From: Paenibacillus sp. yr247
GTDB taxonomy: Bacteria; Bacillota; Bacilli; Paenibacillales; NBRC-103111
Direction: 5' to 3'
NCBI RefSeq assembly: GCF_900103825.1
Contig: NZ_FNIF01000014.1
Coordinates: forward strand, 1-64,000
Length of the DNA: 64,000 bases
A program made the position numbers and the translations under genes. Below, one piece after another: positions 1 to 64,000 of the stretch. Within the stretch, counting starts at the first letter, position 1, and each line of letters opens with the position of its first letter. Below the pieces are notes generated by a model. It did no database searches and was not told where the DNA came from. It worked only from the letters and a program-made list of their open reading frames with translations.

Positions 1-81
1 CGATGCTGCATAAGCCCCAACAGCAACAGAGGCTGCGATAATTCCGGCAAGACCAAGTGCAATCAATAATTTCTTTTTCAA
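1..81 (-). CDS. 5' end of a secreted-protein gene (partial)
   Basis: The minus strand from 81 starts with TTG preceded by a strong GAGGAGG site about 7 bases upstream. It encodes a classic signal peptide: KKK followed by the hydrophobic stretch LLIALGLAGIIAASVAVGAYA, with an AYA-type signal peptidase I site. Only 27 codons lie in the window, so the mature protein and its function cannot be seen. The start is set by the ribosome site; no ATG is available. Confidence 0.6.
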   Translation of the reverse strand, partial: MKKKLLIALGLAGIIAASVAVGAYAAS

Positions 82-244
82 GTGAATTCCTCCTCATTTC
101 GATTCCCCATTAATTCTGTAATACTTACGCCAATTCCTACCAATTAGTTTCATAAAATTTACATTTATCCAACGTTCGGTATTTGTTCTCTTCCACAAAA
201 TTTCTCTTACATAGATAATACGTTTTCGTGACGAGGTTTTGATA

Positions 245-320
245 GTAGGGTAAGACGAGGGATTACTCCCTCGGACTCCCCGTCAAACCGTGCATGCGGA
301 TTTCCCGCACACGGCTTTCC
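245..320 (-). ncRNA. Group II intron domains V and VI
   Basis: In the minus-strand RNA, AGCCGTGTGCGG pairs with CCGCATGCACGGTT across a GAAA loop. This is the domain V hairpin with its AGC catalytic triad (about 317-284). It is followed by a second hairpin, CCGAGGGA / TCCCTCG, ending in TCTTACCCTAC, which matches domain VI with an unpaired A and the 3' splice end at about 245. This catalytic core looks intact even though the 5' half of the intron is missing. Confidence 0.75.
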
Positions 321-392
321 TTCGTCAGTTCCCCATCTTCAGGAGTGAGTTTTCTTCATCCGTCGCCAGACTGCGCCTATTTCACTCCTGAA

Positions 393-1532
393 TTAGAAAC
401 GTGTGGTGAGTAAGTTTGTTAGAAATACCATTCCAGCCTGTTCCAACACTTTGTTAGGAATCAGTGAATTAAAAACCGTAGATTTCTTTTGGCGCATAAA
501 GGCTCGCACCCTCATGCGCGTTCATTCGTCTAAACGTTGAAACTTCTTCTTTACATTCCCTATGCCGAAGTAATTACCAAATCCTCGCACAATTTCATTT
601 AATTTCTTGAGCATTCCATCGAGGTTAATCCCTTGTTGCCTGCGGGTGACTTCCCGAATCTTATCCTTGTACTTCTTCACTTTAGCATCCGGTAGTATCA
701 GATAATCCTTCTTGAAGTCGAATCCTAGAAATCGAAATCCTTCATCAAAATGCACAACCTTCGTTTTCTCAGGATGCATTCGTAGTCGTAGTTCGTCTTC
801 CAAAATACTCTTTGCCGTTAGGTATGCTTCTTCTGCTTGTTCCTTTGTCTTGCACAAAATAACTGCATCGTCTGCATATCTTACCACAGCAAAGCCCTTC
901 TCCTTCATCCCCCAGTCGAAATGGTTCAAATACAAATTTGCAAGCAATGACGACAGATTTCCGCCTTGTGGAGACCCGATTTTCGTTTCATGGAACTGGC
1001 CATCTTCCATGAATCCCGCCGTTAGCCATCCGCGAATGAGCTTCAGAACTTTCCCGTCGGTGATTCGCTCATGCACTTTTTTCATCAGTAATTCGTGTGG
1101 AATTTCATCGAAGAAAGACATAATATCTAGGTCAACCGCATATTCGTATCCGCCGCGTTTTGCGCGTCGAATCGTATTTATTGCTTGGTGCGCCGAATAT
1201 CCTGCACGAAAGCCAAAGCTGTAGTAGTAGAAGTCTTGTTCGAAAATCGGCTCAATGATTTGGCGTACCGCTTGTAGACATACACGTTCTCGGATAGTCG
1301 GAATGCCTAAAGGTCTTAACTTCCCGTTTTCCTTCTCGATGTAATGCCGCCTGACAGGATCGGCTTTGTACCGATCTTGATGCAGTAACAATCGTAAACG
1401 TCTTAAACCAATGAGGGGTAGCTCCAAGAGGGGGCGTCCCGCCGATGGCGAAAGAACGCTAAAGGATAAAGGACTGCCGGCGACCTGAGTACGTCCCTGT
1501 AGGGCAGAAACAGTTTTGGGAGTCAAATACAA
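393..1532 (-). pseudogene. ltrA: Group II intron reverse transcriptase/maturase, nonsense-mutated
   Basis: Intron-encoded reverse transcriptase. Recognisable homology runs from about 1410 with the RT fingers (VRRHYIEKENGKLRPLGIPT), the palm with an intact YADD catalytic motif, the SPQGG loop and the thumb/maturase motif (VRGFGNYFGIGNVKKKF). The N-terminal ~80 residues of a normal protein are replaced by unrelated sequence. At 522-524 a TGA interrupts the frame exactly where the family has Trp (LDE-stop-TRMRVRAF). The frame then continues for 42 codons to a TAA at 393-395, so a TGG-to-TGA change is the likely lesion. Both ends damaged; not expected to be functional. Confidence 0.8.
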
Positions 1533-1635
1533 CCATTACTCGGTCACCAATGATATTTCTTACTTTGCCACCATAGTGCGCACCAGCCTTTGCCATAGCT
1601 AGAACAAATGATGAATATAGTTTGGCCATACTTAT
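1507..1635 (-). pseudogene. Class III nucleotide cyclase-like fragment
   Basis: An open stretch of about 43 codons reads MAKLYSSFVLAMAKAGAHYG then GKVRNIIGDRVMVVFDSQNCF. The pattern GGKVRNIIGDRVMVVF is the signature around the metal-binding Asp of class III adenylyl/guanylyl cyclase domains. There is no start with a ribosome site, an in-frame TGA lies just upstream, and homology stops where the intron remnant begins. It is a gene fragment. Which cyclase subfamily it came from cannot be told. Confidence 0.5.
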
Positions 1636-1805
1636 TCACGGATTGATGTGAAACCTTCAATTGAGCTTTAAGCATCATGGGAAGGGCAGGATGAACAGGA
1701 AGAACAGGCTTGCCCCAATTAACAATTTAGGTCATCACCTAAGGCTTAACCGTCAACTCGCCATATACTGATATTGCCAGCCAGCCACCACATTTGTCAT
1801 CTCAA
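1636..1805. other. Unassigned decayed sequence
   Basis: I see no intact gene here. On the minus strand short open patches such as GKPVLPVHPALPMMLKAQL suggest more of a decayed gene, in a different frame from the cyclase-like fragment, but I do not recognise the family. Confidence 0.3.
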
Positions 1806-1807
1806 AA

Positions 1808-1840
1808 ACACCTCCTAGTCGCGGATAGGGGGTGTCTTTT
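1808..1840 (+). terminator. Terminator-like hairpin
   Basis: ACACCTCC (808-815 of the 1-kb block) pairs with GGGGGTGT across a 12-base loop and is followed by CTTTTA on the plus strand. No intact plus-strand gene precedes it, so it may be left over from a lost gene. Confidence 0.4.
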
Positions 1841-1949
1841 ACGTTCAATATCCGGGGATTACGTAGATATTACCGACTGAATACTAACTTTAACTTAGGA
1901 AACAAATTTTTATAAAATTTTCAGGACTTCCGAAGATATTTCACAAGAA

Positions 1950-1985
1950 AGGCTCCTAGGAGAATACTCCCAGGAGCCTCTTCTT
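1950..1985 (-). terminator. Rho-independent terminator
   Basis: A 12-bp stem GGCTCCTGGGAG / CTCCTAGGAGCC with one wobble pair lies 20-50 bases downstream of the small YjcZ-like gene. In minus orientation it is followed by TTTCTT. It probably ends that transcript. Confidence 0.65.
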
Positions 1986-2001
1986 TACTGTGATGACAAG
2001 G

Positions 2002-2100
2002 TTACCAACAAAAAGACATAGTAACGATAACCAAAAGAATAAAGAGAACTAAAATCTCTACACTGCTAGTGCGACGAATGCCGTCTACCGCTATTCCCAT
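2002..2100 (-). CDS. YjcZ-like small membrane protein
   Basis: A 32-residue ORF preceded by GAGGGAG eight bases before the ATG and followed by a terminator. The sequence is a short polar head (MGIAVDGIRRTSSVE) and one hydrophobic helix (ILVLFILLVIVTMSFCW). This resembles the ILVLFILLVII core of the YjcZ family of tiny sporulation-associated membrane peptides common in Bacillus and Paenibacillus. Those family members usually have a Gly/Tyr-rich head, which is lacking here, so the assignment rests on the membrane segment, size and gene setting. Confidence 0.55.
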   Translation of the reverse strand: MGIAVDGIRRTSSVEILVLFILLVIVTMSFCW

Positions 2101-2155
2101 ATTCAACACTCCCTCTTTAAAAGATGATAATTACCTTTTATTTTATGTCCGGATT

Positions 2156-2469
2156 TTATCCCTTGCTTGGACATATTGACATAATCTGTTGATGATAAAT
2201 ATCGAACAGCACTTTCACATGCTGGCTCCCAACCTGCTTGACAATGTCAAATGCCTCTTTCGATGAGGAAAGAAAATAGCCTTGATGGTCAACAATAGTG
2301 TTTAACGGCTCAACTAACAGCGTAATGCCCTCTCGTTCCAGCAGGGGCAAGCAAGCTTCCAACCCATCAATCAACGATTGTGTCTGCTCTGCTCTTGATA
2401 CCCCTTCTTTGACACTTTGAGCAAAATTTTGCTTGCTGTAAACAGCACAACACAGACGGAGAGCTTCAT
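2156..2469 (-). pseudogene. Hydroxypyruvate isomerase-like TIM-barrel remnant
   Basis: The family start MKLSVC is visible at 2469, but the frame shifts at once. A large internal deletion then joins it to a stretch matching the middle of hydroxypyruvate isomerase / AP-endonuclease-2 family sugar isomerases: EREGITLLVEPLN, with the metal-site Glu, then VGSQHVKVLFDIYHQQIM. After IYHQQIM, which should be followed by the rest of the barrel, the frame ends within a few codons. A normal member is about 260 residues; less than half remains. Clearly a decayed gene. Confidence 0.75.
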
Positions 2470-2586
2470 TGTCATCCTTCTTTCATGAAGATATGGCGTA
2501 AGTACATAGCATTCTGATCTCTCATCATTGTAAGGTAAAATAAAGCAGAAGAAAATAAAGGAAATATCACCCTAGGAGTTTTATCT

Positions 2587-3537
2587 ATGATTCGTTCCCT
2601 TGCTATCACAACTGACTTCACTGTGCTCCATGATGTCCCTCTCAAACAGCTTTTAGACACGAATATCAAGTGGTATTGGGTCGACTTTCATAATCCAAGC
2701 GAAGAAGAAGCCTTGCATTTAAAAGAGCATTTCCGCTTCCACCCGCTGGCGATAGAGGATTGCTTTTACTTACTGCAAAGGCCGAAAATGGATCACTATG
2801 AGAATGTTCATTTTTTTGTGATGCATGCGATGAATGCCAAGACGCTGGCTGCTGAAGAGGTGGACATGTTTCTGGGGAGTAACTTCATTGTGACTTTTCA
2901 TTTACATGATTCGAGGGAAATCGAGGATGCTTGGTGCCGGTTGTCCGAACAAGAAAACTTGCGAAGTGAAGGCCATATCTATGCGGCCTACTTAGTTCTG
3001 GATAATTTGGTTGATCAATATTTTCCCAGTGTGTACCAAATTGAGGATCAACTTGATGAAATCGAAAACAACGTACATTCAGAATCGATTGAAGTTTTAA
3101 TGAACGATATTTTTGAAATTCGTTCTAGATTGTTAAAATTACGCCGCACCATCGTGCCTATGCGTGATCTGTTATACAGAGTCATAAATACGGAGCGTCT
3201 CGATCAACTTCGCGAGCATCTCGTCTTTTTCACAGACATTCATGATCATCTGCTCAAGCTTTCTGAAATGATTGAATCGAACCGAGACATGACGGCTGAT
3301 ATGAGGGATAGTTACATCTCTTTGAATTCAAATCGGATGAATACGATCATGAAAACATTGACGGTTATCACCACCATTTTCATGCCTCTAACTTTCATTG
3401 CCGGAATTTATGGGATGAATTTCTCTTATATGCCCGAGCTGGAGTGGCACTGGGGATATTTTGCAATACTTTTGATCATGATCGGAATTGGTTTCGGTAT
3501 GTTCGCCTGGTTTTGGAAAAAAGGCTGGTTTAAATAG
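2587..3537 (+). CDS. corA: CorA-family magnesium transporter
   Basis: A 316-residue divalent-cation channel. The N-terminal two thirds form the cytoplasmic domain, with a long helical stretch around residues 150-240. Two transmembrane helices lie at the C-terminus with the diagnostic YGMN loop (GMN at 276-278) followed by the acidic MPELEW loop, and the protein ends in a Lys-rich tail (WKKGWFK). AGGAG stands about 8 bases upstream of the ATG. Length and motif agree with the CorA/MgtE-independent Mg2+ channel family; Co2+ or Ni2+ may also pass. It converges on modB with only 7 bases between the stop codons. Confidence 0.93.
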   Translation: MIRSLAITTDFTVLHDVPLKQLLDTNIKWYWVDFHNPSEEEALHLKEHFRFHPLAIEDCFYLLQRPKMDHYENVHFFVMHAMNAKTLAAEEVDMFLGSNFIVTFHLHDSREIEDAWCRLSEQENLRSEGHIYAAYLVLDNLVDQYFPSVYQIEDQLDEIENNVHSESIEVLMNDIFEIRSRLLKLRRTIVPMRDLLYRVINTERLDQLREHLVFFTDIHDHLLKLSEMIESNRDMTADMRDSYISLNSNRMNTIMKTLTVITTIFMPLTFIAGIYGMNFSYMPELEWHWGYFAILLIMIGIGFGMFAWFWKKGWFK

Positions 3538-3544
3538 GATTTAA

Positions 3545-4231
3545 TCAGTCCCCTGAGTTTGCTGCTTTCTTCGGACTTACCGCATAAAGCAGGATAAACG
3601 ATATGAGGATAATGGCACCTGTCCAGCACCAGGCAAATGTCTGGTTGCCAGATTCAACAGCAATATAGATGGCTGTCGGCAGCGTCTGTGTACGATGTGG
3701 AATATTGCCTGCAATCATCAGCGTCGCGCCGAATTCTCCAAGTCCACGGGCAAAACCCAGCGTATAAGCTGTTATGACTGAGCGCCATGCCAAGGGTAAA
3801 GTGATAAGGCGCAGCACCTGCCATTCACTGGCTCCCATTGATCTTGCCGCCTCTTCTAAGTCACGATGGACGGAAGCAAAGCCTGTTTTCATCGTCTGAT
3901 ACACTAATGGAAAAGCGACCACGACCGAAGCTACTACAGCAGCTCCCCAAGTAAAAATAATCGGCTGATTAAACATGCTTTCCATCATCTTGCCAATCCA
4001 GCTTTTTTTGCCGAGTAGGACAAGCAGAACAAATCCTACTACCGTAGGAGGAAGCACGAGCGGCAATAGAAACACCGTTTCCAGCACCATCCTCCCTTTG
4101 AAATTCCGCCGCGACATCCACCAGGCAAATAAACCGCCAGAGAGTAGAACCAAGAAGCTGGAGACCACAGCAACCTTTAACGAGAGAAGGATCGGAGAGG
4201 CAAACTCAAACCAATCTACTTGTATCCTCAT
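3545..4231 (-). CDS. modB: Molybdate ABC transporter permease
   Basis: A 228-residue inner-membrane permease with about five hydrophobic segments and the binding-protein-dependent transport (EAA) loop: EEAARSMGASEWQVLRLITLPLAWR at about 135-160, which docks on the ATPase. It moves molybdate (or tungstate) across the membrane for molybdenum-cofactor synthesis. Its ATG overlaps the last codons of modA by four bases (ATGA type), so the two are translationally coupled. No modC ATPase gene follows: the next gene is convergent corA. The ATPase must come from elsewhere in the genome. Confidence 0.92.
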   Translation of the reverse strand: MRIQVDWFEFASPILLSLKVAVVSSFLVLLSGGLFAWWMSRRNFKGRMVLETVFLLPLVLPPTVVGFVLLVLLGKKSWIGKMMESMFNQPIIFTWGAAVVASVVVAFPLVYQTMKTGFASVHRDLEEAARSMGASEWQVLRLITLPLAWRSVITAYTLGFARGLGEFGATLMIAGNIPHRTQTLPTAIYIAVESGNQTFAWCWTGAIILISFILLYAVSPKKAANSGD

Positions 4232-5049
4232 TTAGGAATCGTAAAGCCATATTTCATAAAAATAGCTTGGGCTTCTTTCGATTCAAGAAAGGTAAAGAAG
4301 TCTGAGGTCTCTTTCTTATGCTTGCTTGCTTTGACTATACCTGCCGGATAGGCAATCGGAGTGTAGGACTGGGTATCAACGCTGAGCGCTACTTTCACTT
4401 TCTTCGAAGTAAGTGCATCGGTTTTATAGACGAAGCCCGCTTCCGCGTTACTGGATTCCACATAGGTAAGCACTTGACGCACGTCTTTGCCTTGAACGAT
4501 TTTGCCTTGCAGCGGATCCCAGAGCTTCACATTCGTCAGCGCTTCCTTCGCATAACTGCCCGCCGGAACCGTCTGTGGTTCTCCAACCGCCAAATGCTTG
4601 ATATCGGGACCCGCCAAGTCATTTATTTGGTGCAAAACTGCTTTGCTATCAGAAGGAACTACGATAACCAATTCATTCATGAGCAAGTTCTTCTGCTCCG
4701 AACTATCGATTAGCTGTTTGTCGATGAGCGTCTTCATATTTTTCGCTGCTGCGGAGAAGAACAGATCGGTTGGCGCTCCCTGTTCTATTTGCTGCTGAAG
4801 AACACCGGACGCACCAAAGTTGAAATTCAGTTTAATCTGTTTATTTTTGCTCTCATAGGCGGTTTGCACTTCTCTGAGAGCATCCGTTAAGCTGGCTGCC
4901 GCTGAAACGGTCAGCTCCACTTTTTCTGGCGCTTGAGTCTGAGCATTACTCATTGAGGACTGTTCGTTCTTAGGGGCGCAGCCTGCAAAGAGAATGACTG
5001 CCAAAATAGAGAGACTGATATAATAACGACGATTAACTATTTGGTTCAT
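4228..5049 (-). CDS. modA: Molybdate-binding lipoprotein
   Basis: A 273-residue extracellular molybdate receptor of the ModA family. It has a lipoprotein signal (hydrophobic LSILAVILFAGC, lipobox Cys at about 24) and then the family landmarks: LTVSAAASLTDALREV, NFGASGVLQQQIEQGAPTDLFFSA and GSYAKEAL. These form the oxyanion pocket with Ser residues near SAAASL and GASG. It delivers molybdate to ModB, which is encoded immediately downstream. A short upstream gap separates it from the duplicated sugar-binding gene at 5187, whose transcript may read into modAB because no convincing terminator lies between. Confidence 0.93.
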   Translation of the reverse strand: MNQIVNRRYYISLSILAVILFAGCAPKNEQSSMSNAQTQAPEKVELTVSAAASLTDALREVQTAYESKNKQIKLNFNFGASGVLQQQIEQGAPTDLFFSAAAKNMKTLIDKQLIDSSEQKNLLMNELVIVVPSDSKAVLHQINDLAGPDIKHLAVGEPQTVPAGSYAKEALTNVKLWDPLQGKIVQGKDVRQVLTYVESSNAEAGFVYKTDALTSKKVKVALSVDTQSYTPIAYPAGIVKASKHKKETSDFFTFLESKEAQAIFMKYGFTIPK

Positions 5050-5157
5050 GCCGCACTCCCGTTATATGGATGTAATATGAATCTATTATACGAAATCATC
5101 TCATTTCAGTAAATGCGACAAAAAAGGAACCAACACTGTGGTCAGTTACCCGAGGCC

Positions 5158-5186
5158 ATTTGAAGATGATGTGATAAAAGAGGGAA
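5158..5186 (-). other. Duplication scar downstream of the first sugar-binding gene
   Basis: About 27 bases here (TTGAAGATGATG then TAAAAGAGGGA) match 38108-38134, which lies between the second sugar-binding gene and its permeases. Similarity ends abruptly at about 5158, and the attenuator hairpin seen at the other copy is deleted. This marks where the permease genes of this copy were lost. Confidence 0.7.
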
Positions 5187-6587
5187 TCAGTTGCTCTGTT
5201 TAGCCAATCCCGCATCTACATTCTTTTTCACTTCATCGAGAAGCGCCTGTGCGTCCCCTTTACCATGAATCGCCAAATCTTGTACGCGCATCGTTTCGTT
5301 CCAAAGTAAGGCACCCGCCGGTGAAACCGGTCTGGTGAAGGCTGTCGGCATTAGATCCAAGAAAACTTTCAGATTTGCAATTTCGGCCAGTTTCAATTGC
5401 TCGTTAATGGCCGGCATAGCCGTAATATCGTTACCGGCATTCGGTCGTTTCGCCCAGAGCAATGTGCCTTCCTTATGGGCTACGAATTTAACGAATTCCC
5501 AAGCTTCCTTCTCATGCTTGGAGCCCTTCGGAACGACATACGACCAACCTCCCGCCCATGTCACCGATTTATTGCCTTCAGCCGCCGGCATCGGAGTTAC
5601 GCCCCAATCGAAGTTAAGCTTGTACTTCGCCAAATCGTTCAGAATCCAGTTGCCGTCGAACACGAAGCCGACTTTTCCCGTCCAGAATGGATTCATGTCC
5701 GTTTGTCCCATGGCGTCAGAGAAGCTGGTCAGGTTGCCGACATCATACTTCTTGGCGTAACCGGCCATCCAAGCAAGCGCCTTCACATTCTGCGGATCGT
5801 TGGGAGTCAAATTATGATTGCCATCCTCCCATTTGCCTCCCCAGTTCCAAGCTTGCGTATAGAGAAATCCCTGGTTCATCCAAGGAATGAATCCGACTTG
5901 CGAGTATTTGTTGTTGCTTCCTTTTTTGAAAATTTTCTCGGCCATTTGATCCAATTCTTGAATGGTTTGCGGCGGCTTGTTCGGATCAAGCCCCGCTTCT
6001 TTCATCAACGTCTTGTTGTAAAACATACCACGATTGTCGGTGCCCCAAGGCAAAGCGTATATCTTGTCTTTATAGACGGTTTCGGCCCAAAGTCCTTTAT
6101 AATAATCATCCTTAGAGATGCCGCTGCCCTTCACATAGGCCGTTAAGTCCGTCAGGGCACCTTTCGCCGCCCAGGAACCGATCAAGAATCGGTCGAACAA
6201 AGCGACGTCGGGAGGATTGCCGCCTGCGATGGCTGTAAGCAATTTATCCGAGGCCTGTGTCTGGCCTGTCGTCTCCACAAATGTCATTTTCACTTTTATG
6301 TCAGGATGCTGCTTCTCGAATACGTCGATAACATTAGCTTTGAAAGCTTTTTGGTAGTCTCCGCCCCACGGAAACCAGAAATCAATCGTAACAGGTGCGC
6401 CCGAGTCTTTGGAAGCTTTGTTATTTGCAGCTTTCGCATCCGTTCCTTTACTATCGCCGCCAGAGGATGCCGTGTTCATCGAGCTGCTGCAGCCGGCGAT
6501 CGTCAAAGTCATCGCCAGGGTTGCCGCCAAAGGAAGTGTTACAAACTTTTTACCCCGCCAACCTGCTTGTACCTTTTCATTGTTCAT
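5187..6587 (-). CDS. Sugar ABC transporter substrate-binding lipoprotein (copy 1)
   Basis: A 466-residue family-1 extracellular solute-binding protein. It has a signal sequence with lipobox LTIAGC (Cys about 33), a low-complexity Ser/Gly/Lys linker, then DFWFPWGGDYQK and the substrate-lobe motifs (ALPWGTDNRGMFYNKTL, WAGGWSYVVPKGSK). It is a very close paralogue of the gene at 38191, differing by scattered substitutions and a 2-residue length change. Unlike that copy it has no permeases beside it and faces modA. It should bind a mono- or oligosaccharide outside the cell; the substrate is unknown. The ATG has AGGAGG seven bases upstream. Confidence 0.9.
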   Translation of the reverse strand: MNNEKVQAGWRGKKFVTLPLAATLAMTLTIAGCSSSMNTASSGGDSKGTDAKAANNKASKDSGAPVTIDFWFPWGGDYQKAFKANVIDVFEKQHPDIKVKMTFVETTGQTQASDKLLTAIAGGNPPDVALFDRFLIGSWAAKGALTDLTAYVKGSGISKDDYYKGLWAETVYKDKIYALPWGTDNRGMFYNKTLMKEAGLDPNKPPQTIQELDQMAEKIFKKGSNNKYSQVGFIPWMNQGFLYTQAWNWGGKWEDGNHNLTPNDPQNVKALAWMAGYAKKYDVGNLTSFSDAMGQTDMNPFWTGKVGFVFDGNWILNDLAKYKLNFDWGVTPMPAAEGNKSVTWAGGWSYVVPKGSKHEKEAWEFVKFVAHKEGTLLWAKRPNAGNDITAMPAINEQLKLAEIANLKVFLDLMPTAFTRPVSPAGALLWNETMRVQDLAIHGKGDAQALLDEVKKNVDAGLAKQSN

Positions 6588-6635
6588 CTTTTAACCTCCT
6601 CTTTGTCTTATACTCACTTCCGAGCACTCCTTAAT

Positions 6636-6649
6636 TGTATGCGTTTTCA
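6636..6649 (-). promoter_or_regulatory. Putative CcpA cre site (copy 1)
   Basis: TGTATGCGTTTTCA upstream of the sugar-binding gene matches the catabolite-response consensus TGNAARCGNWWWCA with one mismatch. The same element is conserved at 39646-39659 in the paralogous locus. Repression by CcpA when preferred sugars are present is inferred. Confidence 0.5.
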
Positions 6650-6711
6650 TACATGCTCCGAAACGAAGGGACTTTTGTTTTAGTGTGTTTTTTTGTTGTT
6701 GGGTCGGTTAA

Positions 6712-6750
6712 AAAAGGAAAAGACTCACAGCTAATGTGCGAGTCTCTTCA
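6712..6750 (-). terminator. Terminator after the Gfo/Idh/MocA gene
   Basis: In minus orientation GAGACTCGCACA pairs with TGTGAGTCT with one bulge, followed by TTTTCC and TTTTTT. It separates the four-gene metabolic block (6784-10807) from the promoter of the sugar-binding gene. Confidence 0.6.
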
Positions 6751-6783
6751 ATGAACGCCGCAGGAATGGACTGTGTGGACCGT

Positions 6784-7956
6784 TTATTTCACTTCCGCAA
6801 TGGATACCCAACGCCCTGTCTGAGCGGATTTCTGTACAGCTTCGAGCACGATTTGATTGTTTAGGCCGTCTTCGAAATTGGGCGTCGGATTTTTGCCGTT
6901 GGCGATGCCATTCATTAGTTCCGTGAACAGATTGATAAACGTATGCTCATAGCCGATAATATGGGCAGGTGGCCAATAAGCTCCTGCGTACGGATGAACC
7001 TCCTCCTGGCAGTTAATGGAGCGGAAGCCCTGCATGCCCGGTTCGTCCTCGGCGGAATAAAATTGCAGCGTGTTCATCTGCTCCATATCCCAACGGATCG
7101 AACCCCTCTCGCCATTGATCTCGAAGCGGTTTCCGTTGCGGTTGCCGCCGGCAAACCGCGTAGCTTCAAAAACGCCGACAGCCCCGTTCTCAAAGCGGGC
7201 CATGAAGATGGACGCATCGTCCACATCAACTTCCCCAAGCTCTCCTCCCTTGACATTGGCGCTTAAGCCGCCACTCATTTCGCCAATCGGCCGCTCCTTG
7301 ATGAAGGTTTCCATCATTCCGTTTACTTCCTTAAATTCCCCTACCAGAAAGCGGGCAAGGTCAAGCGAATGGGCGGCGAGATCTCCATGCGAACCGGAAC
7401 CGCAAACTTCTTTTTTCAACCGCCACACCAATGGGAAGTTCGGGTCCATAATCCAGTCTTGCAAGTAATTCGCTCTAATGTGATAAATTTTTCCGAGTCT
7501 TCCTTCATCGATCAGCTTCTTGGCGTACTGAACGGCCGGAACAAAGCGGTAATTGTGGCAAATCATATGAATGACCCCCGCTTTGCGCACCGCCTCCAGC
7601 ATCCTTTTCGCTTCCTCCACGCTCATGGCGAGCGGTTTCTCGCACAAGATATGCTTACCGGCTTGCGCAGCGGCAATTGCGATTTCTGCATGGGCATTAT
7701 TCGGGGCGCCGATGTCGATCAAATCAATATCGTCTCGTTCGATCAGTTTGCGCCAATCGGTTTCGTACGATGCCCAGCCCAGCTTCTGCGCTGCCGCCTT
7801 CACGCCTGCCTCGTCGCGTCCGCAAATCGCCTGCATCACCGGAACCCCGTCGGTGTCAAAGTAGAAAGGGACGTCCCTGTAGGCGTGAGAATGGGCCTTG
7901 CCCATGAATTTATAGCCGATCATACCAACCCGGATTTGTTTTTTGCCCATAGTCAT
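6784..7956 (-). CDS. Gfo/Idh/MocA family oxidoreductase (A)
   Basis: A 390-residue NAD(P)-dependent sugar or sugar-derivative dehydrogenase. The Rossmann domain opens with VGMIGYKFMGKAHSHAYRD; the EKPLAM motif carrying the conserved Lys lies at about 100-105; an alpha/beta C-terminal domain follows with a SHGDLAAHSLDLARFLVG catalytic helix. AGGAGG precedes the ATG. It is the last gene of a block that begins with the hexulose-phosphate-synthase-like gene at 10807. One of four members of this family in the window. Such enzymes oxidise ring hydroxyls of free sugars, inositols or glycosides; the substrate here is unknown. Confidence 0.9.
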   Translation of the reverse strand: MTMGKKQIRVGMIGYKFMGKAHSHAYRDVPFYFDTDGVPVMQAICGRDEAGVKAAAQKLGWASYETDWRKLIERDDIDLIDIGAPNNAHAEIAIAAAQAGKHILCEKPLAMSVEEAKRMLEAVRKAGVIHMICHNYRFVPAVQYAKKLIDEGRLGKIYHIRANYLQDWIMDPNFPLVWRLKKEVCGSGSHGDLAAHSLDLARFLVGEFKEVNGMMETFIKERPIGEMSGGLSANVKGGELGEVDVDDASIFMARFENGAVGVFEATRFAGGNRNGNRFEINGERGSIRWDMEQMNTLQFYSAEDEPGMQGFRSINCQEEVHPYAGAYWPPAHIIGYEHTFINLFTELMNGIANGKNPTPNFEDGLNNQIVLEAVQKSAQTGRWVSIAEVK

Positions 7957-8049
7957 ATATCCTCCTAGTATTCATCTTTTATTTGCTGCCTGAACGTCCA
8001 CTAAATTTTTCCCCATCGTCGTGCGTTGATTGCCCATGCTTTCCCTCAA

Positions 8050-9194
8050 CTAATCATTACGCTCATTCAGAAGAGAAGCCCATTGAGCGGGAGGAATCAG
8101 ATCAACAACCGCTTTAATTTTAATATTGGCAAAATCGATATCCGGCACTTCTTCGATGGACAACCGGTTTGTTTGGAGCATGCCCAGCATGCCGGGATAC
8201 TGTTTTTCAATGTCGCGAAGGCGCTTGATGGCAGTCTCAAAATCGTGATGCGACGCGTTAACGGATCCGATGACACATTTATTTTTAATAACCATTTCCC
8301 GATACGTCTGATCGCTAGGAAGGTCTAGGCGGCCGTTGCCCGGAGTAACCCCAAGAAGCGCCAGGATCCCGTTATTGCTGAGCAGGGGGATTGCTTCGTA
8401 CCCGAGAGGGGCGTGCCCGCTGCATTCCCAAATCATATCGAAGCTTTTGCCCATTTGCTTCAAGTATTCCGTCAATCCGGAAAAGAATGGTCCGTCGACG
8501 GAGGATTCGGCTTGTCGGTATTGCCCTCCGATGCTGCGGATGATGTCAGCGTTCAAGCTCTCGGAGTCCGATTTGGACCATACATACGTGTCAAATCCAA
8601 GAACCCTGCATGTCAAAGCCGCCAAAATGCCCAAAGGACGGAGCCCAGAATAAGTACCGTCCGAGGTCTCCAAATCATGCGCTGCTGAATCTTCATCGTC
8701 TGGTTCCATACCTTCTCCACGATGCTTTGCGGTTCCACAAGAACCCCATACGGCATGCACTCATTGGGAACTTTGACGATGTATTTCGCATTCTCTACAA
8801 CATACTCGCATATAAAGCCGTCAGCCCTTGCAATTCCCCGCTCAGTATAATTGCCGGTTTGGCAAAAATCCTGCCGTCCGTTACGGCAATTGGCGCATGT
8901 TTCTTCGCTGCACGGTCTTCTTACTAGCGCCGTTACAAGATCTCCCGGGGATAGTCCGGATTCGGCGCCAGCTTCCGCAACAATGCCTAACAGCTCGTGT
9001 CCGATCACCATTTCCGACTTGCCGCCCGGATATCTGGCAAAGTTTTCAACGATGATTTCCCGGTCCGTTCCGTCGAGCCCGACGCAGAGCACCCGAATGA
9101 ATACGTCCTCCGGACCCGTCACACCCGGCTTCGGGACATTCGCCATCGCAACTTTCACTCGGGCCTCTTCGTCCCTGATCGTAATCGCTTTCAA
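8050..9194 (-). pseudogene. Zn-dependent alcohol/glucose dehydrogenase, frameshifted
   Basis: A medium-chain dehydrogenase in two frames. The N-part (9194 to about 8640) has the catalytic Zn region GHELLGIVAEAG and a structural Zn cluster, CSEETCANCRNGRQDFC, typical of the glucose-dehydrogenase branch. The C-part (about 8640 to 8050) has the Rossmann and substrate domain (PLGILAALTCRVLGFDTYVW). Loss of one G near 8640 changes LGSGPLGI to LGSVLWAF and stops after four more residues; restoring it joins the halves perfectly. The start is TTG at 9194, eight bases from AAGGAG, overlapping the epimerase stop. Either a real recent mutation or a sequence error. Confidence 0.85.
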
Positions 9195-9199
9195 AATCA

Positions 9200-10108
9200 T
9201 CACTCCTTAACCAAATGTTCGGAAATTTTCCTTCTGATGAAGGAGACGGACCGCTGCATTTCGTCCAAGCCGTTCACTCCGTCCTCAATTGAGATCCAAC
9301 CGCGGAAGTTCACAGAACGAAGCCCGGCGAATATCGCATCGTAATCGTTCAAACCTTCCCCGATCACGCCGTGAAGCAGAGCGGATGAGTACCCGACCGA
9401 ATCGTGATGCTTTAGCTGCTCCAGGGTGTACTCCGGCTTTACATACCGGTCGCTCGCATGCATGGTGACGATTCTGTGCTTCACCCGCTCCAGTAAAATG
9501 AGCGGATCTTCTCCCGCCACGATGGCATTAGAAGGATCGTAATTTACGCCGAACCAAGGCGAGTCGATTTGATCGATAATTTCTAGAAACACGTCCGACT
9601 GCTGAGCGAACTCAGGAAGCGTCCAAAATCCGTCCTTGTAATGATTTTCCATAACCAGATGAACGCGATGTTCTTCGGCGAAAAGCAGCAAATTGCGTAT
9701 AGCGTCTACTGTCCAACAGATACCTTCCTCACGCGAAACTTCGGGCCTTCTCTGCCCGGATAACACTCGGCAGCTGCGAAAAGACTCTGGACCGAGCACA
9801 CTCATCGCCCAAATCATACGTTTCATGTGCTCGATTTCATTGGAGCGGAACTCCGGGTCTGGGTGGGTGAAATCCGGCGACGAGCACATCATCGGTATTT
9901 GCAGTCCTTGCCGTTCGGCTGCGGCTTTGACTTCAAGCAGAAACGGCTCCGTCAAACCCGGTAAAAATCTCGGATACATTTCCAAGCCGTCTGCTTCGAG
10001 CGTTCCCGCCATTTCAATCCAATCAAACAAACTCATGGCGCCGTTCGATAATAAGTCGATGAAACCTTTTGGAAACGCCGCAATTTGAGCTTTGGCATGC
10101 ATGTTCAT
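9200..10108 (-). CDS. Sugar phosphate isomerase/epimerase family protein (A)
   Basis: A 302-residue TIM-barrel protein of the AP-endonuclease-2 / xylose-isomerase-like superfamily. Metal-site residues are visible as conserved acid or His: VMENHYKDG (Glu, His), FGVNYDPSNAI (Asp), IVTMHASDR (His) and GWISIEDG (Glu). The family includes sugar 2,3- and 3-epimerases, hydroxypyruvate isomerases, inosose isomerases/dehydratases and 3-keto-glycoside-cleaving enzymes. It lies between the hexulose-phosphate-synthase-like gene (24 bases away) and the dehydrogenase, which it overlaps, so all belong to one operon. Exact reaction unknown. Confidence 0.85.
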   Translation of the reverse strand: MNMHAKAQIAAFPKGFIDLLSNGAMSLFDWIEMAGTLEADGLEMYPRFLPGLTEPFLLEVKAAAERQGLQIPMMCSSPDFTHPDPEFRSNEIEHMKRMIWAMSVLGPESFRSCRVLSGQRRPEVSREEGICWTVDAIRNLLLFAEEHRVHLVMENHYKDGFWTLPEFAQQSDVFLEIIDQIDSPWFGVNYDPSNAIVAGEDPLILLERVKHRIVTMHASDRYVKPEYTLEQLKHHDSVGYSSALLHGVIGEGLNDYDAIFAGLRSVNFRGWISIEDGVNGLDEMQRSVSFIRRKISEHLVKE

Positions 10109-10132
10109 TGCCCGACCTCCTTATACCGATTG

Positions 10133-10807
10133 TTAATCGTTTTTCACCCTTTCGACGATCTGCCGCAGTATTTGCTTCAGCTTCTCTCTGTCTGTGCTCG
10201 GTTTAAACTCTTGTTTATCGATAACTAACGGAGCTCCGATGACAACAAGCGGGGCACCGAGCTTTGGCATTTCCGCTGCTTGATCAACCGAAAGCCCTCC
10301 GACAGCCTGAACGGGTACGGATACTGCGCGAACTACCGCCTGCAGGTGATCGAACGGCGTCCGCTCCGGGTCCTCCCCTCTCTCATCGAATCCGGTATGA
10401 ACGATAATATAATCCACGCCGTTCGCTTCGAGCATCTTGGCGCACGCCACCGGGTCAGGGGCTGCAAGGATGTCACCCATGACGGAAATTCCGTAATGTC
10501 TCGCCGCCTTCACAACTGCACGGATTGTTGCTTGATGGGCAACACCCATCACGACTACGTGCGTTGCACCGGCCTTGGCCATCATTTCCGCCTCCAAATA
10601 TCCACCGTCCATTGTCTTCAAATCCGCTACTATCGGATGATGGGGGAATGCCTGCCTTAACGCTTCGACCGCATACAAACCTTCGCCGAGCAGCAGAGGT
10701 GTTCCCGCCTCGATCCAATCAACCCCCGCTTCAACGGCGACCTGAGCCATTTCCAGCGCGTCCTCTATGTTGGTCAGATCCAATGAAATTTGCACAATCG
10801 GTTTCAT
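10133..10807 (-). CDS. 3-hexulose-6-phosphate synthase-like aldolase/decarboxylase
   Basis: A 224-residue member of the orotidine-5'-phosphate decarboxylase suprafamily. It shows the VADLKTMDGG motif (the DxKxxD active-site signature, in the form seen in hexulose-phosphate synthases) at about 60-70, GATHVVVMGVA, then the phosphate-binding VQAVGGLS and VIGAPLV loops. Hexulose-phosphate synthase condenses formaldehyde with ribulose 5-phosphate or runs in reverse; its close relative decarboxylates 3-keto-L-gulonate 6-phosphate. No 6-phospho-3-hexuloisomerase is adjacent, so a role in sugar catabolism is as likely as formaldehyde detoxification. First gene of a four-gene block. Confidence 0.85.
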   Translation of the reverse strand: MKPIVQISLDLTNIEDALEMAQVAVEAGVDWIEAGTPLLLGEGLYAVEALRQAFPHHPIVADLKTMDGGYLEAEMMAKAGATHVVVMGVAHQATIRAVVKAARHYGISVMGDILAAPDPVACAKMLEANGVDYIIVHTGFDERGEDPERTPFDHLQAVVRAVSVPVQAVGGLSVDQAAEMPKLGAPLVVIGAPLVIDKQEFKPSTDREKLKQILRQIVERVKND

Positions 10808-10880
10808 GATAGGAACATCCCTTCCAGATTGAATGAATTAATTTAATTATATAAATGGTTTATTCAAATATGTCCGATCG

Positions 10881-12659
10881 CTATCTTAAGGGAATGACCA
10901 TCGTTACTTTAGTACCGACACCGGAGGTGCTTTCTATGACCAGTCCGTACTCCTTACCATAGGCTAATTTAATTTGACTATTGATATTTTTTAGTGCAAA
11001 GTTATGTTCCCCGACCGGTTCGTCGCTCTCCAGCGCTTCCATTAGCTCAGCCATTTTGCCGGGCTCGATCCCTATGCCGTCGTCCTCGACTTCGAAATAT
11101 AGAATCTGCTCTTCGTTTCTCCAACTGATGTCCAGCCGACCTTTCCCTCTCTTGTTTTCCAAACCGTGATATATCGCATTCTCCACTAGTGGCTGAAAGA
11201 CGAATTTCAATACATTGTAGTTCAGGATAGCCGGATCCATACTCATATTGACCATGAATTTGTCCTGATATCTCACTTTTTGGATGGACAAATAGCTTTC
11301 CAGCAATTCCGCACTTTCCTTCACGGTAACAAAATCTTTCCCCTCGCTTAAGCTAATTCGGAGATATTTGGACAAGCCGAAGATCATCGTGCTGATCTCA
11401 TCGACTTTATAAATACGAGAAATCCAGTGGATCGAATCCAACGTATTGTACAAAAAATGAGCGTTGATTTGAGAAGCCATCATCTTCAATTGCGTTTCTT
11501 TTTTTAATAACTTCTGAATATAAACTTCATCGATTAAATTTTTAATTCTCGTGACCATCGTATTAAAGCTGTGAAATAACATTCCGAATTCATCGCTTCG
11601 TTCATCTGCTATTTGTACGTCGAAGTCGCCTTCTCTCGCCCTACGCATGGCTCGGAGCAGCATTGTCACCGGCCTGTGCGTTTGTTTGGCGACTACCAAA
11701 GCAAGCACGATGGCCACAATTGTGAATCCAACGACGAGATAGACAGTGTAGTAACCGATTACACTCGAATCGCGCACCAGCTCTTGGATTGGGGCCATTC
11801 CGACAAGATTCCAATCGTTGATCTCCGATTTATCGTAAACCACTATCATCTTCTTGCCGTCTACCTCGTCCGTAAAAACCCCGCTCGATGCCGAGGGGAG
11901 CTCTAGCCCCGACTGCCGCATGAGGTGAGAACCGTTGGAGTCGGCTACGACCGTGTTATTCGAATCGACAATAAACGTTGTGCCGTCCGCGTGAAAGTCG
12001 ACCTCTGACAAAAATTGCTGGATCCGTTCCGGATCAAACTCCATGATCAGTACACCCAAGAACTCATTTACATGGTCAAAATTTTTGATCGCCCTACCGA
12101 GAACAAAAACCGGTTTATTGTCATCGCTGTTATTTTGTTTCATAAATGTCGGACGAATTCCATACCATACTACCTGACCGTTCGCTGCTATAATTTGCTT
12201 GTACCATTCTTGAGTTTTATGATCGTTACCAACCGACGGAAGCTCCGCAAAGCCGTTGAACGAATACCTGTAGGAGGCGCTGCTTTCACCCAAAATATAA
12301 ATATTAAGCGTGTCGTTCTTCGCGTTGACCAGATTGGACAAAAATTTGGCGATTTGCTGATTGTTGTAAGTTTGTTCGTAGCTTTCCTGGTATTCTCCGA
12401 GAATGCCTCTCTGGATTTCTTTGTAGCCAAAAACGATCAGAGAGCGGTTAGCATACTCATTCATTAACAATTCGAGACGTCTGTTAGCCTGCTGAACGGT
12501 TTGCAAAGCGACCTGCGATACTTTGGAACGAATAATGTCATTAGCTTTATTATAAGAGAGATACCCCATGATCATAATGGAAATGGACATGCTGACAAAA
12601 TAAAGAATAAATAATTTATACCCTATAGAACGCCATTTTAAATGCGTATGAAGATTCAA
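10881..12659 (-). CDS. YesM-type sensor histidine kinase (copy 1)
   Basis: A 592-residue membrane sensor kinase. Transmembrane helices lie near 13-35 and about 290-310 around an extracellular Cache-like domain. A HAMP segment, the His_kinase motif INAHFLYNTL (His about 401), and an HATPase domain with the N-box LVENAIYHGL and EDDGIGIE follow. The start is TTG at 12659 with GGAGGG upstream; the open frame extends further to 12779 but that part encodes the leftover of a response regulator in another frame. It is a close paralogue of the kinase at 39800. It has lost its cognate regulator gene, so it may talk to the surviving one at 41601. Confidence 0.9.
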   Translation of the reverse strand: MNLHTHLKWRSIGYKLFILYFVSMSISIMIMGYLSYNKANDIIRSKVSQVALQTVQQANRRLELLMNEYANRSLIVFGYKEIQRGILGEYQESYEQTYNNQQIAKFLSNLVNAKNDTLNIYILGESSASYRYSFNGFAELPSVGNDHKTQEWYKQIIAANGQVVWYGIRPTFMKQNNSDDNKPVFVLGRAIKNFDHVNEFLGVLIMEFDPERIQQFLSEVDFHADGTTFIVDSNNTVVADSNGSHLMRQSGLELPSASSGVFTDEVDGKKMIVVYDKSEINDWNLVGMAPIQELVRDSSVIGYYTVYLVVGFTIVAIVLALVVAKQTHRPVTMLLRAMRRAREGDFDVQIADERSDEFGMLFHSFNTMVTRIKNLIDEVYIQKLLKKETQLKMMASQINAHFLYNTLDSIHWISRIYKVDEISTMIFGLSKYLRISLSEGKDFVTVKESAELLESYLSIQKVRYQDKFMVNMSMDPAILNYNVLKFVFQPLVENAIYHGLENKRGKGRLDISWRNEEQILYFEVEDDGIGIEPGKMAELMEALESDEPVGEHNFALKNINSQIKLAYGKEYGLVIESTSGVGTKVTMVIPLR

Positions 12660-12678
12660 GCACGTCCCTCCGATCAGT

Positions 12679-12738
12679 TTACAGTACACCCAAATCCCAA
12701 TACTGGGTCGGGGTGATCCCCTCCTGGTCTTTAAAGAT
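12679..12738 (-). pseudogene. C-terminal stub of an AraC-type response regulator
   Basis: Just upstream of kinase copy 1 the minus strand reads IFKDQEGITPTQYWDLGVL-stop. This lines up with the last residues of the intact regulator at 41601 (LFKDQEGMTPAQYRDLGEL-stop). Everything upstream, over 500 codons, is gone. The spacing from this stop to the kinase TTG (about 20 bases) matches the intact locus, showing that copy 1 once had the same regulator-kinase gene order. Confidence 0.85.
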
Positions 12739-12882
12739 GCGCTTTCATTTGTTAGTTTCCCGTTATGAAAGAGTTCCAAATATAGTTGTCTGATAACTTA
12801 TTTTACAATATCTTATGGAATTCGAAATGAATCGAAAGTCTTGGAGCGGTGGCGATAATAATGTCGATAATGGTCGTTAAAA

Positions 12883-13797
12883 TCAACTTAATTGGGCTAT
12901 CCATTTTTTAACATAAGCTGCTGTGTGCCGATAACCGCTGTCATCGTCGCTGAAATACCCCAAAAAATTCATGGCAAAAATCAAAGAATAATAATCGACG
13001 ATTTTGCGATGCTCCTCGGTTAATCCCCAGATCCGGCAAAGTTCCTCTATATAGAATAGATCCGATTCATGAATATCGGCAATGATGGAGGTTTGAGTAA
13101 GTGAGATCATATATAAAGGATCCCCGTAGCAAACGCAGTCCAAGTCGACTATTCCTTGCAGCTCCCCGTTCAGCATGATTACGTTTTTTGTTGTAATGTC
13201 GTCTAAAAAACAAACAGGCCGGATGTTATCGAAGTAAGGAGCAAGACGGTCCAACTCTTGAACCGTACGTTCAACCTCTGCCGTCGATACTTCATTCAGA
13301 ATATTCGGCAAACCATTGTGTAAATCTCGATAAATGATATCTTTCCATTGTTTAAACTCGCCTTGGTCGTTGATCGGAACCCAACCGTACCCAGTACCAA
13401 GGGGAAGCTGCGCTGCTTTCTGCTGAAAAGAAACGATGGTTTCGGCCAGTTTCGTCATTTGGGTTTTCGTCATTCCTGCCAACTCGAACCTTAGATCGCG
13501 ACCCGGGATCTTTTCTAAGATCATATAGTGAAAAGGGTACCGTTCTTTCGTTAAGTCTTCCATAATGACTTGTGGGACAGGGAGCTGCAATTCGCCCAAA
13601 ATGGAAATATTTCGGGATGTTCCTTTTAATACAAAGGGATTTTCATTACATCGAACGATGACCTCCCGATCGGGCAGAGTCACATTATAAACCGAGTTGA
13701 TGCGGCCGACTGTCATCCTCTCCAAATGCAGAGCTTCAATCCCGAACGCTTCATGTACGATTTTCATCAGAATAGAATCCATGGCCGGAACATTCAT
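12883..13797 (-). CDS. APH-fold phosphotransferase (small-molecule kinase)
   Basis: A 304-residue protein of the aminoglycoside phosphotransferase / choline kinase-like fold. Visible parts are the N-lobe lysine strand (REVIVRCNEN), the catalytic loop LDDITTKN, where the usual His-Gly before the catalytic Asp is replaced by Leu-Asp, and the metal-binding VDLDCVCYGDP. Given its place six bases after the heparinase-like lyase gene, it may phosphorylate a sugar or amino sugar released from a polysaccharide rather than act in resistance; this is inference from context. AGGGGG precedes the ATG at 13797. Confidence 0.8.
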   Translation of the reverse strand: MNVPAMDSILMKIVHEAFGIEALHLERMTVGRINSVYNVTLPDREVIVRCNENPFVLKGTSRNISILGELQLPVPQVIMEDLTKERYPFHYMILEKIPGRDLRFELAGMTKTQMTKLAETIVSFQQKAAQLPLGTGYGWVPINDQGEFKQWKDIIYRDLHNGLPNILNEVSTAEVERTVQELDRLAPYFDNIRPVCFLDDITTKNVIMLNGELQGIVDLDCVCYGDPLYMISLTQTSIIADIHESDLFYIEELCRIWGLTEEHRKIVDYYSLIFAMNFLGYFSDDDSGYRHTAAYVKKWIAQLS

Positions 13798-13803
13798 ATC
13801 GTT

Positions 13804-15696
13804 TCAACCCCCTCTTGCATGGGTCAAGTTACTTATTTTTATTATACATTCGGCCTGATCTATAGCTGTAATTGTTCTAAGCTTAATTCTATATAATTGA
13901 TCTCCCCATATATCTCTCATGACTTCATCCTCAAGTGATATTTTGTCAGTCGAAACCGCAAACAGTTCTCCGTTGTATTGGATTATTACCTTATTGTGAT
14001 TCTCATCTTGCAAGACAATGCTTCCTGTACTTTCGATTTGCGGAGAGTACGGAGTCATCAAAATCAGTGAAATATCGTCTGTAGCACGCTGCAATTGAAA
14101 GTTGTCCTTGATTTCAATACATGAGTGCGAATCACGAATGAGACTTATTGAACGCATCCAGCTTTTAATCTCGGCAGAATCAGGGTAGGCTCCCGCTATG
14201 TCCATCGATAACGATGCTATCGTATCTTCTTGGTGATAATTGACATCATAAGCTTTATACTGTCTTCCATCCAGTTGTTGAACCCCGTTTACAATAGGTA
14301 GATTATGGTAGGCTGATTGCATCGCCCATATTGTATATCGCTCTGAAAAGAATGATTTCGATGTATATGTCACAACGCCAGGATCTATAATCATTGGGGA
14401 GCCATCACAATATACGATGAATTGGCCGATGTCATTGTGATTATGGCTTTCATCGTTGTGCCCACCCTTAGCGGCGAGGTATAACCCCTTGGACGAGCCC
14501 TCCTGCTCCCGTGCCACCATCACTTGTATCCCGTCAAGCCACGCATCCCTGATGTAAGGAGATTCTCCAGTGTAGTGCAGTATTTCCGTATAATTGAATA
14601 AAGCTGGCAATAGACGAAACATGGCCGGAAATTCTACATTGGTTGCTTCCTCTCGCTTTTTCTTCAGCACCATTGCTCCCAGTCCAGACAGCCTGGCATC
14701 TTCAATACGCCGCCCATATCGGTACGTAAGTTCAGCGGGGATATGTACCTTCGCCGAACTGTCAGCAAAGTTGGCATAAAAAGAATCATCAATAAAAGCC
14801 TTGTAAATGTAACGGCCTATTTGTTGAATAAGAGGTTCTTGGTATACATCAATCTTTCCGCCGGAGACTCCGTAAAGCAGTTCCAGACAATCGAAAAGCG
14901 TTCCTCCCGCAAATATCCAATACTTTGGTCCTTCCTCACAACCACCATCTGAATGGAGTCGTTGAATATAACTATCTAAACTGCGTATCGCTTTTACCAC
15001 TGCTGCTTCACGACGCTGCGGGTCGTCTTCCAAGAGTAAAAATGCGGATAAGCAATTTGAATTACACCACGGATTCCAATTATTCAGCATCCTCTCTTGA
15101 TTGAATCCCATCCACCAGAAATCAGTCCGGTATAAATATGGATCAAGAACCCGTTTTTTAACTTCGAGTTGTATACGCTCGCATACCATAATACTAATTG
15201 CATCCAATTTGATTTTCAGCAGATAATACGCCCACGCGAGTAGTGATGCAGTTTCGGCTGAGAACAATTCAATGATCTGATCAGACACATCTGGAAGCTG
15301 GTCCTGTCTCTTCATCATATAGCCATGTCCCGGGATGCCCCAGAATGTTTCTTCACAAATACACCAAATCCCGTTGATGATGTCATCCATAAAGCGCCCC
15401 TGGTTCTCGATACATTCGGCAACGATCAAAGAAGCTAGATCCTGTCTTCGCTCCAAGGAAACTGTGTCATATCTAACACGATTACCAGTTCTGCTGTAAT
15501 CCATATATTGAGTGGCTGTAATAGCAGGCCATGAATAATTGAGCTTACTCTCACCTTTATCGATCCAAAACTTCTTAAGATTTGCTGGTAATTTACCCCA
15601 TTCATTACGCTCCGCAATTGTAGGAAACGGTTTGTAATTCTCCCGTGAAAGCAAAAAATCTCTAAGCTCTTCAGTAACATAACGCTCTGCTAGCAT
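13804..15696 (-). CDS. Heparinase II/III-family polysaccharide lyase
   Basis: About 630 residues with an N-terminal (alpha/alpha) toroid and a C-terminal beta-sandwich. The junction holds the family motif GGHNDESHNHNDIGQF, including the NHND box around the catalytic His/Tyr region, then IIDPGVVTY and the ERYTIWAMQSAYHNLPIVNG strand. These lyases cleave uronic-acid polysaccharides (heparin, alginate or related) by beta-elimination. No signal peptide is visible, so it probably acts in the cytoplasm on imported oligosaccharides. GAGGAAG supports the second ATG (15696). A terminator upstream at 15741 makes it and the following kinase gene a separate unit. Confidence 0.85.
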   Translation of the reverse strand: MLAERYVTEELRDFLLSRENYKPFPTIAERNEWGKLPANLKKFWIDKGESKLNYSWPAITATQYMDYSRTGNRVRYDTVSLERRQDLASLIVAECIENQGRFMDDIINGIWCICEETFWGIPGHGYMMKRQDQLPDVSDQIIELFSAETASLLAWAYYLLKIKLDAISIMVCERIQLEVKKRVLDPYLYRTDFWWMGFNQERMLNNWNPWCNSNCLSAFLLLEDDPQRREAAVVKAIRSLDSYIQRLHSDGGCEEGPKYWIFAGGTLFDCLELLYGVSGGKIDVYQEPLIQQIGRYIYKAFIDDSFYANFADSSAKVHIPAELTYRYGRRIEDARLSGLGAMVLKKKREEATNVEFPAMFRLLPALFNYTEILHYTGESPYIRDAWLDGIQVMVAREQEGSSKGLYLAAKGGHNDESHNHNDIGQFIVYCDGSPMIIDPGVVTYTSKSFFSERYTIWAMQSAYHNLPIVNGVQQLDGRQYKAYDVNYHQEDTIASLSMDIAGAYPDSAEIKSWMRSISLIRDSHSCIEIKDNFQLQRATDDISLILMTPYSPQIESTGSIVLQDENHNKVIIQYNGELFAVSTDKISLEDEVMRDIWGDQLYRIKLRTITAIDQAECIIKISNLTHARGG

Positions 15697-15740
15697 TGAC
15701 ATCTTCCTCTATATCTTTATATGGTGGGTAAATTTAAAAC

Positions 15741-15772
15741 CGCTTGAGGGAGACCCTCAAGCGTAAGCATAC
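15741..15772 (-). terminator. Rho-independent terminator
   Basis: A perfect 10-bp hairpin, CGCTTGAGGG / CCCTCAAGCG with a 3-base loop, is followed in minus orientation by GGTTTTAAATTT. It lies downstream of the Gfo/Idh/MocA gene (stop at 15811) and before the lyase gene. Confidence 0.75.
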
Positions 15773-15810
15773 TGAATTGTTTCTTCGTTTCGCTTATCGG
15801 AGGCCAATGA

Positions 15811-16800
15811 TTATATATGGATAACTTGACCGCCGTTAGCCGCACTCTTCCAGGCCGCTTCCGTCAAACGCGCAATTCTTAAGCCGCAGCTGGACGGCGC
15901 AGCAGCTTCATTAACTCTGCCGAGGATGAGATCAACAAAATCACGATTGGGATCACTGGAAACCGGGAGTTCTTCCGATACTTCGACAAGTTCTCTTTGC
16001 CCTTCCTTGGCGACGAATATTTTATTATTGCGGTACAATACGGTTCCCTTATCGCCGTGAATAGACACATCCTCATGCCAACCGATGCTGGCGCTTCCGA
16101 CAACATTGAAAGTCGCGATTGCGCCTTCCCGGAAGCGAACGGTGACGGCCGAGTCGATATCGACTTGTGATCCACGGTTGTCAATGCAAGCAGACACACT
16201 TTCCGGTTCGAGACCGGTAACCCAAAGCACAACGTCAAGAAGATGGCTTCCGGAATCATTCAACTGCCCGCCGCAGGATAATGCAGGGTTTTGCCTCCAA
16301 GTACCTGTCGTACCTTTCAGCCAACTTTGTGCCTGATAAGCGCAAATGAAATTAATTTTTCCAAGTTCTCCGTTTTGGATCAAGTCGCGAATATAGATGT
16401 ACGGGCCCATCAGGTGGCGCTGGTAGGCAACGGCGAGATACTTGTTTACACTTGCCGCATGGGCAATGATGCTTTCCGCGTTTTCGGAGCCGTCGACAAA
16501 CGGCTTCTCCATTAGTACGTGTAAGCCGCCGTCCAAGCATGCAATTCCTTGCTCAAAATGCATGCTATGCGGCGAGACAATAATGGCTGCATCGGCATTT
16601 GCCAGTGAGATAGCCTCCCGGTAGTCCGTATAAACCGCTACATCCCTCAACTCAGGAAAACGCTCCTTCACTTGTTCGACTGCTGCAGCTGAAGGATCCG
16701 CCAAAGCTACAATTTCAGATTCGGGTACTTGCAGCAATCTTCGAATGTGCTCTCTTCCCATTCCACCAACGCCAATCATTAAGAAACGAATTTTTTCCAT
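15811..16800 (-). CDS. Gfo/Idh/MocA family oxidoreductase (B)
   Basis: A 329-residue dinucleotide-dependent dehydrogenase. The Rossmann start is FLMIGVGGMGREHIRRLL and the conserved Lys sits in MEKPFVD at about 95-100. The C-terminal domain has GGQLNDSGSHLLDVVLWVTG, with Asp and His at the expected active-site positions. It is closely similar in layout to the member at 35270 (both have ATxxxWRQ.P.LS.GG.L.DSGSH). GGAGGG precedes the ATG. It belongs to the run of catabolic genes 19678-15811, the last before a terminator. Confidence 0.9.
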   Translation of the reverse strand: MEKIRFLMIGVGGMGREHIRRLLQVPESEIVALADPSAAAVEQVKERFPELRDVAVYTDYREAISLANADAAIIVSPHSMHFEQGIACLDGGLHVLMEKPFVDGSENAESIIAHAASVNKYLAVAYQRHLMGPYIYIRDLIQNGELGKINFICAYQAQSWLKGTTGTWRQNPALSCGGQLNDSGSHLLDVVLWVTGLEPESVSACIDNRGSQVDIDSAVTVRFREGAIATFNVVGSASIGWHEDVSIHGDKGTVLYRNNKIFVAKEGQRELVEVSEELPVSSDPNRDFVDLILGRVNEAAAPSSCGLRIARLTEAAWKSAANGGQVIHI

Positions 16801-16954
16801 CTAATATCCCTCCGTAAATGTAATGTAATGGTTTTATTGCAATCGAAACCGTTAATTCCCGTTTCTTCGCGAATCAAATCCGTCGCTTCTTTCGCTTTCC
16901 GCTCCTTGGTCGCGACCCGTAAATAATGCTAACTTCCCCTCCAGATAAAATTGT
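16801..16954. other. Intergenic gap with possible decayed gene
   Basis: The 154 bases hold the ribosome site of the next gene and a short minus-strand open patch (ERKAKEATDLIREETG). The patch resembles the end of some oxidoreductase but has no start or clear family. No terminator is seen. Confidence 0.3.
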
Positions 16955-17743
16955 TCATAAGCCGAGACCCCCATTGATATGAAGTTCGGTGCCGGTGACT
17001 TGGCTGGCTTCGTCCGATAATAAAAAGATCGTTCCGTATGCCATATCTTCAGGCGTTTGCATACGGCCGCTAGGTATGTAATTCTCAGCCATTTTCATTA
17101 ATTCTTCCTGGCTTAAACCCCTGTTCTGGTGCAGCTCTATTTCCCCTTCAGAGGCTACCCAACCGACGGTCACCCAATTGGACCGGATACGATCTCTGCC
17201 ATAGTGGGCGGCGATGTGACGGTTTAAAGTAAGCATCGCGCCTTTCGAGCAAGAATAGGCAGCGAGCTCCTTTCCACCTTTATAGCCGTTCGTGGAGCCC
17301 ATATGTACAATGGAGCCGCCGCCTGTCTTTAACATCGACTGAATCGCGTACATCGAACAGAAGAAAGCGCCTTTCATGTTGACGGCAAAAACCGAATCGA
17401 AAAGCTCCTCCGACGTATCCACCATCGTTCCCCTGGGGAAGATACCGGCATTATTGACCAAACCGTCGATCTTGCCGAAACGGCCGACCGTTTCATCGAT
17501 CAACTGCTTGCATGCCTTTTCGCTGCTGATATCCGCTTTTACAAACAACGCTTCGGTACAATAGGTTTCCTGGATTGCTTGGACAACCCTTGCTCCGTCT
17601 TGTTCATTTCTGCCATTGACGACAACAGTTGCGGCCTCGCTCGCGCACATCAAAGCAATGCCTTTCCCGATGCCTTTGGTTCCGCCTGTGACGACGACTA
17701 CTTTTCCGGCAAGCCTGTTCCCCATAGATTTCTCTTCCCCCAT
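16955..17743 (-). CDS. SDR family oxidoreductase (A)
   Basis: A 262-residue short-chain dehydrogenase. It has the nucleotide motif TGGTKGIGKGIA, LVNNAG, the catalytic Ser in MGST and the YSCSK (Tyr-x3-Lys) pair, ending with the tetramer motif TGTELHINGGLGL. The stop of the preceding epimerase gene is 3 bases from the first ATG. A second ATG at 17725 has the better GGGGAAGAG spacing and gives a normal 256-residue protein. It probably interconverts a hydroxyl and keto group of a sugar intermediate in the same operon. Confidence 0.9.
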   Translation of the reverse strand: MGEEKSMGNRLAGKVVVVTGGTKGIGKGIALMCASEAATVVVNGRNEQDGARVVQAIQETYCTEALFVKADISSEKACKQLIDETVGRFGKIDGLVNNAGIFPRGTMVDTSEELFDSVFAVNMKGAFFCSMYAIQSMLKTGGGSIVHMGSTNGYKGGKELAAYSCSKGAMLTLNRHIAAHYGRDRIRSNWVTVGWVASEGEIELHQNRGLSQEELMKMAENYIPSGRMQTPEDMAYGTIFLLSDEASQVTGTELHINGGLGL

Positions 17744-17745
17744 CC

Positions 17746-18591
17746 TTATCTGGTTTCAAACACATCCTTAACTTGATAAGTATCGGTTACCGATTCCAAT
17801 CCGAACTTGGCAACGTCCAAGGCACTCTTCGTACCGAAGTCTTCAATAAATAATTCCAACGACAAGTATCCTCTATAGCCGATATCGTACAGTGTGCTCG
17901 CGAATTGTTGCGAAGGCGCGCAGCCAGCGCCTGGAAATACACGGTTCCGGTCGGCTATCACATCTCTTGCCGGCGCAGCGGGATAATCGTTCACATGTAC
18001 GATGCCAATCCGTTCCCCGTTCAAGTAAGCAAGATTTTCTACCCTGCTGCCGCCCGTATACATATGGAACGGATCCAGCAAAATTTGGGCATTCGGTGCG
18101 CCGCTTTCCATCGCCACATATATCGCTTCGCTTAAGCGGGATAATTTCTTGGCCCTGCCCCAAAATTCCAGATACGGCTTGATCCCGATTTTGCGGGCTA
18201 ATTCCGAGAGCATGGCAAAACTTTCAGCCATGCTTTCCAGGGAAACACGTTCCACATTGCCGAAAGGAGGAGCGGCTACAGCAGCACAGCCGAGTTCCGC
18301 AAGCATCACCATTTCCTTCTCCGCCTGCACGAACGCTCGCTCCCGTTCCGCTTCGTTCTCGTCCGACCAAGCAAAAAAGGCAATCGCGTTAACAACCTCT
18401 ATTCCCGTGTCCGTGATGTATCTCTTCAATTGTTTGACGGTTCCTCCGTTGGACAAATAAGCATCCAGATCTTTGACCCACAGTTCTACCCCTGCGTAGC
18501 CGGCTTCAGCGGCAATTCGCACCTGCTCTTTAACTTCCAGTTTGAAAGGAAACAAGGTTGACGCATTAAGTGCCGGTTTAAATGGAAACAT
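17746..18591 (-). CDS. Sugar phosphate isomerase/epimerase family protein (B)
   Basis: A 281-residue TIM-barrel protein of the AP-endonuclease-2-like superfamily. It shows AEAGYAGVELWVKDLD early, YLEFWGRAKK (metal-site Glu), ILLDPFHMYTGGS (Asp/His), GIVHVNDYPA (His) and YLSLELFIED (Glu). The LEFWG and DPFHMYTGG pattern resembles inosose-isomerase or sugar-epimerase subfamilies. AAAGGGAG supports ATG 18591. It sits between a Gfo/Idh/MocA dehydrogenase and an SDR, a pairing that suggests oxidation followed by isomerisation or elimination and reduction of a keto-sugar. Confidence 0.87.
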   Translation of the reverse strand: MFPFKPALNASTLFPFKLEVKEQVRIAAEAGYAGVELWVKDLDAYLSNGGTVKQLKRYITDTGIEVVNAIAFFAWSDENEAERERAFVQAEKEMVMLAELGCAAVAAPPFGNVERVSLESMAESFAMLSELARKIGIKPYLEFWGRAKKLSRLSEAIYVAMESGAPNAQILLDPFHMYTGGSRVENLAYLNGERIGIVHVNDYPAAPARDVIADRNRVFPGAGCAPSQQFASTLYDIGYRGYLSLELFIEDFGTKSALDVAKFGLESVTDTYQVKDVFETR

Positions 18592-18625
18592 CACGACTTC
18601 TCCCTTTTGCCATGAAGATCACTCG

Positions 18626-19678
18626 TTAAGGAGTAACTTCAATAGTCTTTTTTTCGTTGTTGCTCTTGATCCCCAGTTCAATCAGCCGGATGGCCATACG
18701 CGCTTGCTCCGGTTTAACCTCAAGCTCCGTTCGGCCGATGATGGCGTTGTAAACATTTTGAAAATACGTTGTGTAAGAGCCCGGTAACGTCCGAATGCGG
18801 CCGATATAATGAAGGCCTCCGATGGTGGTGTTCAGCGTACCCCACATATCTTCCGGCTCCGCCCCCCAGTTCGGCTTCAAAGGCGTTTCTCCGTGGATCA
18901 ATGCTTGCTCCTGCGGATCAGTGCCGTATTTGACAAAAGAGCCGTTCGTTCCGTGAAGCGTATAACGCGGACCGCGCTCACGAACTAGTGCTGAGGACTT
19001 TAGCCGGACGCTTAGTCCGTCTTCGTAGCCTAATACAACATTGAAGTAATCGTCTGCGATGGCATTTTCACGAATGATGCGTACATCCGCTTGAATCGTC
19101 GCCGGCATACCGAACAGGGACAGCGCTTGATCGAGAAAATGAGCCCCGAGATCGTAGAACACACCGGTACCCGGTGCACCGCTGTCCCGCCAGTTTGCTC
19201 CCACGCTTGGACGGTACGAATCCCAACAAAATTCGGCTTCGCTGATCCTGCCCAACATGCCCTGGCGGACAATTTGCCGAACGGTAAGAAAATCGCCGTC
19301 CCAGCGTCGGTTATGGAACACGCTCAGCACTTTTCCCTTTTCCTTCGCAAGGGTGATTAGCTTATCCGCTTCATCGGTTGTCACCGTAAACGGCTTCTCT
19401 ACGATGACATTCTTTCCCGCCTGAAGAGCATCCTTTACGAATTCGTAATGATCGGTACTTGGAGTCGTGACGACAATCAGATCGATGCTGTCATCCCGGT
19501 ATAAATCCTGGACATCACCCACAACTTCCACCCAGGGATACCGTTCCTTGGCTGATGTGCCTCTTCTCTGCACCACTTTTGCCAGCTTCAAATCGGAAAC
19601 AGCTGCAATAACCGGCGCATGAAACGTTCTGCCCGCGAATCCGTAGCCGATTAAACCTACGCGAAGCTCGTTGCCCAT
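18626..19678 (-). CDS. Gfo/Idh/MocA family oxidoreductase (C)
   Basis: A 350-residue dehydrogenase of the YdgJ/YvaA-like branch. It begins VGLIGYGFAGRTFHAPVI, contains VVTTPSTDHYEF and EKPFTVTTDEAD (conserved Lys about 96), FHNRRWDGDF, and FYDLGAHFLDQALSLFG in the C-terminal domain. The FHNRRWDGDF motif is characteristic of scyllo-inositol / 1,5-anhydro-sugar type members. It is 116 bases downstream of the second permease pair and the first of the four metabolic genes following the transport operon. Confidence 0.9.
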   Translation of the reverse strand: MGNELRVGLIGYGFAGRTFHAPVIAAVSDLKLAKVVQRRGTSAKERYPWVEVVGDVQDLYRDDSIDLIVVTTPSTDHYEFVKDALQAGKNVIVEKPFTVTTDEADKLITLAKEKGKVLSVFHNRRWDGDFLTVRQIVRQGMLGRISEAEFCWDSYRPSVGANWRDSGAPGTGVFYDLGAHFLDQALSLFGMPATIQADVRIIRENAIADDYFNVVLGYEDGLSVRLKSSALVRERGPRYTLHGTNGSFVKYGTDPQEQALIHGETPLKPNWGAEPEDMWGTLNTTIGGLHYIGRIRTLPGSYTTYFQNVYNAIIGRTELEVKPEQARMAIRLIELGIKSNNEKKTIEVTP

Positions 19679-19794
19679 TCATCCCTCTCCCCGATCCGTA
19701 GACAGCAGATGCCTTATTTCCATACCGCTGAATAAGATCCAATTTCGTCAAATTACAAAAGTTGATCTACAAGCTTTCAAACGGAACTCGGCCG

Positions 19795-20769
19795 CTATTC
19801 CACCAGCCCGGTGCGCTCCACACCCTGGATGAAATATTTTTGCAGGAACAAATAGACAAGCAACAGCGGAGCGACGACAAGGAACGTGGCCGCCATTACG
19901 GTCGGCAGACCAAACGTTTCCATCCCGTGCGTGGCGGATGTTTCGTTCAGCGATTGGTACAACCGTGGAAGCATCATCGGCAGCGTGTATTTGTCCTCCG
20001 AAGTCAAATAGATGTTAGGTTCGAAGAAGTCGTTCCAGTGCCATACGAGTGACAGCAGCACGGTTACGACGATGGCCGGCGTCGTCAGCGGTAAAATGAT
20101 TCGCCAGTAGACTCGGAAACTGCCGCAGCCATCGACGCGAGCCGCATCCTCCAGCTCCCTGGGCAAATTGCGGAACAGCTGACGGAAAATAAAGATAAAC
20201 AGCGCCCCACGAAGTCCGTTAGCAAAAAATGCAGGTACAACGATGGGCGCGAACGTGTCCATCCAACCCATTGCTTTATACTGGATAAACAGCGGAATGA
20301 TCACCGTTTGCGGTGGAATGATGAGCGTAAACATAGCCAGCATGAAAAGCGCCTCACGCCCTGGAAATTTGATCCGGGCGAAACCGTACGCAACGAAAGA
20401 GCAAGCAAGCACTTGGCCGACAACACTGAGCAGGGATGTAGTCGCCGAGTTATAAAAATGGTCCCAGTACTTAAGGCCGACGATCCCGTACGCGTAGTTT
20501 TGCCACGCCATGCTTGTCGGAATCCACTTGATCGTGAAATTCAGCAGGTCGGGAGGCGTTTTTAGGGACGTTGTTATCATATAGATGAATGGATAAAGAA
20601 AAACGAAGGACAAATCGATCAGCAGGCAGTAAACGAAGATCCGGTACACGATGCCGAACCAGCGGCTTCTGCTCGCCAACCGGCTCGCAGTGAGCCGCAA
20701 GAAGCGGGGCATCCTTTCCAGAGCAGCATCAGGGTGCCGTGGCGCTGATATTCCATCTGCGTTTTTCAT
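19795..20769 (-). CDS. Carbohydrate ABC transporter permease, MalG type (pair 2)
   Basis: A 324-residue inner-membrane permease with six predicted helices and the MalG-type EAA loop: LPRELEDAARVDGCGSFRVYWRIILPLTTPA. It pairs with the MalF-type permease encoded 21 bases upstream. This is the second permease pair in the same operon, while only one solute-binding protein (27856) is present. No ATPase gene is linked. It ends the 11-kb DUF5696 operon. Confidence 0.92.
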   Translation of the reverse strand: MKNADGISAPRHPDAALERMPRFLRLTASRLASRSRWFGIVYRIFVYCLLIDLSFVFLYPFIYMITTSLKTPPDLLNFTIKWIPTSMAWQNYAYGIVGLKYWDHFYNSATTSLLSVVGQVLACSFVAYGFARIKFPGREALFMLAMFTLIIPPQTVIIPLFIQYKAMGWMDTFAPIVVPAFFANGLRGALFIFIFRQLFRNLPRELEDAARVDGCGSFRVYWRIILPLTTPAIVVTVLLSLVWHWNDFFEPNIYLTSEDKYTLPMMLPRLYQSLNETSATHGMETFGLPTVMAATFLVVAPLLLVYLFLQKYFIQGVERTGLVE

Positions 20770-20790
20770 AGACTTCGGTCACTCCTTTCA

Positions 20791-21651
20791 TCATTCTCCG
20801 GAATAAAAGATGAAGCGTCTGGACGCGGCGAATATGATAACAATGATCACAAAGATCAGCGCAAAATAGATCCATCCAAGCGCTGCCGCATAGCCGAGTT
20901 CAATCTTGACGAATCCGATATCGCGAATATACAGCATTATCCGGTTCGTTACATCGGTAAAGGAATCAACCAGCGTGTAAACCAAATTGAGTAAAATGAC
21001 GGGCGATACGAGCGGAAGCGTGATTTTCCAGAACATCTCCCATTCGGTTGCCCCGTCACATTTAGAAGATTCGTACAGAGACGGCGAGATACCCTGCAGC
21101 CCTGCCAAAAACAGCAAAATCTGCACTCCTGTTTTCCAAAAGATCAGCGTCAGGCGGCTAAGCAGGTCAAACACAAACTGTGAGAACGCCGGCCCCATAT
21201 AAATGAATGCGGACTCCGGCAAGCCGATCCCGTTTACCAGTGTTTTCTGGCCTACACCTGCATAAAGCAATTGCTGCAGCACCATACCTGAACCAATCAG
21301 CACCGGGAGGAAGAATGAGGCACGGAAAAACGCACGACCTCTGATTCTATGGTTCAGCAAGATGGCGATGAAGAGCGAGAACACAATGATTAAAGGCGTG
21401 TTGATGACGGTGTCCTGTATGACAGAGACGAACAGCGGCACAAACTGCGGATCCAGTACGAACGCATGTTTGAAATTCAACCAGCCGACGTATTTCAACT
21501 GAAAGCTTCCTACACCTTCCACATCATGGAAGCTTAACCACAACGAGTAGACGAGCGGAAACACCATGAACAGCAGAAACCCGACGAGCCACGGGGAAAT
21601 GTAGACGTAGCCGGCAAGCATCTTTTTTCGCTCCAAACCGATTCGCTTCAC
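20791..21651 (-). CDS. Carbohydrate ABC transporter permease, MalF type (pair 2)
   Basis: A 286-residue sugar permease with about six helices. The EAA loop reads YESSKCDGATEWEMFWKITLPLVSPV. It starts with GTG at 21651 behind GGAGGGG, two bases after the DUF5696 stop. Together with 19795 it would form a transmembrane channel. Because pair 1 (25991/26872) is encoded in the same transcript, either two transporters or a composite machine is built. Confidence 0.92.
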   Translation of the reverse strand: MKRIGLERKKMLAGYVYISPWLVGFLLFMVFPLVYSLWLSFHDVEGVGSFQLKYVGWLNFKHAFVLDPQFVPLFVSVIQDTVINTPLIIVFSLFIAILLNHRIRGRAFFRASFFLPVLIGSGMVLQQLLYAGVGQKTLVNGIGLPESAFIYMGPAFSQFVFDLLSRLTLIFWKTGVQILLFLAGLQGISPSLYESSKCDGATEWEMFWKITLPLVSPVILLNLVYTLVDSFTDVTNRIMLYIRDIGFVKIELGYAAALGWIYFALIFVIIVIIFAASRRFIFYSGE

Positions 21652-21653
21652 AT

Positions 21654-23888
21654 TTACCCCTCCTTCGGCAAGACAGCATAATTTTCTCCGAGTACGGAAT
21701 GGCCGTCAATTTGGGTGGCGTCTGTTCCATAGTTAACGATAACGCGTGTTCCGTCCTCGTAGGTCGTTTGAAACACACGGTCCTTCAGCTTGCGGTGGTC
21801 GACCATCGTCTGCGACCAGGAGCCGCGGAGCTTATCGCTCATTTCTTTATACGTCTTGACAACGGTGTTGGACCAACTGCTGTAACGGGAGCTGAACAAC
21901 TCAGCAAAGAACGTGTCCTTCAGTTCGTCCGAGTGTTGATAGGTGAGCTGATAAAACGGCATATATCCATATTCCACCATTTTCAAGAATTGCATCTGCG
22001 GATCGTGGAACAAATTCTGAGGTACGCCGGAATAAGGAATCACCCCGTGGATGACCATTTGGTAGAAGGGCACTGTTTCGTCCGTGAAGAAAAACCCGCT
22101 GTCCTGCATCCCCAAGCTGAAGATCCGGTCCGCGTAAGGAAGAACGTATGCATTCCCGCCTGTAACTGCCGCTCCGCCGAACTGAGAACGCGATTTGCTC
22201 ATCATCTCCATCCATTCGGCTGCGGTTCCTTCACGAGTCAGCGGATAAATGTCATTGTAATCAAAATAATTCATCGTTCCGAACGCATCGAATTGCATTC
22301 CTGAGACCGGCAGCGATTTTAAATTTTTGAGATAGGTGCTCTGGAAGAACAAGTTCCGCTTGCGGGCGTTCAACAAGTACGAAACATTATACGGATCCGT
22401 CACCGGAAAATGATTCGCCCCCTTGATGACGTCGTCGCGCTCCGAGAAGCTGCCATTCGAGCCTCCCTTAAACGCGTGTACAAAGTCGTCCGTCAAATAC
22501 AGTCGCACACCATTCTCTTTGGCCATGCGGGATAATGCTTCCAGGCCATTCATGCTGCCCAGCTGGGATGAAGCAGGCAGCTCCGAGGGCAGGAAGCCGA
22601 ACCCTTGCTTGGTCCAGCCAAGCAAATTCGCAGATATCGATTCGATCCCCTTATCGTGAAGATCCTTCAAGATTTGTGCGGCTTGCTCGAATGTGGTTGC
22701 CGGCAAAAACCGGTCGGACAGGATGCGTTGTTGTTTAATCCCCATCAGCAAGTCGACGCCGAGCGGAATAGGATCGCCTTTCTTCATTCGCGGAACCAGG
22801 CCCTTTTCTTTAAGTAAATAGCCGCGGTATGAGACGGCCATATGACTGTAATTGGCCTCATCCCCGCCATAGAACAGGTAACGTACCGTATGGTTTTCGT
22901 GCAGCAAATTTTTCTCAGCCCGAATCGCCAAGTTTCCGTTTTGTTTCACGGCTTCATAGGACCTGCGGTATGTTAATTCCGCCGAAGTTCTGTTCAAGTT
23001 AATCAAGTAACCGCTGGGGGCATAAACGACGGATGAATCGAATTCTCCCTCCGTAATGATTCCCATAAAGGCATTGTTCTTCACCTTCATGCCGAATACC
23101 GGCAAATACGCATTCTCCGGCCGATTGTAGTCGTTAAACGAAATCTGATCGGAGCCGAATACAGCTGAGCGATAGGGCTCCATATATTGAGGATGATTCG
23201 GTTTGAAATAAGATATAGCCCCAGGACCGTCAGGATAAAATCCGTATCCCTCGACTTCATCGCCGGCCGCTCCGAAGAACGGCAGCGGTGACAATCTCAT
23301 AATCACGTACTCCTCCGATTCTTTGATCGAATCCGCCGGCACGTGAACCTCCAACCCGCCGTTCTTCAGTTGAAATTGCATGGTGAAGCTCATTTTCAGC
23401 TGCTGCAGATCGTAATGCACCGATATCCCGTTCTCAATCGGCTTCGACTCCATCTTCGGCTGCAGCAAGACCGAGTTCGATTCCAGCACTTCCAATGTAG
23501 GCGTGTTCGGGTTCGTGTAGCTTAAATGGAAAATCGATTGGCTGTCCCCCTTCCACAAATCGTTCCCGTCTACATTAGTATCCTTGAGCGGATAGGCCGA
23601 ACGCCAAACGTGTCCATCCCGTTTATCCTTAACCTGAAGGGCCGAGTCCCGGGAACGGAAATACAGCTCCAACCGATCGGTCTCTGCAGCCTTGGTGAAT
23701 CCTTCATCAGACGGCAAAATGGTAACTCCGGCGGCAGCAGCATCAGTTTGTTTGGCTTGATTGGCTCCCTGAGCCACTGTTCCCCCAACGGACTGAGCGG
23801 GAAGGTGCTGACGAATTTTCATGGCAACGATGATGATAACGGCCAGCACGGCGATCCATAGGATCCGTTTGATCCAATTTTTCTTCAT
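21654..23888 (-). CDS. DUF5696 membrane-anchored protein
   Basis: A 744-residue protein with one N-terminal transmembrane anchor (KKNWIKRILWIAVLAVIIIV), a low-complexity linker, a beta-rich domain (about 60-370) and a TIM-barrel-like C-terminal half. The latter has glycosidase-like acidic segments: LYLTDDFVHAF, VSGMQFDAFGTMNYFDYND and FFTDETVPFYQM. This matches the DUF5696 family of Paenibacillus-type genomes, which as far as I know has no assigned function. The anchor and fold suggest a cell-surface glycoside-hydrolase-like protein acting beside the sugar importer; this is inference. Start chosen at ATG 23888 because upstream codons lack a ribosome site. Confidence 0.8.
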   Translation of the reverse strand: MKKNWIKRILWIAVLAVIIIVAMKIRQHLPAQSVGGTVAQGANQAKQTDAAAAGVTILPSDEGFTKAAETDRLELYFRSRDSALQVKDKRDGHVWRSAYPLKDTNVDGNDLWKGDSQSIFHLSYTNPNTPTLEVLESNSVLLQPKMESKPIENGISVHYDLQQLKMSFTMQFQLKNGGLEVHVPADSIKESEEYVIMRLSPLPFFGAAGDEVEGYGFYPDGPGAISYFKPNHPQYMEPYRSAVFGSDQISFNDYNRPENAYLPVFGMKVKNNAFMGIITEGEFDSSVVYAPSGYLINLNRTSAELTYRRSYEAVKQNGNLAIRAEKNLLHENHTVRYLFYGGDEANYSHMAVSYRGYLLKEKGLVPRMKKGDPIPLGVDLLMGIKQQRILSDRFLPATTFEQAAQILKDLHDKGIESISANLLGWTKQGFGFLPSELPASSQLGSMNGLEALSRMAKENGVRLYLTDDFVHAFKGGSNGSFSERDDVIKGANHFPVTDPYNVSYLLNARKRNLFFQSTYLKNLKSLPVSGMQFDAFGTMNYFDYNDIYPLTREGTAAEWMEMMSKSRSQFGGAAVTGGNAYVLPYADRIFSLGMQDSGFFFTDETVPFYQMVIHGVIPYSGVPQNLFHDPQMQFLKMVEYGYMPFYQLTYQHSDELKDTFFAELFSSRYSSWSNTVVKTYKEMSDKLRGSWSQTMVDHRKLKDRVFQTTYEDGTRVIVNYGTDATQIDGHSVLGENYAVLPKEG

Positions 23889-23907
23889 TTGTGAGGATGT
23901 CCTCCCC

Positions 23908-24555
23908 TCAGTTGAACTGTAAATACAGCACTTCGTTATAAACATCCTTCACGAACATGACGACGTGGTTGGTCAGCGCAAAGATCAAGCCGATCGTCGC
24001 CCAAAAGATAATGAGCGTAAACAGGCTCAACAGCGTGACGCCGATCGTTTTCTTCAGGGAATAGTCGTTCATTACTCCAAGATTGATAACCAATAATCCC
24101 CCGACCCACAGCCAGACGATCCATTGCAGCACAATGTATAAATACATTTCGTCGCGTGTCAGCACCAGTGTCAACGCTGCGATCGGGAGAGTAAATACGA
24201 TGTAAGGGATCATGGAATAAGCTACAGCGAGCAGGACGTTGCCGAAAAAGGTTTCACCGTCCATAATCGATGTGATCAAATAACAGCTGACCGCCCAAGA
24301 CAGAAGCGGCAGGATGATACGTGCGATTTCCAGCATCATATTTGCATCTTCGGGCTGCAGGCTGGCGACGTGGAAGGATGTCATCAGGATGGATGCGACC
24401 CGGACGGCAAACGTAAGCAGCAGCAGGATGAATGCGGCAGTGAAGCTTCGATAGCCGCGCAGCTCGCGAAATCCGTCGGCCGGGTGGAACAAGACGGCTA
24501 AGCCGATCTCGAGCGGCCGCCAGACGCGCACCAGTACAGAAGTATTCCCGCTCAA
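23908..24555 (-). CDS. YIP1-family membrane protein
   Basis: A 215-residue integral membrane protein with about five hydrophobic segments in the Yip1-domain layout: an N-terminal amphipathic part (LAVLFHPADGFRELR) and closely spaced helices. The start is TTG at 24555, eight bases after AAGGAGG and overlapping the stop of the NHL/TPR gene (TATTGA), so translation is coupled. Bacterial YIP1 proteins are of unknown function. Its fixed place inside a transport operon suggests an accessory scaffold for the permeases or the DUF5696 protein. Confidence 0.75.
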   Translation of the reverse strand: MSGNTSVLVRVWRPLEIGLAVLFHPADGFRELRGYRSFTAAFILLLLTFAVRVASILMTSFHVASLQPEDANMMLEIARIILPLLSWAVSCYLITSIMDGETFFGNVLLAVAYSMIPYIVFTLPIAALTLVLTRDEMYLYIVLQWIVWLWVGGLLVINLGVMNDYSLKKTIGVTLLSLFTLIIFWATIGLIFALTNHVVMFVKDVYNEVLYLQFN

Positions 24556-25979
24556 TAGCCTAACCTCCTTACGATCATTTGGGCCAACCCGCGGAGCCTC
24601 TTGAAGATGAAATAAAGAACATACAACAGCAAGGCGAGAATCAGCAAAATCCAACCGAAGTGGTTCTTCATATATTGTCTGCGGTACTGCCCAAAGGCGT
24701 CGGAGTAGCCCTCCTGGTCCCCGGCCAACTTAAATTCGGCCATCGATTCCTGCCATCGCTCCTGCTTATAAAGCGCCTTCGCCACCCCGCGATGTGCGAG
24801 CGGATAATTCTCATCGATCTGCAGCACCTCATACCACGGCTTCAACGCTTCTTCGTAACGTCCGTTGAAGTATAGCGCGCTCGCCTGATGAATCAATTCC
24901 GAGAAGCGCGTCGATTCGAATACCTGAATGTTATTGCGGTCCCGGTCTAAAACGAAGAGTCGCCCTTGCCGGTCGACCCCGATGCTTGAAGGATATTCGA
25001 ACGTTCCCTTTACACTCCCGTGTCCGCCAAATACGGCGAGCAGATTGCCTTCCTGGTCGTACTGGTAAATTTTTCGCGTTGTGGCGTCCAATGCATTGAT
25101 GATGCCGTATTGATCCACCGCGATGTCGACGAAATAAGGAAGCGCCAACGAGCCGGATTCAATCGACTTCTCCCCGTAAAACGTGTCTTTCTTAAAAATG
25201 TTGATCCCCAGCGCGTTTAATTTTTTGATTTGATCCTTATCGATGAGTACCGTCGGAGAGTAGAGGTATCCTTCCTCATCCATCGTCAAATTCGCATGCT
25301 GGGGCGGAACCGCCTTGCTCAGCTGCTCTTTCTGTTCCGGTGTCGCCAAGAGCCGGATAAGGAGCTGCTGCCAGCTGAAAGGAACGTGATTGGCCGCGAT
25401 GTAGCCGCGGAATTGATTGTTGGCGTCAATCATAATGAAACCGTTCGGGTCATTGCGATCCAGTACATTCAAATATCCTCGCTTATCGATCAACACTTTG
25501 CTCGGTGAAAAGTTGGCGTTCCCCTTCATGAGTGACGTCTTCGGCCGAACGAACTCCTCAATTTTAGCGCCCTTCGGATCGAGGTGGATGATCTTGCCGT
25601 TTCCTGTATCGGCGACGAACATATCGCCCAATTCATCGACGAAGATGCCTTCAGGTCCGTTAAGCTTTACCCCCTGCTCTTCCCCGAATATTCCAAGCAC
25701 GCGGCCATTCGGATCAAGTTTTACGATCCGGTTGTTGCCCGTATCGGCCACGTACAAAAGTCCTTTCGAATCAATAAACAAGTCGCTCGCTTTATTAAAC
25801 GGTTTCTGCCCGATATTCATGATAACCTCTCCGACCGTATACGCTAGCGGGATCGGCACTCGGTAATCATGAAGCGGATCGCGTGTATAGGATATTTGCG
25901 GCATAGCGCCGACAGGTTCACCTACAAGCAGCAGCAGAAAGACGAGGCAAAAAAAACATGCCGAGGCGCGTCGTAACAT
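24552..25979 (-). CDS. NHL-propeller and TPR membrane protein
   Basis: A 475-residue exported protein. Residues 1-25 are a signal peptide (LVFLLLLVGEPVGA). Residues about 60-350 hold NHL repeats of the form DLFIDSKGLLYVADTGNNRIVKLD, GIFVDELGDMFVADTGNGKI and SSIGVDRQGRLFVLDRDRNN, which build a beta-propeller. Residues about 370-440 are TPR-like helices (YFNGRYEEALKPWYEVLQID). A C-terminal transmembrane helix (GWILLILALLLYVLYFIF) and a basic tail follow. It should display a propeller outside the membrane, possibly binding glycan or the solute-binding protein. GGAGGTGAGACG precedes the ATG. Confidence 0.82.
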   Translation of the reverse strand: MLRRASACFFCLVFLLLLVGEPVGAMPQISYTRDPLHDYRVPIPLAYTVGEVIMNIGQKPFNKASDLFIDSKGLLYVADTGNNRIVKLDPNGRVLGIFGEEQGVKLNGPEGIFVDELGDMFVADTGNGKIIHLDPKGAKIEEFVRPKTSLMKGNANFSPSKVLIDKRGYLNVLDRNDPNGFIMIDANNQFRGYIAANHVPFSWQQLLIRLLATPEQKEQLSKAVPPQHANLTMDEEGYLYSPTVLIDKDQIKKLNALGINIFKKDTFYGEKSIESGSLALPYFVDIAVDQYGIINALDATTRKIYQYDQEGNLLAVFGGHGSVKGTFEYPSSIGVDRQGRLFVLDRDRNNIQVFESTRFSELIHQASALYFNGRYEEALKPWYEVLQIDENYPLAHRGVAKALYKQERWQESMAEFKLAGDQEGYSDAFGQYRRQYMKNHFGWILLILALLLYVLYFIFKRLRGLAQMIVRRLGY

Positions 25980-25990
25980 CGTCTCACCTC

Positions 25991-26857
25991 CTACGATTTA
26001 ATGCCGGAGTACGCCATCGTATTGATCACCATTTTCTGAAATGCAAGGAAAATCAAGATCGGCGGCAAGGTCACGAGCAGCGTACCCGCGGCCACCGCTC
26101 CGGAGCGGGCCACGGTGCCGGGCCCTCCGGCCAGCGTCTGCAAGGCAAGCGGGAGCGTCTTCATCGATTCGCTCGTCGTAAACACAAGCGGCGTGAAATA
26201 ATCGTTCCAATTGGCGATGAATGCAAAAATGATCAGTGTGGCCCAAGCAGGACGGCATACGGGCATAACCACCCTCCAAAAGATTCGCCATTCCGAGGCC
26301 CCGTCGATATGCGCGGCTTCAAGAAGCGCATCCGGGATTTGATCGATGAATTGCTTCATCAAAAAAATGTTATATGCCACCGCCAGCTTAGGCAGTACGA
26401 GCGACCAATATGTATCCAGCATCCCGAGGTTGGAAATGACCATATAGGTCGGAATTTGCGTCACCTGGGGTGTGAACATGAGCGCTGAAATAATGACGGC
26501 GAATAAGGCGTTTGCTCCGGGCAGACGGTATTTGGACAATACATAGGCACCCAAGCAGCAGATCACGAGCGTCCCTACGACGATGGTGGCAGAAACGAAT
26601 ATGCTGTTGAAGATGTACCTTGTGAAAGGTACGATCGAGGTATCCGTCGCCGTCAGCAGGTCGAAGAAGTTGCGCATCGTCGGCTTGTGTACGAAGAACC
26701 GCGGCGGGTACAGAAACAGCTCGTCCAGCGGCTTGAATGCCGTAGAAACCATGTATATAATCGGCATTGCGGTGAACGAGACAAGCGCCATGATGAACAC
26801 ATACAATAGGGCGCGTTTCAACGACGCAGTCAACTTTCCGGCGCGAATGATCGGCAT
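25991..26857 (-). CDS. Carbohydrate ABC transporter permease, MalG type (pair 1)
   Basis: A 288-residue permease with six helices and the EAA loop PDALLEAAHIDGASEWRIFWRVVMPVCRP. The ATG at 26857 is preferred because AGGGGGAG lies eight bases upstream; a GTG at 26875 overlapping the previous stop is also open. It forms a pair with the gene at 26872 and is followed after 11 bases by the NHL/TPR gene. Confidence 0.92.
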   Translation of the reverse strand: MPIIRAGKLTASLKRALLYVFIMALVSFTAMPIIYMVSTAFKPLDELFLYPPRFFVHKPTMRNFFDLLTATDTSIVPFTRYIFNSIFVSATIVVGTLVICCLGAYVLSKYRLPGANALFAVIISALMFTPQVTQIPTYMVISNLGMLDTYWSLVLPKLAVAYNIFLMKQFIDQIPDALLEAAHIDGASEWRIFWRVVMPVCRPAWATLIIFAFIANWNDYFTPLVFTTSESMKTLPLALQTLAGGPGTVARSGAVAAGTLLVTLPPILIFLAFQKMVINTMAYSGIKS

Positions 26858-26871
26858 ACTCCCACTCCCCC

Positions 26872-27828
26872 TCACTCTTCTTTGGACGAAAACAGTCTCA
26901 TAGCGATCCGTCCGAGGCCGAAGGTTACAAAAAACAGCACGACGGCGATGGAGGACGCATAGCCAAGCTCAAAGCGGATAAATGCATAATCGTAAAGATG
27001 GCTGATGATCGTGTGACCGGCATAGTTCGGGCTCGGCATGCCGGCCATCGCGACGGCGATATCGAAGACGCCGAACGAGGCCACGATCGCGTTGACCGCC
27101 CCGAACAGCATTTGCGGCTTCATGAACGGAACTGTGATATACCAAAGCTCCTGAAACTTATTGCGGATTCCGTCGATTGCTCCCGCCTCATACAGCTCTT
27201 TAGGGACGTTCTGCAAACCCGCCAGAAAGACGAGAAATCCGGTTCCCATACTCATCCAGAGAGATACGATGATAACGACTGGAAGGATCGTCTTCGGATT
27301 GTCTACCCATAGCACCGGCTCGCTGATGATACCCCAATTCAGCAGCCAGTGGTTCAACATTCCGTAGCGGTCACCCGAGAAAATATACAGCCATACGACC
27401 GAAAGCGCGATGGAACTCGTAATGGAAGGCACATAGAAGGCGAACGCGAATATCGATCGGCCGCGCAGCTGGTTGATCACCCAAGCGAGCACGAAAGATA
27501 ACAAATAGCTGATTGGCCCAGTAACAACGGAAAAAATGAACGTATTTTGAATCGCCTTGATAAAGATGTCGTCATCCAGGAACAAGATCTTATAGTTGGT
27601 CATTCCGATCCAGCGGGCGGGTTGAAGCATATTATAGTAAGTGAGGCTCAACCGAATGGAATCAAGAACCGGAACGACCGTAAATACAATGAACAGAACC
27701 AAGAACGGGCTAAGGAACAAGTAACCGGTCAGCACCTTTTTCCAGCGCGGCGACAATTTCAGAATGCTTCGTTCCCTGCGCTGCAGCGCCGGCCGCCCCG
27801 TCTGTACATTAGGAATGCCGCTTAGCAT
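26872..27828 (-). CDS. Carbohydrate ABC transporter permease, MalF type (pair 1)
   Basis: A 318-residue sugar permease with an N-terminal cytoplasmic tail, six helices and the EAA loop PKELYEAGAIDGIRNKFQELWYITVPFMKP. It starts at ATG 27828 behind AGGAGGG and lies 27 bases downstream of the large solute-binding protein gene, the usual order for SBP-MalF-MalG transporters. Confidence 0.92.
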   Translation of the reverse strand: MLSGIPNVQTGRPALQRRERSILKLSPRWKKVLTGYLFLSPFLVLFIVFTVVPVLDSIRLSLTYYNMLQPARWIGMTNYKILFLDDDIFIKAIQNTFIFSVVTGPISYLLSFVLAWVINQLRGRSIFAFAFYVPSITSSIALSVVWLYIFSGDRYGMLNHWLLNWGIISEPVLWVDNPKTILPVVIIVSLWMSMGTGFLVFLAGLQNVPKELYEAGAIDGIRNKFQELWYITVPFMKPQMLFGAVNAIVASFGVFDIAVAMAGMPSPNYAGHTIISHLYDYAFIRFELGYASSIAVVLFFVTFGLGRIAMRLFSSKEE

Positions 27829-27855
27829 ACCGTATCCCTCCTCTCGTGCGGTATA

Positions 27856-30831
27856 TTAGGGAGAAACTCCGAATTCTTTTTGCTTCGCTTCAAGTTCTTT
27901 GTTGATGTCTTTGACTGCTTGCTCCAGCGACTCCCTCACGTTCTCGCCGCTTAACACAACCCGGTTCCACGCGTTGGCAATATGCCTTGTCGTGAAATAA
28001 CCACCGGGGACGAACGGCTGCTCCTTAAAATATTTCCACCCTTCGCTTAGCGCCTTCAGATCTTCCTCCGGCCACGGAAGCTGTGAGAACGCCTCCATGT
28101 TGGCCGTGTTCCAGCGCGCTTCTACGCCGAGCAGCGCTTCCAGCTCCCGGCCAAACTGGGCTTGCACATCCTTGCTGGTCCACCACTTCAAAAACTCCCA
28201 AGCTTGCTGCTGCTTCTTCGACTGCTTAAAAATAACGACGGATTGTACCTGACCTCCCGCAGTACGGTCGATTTCTCCGTTCGCCTGAGCGTGTCCGGGT
28301 GCGGCGGCGATACCCCAGCGTCCCGCCAATTCAGGCGCTGCAGTCGACAGCAGGACGTAGGTCCAATAGCCAGATAAGCCAATGGGCATTTCACCCGTCC
28401 TAAACCGGTTAAACAGATCGGCATAGATGGGAAACTTATAGTTAGTATAGAGTTCCGTCCATTCTTTAAAAGCTTTGTAGGCTTCGGGAGTATTCAGTCC
28501 GGAGCTTTTGCCGTCCGCCGTATAAAATTCACCTTTGTTTTGGTATAAAAAAGTTGCAAAGCCGAGCGGCGAACGGTCCTGCGGATTGGTCGGCGGGTAA
28601 TAAAACTGCATGCCGTTCTGCTGCAGCACGGGTATCATTTCAGCCACTTGATCCCACGTCTGCGGGACGGACAGCCCGAGCTCTTTCAAGATGTCTTTTC
28701 GATAGATCAAAATGTTGAAGTCCTGCGTCTCCGGCAGGGCGTACACGCCTTCGTTGTACCGGAAAGGCACCATGGCTCCGGAGAGAAACTGCTTCTCTAC
28801 GCTGTCATAGCCCGGCAGCTTCGACAGATCCACGGCCGCGTCCCGAATTGCAAACTCAAGCGGCAGCTGTTCGCCGACACCGGTAGCGACATCCGGTGCT
28901 TTGCCTGAACTGGCGGCCAGAAGAAGCGTGTTGACCGAGCCGGAGTTTAATTGGCCGGCGGGAAGCGTGTTAATGTTCACCCGAATTCCCGTCTTTTTCG
29001 TGAAATCCGATTCAATCATTTCTTTCATGATTTCCGCCCATTCCCGGCCACGACCGACCCAAACGTCAAGGACGTCATCGTCTCCTTTTCCGCCGGATCC
29101 ACCCTTATACACGCTGCCGATACCGGTGTAATCTTTGCGGAACGAAGTAAAAAAGTTCTTCAACGTGCTGCCCATTTTTTCCCATATGTTGGATTTGACA
29201 CCGGGCCATTTCACGTCGGGAGCGCTGATCAGGAAATAATCCATGACAAGCGGCTGATTTTGCAGATCGATCAACCAGGTGCCCAAATTTGTCAAGCTGT
29301 TGTTTAAATCGTCCAACTGACGCGGAATCGAATCCGGTTTGAGGACCATGCGATCAAACAAGTTTTTCATCATCAGCAGACTGTTCGCCATGCTCGTATC
29401 TTCCTGAGAAATCGCGCGCAATGCGTCGATCTGCAGGCCAAGATTGCCGGCTAACGCCTGAATATCTTCCAGCAGTCCCGGAATACGCTTATCCAGCTCG
29501 TATTCGTAATTCGGATCGGGCGTAGGTCCGGTTACCATAATAATCCGGCGGATGATGTCAGAAAGCTTCTTCGAGTCCGTAGTCAGCGATTCGACGATCG
29601 GCTGGAACGGTCCGATTTGCGCTACCATCGTCAGCTTGTGCTCACCTTTCGTCAAATGCACAAGATACGGCTCGTTCGCGCTTTTGCCGAGCGTTTCGAT
29701 GCGCCAATCACGGGAATAAGTAAAAGGATACAGCTCCAACTCCTTAAAAGGCGATTTACCGTCAATCTGGATTTGCCGATAGGAAGGAAGCCCGTTTCCC
29801 CACCACTCGCCTACTTTCAAGCCGATTTTGTAAAGGCCGTCCTCCGGAACCGTGAAGCTCCAGGCCGCGGATTGTCCGCCTTTACGCCAGCGCCAATCGC
29901 CGAACACGTTCAGCCGGAATTTCAGCTCGCTCGCAGGCTCGACCAACGGATCGCCATTCGATTCCATGCGGACGGTGGGATCGGATTTGACCGGATTGTT
30001 CTCCGCCTGAACCTTGATGTCCACCTTGCTGACCGGCTTAAACCCGGAAGCGTCGTAAGAACTTTTAACCTTGGCGTAATCCGGTGTTTCCAACGCCGGA
30101 GCAAGCCTGATTTGATCGAATGAAACCGGTTCCTGTATAAAGCCCATGCGAATGACATGCTTGCCTGCACTTAATGAAAATTGAAAAGGCTCCGCGTACA
30201 ATCCGTTGCCGTCCGTCAGCGGTGCGCTGACCCAAGCCGCTTTCTCAACTTGGCTCGGCCGTACGTCATCACCCTGGTTATTCTGCGTTGGTTTCCCTTG
30301 GTCCGCCCAAATTCGATAAAAGTATAATCGTTGAGCTTCACGGAAAGGGGCGTCGCCGTCAATGGACAGCGACCGTTCGATGGGCAGCCGTTTGCCGGGC
30401 ATCGGATAATAATCGAAGGTCAGATTATACAAGCCGCTTGCAGGAACATCGACGGTCCATTCGATCCAGTCCGTGCCTTTCTCCCAAACGAGTGTCGGTT
30501 CGGATCTGTCCCCTACAACTTGGGAAGTAAGAGCCGTACCTCCAAAGGCCGAATAGGAATTGGCAGGAAATATGAGATCCTTTACGGAGTCTTGACGGTT
30601 ACCCGTTTGCTTGTATTGCCCGGCAACTTGCCTATAAGTCGGTTTTAAAATGGAATCTACATCAAATTGATCGGATGTTGCCTTGCTTTGGTTGCTATAG
30701 CGGTCTCGAAGCCGCTCTGAGGCTTCCATATGCTGGATTGCGCTTCCGATCGTCATGCTAAGCAACATAAGCGTCAGCGCGACGCCCGTTATTTTCTTCC
30801 AAATCGAGCCTCTGGGGAAAATGTGAATCAA
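27856..30831 (-). CDS. Giant membrane-anchored solute-binding protein with two beta-sandwich modules
   Basis: A 991-residue protein, about twice the usual length. An N-terminal transmembrane segment (ITGVALTLMLLSMTIGSAI) lacks a lipobox Cys. Two carbohydrate-binding-like beta-sandwich repeats centre on about residues 130 (VPASGLYNLTFDYYPMPG) and 330 (VPEDGLYKIGLKVGEWW); each has an IDG-PF turn. A helical region (about 430-560) follows, then a family-1 solute-binding domain from about 585 (DVLDVWVGRGREWAEIMKEM). TTG start at 30831 behind GGGGTGAAC. It likely tethers and captures a polysaccharide product for the permeases downstream. First gene of the DUF5696 operon. Confidence 0.87.
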   Translation of the reverse strand: MIHIFPRGSIWKKITGVALTLMLLSMTIGSAIQHMEASERLRDRYSNQSKATSDQFDVDSILKPTYRQVAGQYKQTGNRQDSVKDLIFPANSYSAFGGTALTSQVVGDRSEPTLVWEKGTDWIEWTVDVPASGLYNLTFDYYPMPGKRLPIERSLSIDGDAPFREAQRLYFYRIWADQGKPTQNNQGDDVRPSQVEKAAWVSAPLTDGNGLYAEPFQFSLSAGKHVIRMGFIQEPVSFDQIRLAPALETPDYAKVKSSYDASGFKPVSKVDIKVQAENNPVKSDPTVRMESNGDPLVEPASELKFRLNVFGDWRWRKGGQSAAWSFTVPEDGLYKIGLKVGEWWGNGLPSYRQIQIDGKSPFKELELYPFTYSRDWRIETLGKSANEPYLVHLTKGEHKLTMVAQIGPFQPIVESLTTDSKKLSDIIRRIIMVTGPTPDPNYEYELDKRIPGLLEDIQALAGNLGLQIDALRAISQEDTSMANSLLMMKNLFDRMVLKPDSIPRQLDDLNNSLTNLGTWLIDLQNQPLVMDYFLISAPDVKWPGVKSNIWEKMGSTLKNFFTSFRKDYTGIGSVYKGGSGGKGDDDVLDVWVGRGREWAEIMKEMIESDFTKKTGIRVNINTLPAGQLNSGSVNTLLLAASSGKAPDVATGVGEQLPLEFAIRDAAVDLSKLPGYDSVEKQFLSGAMVPFRYNEGVYALPETQDFNILIYRKDILKELGLSVPQTWDQVAEMIPVLQQNGMQFYYPPTNPQDRSPLGFATFLYQNKGEFYTADGKSSGLNTPEAYKAFKEWTELYTNYKFPIYADLFNRFRTGEMPIGLSGYWTYVLLSTAAPELAGRWGIAAAPGHAQANGEIDRTAGGQVQSVVIFKQSKKQQQAWEFLKWWTSKDVQAQFGRELEALLGVEARWNTANMEAFSQLPWPEEDLKALSEGWKYFKEQPFVPGGYFTTRHIANAWNRVVLSGENVRESLEQAVKDINKELEAKQKEFGVSP

Positions 30832-30899
30832 TCATGTTCACCCCGTCTCTTTCATGATTTCATGCGGTGGCGTTCCATATTATTACTAAACTGAGGCGG

Positions 30900-31691
30900 C
30901 TATTTCCAGCAAACGATCGTTTCGCCGCTTAATGCATCGGATTGCGGTCCGCATAGAAATAAGACGATGTTCGACATATCTTCCGGCTGCGCGATGCGCT
31001 GCAGACGAGAGAGATGTTCTTCGCTTTCCACGCTCCGCGTAGCGAGGAAGCGGGCCGTATAGGTCGCCGTCGGCGAGATGCAGTTGACATTGACGTCATA
31101 CGGACGCAGTTGTTCGGCTAAGCTGCGCGTGTATTGAGAAATCCCCATTTTCGCCGCAGCATAGATAATGCCCTCCCGGACGGGGACATGTGCGGCAAGC
31201 GAACCCACGTTCACGATTTTTCCGGAGCGCCGCTCCCGCATATGAAGCCCGGCAAATTTACAGGCATACATGGTTGACAGCAAATTGCGTTCTACGACCG
31301 CTCGAATGTCTTCCACTGAAATATCTAGGCAGTCGTTCGGATTCGGGCGAGGCGTTCTAAATCCGATATCTCCTCCGGCGTTGTTGACCAAAATATCAAG
31401 TGAACCGAACGCCCGGATGGACTGCTCGATGAGATCTTTCACTTGCGCCGGGTCGGATACGTCTCCGGGAATAAATGTAGCCTTAACGCCAAGCTGAGCA
31501 ATTTCTTTGGCCACGTCGCTGCCCGACGGCGCTTCATTGAATTGTGCCGCCGCCTCGTTATTGACATCGTGTATGATGACATTGGCTCCCGAACGCGCCA
31601 AATCCAAAGCGTACTGCTTGCCGAGGCCCCTGCTGGAACCCGTTACTAGAGCGTTTTTGCCTATCAAATTTATCGTTGACAATGTAGTCAC
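30900..31691 (-). CDS. SDR family oxidoreductase (B)
   Basis: A 263-residue short-chain dehydrogenase with TGSSRGLGKQYA, DVSDPAQV, LVNNAGGD, the catalytic Ser in VGS and the YAAAK pair. The open frame begins at GTG 31691; a TTG at 31682, six bases after GAGGTG, has better spacing and may be the true start. It lies between the alpha-mannosidase gene and the giant solute-binding protein gene, on the same strand. Confidence 0.88.
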   Translation of the reverse strand: MTTLSTINLIGKNALVTGSSRGLGKQYALDLARSGANVIIHDVNNEAAAQFNEAPSGSDVAKEIAQLGVKATFIPGDVSDPAQVKDLIEQSIRAFGSLDILVNNAGGDIGFRTPRPNPNDCLDISVEDIRAVVERNLLSTMYACKFAGLHMRERRSGKIVNVGSLAAHVPVREGIIYAAAKMGISQYTRSLAEQLRPYDVNVNCISPTATYTARFLATRSVESEEHLSRLQRIAQPEDMSNIVLFLCGPQSDALSGETIVCWK

Positions 31692-31707
31692 CTCACCCTA
31701 AGATTAT

Positions 31708-31848
31708 TCATTGTTTATTCGGCAGCCACGCCAGGACGCCCTGAATTTTTGCGTCCCAGTATGCCCAATCGTGGGAGTCGGGTCCTTCGTCATACGTAAG
31801 CTCAAAGCCTGTGCTCTTGCAAGCCTCGCGGAAGATTTGATTATCTTC
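31708..31848 (-). pseudogene. Esterase C-terminal remnant
   Basis: Right after the alpha-mannosidase stop the same frame continues EDNQIFREACKSTGFELTYDE then GPDSHDWAYWDAKIQGVLAWLP. This is the C-terminus of the putative-esterase / S-formylglutathione-hydrolase-like family: the EGPDSHDW segment carries the catalytic His and the end is a WLP helix. The first ~200 residues with the catalytic Ser are missing. A deletion that removed most of an esterase gene and brought its tail next to the mannosidase explains this. Confidence 0.7.
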
Positions 31849-34335
31849 TCAGAGTTCGATCAAATTATTTTCTTGAACCTCTTGCTCGGCTGAGAGCGGA
31901 ATACGGAATGTCTTGATCTCGCATTTCCCGAATCGCGCACTCCATTTCCGTTCGAGCATAGGAATTTCTATCGTTGCTAATGCTTCTTTGCCCGAGGTTT
32001 CGTAGCAGCGTAGGATATAGTCCTGTCCGTCCTCCGCTTTTTTGAATGCCGTGACGACAATTTGCTCCGAGGAGACTCGAATCCCTGCGAAACTTTGCGG
32101 CAGCACACCGCGATGATACGTCTCCACGATAGAGACTGGCGGGACATTTAATTCGTAGGCTTTTTTTACAACCTGGGCATCCTGCCAACTGCCGGCGTGG
32201 GGAACCAATCCATAATTGAATTCCTGGACGCCTTGATCCATAAATTCGCACCATTCGTCCCTGACGCCAAAGTGATCCGCAAAGATGGGACTGCGAACGA
32301 CCGTCATCCTAATCTCATTCTCGAATACATCGAAGCTGTATTTGCTGTCGTTCACTAAAGCCAACCCGTAAGTTTGATCCGCTGTTCCTTCCGTTAGGCC
32401 TGTGACGTCGATCCACTGCTGCCCCGGTTCTTCTTCCCCATTCGCGGGACGCTCGATATGTCCGTACGGAATTTCGTACGTTGCTTTCATTTGCTCTACG
32501 TTTACTGGAAAAGAAAGCTTGAGCATTTTGTGCTCTTCGCGCCAATCTAACTTTACTTTAACTTCAATCTCGGGGCGGTCCTGATATAGAATAAAATCTT
32601 GCCGCAGCACCGAGCGGTTGTAACGGCTCGTCACTCGAATTCTGGCGCGCAGAGGTCCTTTTTCCAACAGGCGAATCTCAGCATCCGCAAATTTGCCGAT
32701 TTCGTTCCGGAACTTAAAAATGCCATGACTCCATGTGTCACTATCGTGCTCGTCGATGACGACCGGCACGGCGCCTCTGCCTTTGAGCACGTCTTGCCCC
32801 TGCCTCTTATCGATCAACCGTTTGATATACCCGGTATGCGGCTCAAGCTCCAGTCGGACGTAATCGTTTTCCAGCACGTTCTCTTCTGTTTGCAGAGCTA
32901 AATGAGATGCCTCCGCTTCCTGCGGTTTGTCCCGATACATCCAGTAGACGCGGTACCCGAAAGCGGGAATTTCGCCCATAAACAAAGTGTCCCACTTATC
33001 GGCGGAGCCATTCGTTCTGGAGCCCCTCACCGTTTGCACGCATACCGGAGTTCCCTGATCGTCCGTGATGCCTCGCACGTTCTTGTTGACTTGAATAGGC
33101 GCCTTGATGTCCCAGGAGAGCGGATTGAAAACGACGAGAGGAATTCCCTTGTCCTCCTGCTCCCAAAGCACCCAATCCTTGTCCTTGCTTAACGAGGCGA
33201 CGCCTTCCCGCATCGTATTGATGGACCACGATATTTTTTGCACCGCTGCGTTCAGCGTGACCGAAGCAATATGAAGGGATTCGCCATAAGCCTCGCGGGC
33301 GTCCTGATAAGCCTCCTTAATGCTGCAACCTCCCATAATATCGTGGAAATGGTTGAACATGACATTTTCCCAGCCGTGCTGCAGCTTCTCACCCGGGTAT
33401 GGCAGCGTAAGCATGTGATGGGCCATCGTTACGAATTTCTCCGCAGTAAGCAAGCGGTGTTCGGCACGGCGATTGTTCGCTTTCGTTTCGGCATGGGTGG
33501 AGTAACATCCGCTCGCATGGTGCTGAAGATCGTCCCTGTGAATCGGTATGGATTCGCTGTGCAAAGCGCTTATTTCCGAAAAATAGCGATTGGGTGAGCT
33601 TAAGACGATCTTATCCGCACCAAGCTCTTCCTGAAGACGATGAATCGTCTGCAGGTTCGCGATCGTAGGTCCGCCCCCGTGGTTGCCGACGCCGTAAAAA
33701 TTCATATAACTGCATTCATGCTGCTCAGCTAAAGCTGCCACGGCGCGCGTCTTTTGTTCAACAGGATCGCCGTCCTTCCACCAGTTGCCGTAGCTGTAAG
33801 GGATTCGGAAGGTCATAACGCGGCTGCCGTCGCCGCTTTCCCACCAGAACAAGTCGCTGTCCATCTGCTTTTCATGCTCTCCGGGCCGCATAAATACATA
33901 GAAATCCATACCGCTTTTCTTTAATAATTGTGGTATCATGCCATGGTGCCCGAACGAATCGACATTATAGCCGACTTTAGCCATGATGCCGAATTTCTCC
34001 AAGTAGTAACGTTGGGAATAAAGGCTATGGCGCGCGAATGACTCCCCCGAGGGGATGTTGCAGTCGGGCTGGATCCACCAGCCCCCGACTACAACCCATC
34101 TTCCTTCCTCAACCCTCTGCTGAATCTCGATAAACATTTCCGGAGCGTTCTCTTCTACCCACTTATAGTAAGCAGCGCCGGCGCACGTAAAAATAAAATT
34201 GGGAAATTCCTTCAACCGGTCCAGCGCAGAGCGGAACGTCGCCTTGATTTCCGCATATCCCTCCTGCCACTGCCATAGCCATACCGGGTCCAAATGTGCA
34301 TTGCCGATCATATGGATGCGGGTCTCTTGCGACAT
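31849..34335 (-). CDS. GH38-family alpha-mannosidase
   Basis: About 828 residues, full length for a bacterial GH38 enzyme. The N-terminal catalytic domain has the zinc motif GNAHLDPVWLW and the nucleophile region GYNVDSFGHHG (Asp). A helical domain with HNHFHDIMGGCS and a long beta-rich C-terminal half follow. No signal peptide, so it hydrolyses imported alpha-mannosides in the cytoplasm. ATG 34335 is chosen because AAGGTGG lies eight bases upstream; earlier GTG/ATG codons are too close. It follows the epimerase gene by about 30 bases. Confidence 0.9.
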   Translation of the reverse strand: MSQETRIHMIGNAHLDPVWLWQWQEGYAEIKATFRSALDRLKEFPNFIFTCAGAAYYKWVEENAPEMFIEIQQRVEEGRWVVVGGWWIQPDCNIPSGESFARHSLYSQRYYLEKFGIMAKVGYNVDSFGHHGMIPQLLKKSGMDFYVFMRPGEHEKQMDSDLFWWESGDGSRVMTFRIPYSYGNWWKDGDPVEQKTRAVAALAEQHECSYMNFYGVGNHGGGPTIANLQTIHRLQEELGADKIVLSSPNRYFSEISALHSESIPIHRDDLQHHASGCYSTHAETKANNRRAEHRLLTAEKFVTMAHHMLTLPYPGEKLQHGWENVMFNHFHDIMGGCSIKEAYQDAREAYGESLHIASVTLNAAVQKISWSINTMREGVASLSKDKDWVLWEQEDKGIPLVVFNPLSWDIKAPIQVNKNVRGITDDQGTPVCVQTVRGSRTNGSADKWDTLFMGEIPAFGYRVYWMYRDKPQEAEASHLALQTEENVLENDYVRLELEPHTGYIKRLIDKRQGQDVLKGRGAVPVVIDEHDSDTWSHGIFKFRNEIGKFADAEIRLLEKGPLRARIRVTSRYNRSVLRQDFILYQDRPEIEVKVKLDWREEHKMLKLSFPVNVEQMKATYEIPYGHIERPANGEEEPGQQWIDVTGLTEGTADQTYGLALVNDSKYSFDVFENEIRMTVVRSPIFADHFGVRDEWCEFMDQGVQEFNYGLVPHAGSWQDAQVVKKAYELNVPPVSIVETYHRGVLPQSFAGIRVSSEQIVVTAFKKAEDGQDYILRCYETSGKEALATIEIPMLERKWSARFGKCEIKTFRIPLSAEQEVQENNLIEL

Positions 34336-34365
34336 GTTCATCTCCACCTTCTGTAAATCCGTTGG

Positions 34366-35235
34366 TTATTTGAAATACATAGCCAAATGCTCCGCTGCCT
34401 TGACGATCCCTTCCCGTTCCTTCTCCAGCGTTCCCCAGAACCGGTGATCCTCGAGCTCGATACTGACTGCGCCTTGATAGTCCAGACGGTCAAGTCTCAC
34501 AGCGACTTTACTCCATTCCACCGCGCCGTGTCCGGGAATCGTATACCGCCACGAGCCTTCAGAAAATCCGTATTTCGCGCCGAAAGTCGCTGGTAGAATG
34601 CCGCATTCATACAACTCATCATGCAGAATCTCCGTATCTTTCCCGTGGCAGTGGTTGATACGCTCGCCGAATTGTGTCAAAGCTCTTAAATAGTCGATTC
34701 CGAGGCGCACCATATGGGAAGGATCGTAATTGAGGCCAAAATGCTTGGAAGGGATCGCCTCAAACATGGCGCTCCACATTTCCGGTGTACATCCGATCGT
34801 CGGATAGTGTGGAGCCGGTCCCGGCCAGCCCTCGATGGCGATGTAGACCCCTTGGCGTTCGGCGTGACGAACAAGCTCTGGGAAGGTGTCCTTCCAGATG
34901 GCGAAGCTCTCTTGGCGAGGAGTCGTATGATCCTCAGGCACAAGACACATGAACATCACCCTTGCACCGAGCGCAGCCATGTCGGTCATCTGCTGCTTGA
35001 CCGCTTCCGCCGCTGTCTCCCGTCGGGCTTCATTTTTACTCAACAATGCGGCAGTCTGTGCGGCATCGACGGAGCCTATGCCGATTCCCGCTTTTTCGCA
35101 AATTTGCAAGACTTCCGGATTCAGTTTTGGGACGTCAAGCACGTCCAGGCCTGCACTAACGGCCCATGCGGCTACTTTTTCCATTCCTTCAGCGCCGATC
35201 TTTGGCGGAATGCGCATTCCGATTTGTACGTTCAT
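34366..35235 (-). CDS. Sugar phosphate isomerase/epimerase family protein (C)
   Basis: A 289-residue TIM-barrel protein. Metal-binding positions appear in IAIEGWPG (Glu), FGLNYDPSHMVRLG (Asp/His), INHCHGKDTE (His) and GAVSIELEDHRF (Glu). AAAAGGAG precedes the ATG. It is encoded between a Gfo/Idh/MocA oxidoreductase and the mannosidase, the third such dehydrogenase/TIM-barrel pairing in the window. Confidence 0.87.
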   Translation of the reverse strand: MNVQIGMRIPPKIGAEGMEKVAAWAVSAGLDVLDVPKLNPEVLQICEKAGIGIGSVDAAQTAALLSKNEARRETAAEAVKQQMTDMAALGARVMFMCLVPEDHTTPRQESFAIWKDTFPELVRHAERQGVYIAIEGWPGPAPHYPTIGCTPEMWSAMFEAIPSKHFGLNYDPSHMVRLGIDYLRALTQFGERINHCHGKDTEILHDELYECGILPATFGAKYGFSEGSWRYTIPGHGAVEWSKVAVRLDRLDYQGAVSIELEDHRFWGTLEKEREGIVKAAEHLAMYFK

Positions 35236-35269
35236 ATTAGTCTCTCCTTTTGTTGGGTCATTCTTCTAT

Positions 35270-36232
35270 TCAATAAGGTTTATATCCAGCTGCTTGATAG
35301 ATCATTTCAGTGAACTTCACAACTTTTAGAGCAAAGGAGCCCGGCACCTTGACTTCATGGCGTCCGAGAATCGCGTCGATAAAGCTTTTATCCTGATTCG
35401 TCGTTTGCTTCGGCAGCTCTGGAACGACAGGCTCCTCGCCCAGGCGTCGGATCGTAATTTTGCCGTTGTCGTAGAAAATACCGCCTTCTTCGCCGCAGAA
35501 TACGTAGGTCTCATGCCAGCATGGTGCGTAGCCGACAACGTTGAGTCCTGCTACAGCGCCTTCGGCGAAGCGGATCGAAGTAAAGGAGTCGATCTCCACC
35601 GGAGCTCCCTGCAAATGCAGACTCGGCTTAACTTCAACCGGAGTAAGGCCCGTCGTCCAGAGCAGCACGTCGATGATGTGGCTGCCGGAATCCATCAGCA
35701 TGCCGCCTCCCGAAAGCTCCGGCACTTGTCGCCACAAGCCGGTTGTTCCCTGCTTCCATTCCTGGTACAGGGAAGCAGTTATCGAAGTCAGCTTGCCGAT
35801 TTCTCCGTTTGCAATAGCGTCACGTATGAACAGGAACTCCGGCTGAAAATGGCGCTGATACGACACCTGCAGCACTTTTCCCGCCTTTTCCGCGGTAGCG
35901 ATCAATTGCTCAGCTTCCTCCGACGAACAGGTCATCGGCTTCTCAATTAACACATGCAGCCCTTTATTCAGCACATCGGTCGCTTGCTGGAAATGCAGAG
36001 TATGCGGAGAGCAAATGACGACGGCGTCCAATTCCACCTGCTCCAGCATGGCCTGATACTCCGAAAACTGCTTTACACCGGTAAGGCTGAACTTGGTGGC
36101 GAATTTCTCCCGGTTTTCGGAGCTCGTGTCCGTAATCGCCTTTATTTCTACCTCTTTCAATTCCAGCAATTGGCGGGCATGCCATTGGGAAATGCCGCCT
36201 GTTCCGATCATACCTACACGAATTGTGCTCAT
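35270..36232 (-). CDS. Gfo/Idh/MocA family oxidoreductase (D)
   Basis: A 320-residue dehydrogenase: VGMIGTGGISQWHARQLL, IEKPMTCSSEEAE with the conserved Lys at about 97, and GGGMLMDSGSHIIDVLLWTTG. Its domain pattern and many residues agree with the member at 15811, so these two are probably paralogues with related substrates. It follows the permease pair 36251/37100 by 18 bases, with AGGAGG before its ATG. Confidence 0.9.
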   Translation of the reverse strand: MSTIRVGMIGTGGISQWHARQLLELKEVEIKAITDTSSENREKFATKFSLTGVKQFSEYQAMLEQVELDAVVICSPHTLHFQQATDVLNKGLHVLIEKPMTCSSEEAEQLIATAEKAGKVLQVSYQRHFQPEFLFIRDAIANGEIGKLTSITASLYQEWKQGTTGLWRQVPELSGGGMLMDSGSHIIDVLLWTTGLTPVEVKPSLHLQGAPVEIDSFTSIRFAEGAVAGLNVVGYAPCWHETYVFCGEEGGIFYDNGKITIRRLGEEPVVPELPKQTTNQDKSFIDAILGRHEVKVPGSFALKVVKFTEMIYQAAGYKPY

Positions 36233-36250
36233 GCTGCTGCACCTCCTGAT

Positions 36251-37084
36251 TTATTTAATTCCTGAGAAAGTAATTCCTCGGATAAACGCCTTTTGAACGA
36301 AGAAATACAGAAGGATAATCGGAAGCGTAATCATGACCAGCGTAGCCATCATCATCTGCCATTCGGCCCCGTGTTGGGACTTGAAAGCCTGCATGCCGAG
36401 CATCAGCGTATATTGGTTCTCATCCGACAAGTAAATCAACGGTCCCTGATAGTCCGTCCAGCTGCCCATGAACTGGAATAAAGCAATCGTCAATAAAGCG
36501 GGACGGCATAGCGGAAGCATGATTTGCCAATAAATGCGAAGTTCGGAAGCTCCGTCAATCCGGGCTGCGTCTTCAAGCTCTTTGGGCAAGCCCATGAAAA
36601 ACTGCCGGAGGAGGAAGATGAAGAACGGAGCGCCGAAAAAGGCCGGCAGCCACAAAGGGATATTAGTCCCTACCCAGCCGAAGTTTTTGAATGCGATAAA
36701 AATAGGAATCATGGTTACCTGGTAAGGCAGCATCATGACAATGAGCGTAATCGCAAAAAGCGGCTTAGCACCCTTCCATGGAATTCTGGCTAAGCTATAA
36801 GCGACAAGTGGGCAGGATAATAAAACCGCCACAGTCGCCAGACCTGCAATCGTAACCGTATTCGACAAATATTTAAAAAAAGGAATATAGTCAATCGCTT
36901 TAGGATAATTGCTCCATTCCATAACGCTTGGAATCCACACAGGCGGCCAAAGAAACAATTCGCTGTTCGCCTTGAGTGAAGTGGAAACCATCCATAGAAA
37001 CGGCGACAGGAAAAAGGCGCCAACCACAATTAAAGAGAAATGAGCAAATACTTTTTGAAAACTTCCAAGTCTTGTGCTTCCCAT
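36251..37084 (-). CDS. Carbohydrate ABC transporter permease, MalG type (pair 3)
   Basis: A 277-residue permease with six helices and the EAA loop PKELEDAARIDGASELRIYWQIMLPLCRP. GAGGGGG precedes the ATG. It is coupled with the gene at 37100 and with solute-binding protein copy 2 (38191) into one importer. Confidence 0.93.
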   Translation of the reverse strand: MGSTRLGSFQKVFAHFSLIVVGAFFLSPFLWMVSTSLKANSELFLWPPVWIPSVMEWSNYPKAIDYIPFFKYLSNTVTIAGLATVAVLLSCPLVAYSLARIPWKGAKPLFAITLIVMMLPYQVTMIPIFIAFKNFGWVGTNIPLWLPAFFGAPFFIFLLRQFFMGLPKELEDAARIDGASELRIYWQIMLPLCRPALLTIALFQFMGSWTDYQGPLIYLSDENQYTLMLGMQAFKSQHGAEWQMMMATLVMITLPIILLYFFVQKAFIRGITFSGIK

Positions 37085-37099
37085 GACGATTCCCCCTCC

Positions 37100-38053
37100 C
37101 TATTCTTTTCCTTGATAATGGACCCAGCGTTTCTGAGAGACAAAGATTAACGCCGTTAAAATGACCACGATTAAGAAAAGAATCCAGGCCATGGCAGAAG
37201 CATATCCCATCTTTAAATAGCCGAAACCGTTCGTGTATAAATACATCACGTAAAACATCATTGAATTGGCTGGTGTACCCTGTCCGTTCGTGAGTGTGTA
37301 AGGCAGAACGAAATTTTGCAGAGCGCCGATGGTGCCAATAATCAAGTTGAAAAAGATGACTGGCGTTAACAGGGGCAACGTAATGGTCTTCGTCCGCTGC
37401 CATGCGTTAGCTCCATCCACTTGGGCGGCATCATAGTAATCTTGGGGGATATCCTGCAGACCCGCTAAATAAATAACGACCGCTTGCCCTGTCCCCCACA
37501 AGCTCATTAGAATTAAGGATGGCTTAGACCAAGCTTCACTTCCAATCCATGGCGGTCCGGAGATGCCGATCTGATCCAGCCAATAGTTCACAAGCCCGAA
37601 TTGCGGGTTTAACAGCCAGAGCCAAATGATCGTCGTCGCTACAGGCGGCACCAAACTGGGGATAAAAAATAAAGTTCTGTAAAAGCCTTGACCGCGAATT
37701 TTCAAATTCAGAAGGAGGGCTAGTCCTACACCTATCACTATGCTCAGCGGGACAAAAATCACCGTATAGTACAAGGTATTATAAATACTGACCCAGAAGA
37801 CCTTATCTTGAAAAAGTGCCGAGTAGTTATTGAATCCTACGAACTTCCCCGGCTCCAGGATGCTGTAGGAGGTTAAACTATAGTAAGCTGACATGAATAA
37901 CGGAAAGGCGTGAAAAAGAAGCAAACCGACAATCCATGGTAACGCGAAGATCAGACCGAACAGGCTGAGCTTTTTCTCGAACCGGGTTTTCCTTTTCTTG
38001 GCGACATCAACTAAAACTGTCATTTTTTTTGCGGGAGTTTCGATCGCAGACAA
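37100..38053 (-). CDS. Carbohydrate ABC transporter permease, MalF type (pair 3)
   Basis: A 317-residue sugar permease with a basic N-terminal tail (KKRKTRFEKK), six helices and the EAA loop PQDYYDAAQVDGANAWQRTKTITLPLLTP. The start is TTG at 38053 because AAAGGAGG lies eight bases upstream; the open frame runs seven codons further. An attenuator hairpin separates it from the solute-binding protein gene. Confidence 0.92.
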   Translation of the reverse strand: MSAIETPAKKMTVLVDVAKKRKTRFEKKLSLFGLIFALPWIVGLLLFHAFPLFMSAYYSLTSYSILEPGKFVGFNNYSALFQDKVFWVSIYNTLYYTVIFVPLSIVIGVGLALLLNLKIRGQGFYRTLFFIPSLVPPVATTIIWLWLLNPQFGLVNYWLDQIGISGPPWIGSEAWSKPSLILMSLWGTGQAVVIYLAGLQDIPQDYYDAAQVDGANAWQRTKTITLPLLTPVIFFNLIIGTIGALQNFVLPYTLTNGQGTPANSMMFYVMYLYTNGFGYLKMGYASAMAWILFLIVVILTALIFVSQKRWVHYQGKE

Positions 38054-38119
38054 TTCTATTACCTCCTTTTGCACGTCTATTCTGTGAGATAAACCTCTTT
38101 CGAGATCTTTTGAAGATGA

Positions 38120-38160
38120 TGCGGTAAAAGAGGGAGGGCTCAGCGTTCGCCCTACCCTCC
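38120..38160 (-). terminator. Attenuator between binding-protein and permease genes
   Basis: In minus orientation GAGGGTAGGGC pairs with GCCCTCCCTC across a 9-base loop, followed by TTTTACC. Such a leaky terminator typically makes the binding protein more abundant than the permeases. The paralogous locus at 5158-5190 retains only one arm. Confidence 0.6.
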
Positions 38161-38190
38161 TTATTTTTACTTTAATGCTAGTTATAGGAA

Positions 38191-39597
38191 TTATTTGCTT
38201 TGCTTAGCCAATTCCGCATCTACATTCTTTTTCACTTCATCGAGAAGCGCCTGTGCGTCCCCTTTACCATGAATCGCCAAATCTTGTACGCGCATCGTTT
38301 CGTTCCAGAGGAAGGCGCCTGCCGGAGAAACAGGTCTAGTGAAGGCTGTCGGCATTCCATCAAGGAAAACTTTCAGATTCGGAATGTCGGACAATTTCAA
38401 TTGGTCGTTAACTGACGGCATAGCTGTAATATCGTTACCGGCATTTTGTCGCTTCGCCCAAAGAAGTGTACCTTCCTTATGCGCTACGAAGTTAACGAAT
38501 TCCCATGCTTCTTTCTCATGCTTGGAGCCCTTCGGAACGACATACGACCAACCGCCGGCCCATGTCACCGGTTTAGCGCCTTCAGCCGCCGGCATCGGAG
38601 CTACACCCCATTCAAAGGTAGGCTTGTATTTCGCCAAATCGTTCAGAATCCAGTTGCCGTCGAACACGAAGCCGACTTTTCCCGTCCAGAATGGATTCAT
38701 ACCCGTTTGTCCCATGGCGTCGGAGAAGCTTGTCAAGTTGCCGATATCATACTTTTTCGCATAGTCGGCCATCCATGCGAGTGCTTTCACGTTCTGCGGG
38801 TCGTTAGGAGTCAAGTTATGGGTGCCATCCTCCCATTTGCCGCCCCAGTTCCATGCTTGCGTATAGAAGAAGCCTTGATTCATCCAAGGTATGAACCCAA
38901 TTTGCGAGTATTTGCCGTTGCTGCCTTTCTTGAAAACTTTCTCGGCCATTTGATCCAGCTCTTGAAGAGTTTGCGGCGGTTTGTTCGGATCAAGCCCTGC
39001 TTCTTTCATTAATGTCTTGTTGTAATACATGGCCCGGGTGTCAGTTCCCCAAGGCAATGCGTACACTTTATCTTTATAAACAGCTTCTGCCCAAAGTCCT
39101 TTATAATAATCTTCCGCTTTAATACCGCTGCCCTTTACATAAGCCGTCAAATCCGTCAGGGAGCCTTTCGCCGCCCAAGAACCGATCAAGAAGCGATCGA
39201 ACAAGGCAACATCTGGGGGATTACCGCCTGCGATGGCGGTCAACAATTTATCGGAAGCTTGTGTCTGGCCCGTAGTTTCAACGAATGTCATTTTCACTTT
39301 AATGTTTGGATGCTGCTTTTCGAATACATCGACAACATTCGCTTTGAAATCTTTTTGGTAATCTCCGCCCCATGGGAACCAGAAATCAATGGTAACAGGT
39401 GCGCCCGAGCTTTTGGTATCTGCAGTTTTGGTATCTGTAGCTTTCGCATCCGTTGCTTTACTATCGCCGCCAGTAGATGCCGTGTTCGTCGAGCTGCTGC
39501 AGCCGGTGATCGTCAAAGCCAACGCCAAGGTTGCCGCTAAAGGCAATGTTACTAACTTTTTACCCCTCGTACTTGCTTGTACCTTTTCATTGTTCAT
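38191..39597 (-). CDS. Sugar ABC transporter substrate-binding lipoprotein (copy 2)
   Basis: A 468-residue lipoprotein: signal with lipobox LTITGC (Cys about 33), a linker with an AT/TK-rich repeat (SKATDAKATDTKTADTKS), then a family-1 solute-binding fold (DFWFPWGGDYQK, LPWGTDTRAMYYNKTL, WAGGWSYVVPKGSK). Nearly the same sequence as copy 1 at 5187, but here followed by its permeases. It is expected to feed a sugar or oligosaccharide to 37100/36251. Upstream are the kinase and regulator genes likely to control it. Confidence 0.93.
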   Translation of the reverse strand: MNNEKVQASTRGKKLVTLPLAATLALALTITGCSSSTNTASTGGDSKATDAKATDTKTADTKSSGAPVTIDFWFPWGGDYQKDFKANVVDVFEKQHPNIKVKMTFVETTGQTQASDKLLTAIAGGNPPDVALFDRFLIGSWAAKGSLTDLTAYVKGSGIKAEDYYKGLWAEAVYKDKVYALPWGTDTRAMYYNKTLMKEAGLDPNKPPQTLQELDQMAEKVFKKGSNGKYSQIGFIPWMNQGFFYTQAWNWGGKWEDGTHNLTPNDPQNVKALAWMADYAKKYDIGNLTSFSDAMGQTGMNPFWTGKVGFVFDGNWILNDLAKYKPTFEWGVAPMPAAEGAKPVTWAGGWSYVVPKGSKHEKEAWEFVNFVAHKEGTLLWAKRQNAGNDITAMPSVNDQLKLSDIPNLKVFLDGMPTAFTRPVSPAGAFLWNETMRVQDLAIHGKGDAQALLDEVKKNVDAELAKQSK

Positions 39598-39645
39598 TTT
39601 TTAACCTCCTCTTTGTCTTATACTCGCTTCCGAGCACACCTTAAT

Positions 39646-39659
39646 TGTATGCGTTTTCA
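39646..39659 (-). promoter_or_regulatory. Putative CcpA cre site (copy 2)
   Basis: TGTATGCGTTTTCA, identical to the element at 6636-6649, lies about 50 bases upstream of the binding-protein ATG and matches the cre consensus with one mismatch. Confidence 0.5.
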
Positions 39660-39726
39660 TGTATGTCCCGAAACGAGGGGACTTTTGTTTTTAGTGTGTT
39701 ATTTTTGTGTGTTTATCTGATGACGG

Positions 39727-39795
39727 CAAAAACACACCTCTTTTATTTGGTAATAGGAAGACGAGCAACCATCTAACCAAAGAAAGGTGTGTAAT
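39727..39795 (-). terminator. Terminator after sensor kinase copy 2
   Basis: In minus orientation ACACACCT just after the kinase stop pairs with AGGTGTGT some 50 bases later, with an inner TTTGGTTA / TTACCAAA pairing, and is followed by TTTTTGCC. It separates regulator-kinase transcription from the binding-protein promoter. Confidence 0.55.
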
Positions 39796-39799
39796 TTCG

Positions 39800-41578
39800 T
39801 TATCTTAATGGAATGACCAACGTGACTTTAGTACCAACACCAAGAGTGCTGTCTATGAATAGCCCGTACTCCTTGCCATAAGCTAATTTGATTTGTGTAT
39901 TAATATTTCTCAGCGCAAAATTATGTTCCCCGACTACCTCGTCGCTTTCCAGCACTTCCGTCAGCTCCGCCAATTTTTCGGATTCGATCCCGATGCCGTC
40001 GTCCTCAACTTCGAAATAAAGAATTTGGCCTTCCATTCTCCAACTTATGTCCAACCTGCCGCTCCCCCGTTTATTTTCCAAACCGTGATATATCGCGTTC
40101 TCCACCAGCGGCTGAAAGACGAACTTCAATACCCGGTAGTGCAGAATCTTAGGATCCATATTCATATTGACCATGAATTTGTCCTGATACCTCACCTTTT
40201 GTATGGACAAATAACTTTCCAGCAATTCGGCGCTTTCCTTTACGGTAACAAAATCGTTTCCCTCACTTAAACTGATCCGGAGATATTTGGACAAACCGAA
40301 GATCATCGTACTAATCTCATCAACTTTATAGATGCGGGAAATCCAGTGAATCGAATCCAGCGTATTGTATAAAAAATGGGCGTTAATTTGAGACGCCATC
40401 ATCTTTAATTGCGTTTCTTTTTTTAATAGCTTCTGAATGTACACTTCATCAATTAAATTTTTGATTCTCGTGACCATCGTATTAAAACTGTGAAATAACA
40501 TGCCAAATTCGTCGCTTCGTACATCCGTAATTTGTACGTCGAAGTCGCCTTCTCTCGCTCTGCGCATGGACCAAAACAGCATCCGTACAGGCTTGTGCAT
40601 TTGCTTGGCAAACATTAAGGCAAGCGCGATGGCCACAATGCTAAATCCAATGACAAGATAGACGGTATAGTAACCGATTTCTCTCGAATCGCTAACCAGG
40701 TTTTGGATCGGTGCCATTCCGACAAACTTCCAATCGGTTATCTTCGATTGATCGAAGACAACCATCATTTCTTTGCCATCCACCACGTTGGTTAAAAACC
40801 CACTTCGTATAGAAGGAAGATTCAGCCCGGAAGGCTGCATGAGACGGGAATCATTCGAATCGGCTACAACCGTGTTGTTTTGATCAACGATAAACGTAGT
40901 GCCTTGCGCTTGAAAATCGACCTCGGACATAAAATTCTGTATCGGTTCTGGATTAAACTCCATGATGAGCACACCTATGTTCTGATTGATATGGTCGAAA
41001 TTTTTGAGCGCCCTACCGAGCACAAAAACCGGTTTATCGTCTTCGTTGTTTTTTTGTTTTATAAATGTCGGACGAATTCCGTACCATACCACCTGACCGT
41101 CAGCAGCTATAATTTGCTTGTACCATTCTTGAGCTTGATCGTCTTTACTAACCATTGGAAGCTCCGCAAAGCCATTGCTTGACAACCGAAAGGAAGCGCT
41201 GCCTTCACCAAGAATATAAATATTCAGAGTGTCGTTTTTCACGTTAACCAAATTGGACAAAAAATTGGCGATTTGCTGATTGTTGTGACTTCGATCATAG
41301 CTTTCCTGATATTCTCCGAGAATGCCCTTCTGGATTTCCCTGTTACCGAAAACAATTAGAGACCGGTTAGCATACTCGTTCAATAACAATTCGAGACGTC
41401 TGTTAGCCTGCTGCACGGTTTGCAAAGCAACCTGCGATACTTTGGAACTTATAATGTCATTAGCTTTATGATAGGACAGATAACCCATGATCATAATGGA
41501 CATGGACATGCTGACAAAAAAAAGAATAAACAATTTGTAGCCTACTGAACGCCATTTTAAATGCGCATGAAGATTCAA
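39800..41578 (-). CDS. YesM-type sensor histidine kinase (copy 2)
   Basis: A 592-residue membrane kinase: transmembrane helix about 13-35, extracellular sensing domain, second helix near 290-310, HAMP, phospho-acceptor motif INAHFLYNTL (His 401), N-box LVENAIYHGL (Asn 494) and EDDGIG. TTG start at 41578 behind GAGGGGGAG, 22 bases after the response regulator stop. With the regulator it forms a two-component system that probably senses an extracellular sugar and induces the binding-protein operon downstream. Close paralogue of 10881. Confidence 0.93.
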   Translation of the reverse strand: MNLHAHLKWRSVGYKLFILFFVSMSMSIMIMGYLSYHKANDIISSKVSQVALQTVQQANRRLELLLNEYANRSLIVFGNREIQKGILGEYQESYDRSHNNQQIANFLSNLVNVKNDTLNIYILGEGSASFRLSSNGFAELPMVSKDDQAQEWYKQIIAADGQVVWYGIRPTFIKQKNNEDDKPVFVLGRALKNFDHINQNIGVLIMEFNPEPIQNFMSEVDFQAQGTTFIVDQNNTVVADSNDSRLMQPSGLNLPSIRSGFLTNVVDGKEMMVVFDQSKITDWKFVGMAPIQNLVSDSREIGYYTVYLVIGFSIVAIALALMFAKQMHKPVRMLFWSMRRAREGDFDVQITDVRSDEFGMLFHSFNTMVTRIKNLIDEVYIQKLLKKETQLKMMASQINAHFLYNTLDSIHWISRIYKVDEISTMIFGLSKYLRISLSEGNDFVTVKESAELLESYLSIQKVRYQDKFMVNMNMDPKILHYRVLKFVFQPLVENAIYHGLENKRGSGRLDISWRMEGQILYFEVEDDGIGIESEKLAELTEVLESDEVVGEHNFALRNINTQIKLAYGKEYGLFIDSTLGVGTKVTLVIPLR

Positions 41579-41600
41579 AACCGGCTCCCCCTCGGTCAGG

Positions 41601-43196
41601 TTACAGTTCGCCCAAATCCCTGTACTGGGCAGGGGTCATCCCCTCCTGGTCCTTGAACAGCTTGACAAAATGCCGGAAATCCTGGTAACCTACCTGCTCG
41701 GCGACCTCGTATATTTTAAGCGTCGAAACTTTAAGAAGGTTCTTGGCCTTTTCCATCCTGAGGCGAATTAAATATTTGCTGAAAGTTTCGCCTGTTTTCT
41801 CATGGAATATTTTACTGAAATAAGATGGATTCAAAAATAGATGACTGGCAACCCGATTCATGGTAATCGGTTCCGTATAATGCACTTCCAAATACTGGAT
41901 TGCCAGTTCGATGGACCTTTTTCGATTTCCACAGGCGTTGTGGACATGTTGATATTGGCGGACAACCATCAACAGTTCGTCTTTCATTTCTGACAAAGTA
42001 CAGTAAGGAATAAAGAGTCTTTTTCTGCTGGAGTATTGCTCTGAGGGGTGACTTGACTCCAGCTTCTTTTCAACTTCATAAAGCAGAGTTGCCAATCCGT
42101 TTCGTAACTGATGAGGAGGATATTTCTGTCGACACGTTTGTAAATGAGCAATCAGCTCGTCAATCAATTCACTAAGCGCCGTATCATCGCCCAATTTCAC
42201 CACATGCACGAACCGGTTATCCCAACCGTTAGGCCCCGTATATTCCTGAACCTGCAAAGATTGAGGCTGCTCCAATCGCTCTGCTTCGTAAACCCTCCCG
42301 TAACCGTCATAAAATGCGTAAGCGCCAGCGTGAACAGCTTCTTGGAAAGATGCATGAAGGTTGGCGATCTCGCTCAATTTGCTTATCCCGACATTGATCC
42401 CGATCCCCAAGCACCGTCGGCAAACCTCAACGAGGGATTCTTGCTCGCTCTCGCAGTCACCCTCATTGAATGGGGACTGTAAGATGACGAGATCCGTATC
42501 TTCATGATAGTCCAAAGGGCATGTTATCGTCTTCTCCTCTGCTTTTCCAATTCCTTTAGCTATATTGCCTATGGCATAACGAAGCAAATAGTGCTCCTTC
42601 GGATTATTTGAATGCGGCCCCCAATCATACACTTTTACACATATCACTTTCAGCCGATTGGGATCCAATTGGATGTTAAGCCGATCCCAAAGAGTTCTCA
42701 AGTAATGATTTGAAGCGCTTTCATTCATTAGGAGCGTTTCAAGATACCTCTGTCTGGCCAGAGGTAAGCTTTCTCGAATTCGTTCTGACATCCGAACAAA
42801 TTGACGATGATCTTCATTCTCGTGCTTGATTTGTGAGACGCATTTACGCACAACGTCCAGCATCTGCGTTTCTTCAATTGGTTTAAGCACGTAGTCGGAC
42901 GCCCCGTATCTCAAGGCCATCTGGGCGGAACTGAAATCACTGTATCCGCTAATAATAATTATCTTCGACGGCAGATTGCGATTCTTGACTGTTTCAATCA
43001 AAGTAAGACCGTCCATTCGCGGCATTTTGATATCCGTGATGATAATATCCGGAGTCTGGACTTGAATTAATTTTAAAGCCTCTTCTCCATCCTCCGCTTC
43101 ACCAAGCACTTCGATACCTTCCGCTTCCCAATCTATGGTTGAACGTAAACCTTGACGAACCCATCTTTCATCGTCAACGATCAATAAAGAATACAT
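41601..43196 (-). CDS. AraC-type two-component response regulator
   Basis: A 531-residue YesN-like regulator. The receiver domain (LLIVDDERWVRQGL, phospho-acceptor Asp 55 in IIITDIKMPRMDG, Lys in VLKPIEE) is followed by a long middle region and a C-terminal AraC DNA-binding domain with two helix-turn-helix units (YLEVHYTEPITMNRVASHLF and YQDFRHFVKLFKDQEG). ATG 43196 follows GAGGAG by seven bases. It is encoded directly upstream of its kinase and probably activates the sugar-uptake genes. Confidence 0.93.
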   Translation of the reverse strand: MYSLLIVDDERWVRQGLRSTIDWEAEGIEVLGEAEDGEEALKLIQVQTPDIIITDIKMPRMDGLTLIETVKNRNLPSKIIIISGYSDFSSAQMALRYGASDYVLKPIEETQMLDVVRKCVSQIKHENEDHRQFVRMSERIRESLPLARQRYLETLLMNESASNHYLRTLWDRLNIQLDPNRLKVICVKVYDWGPHSNNPKEHYLLRYAIGNIAKGIGKAEEKTITCPLDYHEDTDLVILQSPFNEGDCESEQESLVEVCRRCLGIGINVGISKLSEIANLHASFQEAVHAGAYAFYDGYGRVYEAERLEQPQSLQVQEYTGPNGWDNRFVHVVKLGDDTALSELIDELIAHLQTCRQKYPPHQLRNGLATLLYEVEKKLESSHPSEQYSSRKRLFIPYCTLSEMKDELLMVVRQYQHVHNACGNRKRSIELAIQYLEVHYTEPITMNRVASHLFLNPSYFSKIFHEKTGETFSKYLIRLRMEKAKNLLKVSTLKIYEVAEQVGYQDFRHFVKLFKDQEGMTPAQYRDLGEL

Positions 43197-43378
43197 AAGC
43201 ACTCTCCTCTTTTTTGATCATAAGAGTTTAATCCAATATGCATATCTTGTCTTCTACCATACTTTATAATAACATAATACTGGATTTGAAAAGAAACAGA
43301 AATCTTGAATACCGTCTAAACTGCTATCTTGAGATAAACTATACTTTACGTACGTAAGAATCAAATTATACATAACAA

Positions 43379-43402
43379 AAAGACGCTTTTCAGCGCCTTT
43401 TG
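43379..43402 (-). terminator. Terminator of the 58-residue gene
   Basis: In minus orientation GGCGCT pairs with AGCGTC around GAAA, followed by TTTTTG, five bases after the stop at 43407. Confidence 0.65.
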
Positions 43403-43406
43403 AAAT

Positions 43407-43583
43407 TTATATTTTATCTAAGTTCTCAAGTTCTTTTAGTTGTAACTCCAGTTTATTTTTAATTTCATCTATTTTAGTTTCTAACCAATCCTTAGTGTAC
43501 ACAGTCATTAAGGCTTCTTTTGAAGTATCAATTGCGTTTATAATAAACTCAATATCAGATTCGGTTAGTTTATAATCATTCAA
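43407..43583 (-). CDS. Small hypothetical protein
   Basis: A 58-residue acidic, helical protein (LNDYKLTESDIEFIINAIDT, then a probable coiled coil DEIKNKLELQLKELENL). The start is TTG at 43583, nine bases after AAGGAG; the longer open frame to 43649 lacks a ribosome site. A terminator follows at once, so it is probably a real monocistronic gene. I do not recognise the family. Confidence 0.55.
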   Translation of the reverse strand: MNDYKLTESDIEFIINAIDTSKEALMTVYTKDWLETKIDEIKNKLELQLKELENLDKI

Positions 43584-43664
43584 TAAAATCATCTCCTTAC
43601 ATTGATAAGTATTAGTATATCCACTTTGAAAAGCCCTTAAAACTTGCAATACAAAGGTAAATCT

Positions 43665-44048
43665 TTATGAGTCGTAAGCAGCATCAAATTCAATTATATT
43701 GTTATCTTCATCAAGAATATATATTTGTGCAAATCCAGCAACACTTTGTGGTCTACCTTCGTACGGGATATCTGCTTCCTCTAACCATTGTACTGTGTTT
43801 TTGTAGCTTTTAACCCAAATAGCAAAATGTCCATCAACAGAATCAATTCCACTTGAACGTAGTGTCTCACCTTTTGGATGTTCGAGTAAATGAAGCTGCT
43901 GATCACCAATAGCATACCATACGCCTTTAGATTTAAATGGTGGACGTTCAATTTCTTGGAAATTAAGGACTTCTGAATAGAATTTCTTAGCTTTGTCTAA
44001 GTCTCTTACAGCTAGACTTACATGATGTATACGTTCAAACTCGATCAT
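43665..44048 (-). CDS. VOC-family (glyoxalase/bleomycin-resistance fold) protein
   Basis: A 127-residue single VOC module: IHHVSLAVRDLDKAKKFYSE with the first metal ligand His, LHLLEHP, DGHFAIWV with the second His, and a last strand YILDEDNNIIEF with the Glu ligand. The metal site looks complete, so it may be a small metallo-enzyme (lyase, dioxygenase or thiol transferase type). AGGAG stands before the ATG. A TnpB element ends 32 bases upstream, so its original promoter may have been displaced. Confidence 0.85.
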   Translation of the reverse strand: MIEFERIHHVSLAVRDLDKAKKFYSEVLNFQEIERPPFKSKGVWYAIGDQQLHLLEHPKGETLRSSGIDSVDGHFAIWVKSYKNTVQWLEEADIPYEGRPQSVAGFAQIYILDEDNNIIEFDAAYDS

Positions 44049-44079
44049 ATTTTTTAGCTCCTGTTAAAATAGTATTTTC

Positions 44080-44300
44080 TTGAACCTCTCATGACTAAAG
44101 TCACGAGATTCTTGGGTAGTCCCTTCTAACGAAGAGAAGTTTACCAAGCTAACCCTGTCGTTCCGACAGTTTGTGCAAAGGCTAAACAGCCAGTTTACAC
44201 GTTAAGCAGTCTTTTACCTTCGGCAAGAATATTTAGACTTGCATTGAAGTCTCTATCATGATGCGCTCCACAATTGGGACAGTCCCATTCGCGCAACTTT
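44080..44300 (-). ncRNA. Probable omega/reRNA of the TnpB element
   Basis: By family precedent the guide RNA overlaps the 3' end of tnpB and runs to the right end. Here the terminal hairpin (44107-44088) and GAGGTTCAA end at 44080, so the guide would be read from the flank: GAAAATACTATTTTAACAGG just upstream of the VOC gene. The RNA 5' end is a guess. Confidence 0.5.
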
Positions 44301-45298
44301 AGGTTTTTAACGTCTTTGTGCTTATAACCACAGCAGGAGCATAGCTGCGAAGATGCGAATGTTTTACCCACAGCCACAACTATGCGACCATACCACTTCG
44401 CTTTGTACTCTAGCATGGAGCGAAACATCGACCAGGAGACCTCGCTAATTGCCTTGGCTAATTTGTGATTTTTCATCATATTGGATACTTGCAAGTCTTC
44501 AACCACAATGATGTCGTGTTTTTTGACAATATGCGTTGAAATCTTTTGCAAGTAGTCCGTACGAACATTCGTGATTTTCTCGTGAATACGCGCTACTTTG
44601 ATGCGCTGCTTCTTCCAATTGCAGCTGCCTTTCATCATACGTGAAAGTTTACGCTGTGCCTTTGCCAGTTTCTCTTCCAGTATGCGAAAGAATTTAGGGT
44701 TGCCAAACAAGTCTCCACTGGATAAAATTGCAAAATCTTTCAAGCCCACATCGATGCCAACTTCTTTGCCTGTTTTGGGCAACTCATGGATTTCCACTTC
44801 CACAAGTACAGATACAAAATATTTACCTGAAGGATTGCGTCTAATTGTAGCGTTCAGGATACGCCCTTCGACTTCACGGCTTTTGGTAAACTTCACAAGT
44901 CCAAGTTTAGGCAACTTGATCTTATTATCTATAATTGCCATGTTTCCATTTGTGTAGTTTGTTTGGTAAGACTGTACAGGATTCTTCTTGCTCTTAAACG
45001 TAGGCGCATCGTTTTGTTTTTTGAAAAAGCGATTGTAAGCATCACTTAAATTCCTCAGTGCATTTTGTAGTGAAAATTTGTCCGGTTCGTTCAACCAGTC
45101 TATTTCTTGCTTTAGTTGTGTGAGTTCAGCAGAGCATGCTCCATAACTTAAACCTTTACCTGTTTCTTTGTATGTGTCGTTCCATTGGGCAAGAAAACGA
45201 TTAAACACAAAGCGACTGCATCCTATCGTCTTGTTAATGAGTGTTGCTTGTTCTGGCGTGGGGTAAATGCGGAATTTGTAAGCTTTGTGATGTAGCAT
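44195..45298 (-). CDS. tnpB: TnpB RNA-guided endonuclease
   Basis: A 367-residue TnpB, ancestor-type of Cas12. It has the N-terminal HTH/wedge ([20 protein letters not shown]), a split RuvC nuclease with Asp183 ([12 protein letters not shown]), Glu267 ([14 protein letters not shown]) and Asp350 (HDRDFNAS), and a zinc ribbon (Cys320, 323, 340, 343). All catalytic residues are present. ATG 45298 has AAAGGAGG 11 bases upstream; the longer frame to 45334 has none. It should cut DNA next to a TTGAT-like motif, guided by the RNA from the element's right end. Confidence 0.9.
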
Positions 45299-45401
45299 GG
45301 TGAAAACGGCCTCCTTTCGTTTTGGAATATACATCCATTATAGCACGTATGTTCGCTTTAAAGCATTGTTTATTGTTTGTACTCGTTTCCTAAACATGTG
45401 T

Positions 45402-45438
45402 CGGATAGTTGACGTGGCAAAAGCCACGCCCTATCCGA
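45402..45438. repeat. Long hairpin inside the element's left end
   Basis: CGGATAG, a few bases, CGTGGC, AAAA, GCCACG, CC, CTATCCG form a two-tier stem. It lies between the tnpB start and the terminal hairpin and could be part of the left-end structure or a transcription barrier. Confidence 0.5.
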
Positions 45439-45502
45439 AGTTTTCTTATTCACGACTGAAGTCACGAGTTTGCGAAAACTGTTTATCAATTATATACGAA
45501 AT

Positions 45503-45775
45503 TCACAACCTCATTAACGCTCTTCGTTCAGCTTGTGGTTTACATACCATACAAACTCCAACGACTTTACCCTGTTCGTCTGAATAGAATGATAGTTTCT
45601 TGTCCTTTTTACGACAAAACGAACACGTTTGCTTGTTCATTCTTGAAGATTTTTTACCATGTAAAGACATTTTAACAATCTTATTAGTCTCAACCTTATC
45701 TCTAATTTTCAATGTAATTTTATACACCAAAAGAAGGATAAGAAGTAGAATTATAACTAGTACTATCCATTTCAT
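45503..45775 (-). CDS. Small membrane protein with zinc-ribbon tail
   Basis: A 90-residue protein with an N-terminal transmembrane helix (WIVLVIILLLILLLVYKIT), a basic linker and a C-terminal CSFCRKK / CMVCKPQ pair of CxxC motifs about 24 residues apart, likely binding zinc. The spacing resembles the short ClpX-type zinc ribbon with a membrane anchor. Family not recognised. The TnpB element inserted 14 bases after its stop. Confidence 0.6.
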   Translation of the reverse strand: MKWIVLVIILLLILLLVYKITLKIRDKVETNKIVKMSLHGKKSSRMNKQTCSFCRKKDKKLSFYSDEQGKVVGVCMVCKPQAERRALMRL

Positions 45776-45857
45776 GGCTCAACCTTCCCTATATAAAAAA
45801 AATTTCAGATAATCATTACTTCACATCAATTTCAATCCTAGTTTATTTTCGTGGCGT

Positions 45858-46202
45858 TTAGTTAAGAACTTCTCGACTAATTGGCTCTCCGTAGGCTACA
45901 TGCCAATGTAGATGTTTAGAATCTTGATATTTGCCAAGGTTAGTCAGTACACGACATGCGCCATGTTCTGCGATCACATCTGTCGCTACTTTTTTTATTA
46001 CATCAAACAACTCCAACAAGAGATCATTGTCGATCTTTTCTAACGCAAGCAATGATACGATGTGTCTTTTCGGTATGACCACAATATGAACAGGGTAGAA
46101 GGGGCGCGTGTGATGATAAGCAAGCACGTTTTCCGTTTCAACCACTTTGTTTACTGCCGTATTACCGCTTAACACTTCTTCGCAGTAGAAATCTTCTGTC
46201 AT
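45858..46202 (-). CDS. HIT-family nucleotide hydrolase/transferase
   Basis: A 114-residue histidine-triad protein. It shows VIPKRHIVSLLALE, GACRVLTNLGKYQDSKHLHWHV with the triad His97-x-His99-x-His101, and the family C-terminus. It acts on nucleoside phosphoramidates, dinucleoside polyphosphates or similar. The ATG at 46202 follows GGAGG by seven bases; the upstream extension to 46247 overlaps the NUDIX gene and is unlikely. It is 26 bases downstream of a NUDIX hydrolase gene, an apt pairing for nucleotide housecleaning. Confidence 0.85.
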   Translation of the reverse strand: MTEDFYCEEVLSGNTAVNKVVETENVLAYHHTRPFYPVHIVVIPKRHIVSLLALEKIDNDLLLELFDVIKKVATDVIAEHGACRVLTNLGKYQDSKHLHWHVAYGEPISREVLN

Positions 46203-46227
46203 GCGTCTACCTCCAAATTCGTTCAAA

Positions 46228-46782
46228 TTAAACTTTAGGAAAATCATTACGTTTGAGCGTCGTCCCTGTTATTTGGTGTGCGAGTTTGTATTCCTCTATT
46301 AATTCAATGTTCTTCTTACGATCCCTGGCGTATTCAATTATGAGCTGTTTTATGTTTGGATATAGCACAACGCTGTCTAGCTCAGATAATGGAACCCACC
46401 TGACACCAGTCTGATTTAGGTCTGGCTTCTTGGGCAAAGACGGTCGGGAACCTTCTTTTATCTTGCAATCGAACATCAAACTCAAACCATGCGGTGATTT
46501 GCTTTCATAGTTAGTTATAAGGTGCGGCGAATGCTCTGAAACAAACGCAAGCTTTCCTACTTCAATATCTACGGAAGCTTCTTCCCACGCTTCTCGTTTC
46601 ACCGCTTCAATTACTGATTCTCCGCGCTCAACTCCACCAGCAGGAAGGTTGTAATGTAGTCCGTTTTCGTCCTCAAATTCAACAAGGAGAACAGCATCGT
46701 TTTCGATAATAAGTGCGCACGCTCTTACCCTGATATGATAGTTCATCTCACCATCGCCCTTCCATCGCTTATTGAAAGTCAC
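46228..46782 (-). CDS. NUDIX hydrolase
   Basis: A protein of up to 184 residues with the Nudix box GGVERGESVIEAVKREAWEEAS (the usual final Gly is Ser), preceded by an N-terminal strand (VRACALIIENDAVLLVEF). It hydrolyses a nucleoside diphosphate linked to some group X. ATG 46746 (MNYHIRV) is an alternative start giving 172 residues; the ribosome site is weak in either case. Encoded just ahead of the HIT gene. Confidence 0.82.
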   Translation of the reverse strand: MTFNKRWKGDGEMNYHIRVRACALIIENDAVLLVEFEDENGLHYNLPAGGVERGESVIEAVKREAWEEASVDIEVGKLAFVSEHSPHLITNYESKSPHGLSLMFDCKIKEGSRPSLPKKPDLNQTGVRWVPLSELDSVVLYPNIKQLIIEYARDRKKNIELIEEYKLAHQITGTTLKRNDFPKV

Positions 46783-46868
46783 TTAATACGTTTGAAAACA
46801 ATGCGCGCCACGAAATAAATAATGCTTCTCTTATTGAAATGGTTTAGCAGTGCGTCCAACTACACAGA

Positions 46869-46967
46869 CCTTCGGAAAATTTACTTAAATAATAATATGC
46901 AGTCAAAATAATAGCTATCAGAACTATAGACACTATGAGTATTACTATCTGATCACCTCTAATAAAG
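46869..46967 (-). CDS. Possible tiny membrane peptide
   Basis: In minus orientation GAGGTGATCAG is followed by an open frame IVILIVSIVLIAIILTAYYY, then LSKFSEGL, with a strongly hydrophobic helix. The apparent first codon at the right distance is ATA, not a normal start; a GTG four codons later is far from the ribosome site. It could be a small membrane protein coupled to the 70-residue ORF or a remnant. Ends are approximate. Confidence 0.25.
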
Positions 46968-47157
46968 CTAATTTATAATTTATTTTACCACATGTTTCCA
47001 CTTGTGTAAGAAGCACTTTACTAACTAATGAGAGTATTGGGTTGTCATTAAAAGAATCTAATCCTTTCAGACGCAACAAAAAAACGGCATCGCGTGGATA
47101 CCGCTTTTTTAATATTTCAATTCCCTTTGATTGGATAAATTTCTTTACCTTTTTCAT
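46945..47157 (-). CDS. Small hypothetical protein
   Basis: A 70-residue Lys/Leu-rich ORF (MKKVKKFIQSKGIEILKKRY, ending LALLEVIR) with only a weak AGAAGA before the ATG. No recognised family. Its end overlaps a possible small membrane ORF in another frame. Reported with low confidence. Confidence 0.35.
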   Translation of the reverse strand: MKKVKKFIQSKGIEILKKRYPRDAVFLLRLKGLDSFNDNPILSLVSKVLLTQVETCGKINYKLALLEVIR

Positions 47158-47502
47158 TTACAATAAAATAATCTTCTTTATTTAATTATTTCTCAAAAAG
47201 TTTTAAGGCTTCCATTGAATATCTATGTTCTGGCTGCTTAATGCCTATATCTATGTAAAATCTATTGTTGGATTCTTCTTCTGTTCATTTATCAAACCCT
47301 TATTTATCAAGGGTGTTAATCCTACACAAAAAAAGGAACCCAGCCAACGGGGCCGGGTTCAAAAAGTTTATATTAAAAAGGGGGTCTTGGTTATTATATT
47401 ACCTCCCAAACATTATGAAACCATAACAGGAACATTTCAATTATGTTACAATTTTGGAAGCGTTTTATTATTGTACTTCTTTTACTTTGTACACAAAATT
47501 AG
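47158..47502. other. AT-rich intergenic region
   Basis: No convincing gene. A hairpin ACCCTT / AAGGGT lies at about 47297-47314 and a strong terminator-like hairpin at 47336-47360. A plus-strand open frame across the hairpins is not a believable gene. Confidence 0.5.
47325..47360 (-). terminator. Orphan terminator hairpin
   Basis: GAACCC-GCC pairs with GGC-GGGTTC (one mismatch) with a T7 run in minus orientation. No minus-strand gene precedes it now, so it may be left over from a deleted gene or shield the downstream minus genes from antisense transcription out of the CDF gene region. Confidence 0.6.
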
Positions 47503-47531
47503 TTGCACCTACGCAAGGTCTAGCATATAAT
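47503..47531 (+). promoter_or_regulatory. SigA-type promoter of the CDF gene
   Basis: TTGCAC at 47503-47508 and TATAAT at 47526-47531 with a 17-base spacer, about 38 bases before the ATG of the CDF exporter. Confidence 0.65.
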
Positions 47532-47568
47532 AATTAAATTAGAATAATTATAAATAAGGAGAAACCAT

Positions 47569-48549
47569 ATGAGTATAGAATACGACTACCACCATCTTCA
47601 TCATGTGAAAGAACAGAGCAAATCAAGAAAAACATTATGGGTGACCCTCATACTGACCGCTTTTTTTACTATTATAGAAATTGTGGGCGGGGTGCTCTCG
47701 AATTCGCTTGCGCTGCTATCCGATTCGGCCCATATGATTTCAGACGTCATAGCTTTGGGATTAAGCATGATTGCTCTGCAGCTTGCTACGCGTCAGCCTA
47801 ATGCTCGTTTCACATTTGGCTTCCTGCGGTTTGAAATTATCGCTTCTTTCCTTAACGGATTAGCACTCTGCGTCATTGCTTTGGGAATCTTCATCGAGGG
47901 GGTTCAGCGTATCATTCACCCCCAGCCGATTCAACTTGGACTTATGCTTGGAATTGCCTCTATTGGTTTCATCGTTAACCTTGTGCTCACGTTAGTTCTC
48001 CATAATAGTGTGAAGGAAGAAGACAATCTGAATGTGAAAAGTGCGTTGTGGCACTTTTTCGGGGATCTACTTAGCTCCGTTGGGGTCATTATCTCTTCCA
48101 TTGTCATTTATTACTCAGGCCTTCTCTGGTTCGATCCTCTTATTTCAATGGTCATAGGGGGCATTATTTTTACCGGCGGCAGCAAAATCATTCGGGAATC
48201 TTACCTTATTCTCATGGAGTCGGTACCTGAGCGCTTCAACCTGGATGAAATTCGCGAAGAGATTGCAAATGTGGAAGGTGTTGAGGATGTACATGAGATG
48301 CATCTATGGTCGGTTTCGACCGATCACTATTCATTAACTTCCCATGTGTTCATCAGTCCCAACATACAACCCTTCTGTGTCATTCTTGCAATAAATGAGA
48401 CGCTGAAGAGTAAATACGGCATCGAGCATTCCACGATTCAGATTGAACACGCCGATATTAATCCCCATGGGGATTATGGCAAAGAGTTCTTGAAGCATCA
48501 AAGACAAGTGAGTAGAAATGAACTTCCAGGCTCACTGCCTATCCTTTAA
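47569..48549 (+). CDS. czcD: Cation diffusion facilitator (Zn/Co/Cd exporter, CzcD-like)
   Basis: A 326-residue CDF transporter. A His-rich start (YDYHHLHH) precedes six helices. Helix II has the HMISD metal-site motif (His-x3-Asp), helix V has FFGDLLSSVG, and a C-terminal cytoplasmic ferredoxin-like domain contains VEDVHEMHLWSV. It expels Zn2+ and related ions by proton antiport. AAGGAG stands eight bases before the ATG, a good promoter lies upstream and a terminator downstream. Confidence 0.9.
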   Translation: MSIEYDYHHLHHVKEQSKSRKTLWVTLILTAFFTIIEIVGGVLSNSLALLSDSAHMISDVIALGLSMIALQLATRQPNARFTFGFLRFEIIASFLNGLALCVIALGIFIEGVQRIIHPQPIQLGLMLGIASIGFIVNLVLTLVLHNSVKEEDNLNVKSALWHFFGDLLSSVGVIISSIVIYYSGLLWFDPLISMVIGGIIFTGGSKIIRESYLILMESVPERFNLDEIREEIANVEGVEDVHEMHLWSVSTDHYSLTSHVFISPNIQPFCVILAINETLKSKYGIEHSTIQIEHADINPHGDYGKEFLKHQRQVSRNELPGSLPIL

Positions 48550-48597
48550 CTATGATTCTACCTTATCAGATCACGTTGCATTCCATACAATATTAAT

Positions 48598-48640
48598 AAA
48601 GACCATTGATCACTCTTCCATAGTGATCAATGGTCTTTAT
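48598..48640. terminator. Bidirectional terminator between CDF and LacI genes
   Basis: A perfect 17-bp stem AAAGACCATTGATCACT / AGTGATCAATGGTCTTT with a 7-base loop between two convergent genes. Confidence 0.8.
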
Positions 48641-49701
48641 CATTTCCTTGTAGACTTCCGCACGATCATCTCCAAGTCAATAAACAGTTCATGTCCATGG
48701 GCACGGGGCAAATACTCTTCCAGCAGCTTCGTGCTTTCCTCATCCAAGTCTTCACCAATCTGCCGCATGAGAAAAGCCGCAACCAAGCTTGTTTGCAAAT
48801 CGACCGGCATGTCAAAGCTTGTTATGGAAGGAAAACTGGCCTTAGAAAACAGTTCATTGTCCATGCCAATCAGCTGCACTTCCTCTGGCACTCGGATACC
48901 TCGCTCATGGCACACAGCAAGTATCTCGAACGCCAACGCATCATTAAACGTATAGATGCCGATAGGGCGCCTATCGCCACTCAAGCGCAGCGCTTCGTCC
49001 AGCGTGCCAACAACATCTAGTTCGCCCGCATCTAACAGCGCATGCATCGTCGATGATTCTGCAGAATCGCCAATTCCTGCCATAAAACCCTGAATGCGCT
49101 GCTCATTGGCTCCCATCCCTTTGCGCCTGCCCGCATAAATTATCGAGCGACAGCCGCATTCTTGGAAATGCTTTACAGCTTCCGAGGAAGCCTTTGCGAA
49201 ATCCAAATTAACAGCCAGTTTTACGATGTCGCCAGGCCAACCCCATCCATTAAAGATGACCAGCGGTGTGCCCTCACCGACTAACTGCTGAGTCGACTGC
49301 ATACTCATTGCCAAACCATGGCTCACTAAGCCGTCTACTCTGCGCTGCAGCAGGTGCTCCAGATGACGCTGCTCAATCTCTGGATCCATACCTGCCGCTG
49401 AAAATACCGATAAATGATAGCCGAAACGGTGCACTTTCTGTTCCAGCTTCTCCGCAAACCGTCCATAATAGCCGCCAAAATGCGGAATGATCAGCCCTAA
49501 CTCATAGGATCGACGCCGACTAAGGTTTGTAGCCATCACGTTGCGGCGATAACCTAGCCGAATAACTGCTTCTTCTACTTTCCGTATCGTCTCCGGCGAC
49601 ATCGGCACCTTCCTGCGATTTATAACATTGGATACAGTAGCAATGGAAACGCCTGCTTCCGAAGCCACATCTACAATTGTGGGCTGTTTACTTTTGCTCA
49701 T
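48640..49701 (-). CDS. LacI-family transcriptional regulator
   Basis: A 353-residue repressor. The N-terminal HTH and hinge (TIVDVASEAGVSIATVSNVI, TIRKVEEAVIRLGYRRN, ATNLS) precede a periplasmic-binding-protein-like effector domain (IYTFNDALAFEILAVC, VQLIGMDNELF). Its target genes are not adjacent. A TGAAACGCTTTTA operator-like site lies just upstream of its own start, so autoregulation is plausible. Confidence 0.9.
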   Translation of the reverse strand: MSKSKQPTIVDVASEAGVSIATVSNVINRRKVPMSPETIRKVEEAVIRLGYRRNVMATNLSRRRSYELGLIIPHFGGYYGRFAEKLEQKVHRFGYHLSVFSAAGMDPEIEQRHLEHLLQRRVDGLVSHGLAMSMQSTQQLVGEGTPLVIFNGWGWPGDIVKLAVNLDFAKASSEAVKHFQECGCRSIIYAGRRKGMGANEQRIQGFMAGIGDSAESSTMHALLDAGELDVVGTLDEALRLSGDRRPIGIYTFNDALAFEILAVCHERGIRVPEEVQLIGMDNELFSKASFPSITSFDMPVDLQTSLVAAFLMRQIGEDLDEESTKLLEEYLPRAHGHELFIDLEMIVRKSTRK

Positions 49702-49718
49702 TGAACTTCCCTCATTCT

Positions 49719-49735
49719 TGAAACGCTTTTACTCA
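49719..49735 (-). promoter_or_regulatory. LacI/cre-like operator upstream of the LacI-family gene
   Basis: TGAAACGCTTTTACTCA lies about 20 bases before the repressor ATG. The AAACGCTTT core is the typical LacI-family half-palindrome, or a CcpA site. Confidence 0.4.
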
Positions 49736-49801
49736 TTTTATCGATAAGCAAATCACTCGTCAAATCCCGCTATTCTGTGCATTCCAAGAGCAATTCGCTA
49801 T

Positions 49802-50000
49802 ATGGTAACATTCGTTCTCAAAGAGCCGATCACAATCAAAGAAAAGAAATGGTTCGGACTCGTTACGCTAGGCGGTCTCCTCTTCTTCTTCCGCAACGGC
49901 GGGCTAAAAGTTACCGCTGGGCTAATCTTGGCGGCTTACCCTCATTCAAGTCATTGCCTTACTCCTTCTCTTTGTTGGCCTCATCCTGGTCAAGCTATAG
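49802..50000 (+). pseudogene. Frameshifted small membrane protein
   Basis: MVTFVLKEPITIKEKKWFGL, then a hydrophobic stretch GGLKVTAGLILAA, is followed one base out of frame by TLIQVIALLLLFVGLILVKL-stop. One extra T near 49940 explains the break. Together it would be a ~65-residue two-helix membrane protein. No ribosome site or promoter is seen. Family not recognised. Confidence 0.4.
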
Positions 50001-50011
50001 CTTCAAATTGA

Positions 50012-50043
50012 AGTAAAAAACTTGGCCGTAAAACGGCCAAGTT
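50012..50043 (-). terminator. Terminator of the guanidine-type ABC operon
   Basis: ACTTGGCCGT / ACGGCCAAGT with a 3-base loop, followed by TTTTTT in minus orientation, just after the ATPase gene stop at 50050. Confidence 0.8.
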
Positions 50044-50049
50044 AAGTCC

Positions 50050-50856
50050 TTAATCCTCGTGATGCCCAATCAGCGAAATAATCTGCTTCTTCAATTTAAT
50101 AAAAGACTCCGAATCCTTCACGTCTTCTACTTCACGCAGTCCACGCGGGATTACGATCTCCTTACGAATCGTGCCCGGATGCGCCTGCATCACATACACA
50201 CGCTGGGAGAGGAAGATCGCTTCCTCGATATCGTGCGTGATGAAGACAACGGTCGTTTTCTCCTTCTCCCAAATCCGCAGCAGCAGCTCCTGCATGGAAT
50301 TTTTCGTCTGCGGATCCAGAGCCCCAAACGGCTCATCCATCAGCAGCACGTCTGGATTGTTCGCCAGAGCCCGAGCGATGGCGACCCGCTGTTTCATCCC
50401 GCCCGAGAGCTCCTTCGGCAGTGATCTAGCGAACTTCTGCAGCCCGACAAGCTCCATGAAGTGATCGGATATGGCCCTTTTTTCGAACAAGGGAACCCCC
50501 TTAAGTGTCAGTCCGAACTCGATATTCTCCCTTACAGAAAGCCAAGGGAACAACGTATACGACTGGAATACCATCCCACGGTCAGCCCCAGGACCATCAA
50601 TCTCATGCTCCGAGATACGCAGTGTTCCTGAAGTCATCGTCTCTAAACCTGCGAGAATACGTAAGAGAGATGACTTACCGCAGCCTGACGGTCCAACGAA
50701 GCTAACAAACTCATGCGCGTCTACGTGGAACGAAACTCTGTCCAACGCAACAAACTGGGATTTCTTTGTACTATATACTTTCGTCACATCCGAAGCTGTA
50801 ATTTTGCTCATAACCAGGACTCTGTCATCAGAGGGCTCCATATTCAAAGCATGCAT
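50050..50856 (-). CDS. ABC transporter ATP-binding protein (SsuB/TauB type, probable guanidine importer)
   Basis: A 268-residue ATPase with Walker A GPSGCGKSSLLR, signature LSGGMKQRVAIARALAN and Walker B VLLMDEPFGALD. It is of the nitrate/sulfonate/taurine branch. The first ATG (50856) has AAGGAGGG nine bases upstream inside the end of the permease gene; ATG 50811 is an alternative. Third gene of a three-gene operon headed by a guanidine-I riboswitch, so guanidine or a related compound is the likely cargo rather than sulfonates. Confidence 0.9.
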   Translation of the reverse strand: MHALNMEPSDDRVLVMSKITASDVTKVYSTKKSQFVALDRVSFHVDAHEFVSFVGPSGCGKSSLLRILAGLETMTSGTLRISEHEIDGPGADRGMVFQSYTLFPWLSVRENIEFGLTLKGVPLFEKRAISDHFMELVGLQKFARSLPKELSGGMKQRVAIARALANNPDVLLMDEPFGALDPQTKNSMQELLLRIWEKEKTTVVFITHDIEEAIFLSQRVYVMQAHPGTIRKEIVIPRGLREVEDVKDSESFIKLKKQIISLIGHHED

Positions 50857-50859
50857 GAT

Positions 50860-51678
50860 TTAACGCCCTCCTTCTAACCATGGGAAAAATCTACGGTGAC
50901 AATATGCAAATGTACGGTCCGTCATTAATCCGAGCAAACCAATAGCGATAATCCCAACGAAGATCTGATCCGTATTGAGAAACCGCTGCGCCTTCATAAT
51001 GGAAAACCCCAGGCCGCTGCTGGCCGCAACCAGCTCAGCAACCACCAGATACGTCCACGCCCATCCAATAATTAACCGCATTGTGTTCATCAGATCTGGC
51101 AGCAGAGCGGGAATAAGCACCCTTTCGATCACCTGCCAGCGATTCGCACCAAGCGTATATGAGGTTTGCAGCAAATCATTGGATACCGAGCGTGTATTAT
51201 CCGCTACCATCAGCATGAGCTGGAAGAAGCAGCCAATGAAAATCACGATGACCTTCGCCCATTCACCAATCCCCGCCCAAACCATGATAAGTGGGATGAA
51301 GGCCGTCGCTGGCATATAGCGGATAAACTCAGTCGGAGGAACGAGCAGCGCTTCGGCAAAGCGAAACGTACCAGCCAGAATACCAAGCGGTATACCGAGC
51401 AAACAAGCAAGTAAGAAACCCGCTCCTACTCGAAAAATACTTATCCCCACATGGTTCCAAAATACAGAGCTCTGCAGTTGAATCATAAATTGACGAAGAA
51501 CTTGATCCGGTGTAGGCAAGAAAGTGCGATTTACAAAGTTACCATAGCTGAGTACACTCCAGAACAGCATAGCCAACACAACAATCAGCACGATACCCGA
51601 AATATACGTTCTACGATTAATATCGCCCCGTATGGCAAACAACGTTGATTTGCGTCTTTTTTTGATAGTCGTGTCCAT
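50860..51678 (-). CDS. ABC transporter permease (SsuC/TauC type, probable guanidine importer)
   Basis: A 272-residue permease with about six helices and the EAA-like loop LLQTSYTLGANRWQVIERVLIPALLP. ATG 51678 is chosen because GTGAGG lies six bases upstream. It is 20 bases after the binding-protein gene and its stop overlaps the ribosome site of the ATPase gene. Confidence 0.9.
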   Translation of the reverse strand: MDTTIKKRRKSTLFAIRGDINRRTYISGIVLIVVLAMLFWSVLSYGNFVNRTFLPTPDQVLRQFMIQLQSSVFWNHVGISIFRVGAGFLLACLLGIPLGILAGTFRFAEALLVPPTEFIRYMPATAFIPLIMVWAGIGEWAKVIVIFIGCFFQLMLMVADNTRSVSNDLLQTSYTLGANRWQVIERVLIPALLPDLMNTMRLIIGWAWTYLVVAELVAASSGLGFSIMKAQRFLNTDQIFVGIIAIGLLGLMTDRTFAYCHRRFFPWLEGGR

Positions 51679-51697
51679 AGAGCACCTCACTTAGCTG

Positions 51698-52720
51698 TTA
51701 TTTCTTACGCTCCTTCAGCACTTCATCTACAAAGTGTCCATCTAAGAAGCTTTCCGCCTTCGGAATGGAAGTCAACATATCTAGTCCTTTCAAAAACTCC
51801 GCTGTCTTCTGCGACGTGAAATGGAGAGATCCGTAGGAATCGCTTTTTTGAAAAGCTTTCACATTATCTTCCAGTTGGAAGATTTTCACACTATCGACAC
51901 CCGCTTTATATTCATCCACCGGCGTCTCTGCTGCCTTCGCCATAATCTTTAATGACTCTTCCGGATTTGCCTTCCAGTAATCCAAGGCATCAAACCAGGC
52001 ATTAATGATTTTCTTCACATCATCCGGACGATTCTTCGTTATTTCTTCTTTAAAAACTAGCAGATCAGGAATAAGTCCCGGTGTATCCTTGGAGGAGAAT
52101 AGCAGCTTACCCTTACCCTCTTGAATCGCTTTGCTTAAGAATGGCTCCCATAGTACCGCGGCATCCAAGTTGCCTGAAATGAAAGCAGGCCCTGCATCGT
52201 TGACTGTCATATTCGTATAAGCAACATCTTTCTCTGCAAGACCCTCCTTTTCAAGTGCGGTCAGCATGAGAAGATGATCGACCGTTCCGAGCTCAGTCGC
52301 CACTTTTTTACCTTTCAAATCCTTAAGTGAATTAATGCTTGGCTTCACAACAACGCCGTCTCCGCCATTAGAATTATCGTTCACTAGAACAGCTTTCAGT
52401 GGAATCCCTTTACTCGCCGGAGCGAGCGTATCGCTTAATGTTTGGCTGTTTGCATCGACTTTACCTGACGTAAGTGCAGATAAGGAATCGCTATACACAG
52501 GGAACCAAACGAGATCAACCTTAACCCCATTTTTCTCGAAGAAGCCCTTCTCCTTCACTAAATACCAAACAAACCAACCCGGCCATGGACTAAGTGCCAA
52601 TTTAATCGGCTCTCCGCTTCCCCCTGTTTTCGTGCTAGTTGCCCCTTTACTCGTACATCCGCTAACTAATGTAAAAGTCAATAACAACGCCATCATCAGA
52701 AATACCATTCTTTTTCTCAT
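51698..52720 (-). CDS. ABC transporter substrate-binding lipoprotein (probable guanidine receptor)
   Basis: A 340-residue NMT1/SsuA-like lipoprotein: lipobox LVSGC (Cys 22), then LALSPWPGWFVWYLVKEKGFF, the ligand-pocket segment WFPVYSDSLSALTSGKVDANS, and GTVDHLLMLTALE. The family normally binds sulfonates, nitrate or thiamine precursors. The ykkC guanidine-I riboswitch directly upstream argues for guanidine or a guanidino compound. First gene of the operon. Confidence 0.88.
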   Translation of the reverse strand: MRKRMVFLMMALLLTFTLVSGCTSKGATSTKTGGSGEPIKLALSPWPGWFVWYLVKEKGFFEKNGVKVDLVWFPVYSDSLSALTSGKVDANSQTLSDTLAPASKGIPLKAVLVNDNSNGGDGVVVKPSINSLKDLKGKKVATELGTVDHLLMLTALEKEGLAEKDVAYTNMTVNDAGPAFISGNLDAAVLWEPFLSKAIQEGKGKLLFSSKDTPGLIPDLLVFKEEITKNRPDDVKKIINAWFDALDYWKANPEESLKIMAKAAETPVDEYKAGVDSVKIFQLEDNVKAFQKSDSYGSLHFTSQKTAEFLKGLDMLTSIPKAESFLDGHFVDEVLKERKK

Positions 52721-52754
52721 TCCGATTCTCCCTCTCCCTATTTACTGGTAAAAA

Positions 52755-52895
52755 GAAAAGCCCGGAACGATATCATGTTCTGATATCCTCCCGGGCTTTT
52801 ATCCCTCCGTGTGCACGATGAAGTTCACCGTGTGTCTTCTCTCGGACCTGACCAACAGCCTTCATTCTGTCGCGGAACCCTAGAAAACAAGTTTG
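52755..52895 (-). ncRNA. Guanidine-I (ykkC) riboswitch
   Basis: In minus orientation the leader holds the hallmark segments CTAGGGTTCCGCG (52883-52871), CTGTTGGTCAGGTCCGAGAG, ACACGG...CACGGAGGGATAAAAG and GCCCGGGAGG. These match the conserved core of ykkC-type guanidine-I aptamers. GCCCGG...CCGGGC (52760-52796) forms a competing terminator followed by TTTTCTTTTT. Ligand binding should prevent the terminator and switch on the ABC operon. Confidence 0.9.
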
Positions 52896-52930
52896 CTATG
52901 AGGTTGTTACGAAATCTTACATTTGTATTT

Positions 52931-52959
52931 ATCATACTTATATCGTGAGAATATGTCAA
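52931..52959 (-). promoter_or_regulatory. SigA-type promoter of the guanidine operon
   Basis: On the minus strand TTGACA (52959-52954), 17 bases, TATGAT (52936-52931), about 40 bases before the aptamer. Confidence 0.75.
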
Positions 52960-52985
52960 TATACATAACACTAATAATTAATTTG

Positions 52986-53015
52986 TTGTCAAAAACCTCT
53001 AATATGTAATAATAT
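52986..53015 (+). promoter_or_regulatory. SigA-type promoter of the 61-residue gene
   Basis: TTGTCA (52986-52991), an 18-base spacer and TAATAT (53010-53015), 35 bases before the ATG at 53051. It is divergent from the guanidine operon promoter. Confidence 0.55.
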
Positions 53016-53050
53016 ATAACATAAATGTCCTATAAACGGAGGTGTATACG

Positions 53051-53239
53051 ATGTATTCGATCCATTTCCATATTCGTATGTTAGATAACAAGCTGCTTCA
53101 ACCTACACCTAAGCCATTACCGGGCCCTTCTGTATCTGATCTGCAAGAGGGATACCCCACATTCCAGCATTCTCTACTGATTGCCCCTATAGATAAATTT
53201 GATTCTACCAAAACAAAAGCTTTCCCCTCTGGTCATTAA
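53051..53239 (+). CDS. Small orphan protein in its own transcription unit
   Basis: A 62-residue ORF (MYSIHFHIRMLDNKLLQPTP, then a Pro-rich segment and LIAPIDKFDSTKTKAFPSGH). GGAGG lies eight bases before ATG 53051; another ATG at 53042 is too close. A promoter upstream and a strong terminator downstream frame it. No signal peptide, membrane helix or known domain. Family not recognised. Confidence 0.5.
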   Translation: MYSIHFHIRMLDNKLLQPTPKPLPGPSVSDLQEGYPTFQHSLLIAPIDKFDSTKTKAFPSGH

Positions 53240-53259
53240 CCTCTTCCACTTACAAAAAA

Positions 53260-53296
53260 GCCCGACACCCTGCGGATCAGGGTATCGGGCTTTTTT
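53260..53296. terminator. Bidirectional terminator
   Basis: GCCCGA-ACCCT pairs with AGGGT-TCGGGC with one mismatch, flanked by A6 and T6. It lies between the small plus-strand gene and the end of sdhB. Confidence 0.85.
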
Positions 53297-53310
53297 CTTG
53301 TTACAGACGC

Positions 53311-54075
53311 TTACACGCCTAACCATTTTTTGAATAAATGCTTTGTTGTATCTGCATTCAGCGCTGCGATAGAAGTCGTCAGCGGAATGCCTTTCGGACA
53401 GGAGCGAACGCAGTTCTGCGAGTTACCGCAGCCTTCGATTCCACCGTCTGTCATCAGCGTATCCAAACGCTCGTCTTTGTTCATTTCACCTGTTGGATGA
53501 GCATTGAACAGACGAACTTGGGAAAGCGCTGAAGGTCCGATAAAGGAGTTTTTGTCATTCACGTTAGGACAAGCTTCTAGACATACACCGCATGTCATAC
53601 ATTTGGACAGCTCGTAAGCCCATTGACGCTTCGACTCCGCCATACGAGGACCTGGTCCAAGATCATACGTGCCATCAATCGGTACCCAAGCTTTGACTTT
53701 CTTCAATGCATTGAACATCCGTCCACGGTCAATTACAAGGTCACGCATAACTGGGAACGTGCTCATTGGAGCTACGCGAATCGGCTGTTCCAGCTTATCA
53801 ATCAAAGCCGAACAAGCTTGGCGCGGCTTACCGTTGATAACCATAGAACAAGCTCCGCAAACTTCCTCGAGACAGTTGGATTCCCAACATACAGGAGTCG
53901 TTTTGTCGCCATTCGCGTTTTTCGGATTGCGCTGTACTTCCATCAAACCGCTGATGACGTTCATATTGGAGCGATACGGAATTTCAAATTCCTCGGTATA
54001 AGGTTTCGAATCTGGACTCTCTTGACGAGTCACGATAAACTTCACTGTTTTTTGTGCGCTTAGTGTCTCCGCCAT
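53311..54075 (-). CDS. sdhB: Succinate dehydrogenase iron-sulfur subunit
   Basis: A 254-residue electron-transfer subunit of complex II. The [2Fe-2S] cluster ligands are Cys68, 73, 76 and 88 (NCLEEVCGACSMVINGKPRQAC region). The C-terminal ferredoxin domain has CMTCGVCLEACPN and CGNSQNCVRSCPKGI for the [4Fe-4S] and [3Fe-4S] clusters. It carries electrons from FAD in SdhA to menaquinone at SdhC. Last gene of sdhCAB, two bases after sdhA. Confidence 0.96.
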   Translation of the reverse strand: MAETLSAQKTVKFIVTRQESPDSKPYTEEFEIPYRSNMNVISGLMEVQRNPKNANGDKTTPVCWESNCLEEVCGACSMVINGKPRQACSALIDKLEQPIRVAPMSTFPVMRDLVIDRGRMFNALKKVKAWVPIDGTYDLGPGPRMAESKRQWAYELSKCMTCGVCLEACPNVNDKNSFIGPSALSQVRLFNAHPTGEMNKDERLDTLMTDGGIEGCGNSQNCVRSCPKGIPLTTSIAALNADTTKHLFKKWLGV

Positions 54076-54077
54076 GA

Positions 54078-55841
54078 TTAATGTCCTCCCTTTTTCTTCT
54101 CCGTTGAATAGTCACGTTTCCGTGGCGCAATCAGCGATACATCGATTTCTTCATAGCTGATTTTCGGGCCTTCCGGCGTCCAATCAGCAATTGTTGTTTT
54201 CATGAAGTTGTCATCATCACGCTCTGGGAACGCAGGCTTATAATGCGCACCGCGGCTCTCGTCACGCATCAAAGCGCCAAGCGTCATCGCTTCAGCCAAC
54301 TCGAACATGTTCCACAGCTGACGCGTGAACGCAACCCCTTGATTGTTCCAACGAGCTGTATCTGTAATGTTGATATTGTTGTATCTTTCTTTCAAATCCT
54401 TGATTTTACCAATTGTATCTTCCAAACGATCATTGTAGCGAACGACCGTCATGTTAGCATTCATCATTTCACCTAGCTCTTTATGCAGAACATAGGCATT
54501 CTCTGTTCCGTTGTTCATTTTGAGCAAGCTCTCGTAACGGTCTGTATGACGCTTTTTCTCGCGATCGAAAACGATAGAGGATGTATCCTCGGCATGTTTC
54601 TCTAAGCCACGGATATACTCAACGGCTTTAGGCCCGGAAACCATACCGTCATAGATGGCCGAAACGAGCGAGTTCGCGCCCAGACGGTTCGCACCGTGAT
54701 GCTGATACTCACACTCACCTGCAGCGAATAAGCCGGGAATGTTCGTCATCATATTGTAGTCAACCCAGATACCGCCCATGGAATAGTGAACCGCAGGGAA
54801 AATCTTCATCGGGATTTTACGCGGATCATCGCCCATGAATTTCTCGTAGATTTCCATAATACCGCCAAGCTTAATATCAAGCTCCTTCGGATCTTTATGA
54901 GAAAGATCGAGGTAAACCATGTTTTCGCCGTTAATACCTAGCTTCTGGTCTACGCATACCGAGAAGATCTCACGAGTCGCAATATCACGCGGCACCAAGT
55001 TACCGTACGCTGGATATTTCTCTTCGAGAAAATACCAAGGCTTTCCGTCTTTGTATGTCCAAATACGTCCGCCTTCCCCACGTGCAGATTCGGACATCAA
55101 GCGAAGCTTGTCATCTCCGGGAATCGCCGTCGGGTGAATTTGAATCATTTCACCATTCGCATATTTAACACCTTGCTGGTAAACAGCGCTTGCTGCTGTA
55201 CCTGTGTTAATGACCGAGTTTGTTGTTTTGCCGAAAATGATACCAGGGCCACCTGTAGCCAAGATAACCGCGTCGGATGGGAACGTTTGAATCTCCATGC
55301 TGCGCAGATCTTGAGCCGCAATCCCACGGCATACGTTTTCTTCATCCAGAACGGAACCGAGGAATTCCCAGTGCTCGAACTTCGTTACGAGACCAGCTGT
55401 TTCCCAGCGGCGTACTTGCTCGTCTAGGGCGTACAAAAGCTGTTGTCCTGTCGTTGCGCCTGCGAAAGCCGTACGGTGATACTTGGTTCCGCCGAAACGG
55501 CGGAAGTCGAGAAGACCCTCTGGTGTACGGTTGAACATAACGCCCATACGGTCCATCAAATGAATAATACCTGGAGCCGCGTCACACAAAGCTTTAACAG
55601 GTGGCTGGTTTGCTAAGAAATCCCCACCGTAAACTGTATCATCAAAGTGCTCCCATGTAGAGTCACCTTCACCTTTAGTATTCACCGCACCGTTTATGCC
55701 GCCTTGCGCACATACGGAGTGGGAACGTTTAACAGGAACCAAGGAGAACAATTGTACATGAACCCCTGCCTCTGCTGCCTTAATTGTCGCCATGAGTCCC
55801 GCAAGGCCTCCGCCGACGACGATGATTTTTGAATTAGCCAC
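54078..55841 (-). CDS. sdhA: Succinate dehydrogenase flavoprotein subunit
   Basis: A 587-residue flavoprotein. It has the dinucleotide motif IIVVGGGLAGLMATIKAAEAG, the covalent-FAD segment HSVCAQGGINGAVN (His), the catalytic region GEGGRIWTYKDG and EYQHHGANRLGANSL. It oxidises succinate to fumarate in the TCA cycle. GTG start at 55841 behind GGGAGGG. The sequence is of the Bacillus-type SdhA/FrdA clade. Confidence 0.96.
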   Translation of the reverse strand: MANSKIIVVGGGLAGLMATIKAAEAGVHVQLFSLVPVKRSHSVCAQGGINGAVNTKGEGDSTWEHFDDTVYGGDFLANQPPVKALCDAAPGIIHLMDRMGVMFNRTPEGLLDFRRFGGTKYHRTAFAGATTGQQLLYALDEQVRRWETAGLVTKFEHWEFLGSVLDEENVCRGIAAQDLRSMEIQTFPSDAVILATGGPGIIFGKTTNSVINTGTAASAVYQQGVKYANGEMIQIHPTAIPGDDKLRLMSESARGEGGRIWTYKDGKPWYFLEEKYPAYGNLVPRDIATREIFSVCVDQKLGINGENMVYLDLSHKDPKELDIKLGGIMEIYEKFMGDDPRKIPMKIFPAVHYSMGGIWVDYNMMTNIPGLFAAGECEYQHHGANRLGANSLVSAIYDGMVSGPKAVEYIRGLEKHAEDTSSIVFDREKKRHTDRYESLLKMNNGTENAYVLHKELGEMMNANMTVVRYNDRLEDTIGKIKDLKERYNNINITDTARWNNQGVAFTRQLWNMFELAEAMTLGALMRDESRGAHYKPAFPERDDDNFMKTTIADWTPEGPKISYEEIDVSLIAPRKRDYSTEKKKGGH

Positions 55842-55857
55842 TTTCGTTCACCCTCCC

Positions 55858-56511
55858 TTAATGCCCCGTATGCGCTTCTACCGGAAGCTGAAATTGCGTA
55901 TCTGTAAATGCAGTCAAAGACATGATAAACATTACGGACATCACAACGAACAATGCCATCCAAATAATGGAGGAGTAGCGTTGCGCGCGCGGTCCAACTG
56001 TAATTCCCCAGCTAACTAGGAACGACCAAAGTCCATTGCAGAAATGGAATGTCGCAGAAACGATACCTACTACATAAATCGTGAACATGACCGGATTCGT
56101 CGCAATATCATGCATCGTTCGACCAAGTTCTTCATGTGCTACGTTCCCCAAGGCAACCTGCAAACGAGTCTCGAAGAGATGCCAAGCAACGAACAAGAAC
56201 GTGATAACACCGGTAACGCGTTGAAGCATGAACATCTGATTGCGGAAATAACCATAACTCGACACGTTATTGCGTGCTTGATAGGCTACATAAAGTCCAT
56301 AAACGGCATGGTAAAGAAGCGGAAGCCAGATCCCCACGATTTCCATGAGTAATACTAACGGCAAACCGTTCAACCAGTTAATTTGATCCACAAAGGCCGC
56401 AGGCCCTTTCGTTGCTTCATAGTTAGTGAGCAAATGCTCAATAAGGAAGAAGCCCACTGGAATTACGCCAAGCAAAGAGTGGATCTTTCGAAAATAATAC
56501 GAATTACCCAT
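55858..56511 (-). CDS. sdhC: Succinate dehydrogenase cytochrome b558 subunit
   Basis: A 217-residue membrane anchor with five helices and the two-haem Bacillus-type layout. Haem-ligand His residues are in RKIHSLLG, IEHLLTN, YHAVYGLYV, FVAWHLFETR and FHFCNGLW. It binds menaquinone and anchors SdhA/B. First gene of sdhCAB, with a 288-base divergent region towards a LysR gene. Confidence 0.95.
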   Translation of the reverse strand: MGNSYYFRKIHSLLGVIPVGFFLIEHLLTNYEATKGPAAFVDQINWLNGLPLVLLMEIVGIWLPLLYHAVYGLYVAYQARNNVSSYGYFRNQMFMLQRVTGVITFLFVAWHLFETRLQVALGNVAHEELGRTMHDIATNPVMFTIYVVGIVSATFHFCNGLWSFLVSWGITVGPRAQRYSSIIWMALFVVMSVMFIMSLTAFTDTQFQLPVEAHTGH

Positions 56512-56799
56512 AATGTAACCAATTCCCCCCTCAACAAAATTTCATAAACTAACATCCGACATGTTTAGACAAAACAGCCACATATCATTGTACTCTCGCC
56601 GCAAACGAGCGTCAACCCATAATCATCCACGCCTATTTTACGCCTAATCAGTGAGCGAATATACACTGTTGTCCAATAAATGTGAATAAAAAGTGACATG
56701 TACATCGTACCTCTTTAACGCTTATAATGGAAGTGCCGTTTTTTTATATACGCTTATAACAATATTGCATATACCAATTCATGCGGAGGTTGAAAAACC
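56512..56799. other. Divergent promoter region sdhC / LysR gene
   Basis: A 288-base AT-rich gap holding the promoters of both genes. I see no RNA element or clear operator; the LysR protein probably binds here to control its own gene. Confidence 0.4.
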
Positions 56800-57696
56800 A
56801 TGGAGCTCTTGGATGTTTTCGCTGTTGTTGTCGAACAAGTAAGCCTCAATAAAGCGTCTCAGCTGTTGAACATATCTCAGCCTGCTCTCTCACGCAAAAT
56901 AATGAAGCTGGAGGAAGAGCTGGGCGTGGAACTTTTTATCCGCAAAGGGAAACGGCTTGAATTGACTAAGGCCGGTCAAATTTGCTACGACCACGCTTTA
57001 GAGCTGCGCCATCTGGAACGCAAGTTCAAACAGGCGATCCAAACTTACAAAGCAGCCGGAAGCCATACATCTATCACGATAGGAGCCAGTTTGACTACCC
57101 TGCAAGTCACACTCCCCGATCTCATCACGGACTACTTGCAGGATTATCCTCTAACAGAAATCAAGCTTCTTACCGGCAAGACACATGAAATCGTTACTAT
57201 GGTGAAAGAGAACAAAGTCGATATCGGCATCGTTGCCTCCCTGATTAATGCCTCCAGCCTTCATTGTGAGCCTTTGTTCGATGACCATTTATGTCTGGTG
57301 CTGCCTCTAGGGCATCCTTTTATCGATCGTGCCACAATCAAAATGAACGATTTAAACGATTTGCCCATGATCCTCTTTTCGAAAGGCACTTGGTATCGCA
57401 TAATGATGGATGAGCTGTTTAATCGGTTTACCATCTTCCCTAATGTCCAAATGGAGATCGATTCTTTCGAGGCCATCATCCGGCTCGTTTCCACCTGCAA
57501 AACAGCTACCTTGCTGCCCAAATCTTACTTACGCGAAGACTTAATACGGAATAACGAGTTAATGCTGCGACAGTTGGCCGAATTAGAGCAGACGAAGCGA
57601 ACCACTTCGCTCATCTACTCGGACCATACTTCGGATAACCCCGAATCTATGAAGTTCGTCGCCCAGGCGATTAACTACTTCGCTAAGCATAAATAA
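56800..57696 (+). CDS. LysR-family transcriptional regulator
   Basis: A 298-residue LysR protein: N-terminal winged HTH (VEQVSLNKASQLLNISQPALSRKI, LELTKAGQICY) and an effector-binding domain (ITIGASLTTLQVTLPDLI, DIGIVASLI). CGGAGG precedes the ATG. It is divergent from sdhCAB, but that need not mean it controls it. The sequence resembles CysL/YwfK/CzcR-like regulators; effector unknown. Confidence 0.9.
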   Translation: MELLDVFAVVVEQVSLNKASQLLNISQPALSRKIMKLEEELGVELFIRKGKRLELTKAGQICYDHALELRHLERKFKQAIQTYKAAGSHTSITIGASLTTLQVTLPDLITDYLQDYPLTEIKLLTGKTHEIVTMVKENKVDIGIVASLINASSLHCEPLFDDHLCLVLPLGHPFIDRATIKMNDLNDLPMILFSKGTWYRIMMDELFNRFTIFPNVQMEIDSFEAIIRLVSTCKTATLLPKSYLREDLIRNNELMLRQLAELEQTKRTTSLIYSDHTSDNPESMKFVAQAINYFAKHK

Positions 57697-57740
57697 ACCT
57701 CTACTCCATGCTTCTTGGAAAAGCTACGAGTTAGAGGTTG
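57697..57740. terminator. Terminator between LysR and antiporter genes
   Basis: AACCTCTA-CTC pairs with GAGTTAGAGGTT with one bulge, between convergent genes. The T-tract is short. Confidence 0.5.
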
Positions 57741-57748
57741 TATAATCT

Positions 57749-59011
57749 TCAAAATTTGCCATTACCGAGAGTTTCGGGCTCACCAGGCTTAACTTCAAGC
57801 CCCAGTTTTCTCGCAAAATAAGCCGTTGTACTAGCCTGAAACAGAATGGTGATTAACACCGCCATAAAAGTAACACTGGCTATAAGGTCACTGTGCGCTA
57901 CCCCCATTCCTGCTACCATACCACACAAAGCTGCTGGAATTACACCTGTTTCTCGAACCCAGAACATGAACAAGATTTCATTTCGCCTCCACTTTGCTTT
58001 GCGGTCTGGCCAAGTACAAATCAGAACAGTAAGTGGCCGCGCGATAAACATGAATACAAAGATAACACCTAAGCTCGTCCAGAAATGAGCGAGAATTAAC
58101 GGGAAGTTAACTTGACTGCCAAGTAGGATGAAAATGAGCATGCGCATGATAACGGTGATATTTTCCGAAAAATGGTCCATTTCATGCCGTTTATCTTGCA
58201 TATTCAGCTTGAACGTTTCGGCATTCCCCCAAATCAACCCTGCTGTAAAGGTCGCCATGAAACCACTAACGCCTATCATTTCTCCAGCCATATAAGCACC
58301 TAATGAAGTAACGACCATTGCTATTGTTGTGTAGTCCCTCAAGAAACCAAGCTTCAAATGCGCTGCCATGAACGTCATCACGTATCCAATAGCAGCCCCG
58401 AGTAAGAGCCCCCCAAGCGCAGTCTTCACAAAATCAAGGGTGCCCGACATCAAAGAGACCTCTTGTGTACCTAAAATGATGGCTATTAATGAAAAAGTTA
58501 AAATAGAAGCTGTCGCATCGTTAAAAGCAGATTCACTTTCCACCGTCTCTCTAACTTTCGTACGAATCTTTACCTGTTTAAATACAGGGATGAGGGTAGC
58601 AGGATCAGTGGAGGCGATAATCGCACCTAGCAATAAAGCATAAAGCCACGGTAAATCCAACAGCAGATGAGCAACAACAGCGACGGTCCCGCAAGTGATC
58701 AGTACGCCGGGAATGCTCAATAAACTTACCGTTAGCCATACTTGGCGTAGACCGGCGAGTTTGATATTACGCCCCCCGTCGAAGAGGATTAAAGTAGAAC
58801 CAATGACGAGAATAAATTGATTGGTGAATGAAGTGCTTGACTCATTAATCCAATGAAAAGCTTGTCCCGCGAGCATGCCAGCTATTAGAAATAAAGCAAC
58901 GTCAGGCAATTTCAGCCATTGAGCAACCTTGCCGAAAAACATGCCCAATCCAAAAATGAGAACGAGTAGGATGAGAATGTGCTCAATGAGATGCGTGATC
59001 GTATTATCCAT
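57749..59011 (-). CDS. Cation:proton antiporter
   Basis: A 420-residue CPA-superfamily antiporter with about 12 helices and the ASTDPATL motif in helix V (typical CPA1 Asp), plus FNDATASILTF in helix VI. It exchanges Na+ or K+ for H+. Its ATG overlaps the ktrA stop (TAATG), so it is translationally coupled to the potassium-uptake genes. Unlike K+ efflux KefB proteins it has no RCK domain; the KtrA protein might serve it as well. Confidence 0.88.
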   Translation of the reverse strand: MDNTITHLIEHILILLVLIFGLGMFFGKVAQWLKLPDVALFLIAGMLAGQAFHWINESSTSFTNQFILVIGSTLILFDGGRNIKLAGLRQVWLTVSLLSIPGVLITCGTVAVVAHLLLDLPWLYALLLGAIIASTDPATLIPVFKQVKIRTKVRETVESESAFNDATASILTFSLIAIILGTQEVSLMSGTLDFVKTALGGLLLGAAIGYVMTFMAAHLKLGFLRDYTTIAMVVTSLGAYMAGEMIGVSGFMATFTAGLIWGNAETFKLNMQDKRHEMDHFSENITVIMRMLIFILLGSQVNFPLILAHFWTSLGVIFVFMFIARPLTVLICTWPDRKAKWRRNEILFMFWVRETGVIPAALCGMVAGMGVAHSDLIASVTFMAVLITILFQASTTAYFARKLGLEVKPGEPETLGNGKF

Positions 59012-59673
59012 TATCCGATAACTTCGCTTTCGAATTTGTTAATTTGACTATTTGTACCAATAATCACCATCAAATCATTCTCGTTGACTACATCCGTTGC
59101 GGTTGGCGCGATAATGACCCCTGTTTGCTTATTAATGGCTACAACACTGCAGCCAAATTTGGCACGTGGATCTAATTCTTTAATAGTTAAACCACAAAGT
59201 CTTTTGGGTACAGACAGCTCAGCAATCGTGTAATCTTTCGAAATCTCAATATAGTCCAGTAAGTTAGGAGAAACCAGCTGATGGGCTACCCGAATCCCCA
59301 TATCTCGCTCGGGATAGATAACACGATCGACACCTATTTTATGCAGAACTTTACCGTGCAATTCGGACAATGCCTTGGCAACAACCTTTTTGACCCCCAA
59401 ATCTTTGAGCAAAATGGCTGTTAAAATACTGGATTGAATGTCATCTCCAATGGCAACAACGGCACATTCAAAATTACGTACCCCCAAAGACTTTAGCACT
59501 TCCTCGTCTGTCGCATCGGCTACTACGGTATGGGTAAGTTCATCACTCAATTCGTCAACGGCTTCTTCATCTTTATCAATCCCAAGCACTTCGTTGCCCA
59601 GCTTCATTAGTTCCTTGGAAATACTTGCACCAAAGCGCCCAAGCCCAACAACCACATACTCTGTCTTCTTCAT
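59011..59673 (-). CDS. ktrA: Potassium uptake regulatory subunit (RCK)
   Basis: A 220-residue RCK protein. The Rossmann RCK-N domain (EYVVVGLGRFGASISKELMKLG) binds ATP/ADP or NAD(H), and the RCK-C domain (PKRLCGLTIKELDPRAKFGC) is the usual c-di-AMP site. Forms the octameric ring gating KtrB, which is encoded 14 bases upstream. KtrA and KtrC are alike; the linkage to ktrB favours the KtrA name. Confidence 0.9.
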   Translation of the reverse strand: MKKTEYVVVGLGRFGASISKELMKLGNEVLGIDKDEEAVDELSDELTHTVVADATDEEVLKSLGVRNFECAVVAIGDDIQSSILTAILLKDLGVKKVVAKALSELHGKVLHKIGVDRVIYPERDMGIRVAHQLVSPNLLDYIEISKDYTIAELSVPKRLCGLTIKELDPRAKFGCSVVAINKQTGVIIAPTATDVVNENDLMVIIGTNSQINKFESEVIG

Positions 59674-59687
59674 CTTGTCTGTTTCCC

Positions 59688-61040
59688 CTATCCAATCGTG
59701 ATTTTACCCTCTGGGTATCTATATAGTTCCTTCTCTTGTTTCGGCTGCAGCGCATAGGCGAGTGTGATCGGGCCCAGTCTTCCGGCAAACATCGTCAAAC
59801 TAATCAGGATCTTGCCAAAAGTAGTTAAATCGGGGGTAAGTCCCATGGTTAATCCCACGGTCCCGAACGCCGAAGTCACTTCAAACAAAATTTTCAATAA
59901 TTGTGAATGTTCTGTCGTTGATAACAGCATCGTTACGAAAATAACTAAAAATAAAGCCATCATTGTCAAGGTGATTGCCTTGAGAATACGATCTTTCGCT
60001 AACCGATAACGATAAATAACAATATCTTCTTTTCCACGAATCATCGTGACAATGGCAGCGATCAGAATAGTGAATGTGGTTGTTTTGATACCGCCCCCTG
60101 TAGAGCCGGGAGATGCACCGATAAACATCAAAATAACAATGAAAAATTGAGAGGCTTGACGCATCGCACCCATATCTACGGTATTCGGACCTGCTGTTCG
60201 CGGAGCAATGGATTGAAAGAATGAAGCTAGTACTTTGCCTCCCAAATCAAGCGAGCCTAATGTTCTGTTATTCGTATATTCGAATATAAAGATGATAAGG
60301 GCTCCAAGCACAATGAGAAGGCCAGTCATACTAAGCACAACTTTGGAGTGCAGGGAAAGCTTCTTTGTCTTGCGATAATCCATTGCATCGGACATCACAA
60401 TAAAGCCAATACCCCCAAGAACAATAAGCGCCATCGCTACAAAGTTGACCACAAAATCATCCACATAACCTGTAAAAGAAACGAAAGGTGCATCCACAGT
60501 CCCAAATAAATCAAACCCTGCGTTATTAAACATGGAAATGGCGTGCCAGATTCCAAAGTACAATGCTTTGGAAAAGCCGAGATCAAACGTCCAACGTACG
60601 GTGAAAATAACGGCTGCAATCGCTTCAATGGATAAGGAGTAAATGATGACTTTACGGATCAGACGAACGATGCCTTCCATGCTGCCTTGATTAAAAGCCT
60701 CTTGAAGAACTAATCTCTCCTTGAGGGTAATTTTCTTACGGAACACAAATGCGAGCAACGTTGACATCGTCATGAACCCTAATCCGCCAACTTGGATTAA
60801 GCTTACAATCACAATCTGTCCAAACATGGTGTAGGCACTCCCTGTATCTACAACAACAAGCCCTGTTACACAGGTAGCGGACGTCGCTGTAAAGAGTGCA
60901 TCAATAAATGGAATAGACTGCCCTGTTGCTGAAGCAAATGGGAGAGTTAGGAGGCCTGCTCCGAGAAAGATGATGGCTGCAAACCCAAGGACTAGAATTT
61001 GAGGTGGCGTCATCTGCCAAAAATTTAACTTTTTATTCAT
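59688..61040 (-). CDS. ktrB: Potassium channel subunit of the Ktr system
   Basis: A 450-residue TrkH/KtrB protein with four repeated M1-P-M2 units. Selectivity-filter-like Gly residues appear in TSATCVTGLVVVDTG, NNAGFDLFG, PRTAGPNTVD and TSAFGTVGLTMG. It takes up K+ with Na+. ATG 61040 is chosen for AGGAGG six bases upstream; the frame runs on to 61067. Operon: ktrB-ktrA-antiporter. Confidence 0.93.
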   Translation of the reverse strand: MNKKLNFWQMTPPQILVLGFAAIIFLGAGLLTLPFASATGQSIPFIDALFTATSATCVTGLVVVDTGSAYTMFGQIVIVSLIQVGGLGFMTMSTLLAFVFRKKITLKERLVLQEAFNQGSMEGIVRLIRKVIIYSLSIEAIAAVIFTVRWTFDLGFSKALYFGIWHAISMFNNAGFDLFGTVDAPFVSFTGYVDDFVVNFVAMALIVLGGIGFIVMSDAMDYRKTKKLSLHSKVVLSMTGLLIVLGALIIFIFEYTNNRTLGSLDLGGKVLASFFQSIAPRTAGPNTVDMGAMRQASQFFIVILMFIGASPGSTGGGIKTTTFTILIAAIVTMIRGKEDIVIYRYRLAKDRILKAITLTMMALFLVIFVTMLLSTTEHSQLLKILFEVTSAFGTVGLTMGLTPDLTTFGKILISLTMFAGRLGPITLAYALQPKQEKELYRYPEGKITIG

Positions 61041-61249
61041 TGAGCCTCCTGTAATATGCAAAAACACGGGATTTCCAATTCCTTCAACGGTAGCGTTCCC
61101 CGTTATCTTTAAGAAATTCGGCTTATCATTCGATGATAGGTATTATATAACCGTTTGGGGTTCTTTACCACCGAATTGGCATTCTTTTTAAACTGTGGTA
61201 ACGTGGAAGCTAGGGTTTCATAAATGTGAATCTAGAAGGGAACTTCGTT

Positions 61250-62881
61250 ATGCTAAGGCCGAAATTAAACCGTTTTCTACTCATCCTTGCCTGTATCGGA
61301 ATAACGCTTTATGTAGGAATATCTGCTTTATACGGACTTCAAACCGAAGAAGCGCCATCAACTGAAAATCCCTCGATTTCGAAAGTGCAAGCTGCAGATC
61401 GTGCTGCTAGCTTTGTAAGTGATCGATACGCTCTACAGGACACTCAAACATTCGTTGTGTATCAGTCCAAAAAAGAACGCAGCGGTTATTTGCAAAAGGA
61501 GCATCTGTCAGAAGCCTATAAGATGACCTATGGGGAGCGGTACCCCGTTGATTACTATCAGGTTAGTGTAGAAGATAAGAAGACGAATCGTCAATTTGAA
61601 GTTGAAATTAATTATACAAATGCAGCGGTCATCGGATGGCGCGAAACGCAAACTTCGACTGAAAGTTTCATGATTAGTAAACAGAAAGCGGACATTTTGG
61701 CCAAGCAGGAAATGCGGGCACAAGGGCTTGATCCGGATGAGATGACGCTAATCGATAAACCGGCAACTGAGGAACAAGCATACGGAACGATCCTATATTA
61801 TGAAAAGCAATCCAAACCAATTGGCGAAGCGAAATTACAAGTTCGCGTTGAATTCGACGATAAAGACCTAACCGGCTATTCCGTTTTGTTCAGCTTACCA
61901 GCCTCTCATCAAGCCTGGCTAGAACAGCAGGATCATTCCGCTTCCGTTATGACTTGGATCTCTATGGGTTTCACAGTCATCATGACGATTGCCGCAATTG
62001 TTTTTGCCATCATCTATAGAAAACATATCAAATTCAGCAGAGGCTTGTTATTAACCGCTATTTTCTTAGCTATTTATATCTCTAATAACATGAATATGTA
62101 TCCTGCATTTAAAGCCGTCAGTGGCGCCGTGAACAATGAGTTGATGACATGGGTAGCCATTATTTTCATGAACGTTGTGACCATACTGCTCGGTATTTCG
62201 CTCTACTTTGCTCTAACCGCCGGTAATGGATTATGGGATTCTATTGGTCAGCGGAAATGGCCAGCATGGAAAGAAACAATATTTGGCACACAAGTTTTTC
62301 ACGGCATGGGGCGCGGCTATTTGCTTGCCCTCTTCATCTTAGGCGTTCAGCAGGTCTTGTTCTACACAGGCGAAGTGAACTTTGACGTTTGGGCCGTAAA
62401 TGATCCGTCTGATTCAATCCTTAATATGTTAGAGCCTCGCTTCTTTCCGCTAATGGCCTGGGTTGCGGCGATATCTGAAGAAGCGACCTACCGACTGCTC
62501 GGTATCATCCTATTTAAGAAGCTGTTTCGCAATAACTTTATTGCGGTGGTTATTCCCAGTGTGATCTGGGCGGCGAGCCATACCCAGTATCCCATTTATC
62601 CCGTCTATACACGGTTAGTCGAGGTTACTATCATCGGCATTATTCTTGGTTATGTCTTCTTGAAATATGGTTTCATAACCGCCGTATTCGCTCATGCGAG
62701 CATGGACAGCATCCTCATGGGGATGTCCCTTTTCTCCTTAGGACATGTGAGCGATGTGCTCGCTGGCATTTTCTATATCTTGCTGCCTGGCTTGATTGGC
62801 GTCGCGCTGGCCTGGCTGCACGGAAAAAGGCGGAGCCCCCTTATTCCTGGGGAGCCGCCGCCTCGCCTTGAAGTGCTTTGA
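61250..62881 (+). CDS. CPBP-family intramembrane metalloprotease
   Basis: A 543-residue membrane protein. One N-terminal helix is followed by a large extracytoplasmic domain (about 35-225) and then a polytopic CPBP (Abi/Rce1-type) domain with the three catalytic motifs: EEATYR (Glu410, Glu411, Arg415), His444 in AASHTQY and His482 in FAHASMD. GAAGGGAAC supports ATG 61250; the earlier GTG at 61226 is less likely. The extra outer domain is unusual for the family. Its last 41 bases overlap the end of uvrC on the other strand. Confidence 0.85.
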
Positions 62882-64000
62882 GAATCTCGCTAGCTAATTT
62901 CTCACCTATACCTAGAGGCTTGAAGTCATGTACTTCAGCCTCTTTTATTTTGCGTACCGAGCCGAAATGCTTCAACAAGGCCTTCCGGCGTTTCTCCCCG
63001 ATTCCAGGAATCGCGTCCAACTGGGACGCGATCATCGACTTCGCTCTCGTTTCTCGATGGAAGGTGATCGCGAATCTGTGAACTTCGTCTTGAATGCGCT
63101 GAAGCAGGTAGAACTCCTGGCTATCGCGCGGCAAGGGAACAACCTCAGCTGGATCTCCAATCATAAGTTGTGCCGTTTTGTGCTTCGCATCCTTGACCAG
63201 TCCGCAGATTGGGATGAATAGACCTAATTCGTTCTCCAGTACATCAACCGCCGCCGAAATCTGCCCTTTCCCTCCGTCCACGACGATCAGGTCAGGCAGC
63301 GTGAGATTGTCTTTGAGCACACGTTCGTACCTGCGGCGAATTACCTCGCGCATCGTTTCGTAATCATCTGGTCCAACGACCGTTTTTACTTTATATTTGC
63401 GGTACTCCTTGCGGTCGGGTCTACCGTCGACGAAGACGACCATTGCAGACACCGGGTTCGTCCCTTGAATGTTCGAGTTATCGAACGCTTCGATACGGCG
63501 AATCGTTCCCGTGCCAAGCCATTCGCCGAGATTCTCGACGGCTTTGGTCGTGCGGCGTTCATCTCGTTCTACCAAGCGGAACTTTTCATCCAGGGCGTTA
63601 CGGGCGTTGTCTCTTGCCATATCGACCATTTGCTTTTTCAGCCCGCGCTGAGGGATATGCACCTTGACCTTCAGCCAGGATTCAAGCGCTTCGCGGACAT
63701 CCTTTTCTTCGGCCTCAGCTTGGGCAACGGCCTGTGTTGGAGCTCCCGCTTCTGCAACTTCAGCAGCAGGCGCCGGGGCATCTGATGACTGAACAGGCAC
63801 CGGCGGCAGGAAAATCTCCTTCGGCAGCGCCGGATTGTCGCTGTAGACCTGGGTGACGTAGGTGATGAAGTCATTGTACTCATCACCGTAATAAGGAAAC
63901 AGCGAGACATGCCGCTCGATAAGCTTGCCCTGGCGCATGTACTGGATGTGAACAGCCATCCAGCCCTTGTCAACCGCGTAGCCGAACACATCGCGGTCTA
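62841..64000 (-). CDS. uvrC: Excinuclease ABC subunit C, C-terminal part
   Basis: The last ~386 residues of UvrC; the 5' end is outside the window. Visible are the central region ([21 protein letters not shown]), an Ala/Pro/Glu-rich insert ([20 protein letters not shown]), the RNase-H-like endonuclease domain ([32 protein letters not shown]) and the tandem helix-hairpin-helix end ([32 protein letters not shown]). It makes the 5' incision in nucleotide excision repair with UvrB. The end is convergent with, and overlaps, the CPBP protease gene. Confidence 0.95.

Follow-up and report, generated by a model that had tools for sequence, protein, structure and literature searches.

A conserved DUF5696 module with two permease pairs, a candidate CUT1-type glycan importer in Paenibacillus and other Bacillota

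In Bacteroidota, SusCD-type systems couple surface glycan-binding proteins to a pore and are clustered with CAZymes. To our knowledge, Gram-positive bacteria have no such outer-membrane machines, and the way in which large glycan pieces are held and imported there is poorly known. The corynebacterial maltose importer MusEFGKI, a CUT1 system, depends on an additional integral membrane protein, MusI. More usual CUT1 ABC importers, of the MalEFG/MsmX-MsmK type, comprise a solute-binding protein (SBP), two BPD permeases with an EAA loop and an ATPase that is often encoded elsewhere; the A. bescii importer Athe_2052-2054, for example, shares its ATPase, MsmK Athe_1803 (PMC12710961).

Here, we describe a module that has these CUT1 components together with several others. 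No published description of it was found in the open literature searched; in PMC full text, there was no paper with the term 'DUF5696' and nothing relevant linking Yip1 to NHL or to carbohydrate transport. The xyloglucan importer of Anaerocellum bescii was considered as a counterpart and rejected, as it is an ordinary CUT1 system. Athe_0085-87, an unassigned transporter of C. bescii (PMC8579813), was not matched to the module.

The eight-gene module and its components

The window, i.e., the whole stretch of 64,000 nucleotides that was analyzed, comes from a Paenibacillus genome of 6.25 Mb, in which it is contig C24. An earlier reading, based on the letters and open reading frames only (the sequence-only reading), had placed a set of eight minus-strand genes at positions 19795-30831. 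This set was borne out, as all eight reading frames are present and intact at these coordinates and on this strand, and as their Pfam domains match. The genes of the module and three relevant neighbors are:

27856..30831, minus strand: CBM-SBP; hydrophobic anchor or signal at the N-terminus, no lipobox, two CBM35/CBM6-like modules (~55-425), a helical linker and a CUT1 solute-binding domain (~580-991)
26872..27828, minus strand: MalF1 permease; BPD_transp_1, EAA loop intact
25991..26875, minus strand: MalG1 permease; BPD_transp_1, EAA loop intact
24552..25979, minus strand: secreted NHL propeller and TPR protein; membrane segment at the C-terminus, one protein with Yip1 in most relatives
23908..24555, minus strand: membrane protein with a Yip1 domain; 5 hydrophobic segments, start corrected to a TTG that overlaps the NHL stop
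21654..23888, minus strand: membrane-anchored DUF5696 protein; start corrected to ATG, distantly related to GH129/GH101 but lacking the catalytic pair of GH129
20791..21651, minus strand: MalF2 permease; BPD_transp_1, EAA loop intact
19795..20769, minus strand: MalG2 permease; BPD_transp_1, EAA loop DAARVDG
18626..19678, minus strand: Gfo/Idh/MocA oxidoreductase, a probable metabolic partner; 116 bases downstream of the module on the same strand, outside the conserved core
31849..34347, minus strand: GH38 alpha-mannosidase family enzyme; upstream of the module
36251..39597, minus strand: ordinary CUT1 importer (MalG, MalF and a 468-aa SBP); complete, in the same gene cluster, ~5 kb upstream of the module

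Two of the starts were corrected. The Yip1 gene most likely starts with TTG at 24555, in a 4-base overlap (TTGA) with the NHL stop, and the DUF5696 gene most likely starts with ATG at 23888, preceded by GGGGAGG. With these starts, the gaps between the eight genes are -4 to +27 bases. It should be noted that the DUF5696 residue numbers used below refer to a longer, 763-aa reading frame. Promoter-like and terminator-like sites around the module were not clearly above chance, and the operon limits were thus not drawn from them. The closest named relative found was Paenibacillus alginolyticus DSM 5050, the sole return of a scan of genome contigs, where one contig holds the same eight genes with 92-99% protein identity. 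Relative to P. alginolyticus, dN/dS is 0.04-0.24 for the eight genes, indicating that they are under purifying selection.

The SBP and all four permeases are CUT1-type. Within the 991-aa SBP, the SBP_bac_1/8 domain lies in the C-terminal 40% (PF01547, E 3e-29; PF13416, E 4e-28). The N-terminal ~370 residues weakly match, in profile searches, structures of chains carrying CBM35/CBM6-type modules (E 2.5e-5 to 1e-3), which is in line with the two beta-sandwich modules proposed earlier for this protein. A single-sequence Pfam search of the same part gave no CBM match. As a lipobox is missing from the SBP in 43 of 46 relatives and the protein begins with a hydrophobic segment, this segment either serves as its anchor or the protein is secreted. 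The EAA loops, which couple permeases to the ATPase, are kept in all four window permeases, with that of MalG2 beginning with D instead of E, so neither permease pair looks dead. The statement of the sequence-only reading that there is no ATPase holds for the window's locus, where none is encoded in the module, but not for the system: a MalK-type ATPase lies directly upstream of the SBP in ~15 of 40 loci of the window's family, ABC_tran and OB_MalK domains were found in 14 upstream ATPases among the neighbors scanned, and the window's genome encodes an MsmX-like ATPase elsewhere (C37, 61% identical).

The product of 24552..25979 carries NHL and TPR domains according to Pfam. The adjoining protein, with five hydrophobic peaks, matches Yip1 (PF04893) with E 5e-11 and 43 bits, against a cut-off of 28.6. 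In most relatives, the two form a single protein of ~700 aa (Pfam-confirmed on four), and in such fused homologs the Yip1 match reaches E values down to 6e-24.

Conservation and co-inheritance across Bacillota

To describe conservation, we used 60 loci, namely the stretches around DUF5696 genes, 40 in the window's family and 20 in other families of Bacillota. The same gene set, in the same order and with near-zero spacing, was found across the window's family and in Clostridia. The seven core parts, SBP-MalF1-MalG1-NHL-DUF5696-MalF2-MalG2, are complete in 34 of the 60 loci, and in the incomplete loci a part is missing mostly because of ORF calling or contig ends. The median spacing between neighboring core genes is -4 to +17 bases. 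Some Clostridia present a rotated order, NHL-DUF5696-MalF2-MalG2-SBP-MalF1-MalG1 (L113, and partly L117 and L118), which suggests that the module is built of two sub-modules. Sub-module A would consist of the giant CBM-SBP with MalF1/MalG1. Sub-module B would join DUF5696 and MalF2/MalG2 to the membrane protein NHL/TPR-Yip1, and it often comes with a stand-alone SBP. Such an ordinary SBP (~430-500 aa, with no permeases to itself) adjoins the module in ~24 of the 60 loci, where it could act as a further receptor, used by the second permease pair. No stand-alone SBP is found in the window, where the nearest ordinary SBP belongs to the complete importer at 36251-39597.

Among 113 full-length DUF5696 genes from 104 family genomes, 109 have a CBM-SBP gene upstream on the same strand, within 8 kb in 89 cases and at 25-33 kb in 20; where loci with the larger spacing were inspected, GH42 and GH106 genes lie in between. 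A survey of 398 Bacillota genomes found DUF5696 in 37 (20 of 267 genera) and a full CBM-SBP without DUF5696 in 2. The CBM-SBP is present in 37/37 of the DUF5696-positive genomes, counting one copy cut by a contig start (G221), and in 59/59 family genomes having full DUF5696. The corresponding Fisher p value is 4e-50, calculated without kinship correction on counts that are not phylogenetically independent, and should be read as such. The expectation of the sequence-only reading that these genes co-occur in other genomes was confirmed by a wide margin. Support was thus obtained for a single glycan-import module that is inherited together and is probably anchored at the surface.

In the 34 complete loci, the pairwise distance matrix of each of the seven parts correlates with those of the others (r 0.79-0.93; permutation maximum ~0.25), with the highest values inside each sub-module. 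Two Clostridial loci (L106 and L110) contain sub-module B with no sub-module A nearby; CBM-SBPs are found elsewhere in those genomes. A single family genome may hold up to 11 or 12 DUF5696 matches, and no DUF5696 relatives were found in viral contigs.

The CAZymes encoded next to the module differ among loci and include GH2, GH5, GH10, GH26, GH32, GH38, GH42 and GH106. GH26 and a GH2-type mannosidase are neighbors in L033, GH42 and GH106 in the L045/L050 group, and GH5, GH10 and GH32 at other loci, while GH38 flanks the module in the window, L036 and L069. These differences make the module look like a general glycan-uptake chassis, with paralogues serving different glycans. In the window, the neighbors are GH38, a heparinase II/III-like protein, a sugar isomerase-like gene and Gfo/Idh. 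A guess from these neighbor genes would be a mannose- or uronate-containing glycan as the substrate.

Ancestry and catalytic positions of DUF5696

The Pfam DUF5696 model matches the window protein with E 1e-180, and the weak family matches of this model are GH129 proteins. In a PDB profile search, DUF5696 matched the GH129 enzyme NagBb (5WZN, E 1.7e-15) and a Zobellia GH129-like anhydrogalactosidase (5OPQ, E 1.5e-12), with alignments that span the N-terminal sandwich and the barrel; the result was repeated with 51 sequences. Profile-profile comparison (hhalign) with Paenibacillus GH129 gave a probability of 99% over 546-551 columns. From these profiles, DUF5696 is a remote relative of GH129/GH101-type glycosidases, in agreement with the hydrolase-type ancestry suspected earlier. 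Weak GH13 matches in the profile search were disregarded, being short stretches of the barrel. An AlphaFold model built from two near-identical sequences (window and L032) had a pLDDT of 30 and was set aside.

We take Asp435 and Glu478 to be the catalytic positions of NagBb; they fall on a YLD and an SSE motif, respectively. The nucleophile column (Asp435) is acidic in 19 of 60 DUF5696 proteins, with D553 at or near the site in the window protein, although the alignment here may be shifted by a column or two. The acid/base column (Glu478) is acidic in 17 of 60, with Thr595 in the window protein, and both are acidic in only 5 of 60. In columns 545-561 and 590-600 of these 60 sequences, there is no acidic residue with a conservation of 95% or more. 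As the GH129 catalytic pair is not conserved, the earlier suggestion that DUF5696 trims the glycan is not supported. One machine for glycan import appears to be the stronger half of that interpretation, and trimming its unsupported half.

DUF5696 could still be enzymatically active at the surface, as a glycosidase whose relocated catalytic residues trim the glycan ahead of its import. Its homology to the GH129/GH101 type is clear, and five members do carry acids at both GH129 positions. Asp435 is catalytic in NagBb, while DagB of Zobellia (5OPQ) keeps only the equivalent of this residue and uses other acids (PMC5698469). As acids can be relocated in this way, and as E658, D562, D239 and D266 are invariant or near-invariant in DUF5696, a different active site is possible. 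However, even the Asp435 position, the one common to NagBb and DagB, is acidic in fewer than a third of the members, the acid/base position is still less often acidic and is a Thr in the window protein, and the surrounding columns hold no highly conserved acid. Catalysis by DUF5696 thus seems unlikely, and we consider the trimming explanation improbable.

Interpretation and comparison with known systems

A further alternative is that two separate CUT1 importers lie in one operon and form no common complex, with the CBM-SBP serving MalF1/MalG1, an ordinary lipoprotein SBP serving MalF2/MalG2, and DUF5696 and NHL-Yip1 being accessory surface proteins. This should be considered when referring to a single complex, as two independent importers sharing one operon would yield the same gene pattern. 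The stand-alone SBPs next to the module point in this direction, as do the rotated or 25-33 kb distant sub-modules and the distance correlations that peak within each sub-module, and in the window the receptor of MalF2/MalG2 might perhaps be the SBP at 38191-39597. On the other hand, the two halves are almost never apart at the genome level, unlike what is usual for separate importers, and a stand-alone SBP next to the module is missing from many loci, among them the window. We therefore regard separate importers as possible but doubtful. Far less probable is that NHL-Yip1-DUF5696 senses glycan or the state of the cell envelope while the permeases carry something other than glycan. Histidine kinase and response regulator genes do flank the module in L040, L059 and L061, but the CUT1-type SBPs and permeases, the CBM-type modules and the many different CAZyme neighbors all speak for glycan.

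Our preferred explanation, which we hold with moderate confidence, is a CUT1 importer made of two sub-modules that are inherited together. It would have two permease pairs and two receptors, with Yip1-NHL as the scaffold and with DUF5696 holding glycan in a mainly non-catalytic role. In such an importer, which we infer to be a physical complex with a division of labor, the CBM modules and DUF5696 would keep long or branched pieces of glycan on the cell surface, and the NHL/TPR-Yip1 protein would connect these surface proteins with the pores. Both permease pairs would be powered by a single MalK/MsmX-type ATPase, whose gene is adjacent in some relatives and lies elsewhere in the window's genome. 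DUF5696 would derive from a GH129/GH101-type glycosidase and, in most members, the window's included, would be a glycan holder rather than a cutter. More tentatively, the module may represent a class of ABC importer that is widespread in Bacillota but had not been described before, with two different permease pairs, a CBM-bearing SBP and a pseudo-glycosidase joined by a Yip1-NHL scaffold into one surface glycan machine. Both DUF5696 and a bacterial Yip1 protein would gain a role in bacteria from a conserved module with paralogues next to different CAZymes, which would also be a clean, testable example of a two-pore CUT1 importer.

When compared with NagBb (a GH129 alpha-N-acetylgalactosaminidase) and DagB of the GH101-type group, DUF5696 is similar in its sandwich and barrel profile (E ~1e-12 to 1e-15) but differs from NagBb in that the Asp435/Glu478 positions are not conserved, and from both in being membrane-anchored and tied to an ABC importer. 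SusCD-type systems resemble the module in combining surface glycan binding, a pore and clustering with CAZymes, whereas the module is ABC-energized, works at a single membrane and is not known to share homologous parts with them. Like MusEFGKI, the module is a CUT1 importer with an extra integral membrane protein; MusEFGKI, however, is not known to have a second permease pair, and MusI is, as far as we know, unrelated. With importers of the MalEFG/MsmX-MsmK type, the module shares the SBP, the EAA-loop BPD permeases and an ATPase often encoded elsewhere. It differs from them in having two permease pairs rather than one, an SBP that is double the usual size and carries two CBM-like modules, and three additional conserved proteins, NHL/TPR, Yip1 and DUF5696. 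On present evidence, the module is a variant of the CUT1 importer rather than a separate kind of transporter.

Genes adjoining the import module

Stand-alone lipoprotein solute-binding proteins without permeases directly adjoin the eight-gene module in several of the fetched loci (L033-L036, L069, L102-L109 and L112-L117), with several of them standing in tandem in L105. The second permease pair, MalF2/MalG2, may be supplied by such adjoining proteins. In the loci of the GH42/GH106 subtype (L045, L050-L054 and L058), MalG2 is followed by three successive small lipoprotein-like genes of 228-259 aa.

GH-like relatives and broken DUF5696 copies

Several DUF5696 copies in genomes G023 and G078, with estimated completeness of 90% and 84%, respectively, are broken by frameshift-like splits, reflecting either sequencing error or decay. 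Two proteins of ~915 aa, each combining DUF6259 and F5/8 type C domains with a weak DUF5696 match, represent another GH-like relative:
L073:1505-4255, DUF6259 protein
L076:1926-4655, DUF6259 protein

Other genes of the window

13804-15702, protein with a heparinase II/III-like C-terminal domain, a possible polysaccharide lyase, within the gene cluster of the module
44195-45334, IS605 OrfB (TnpB-like) transposase gene with a Cas12f1-like TNB domain
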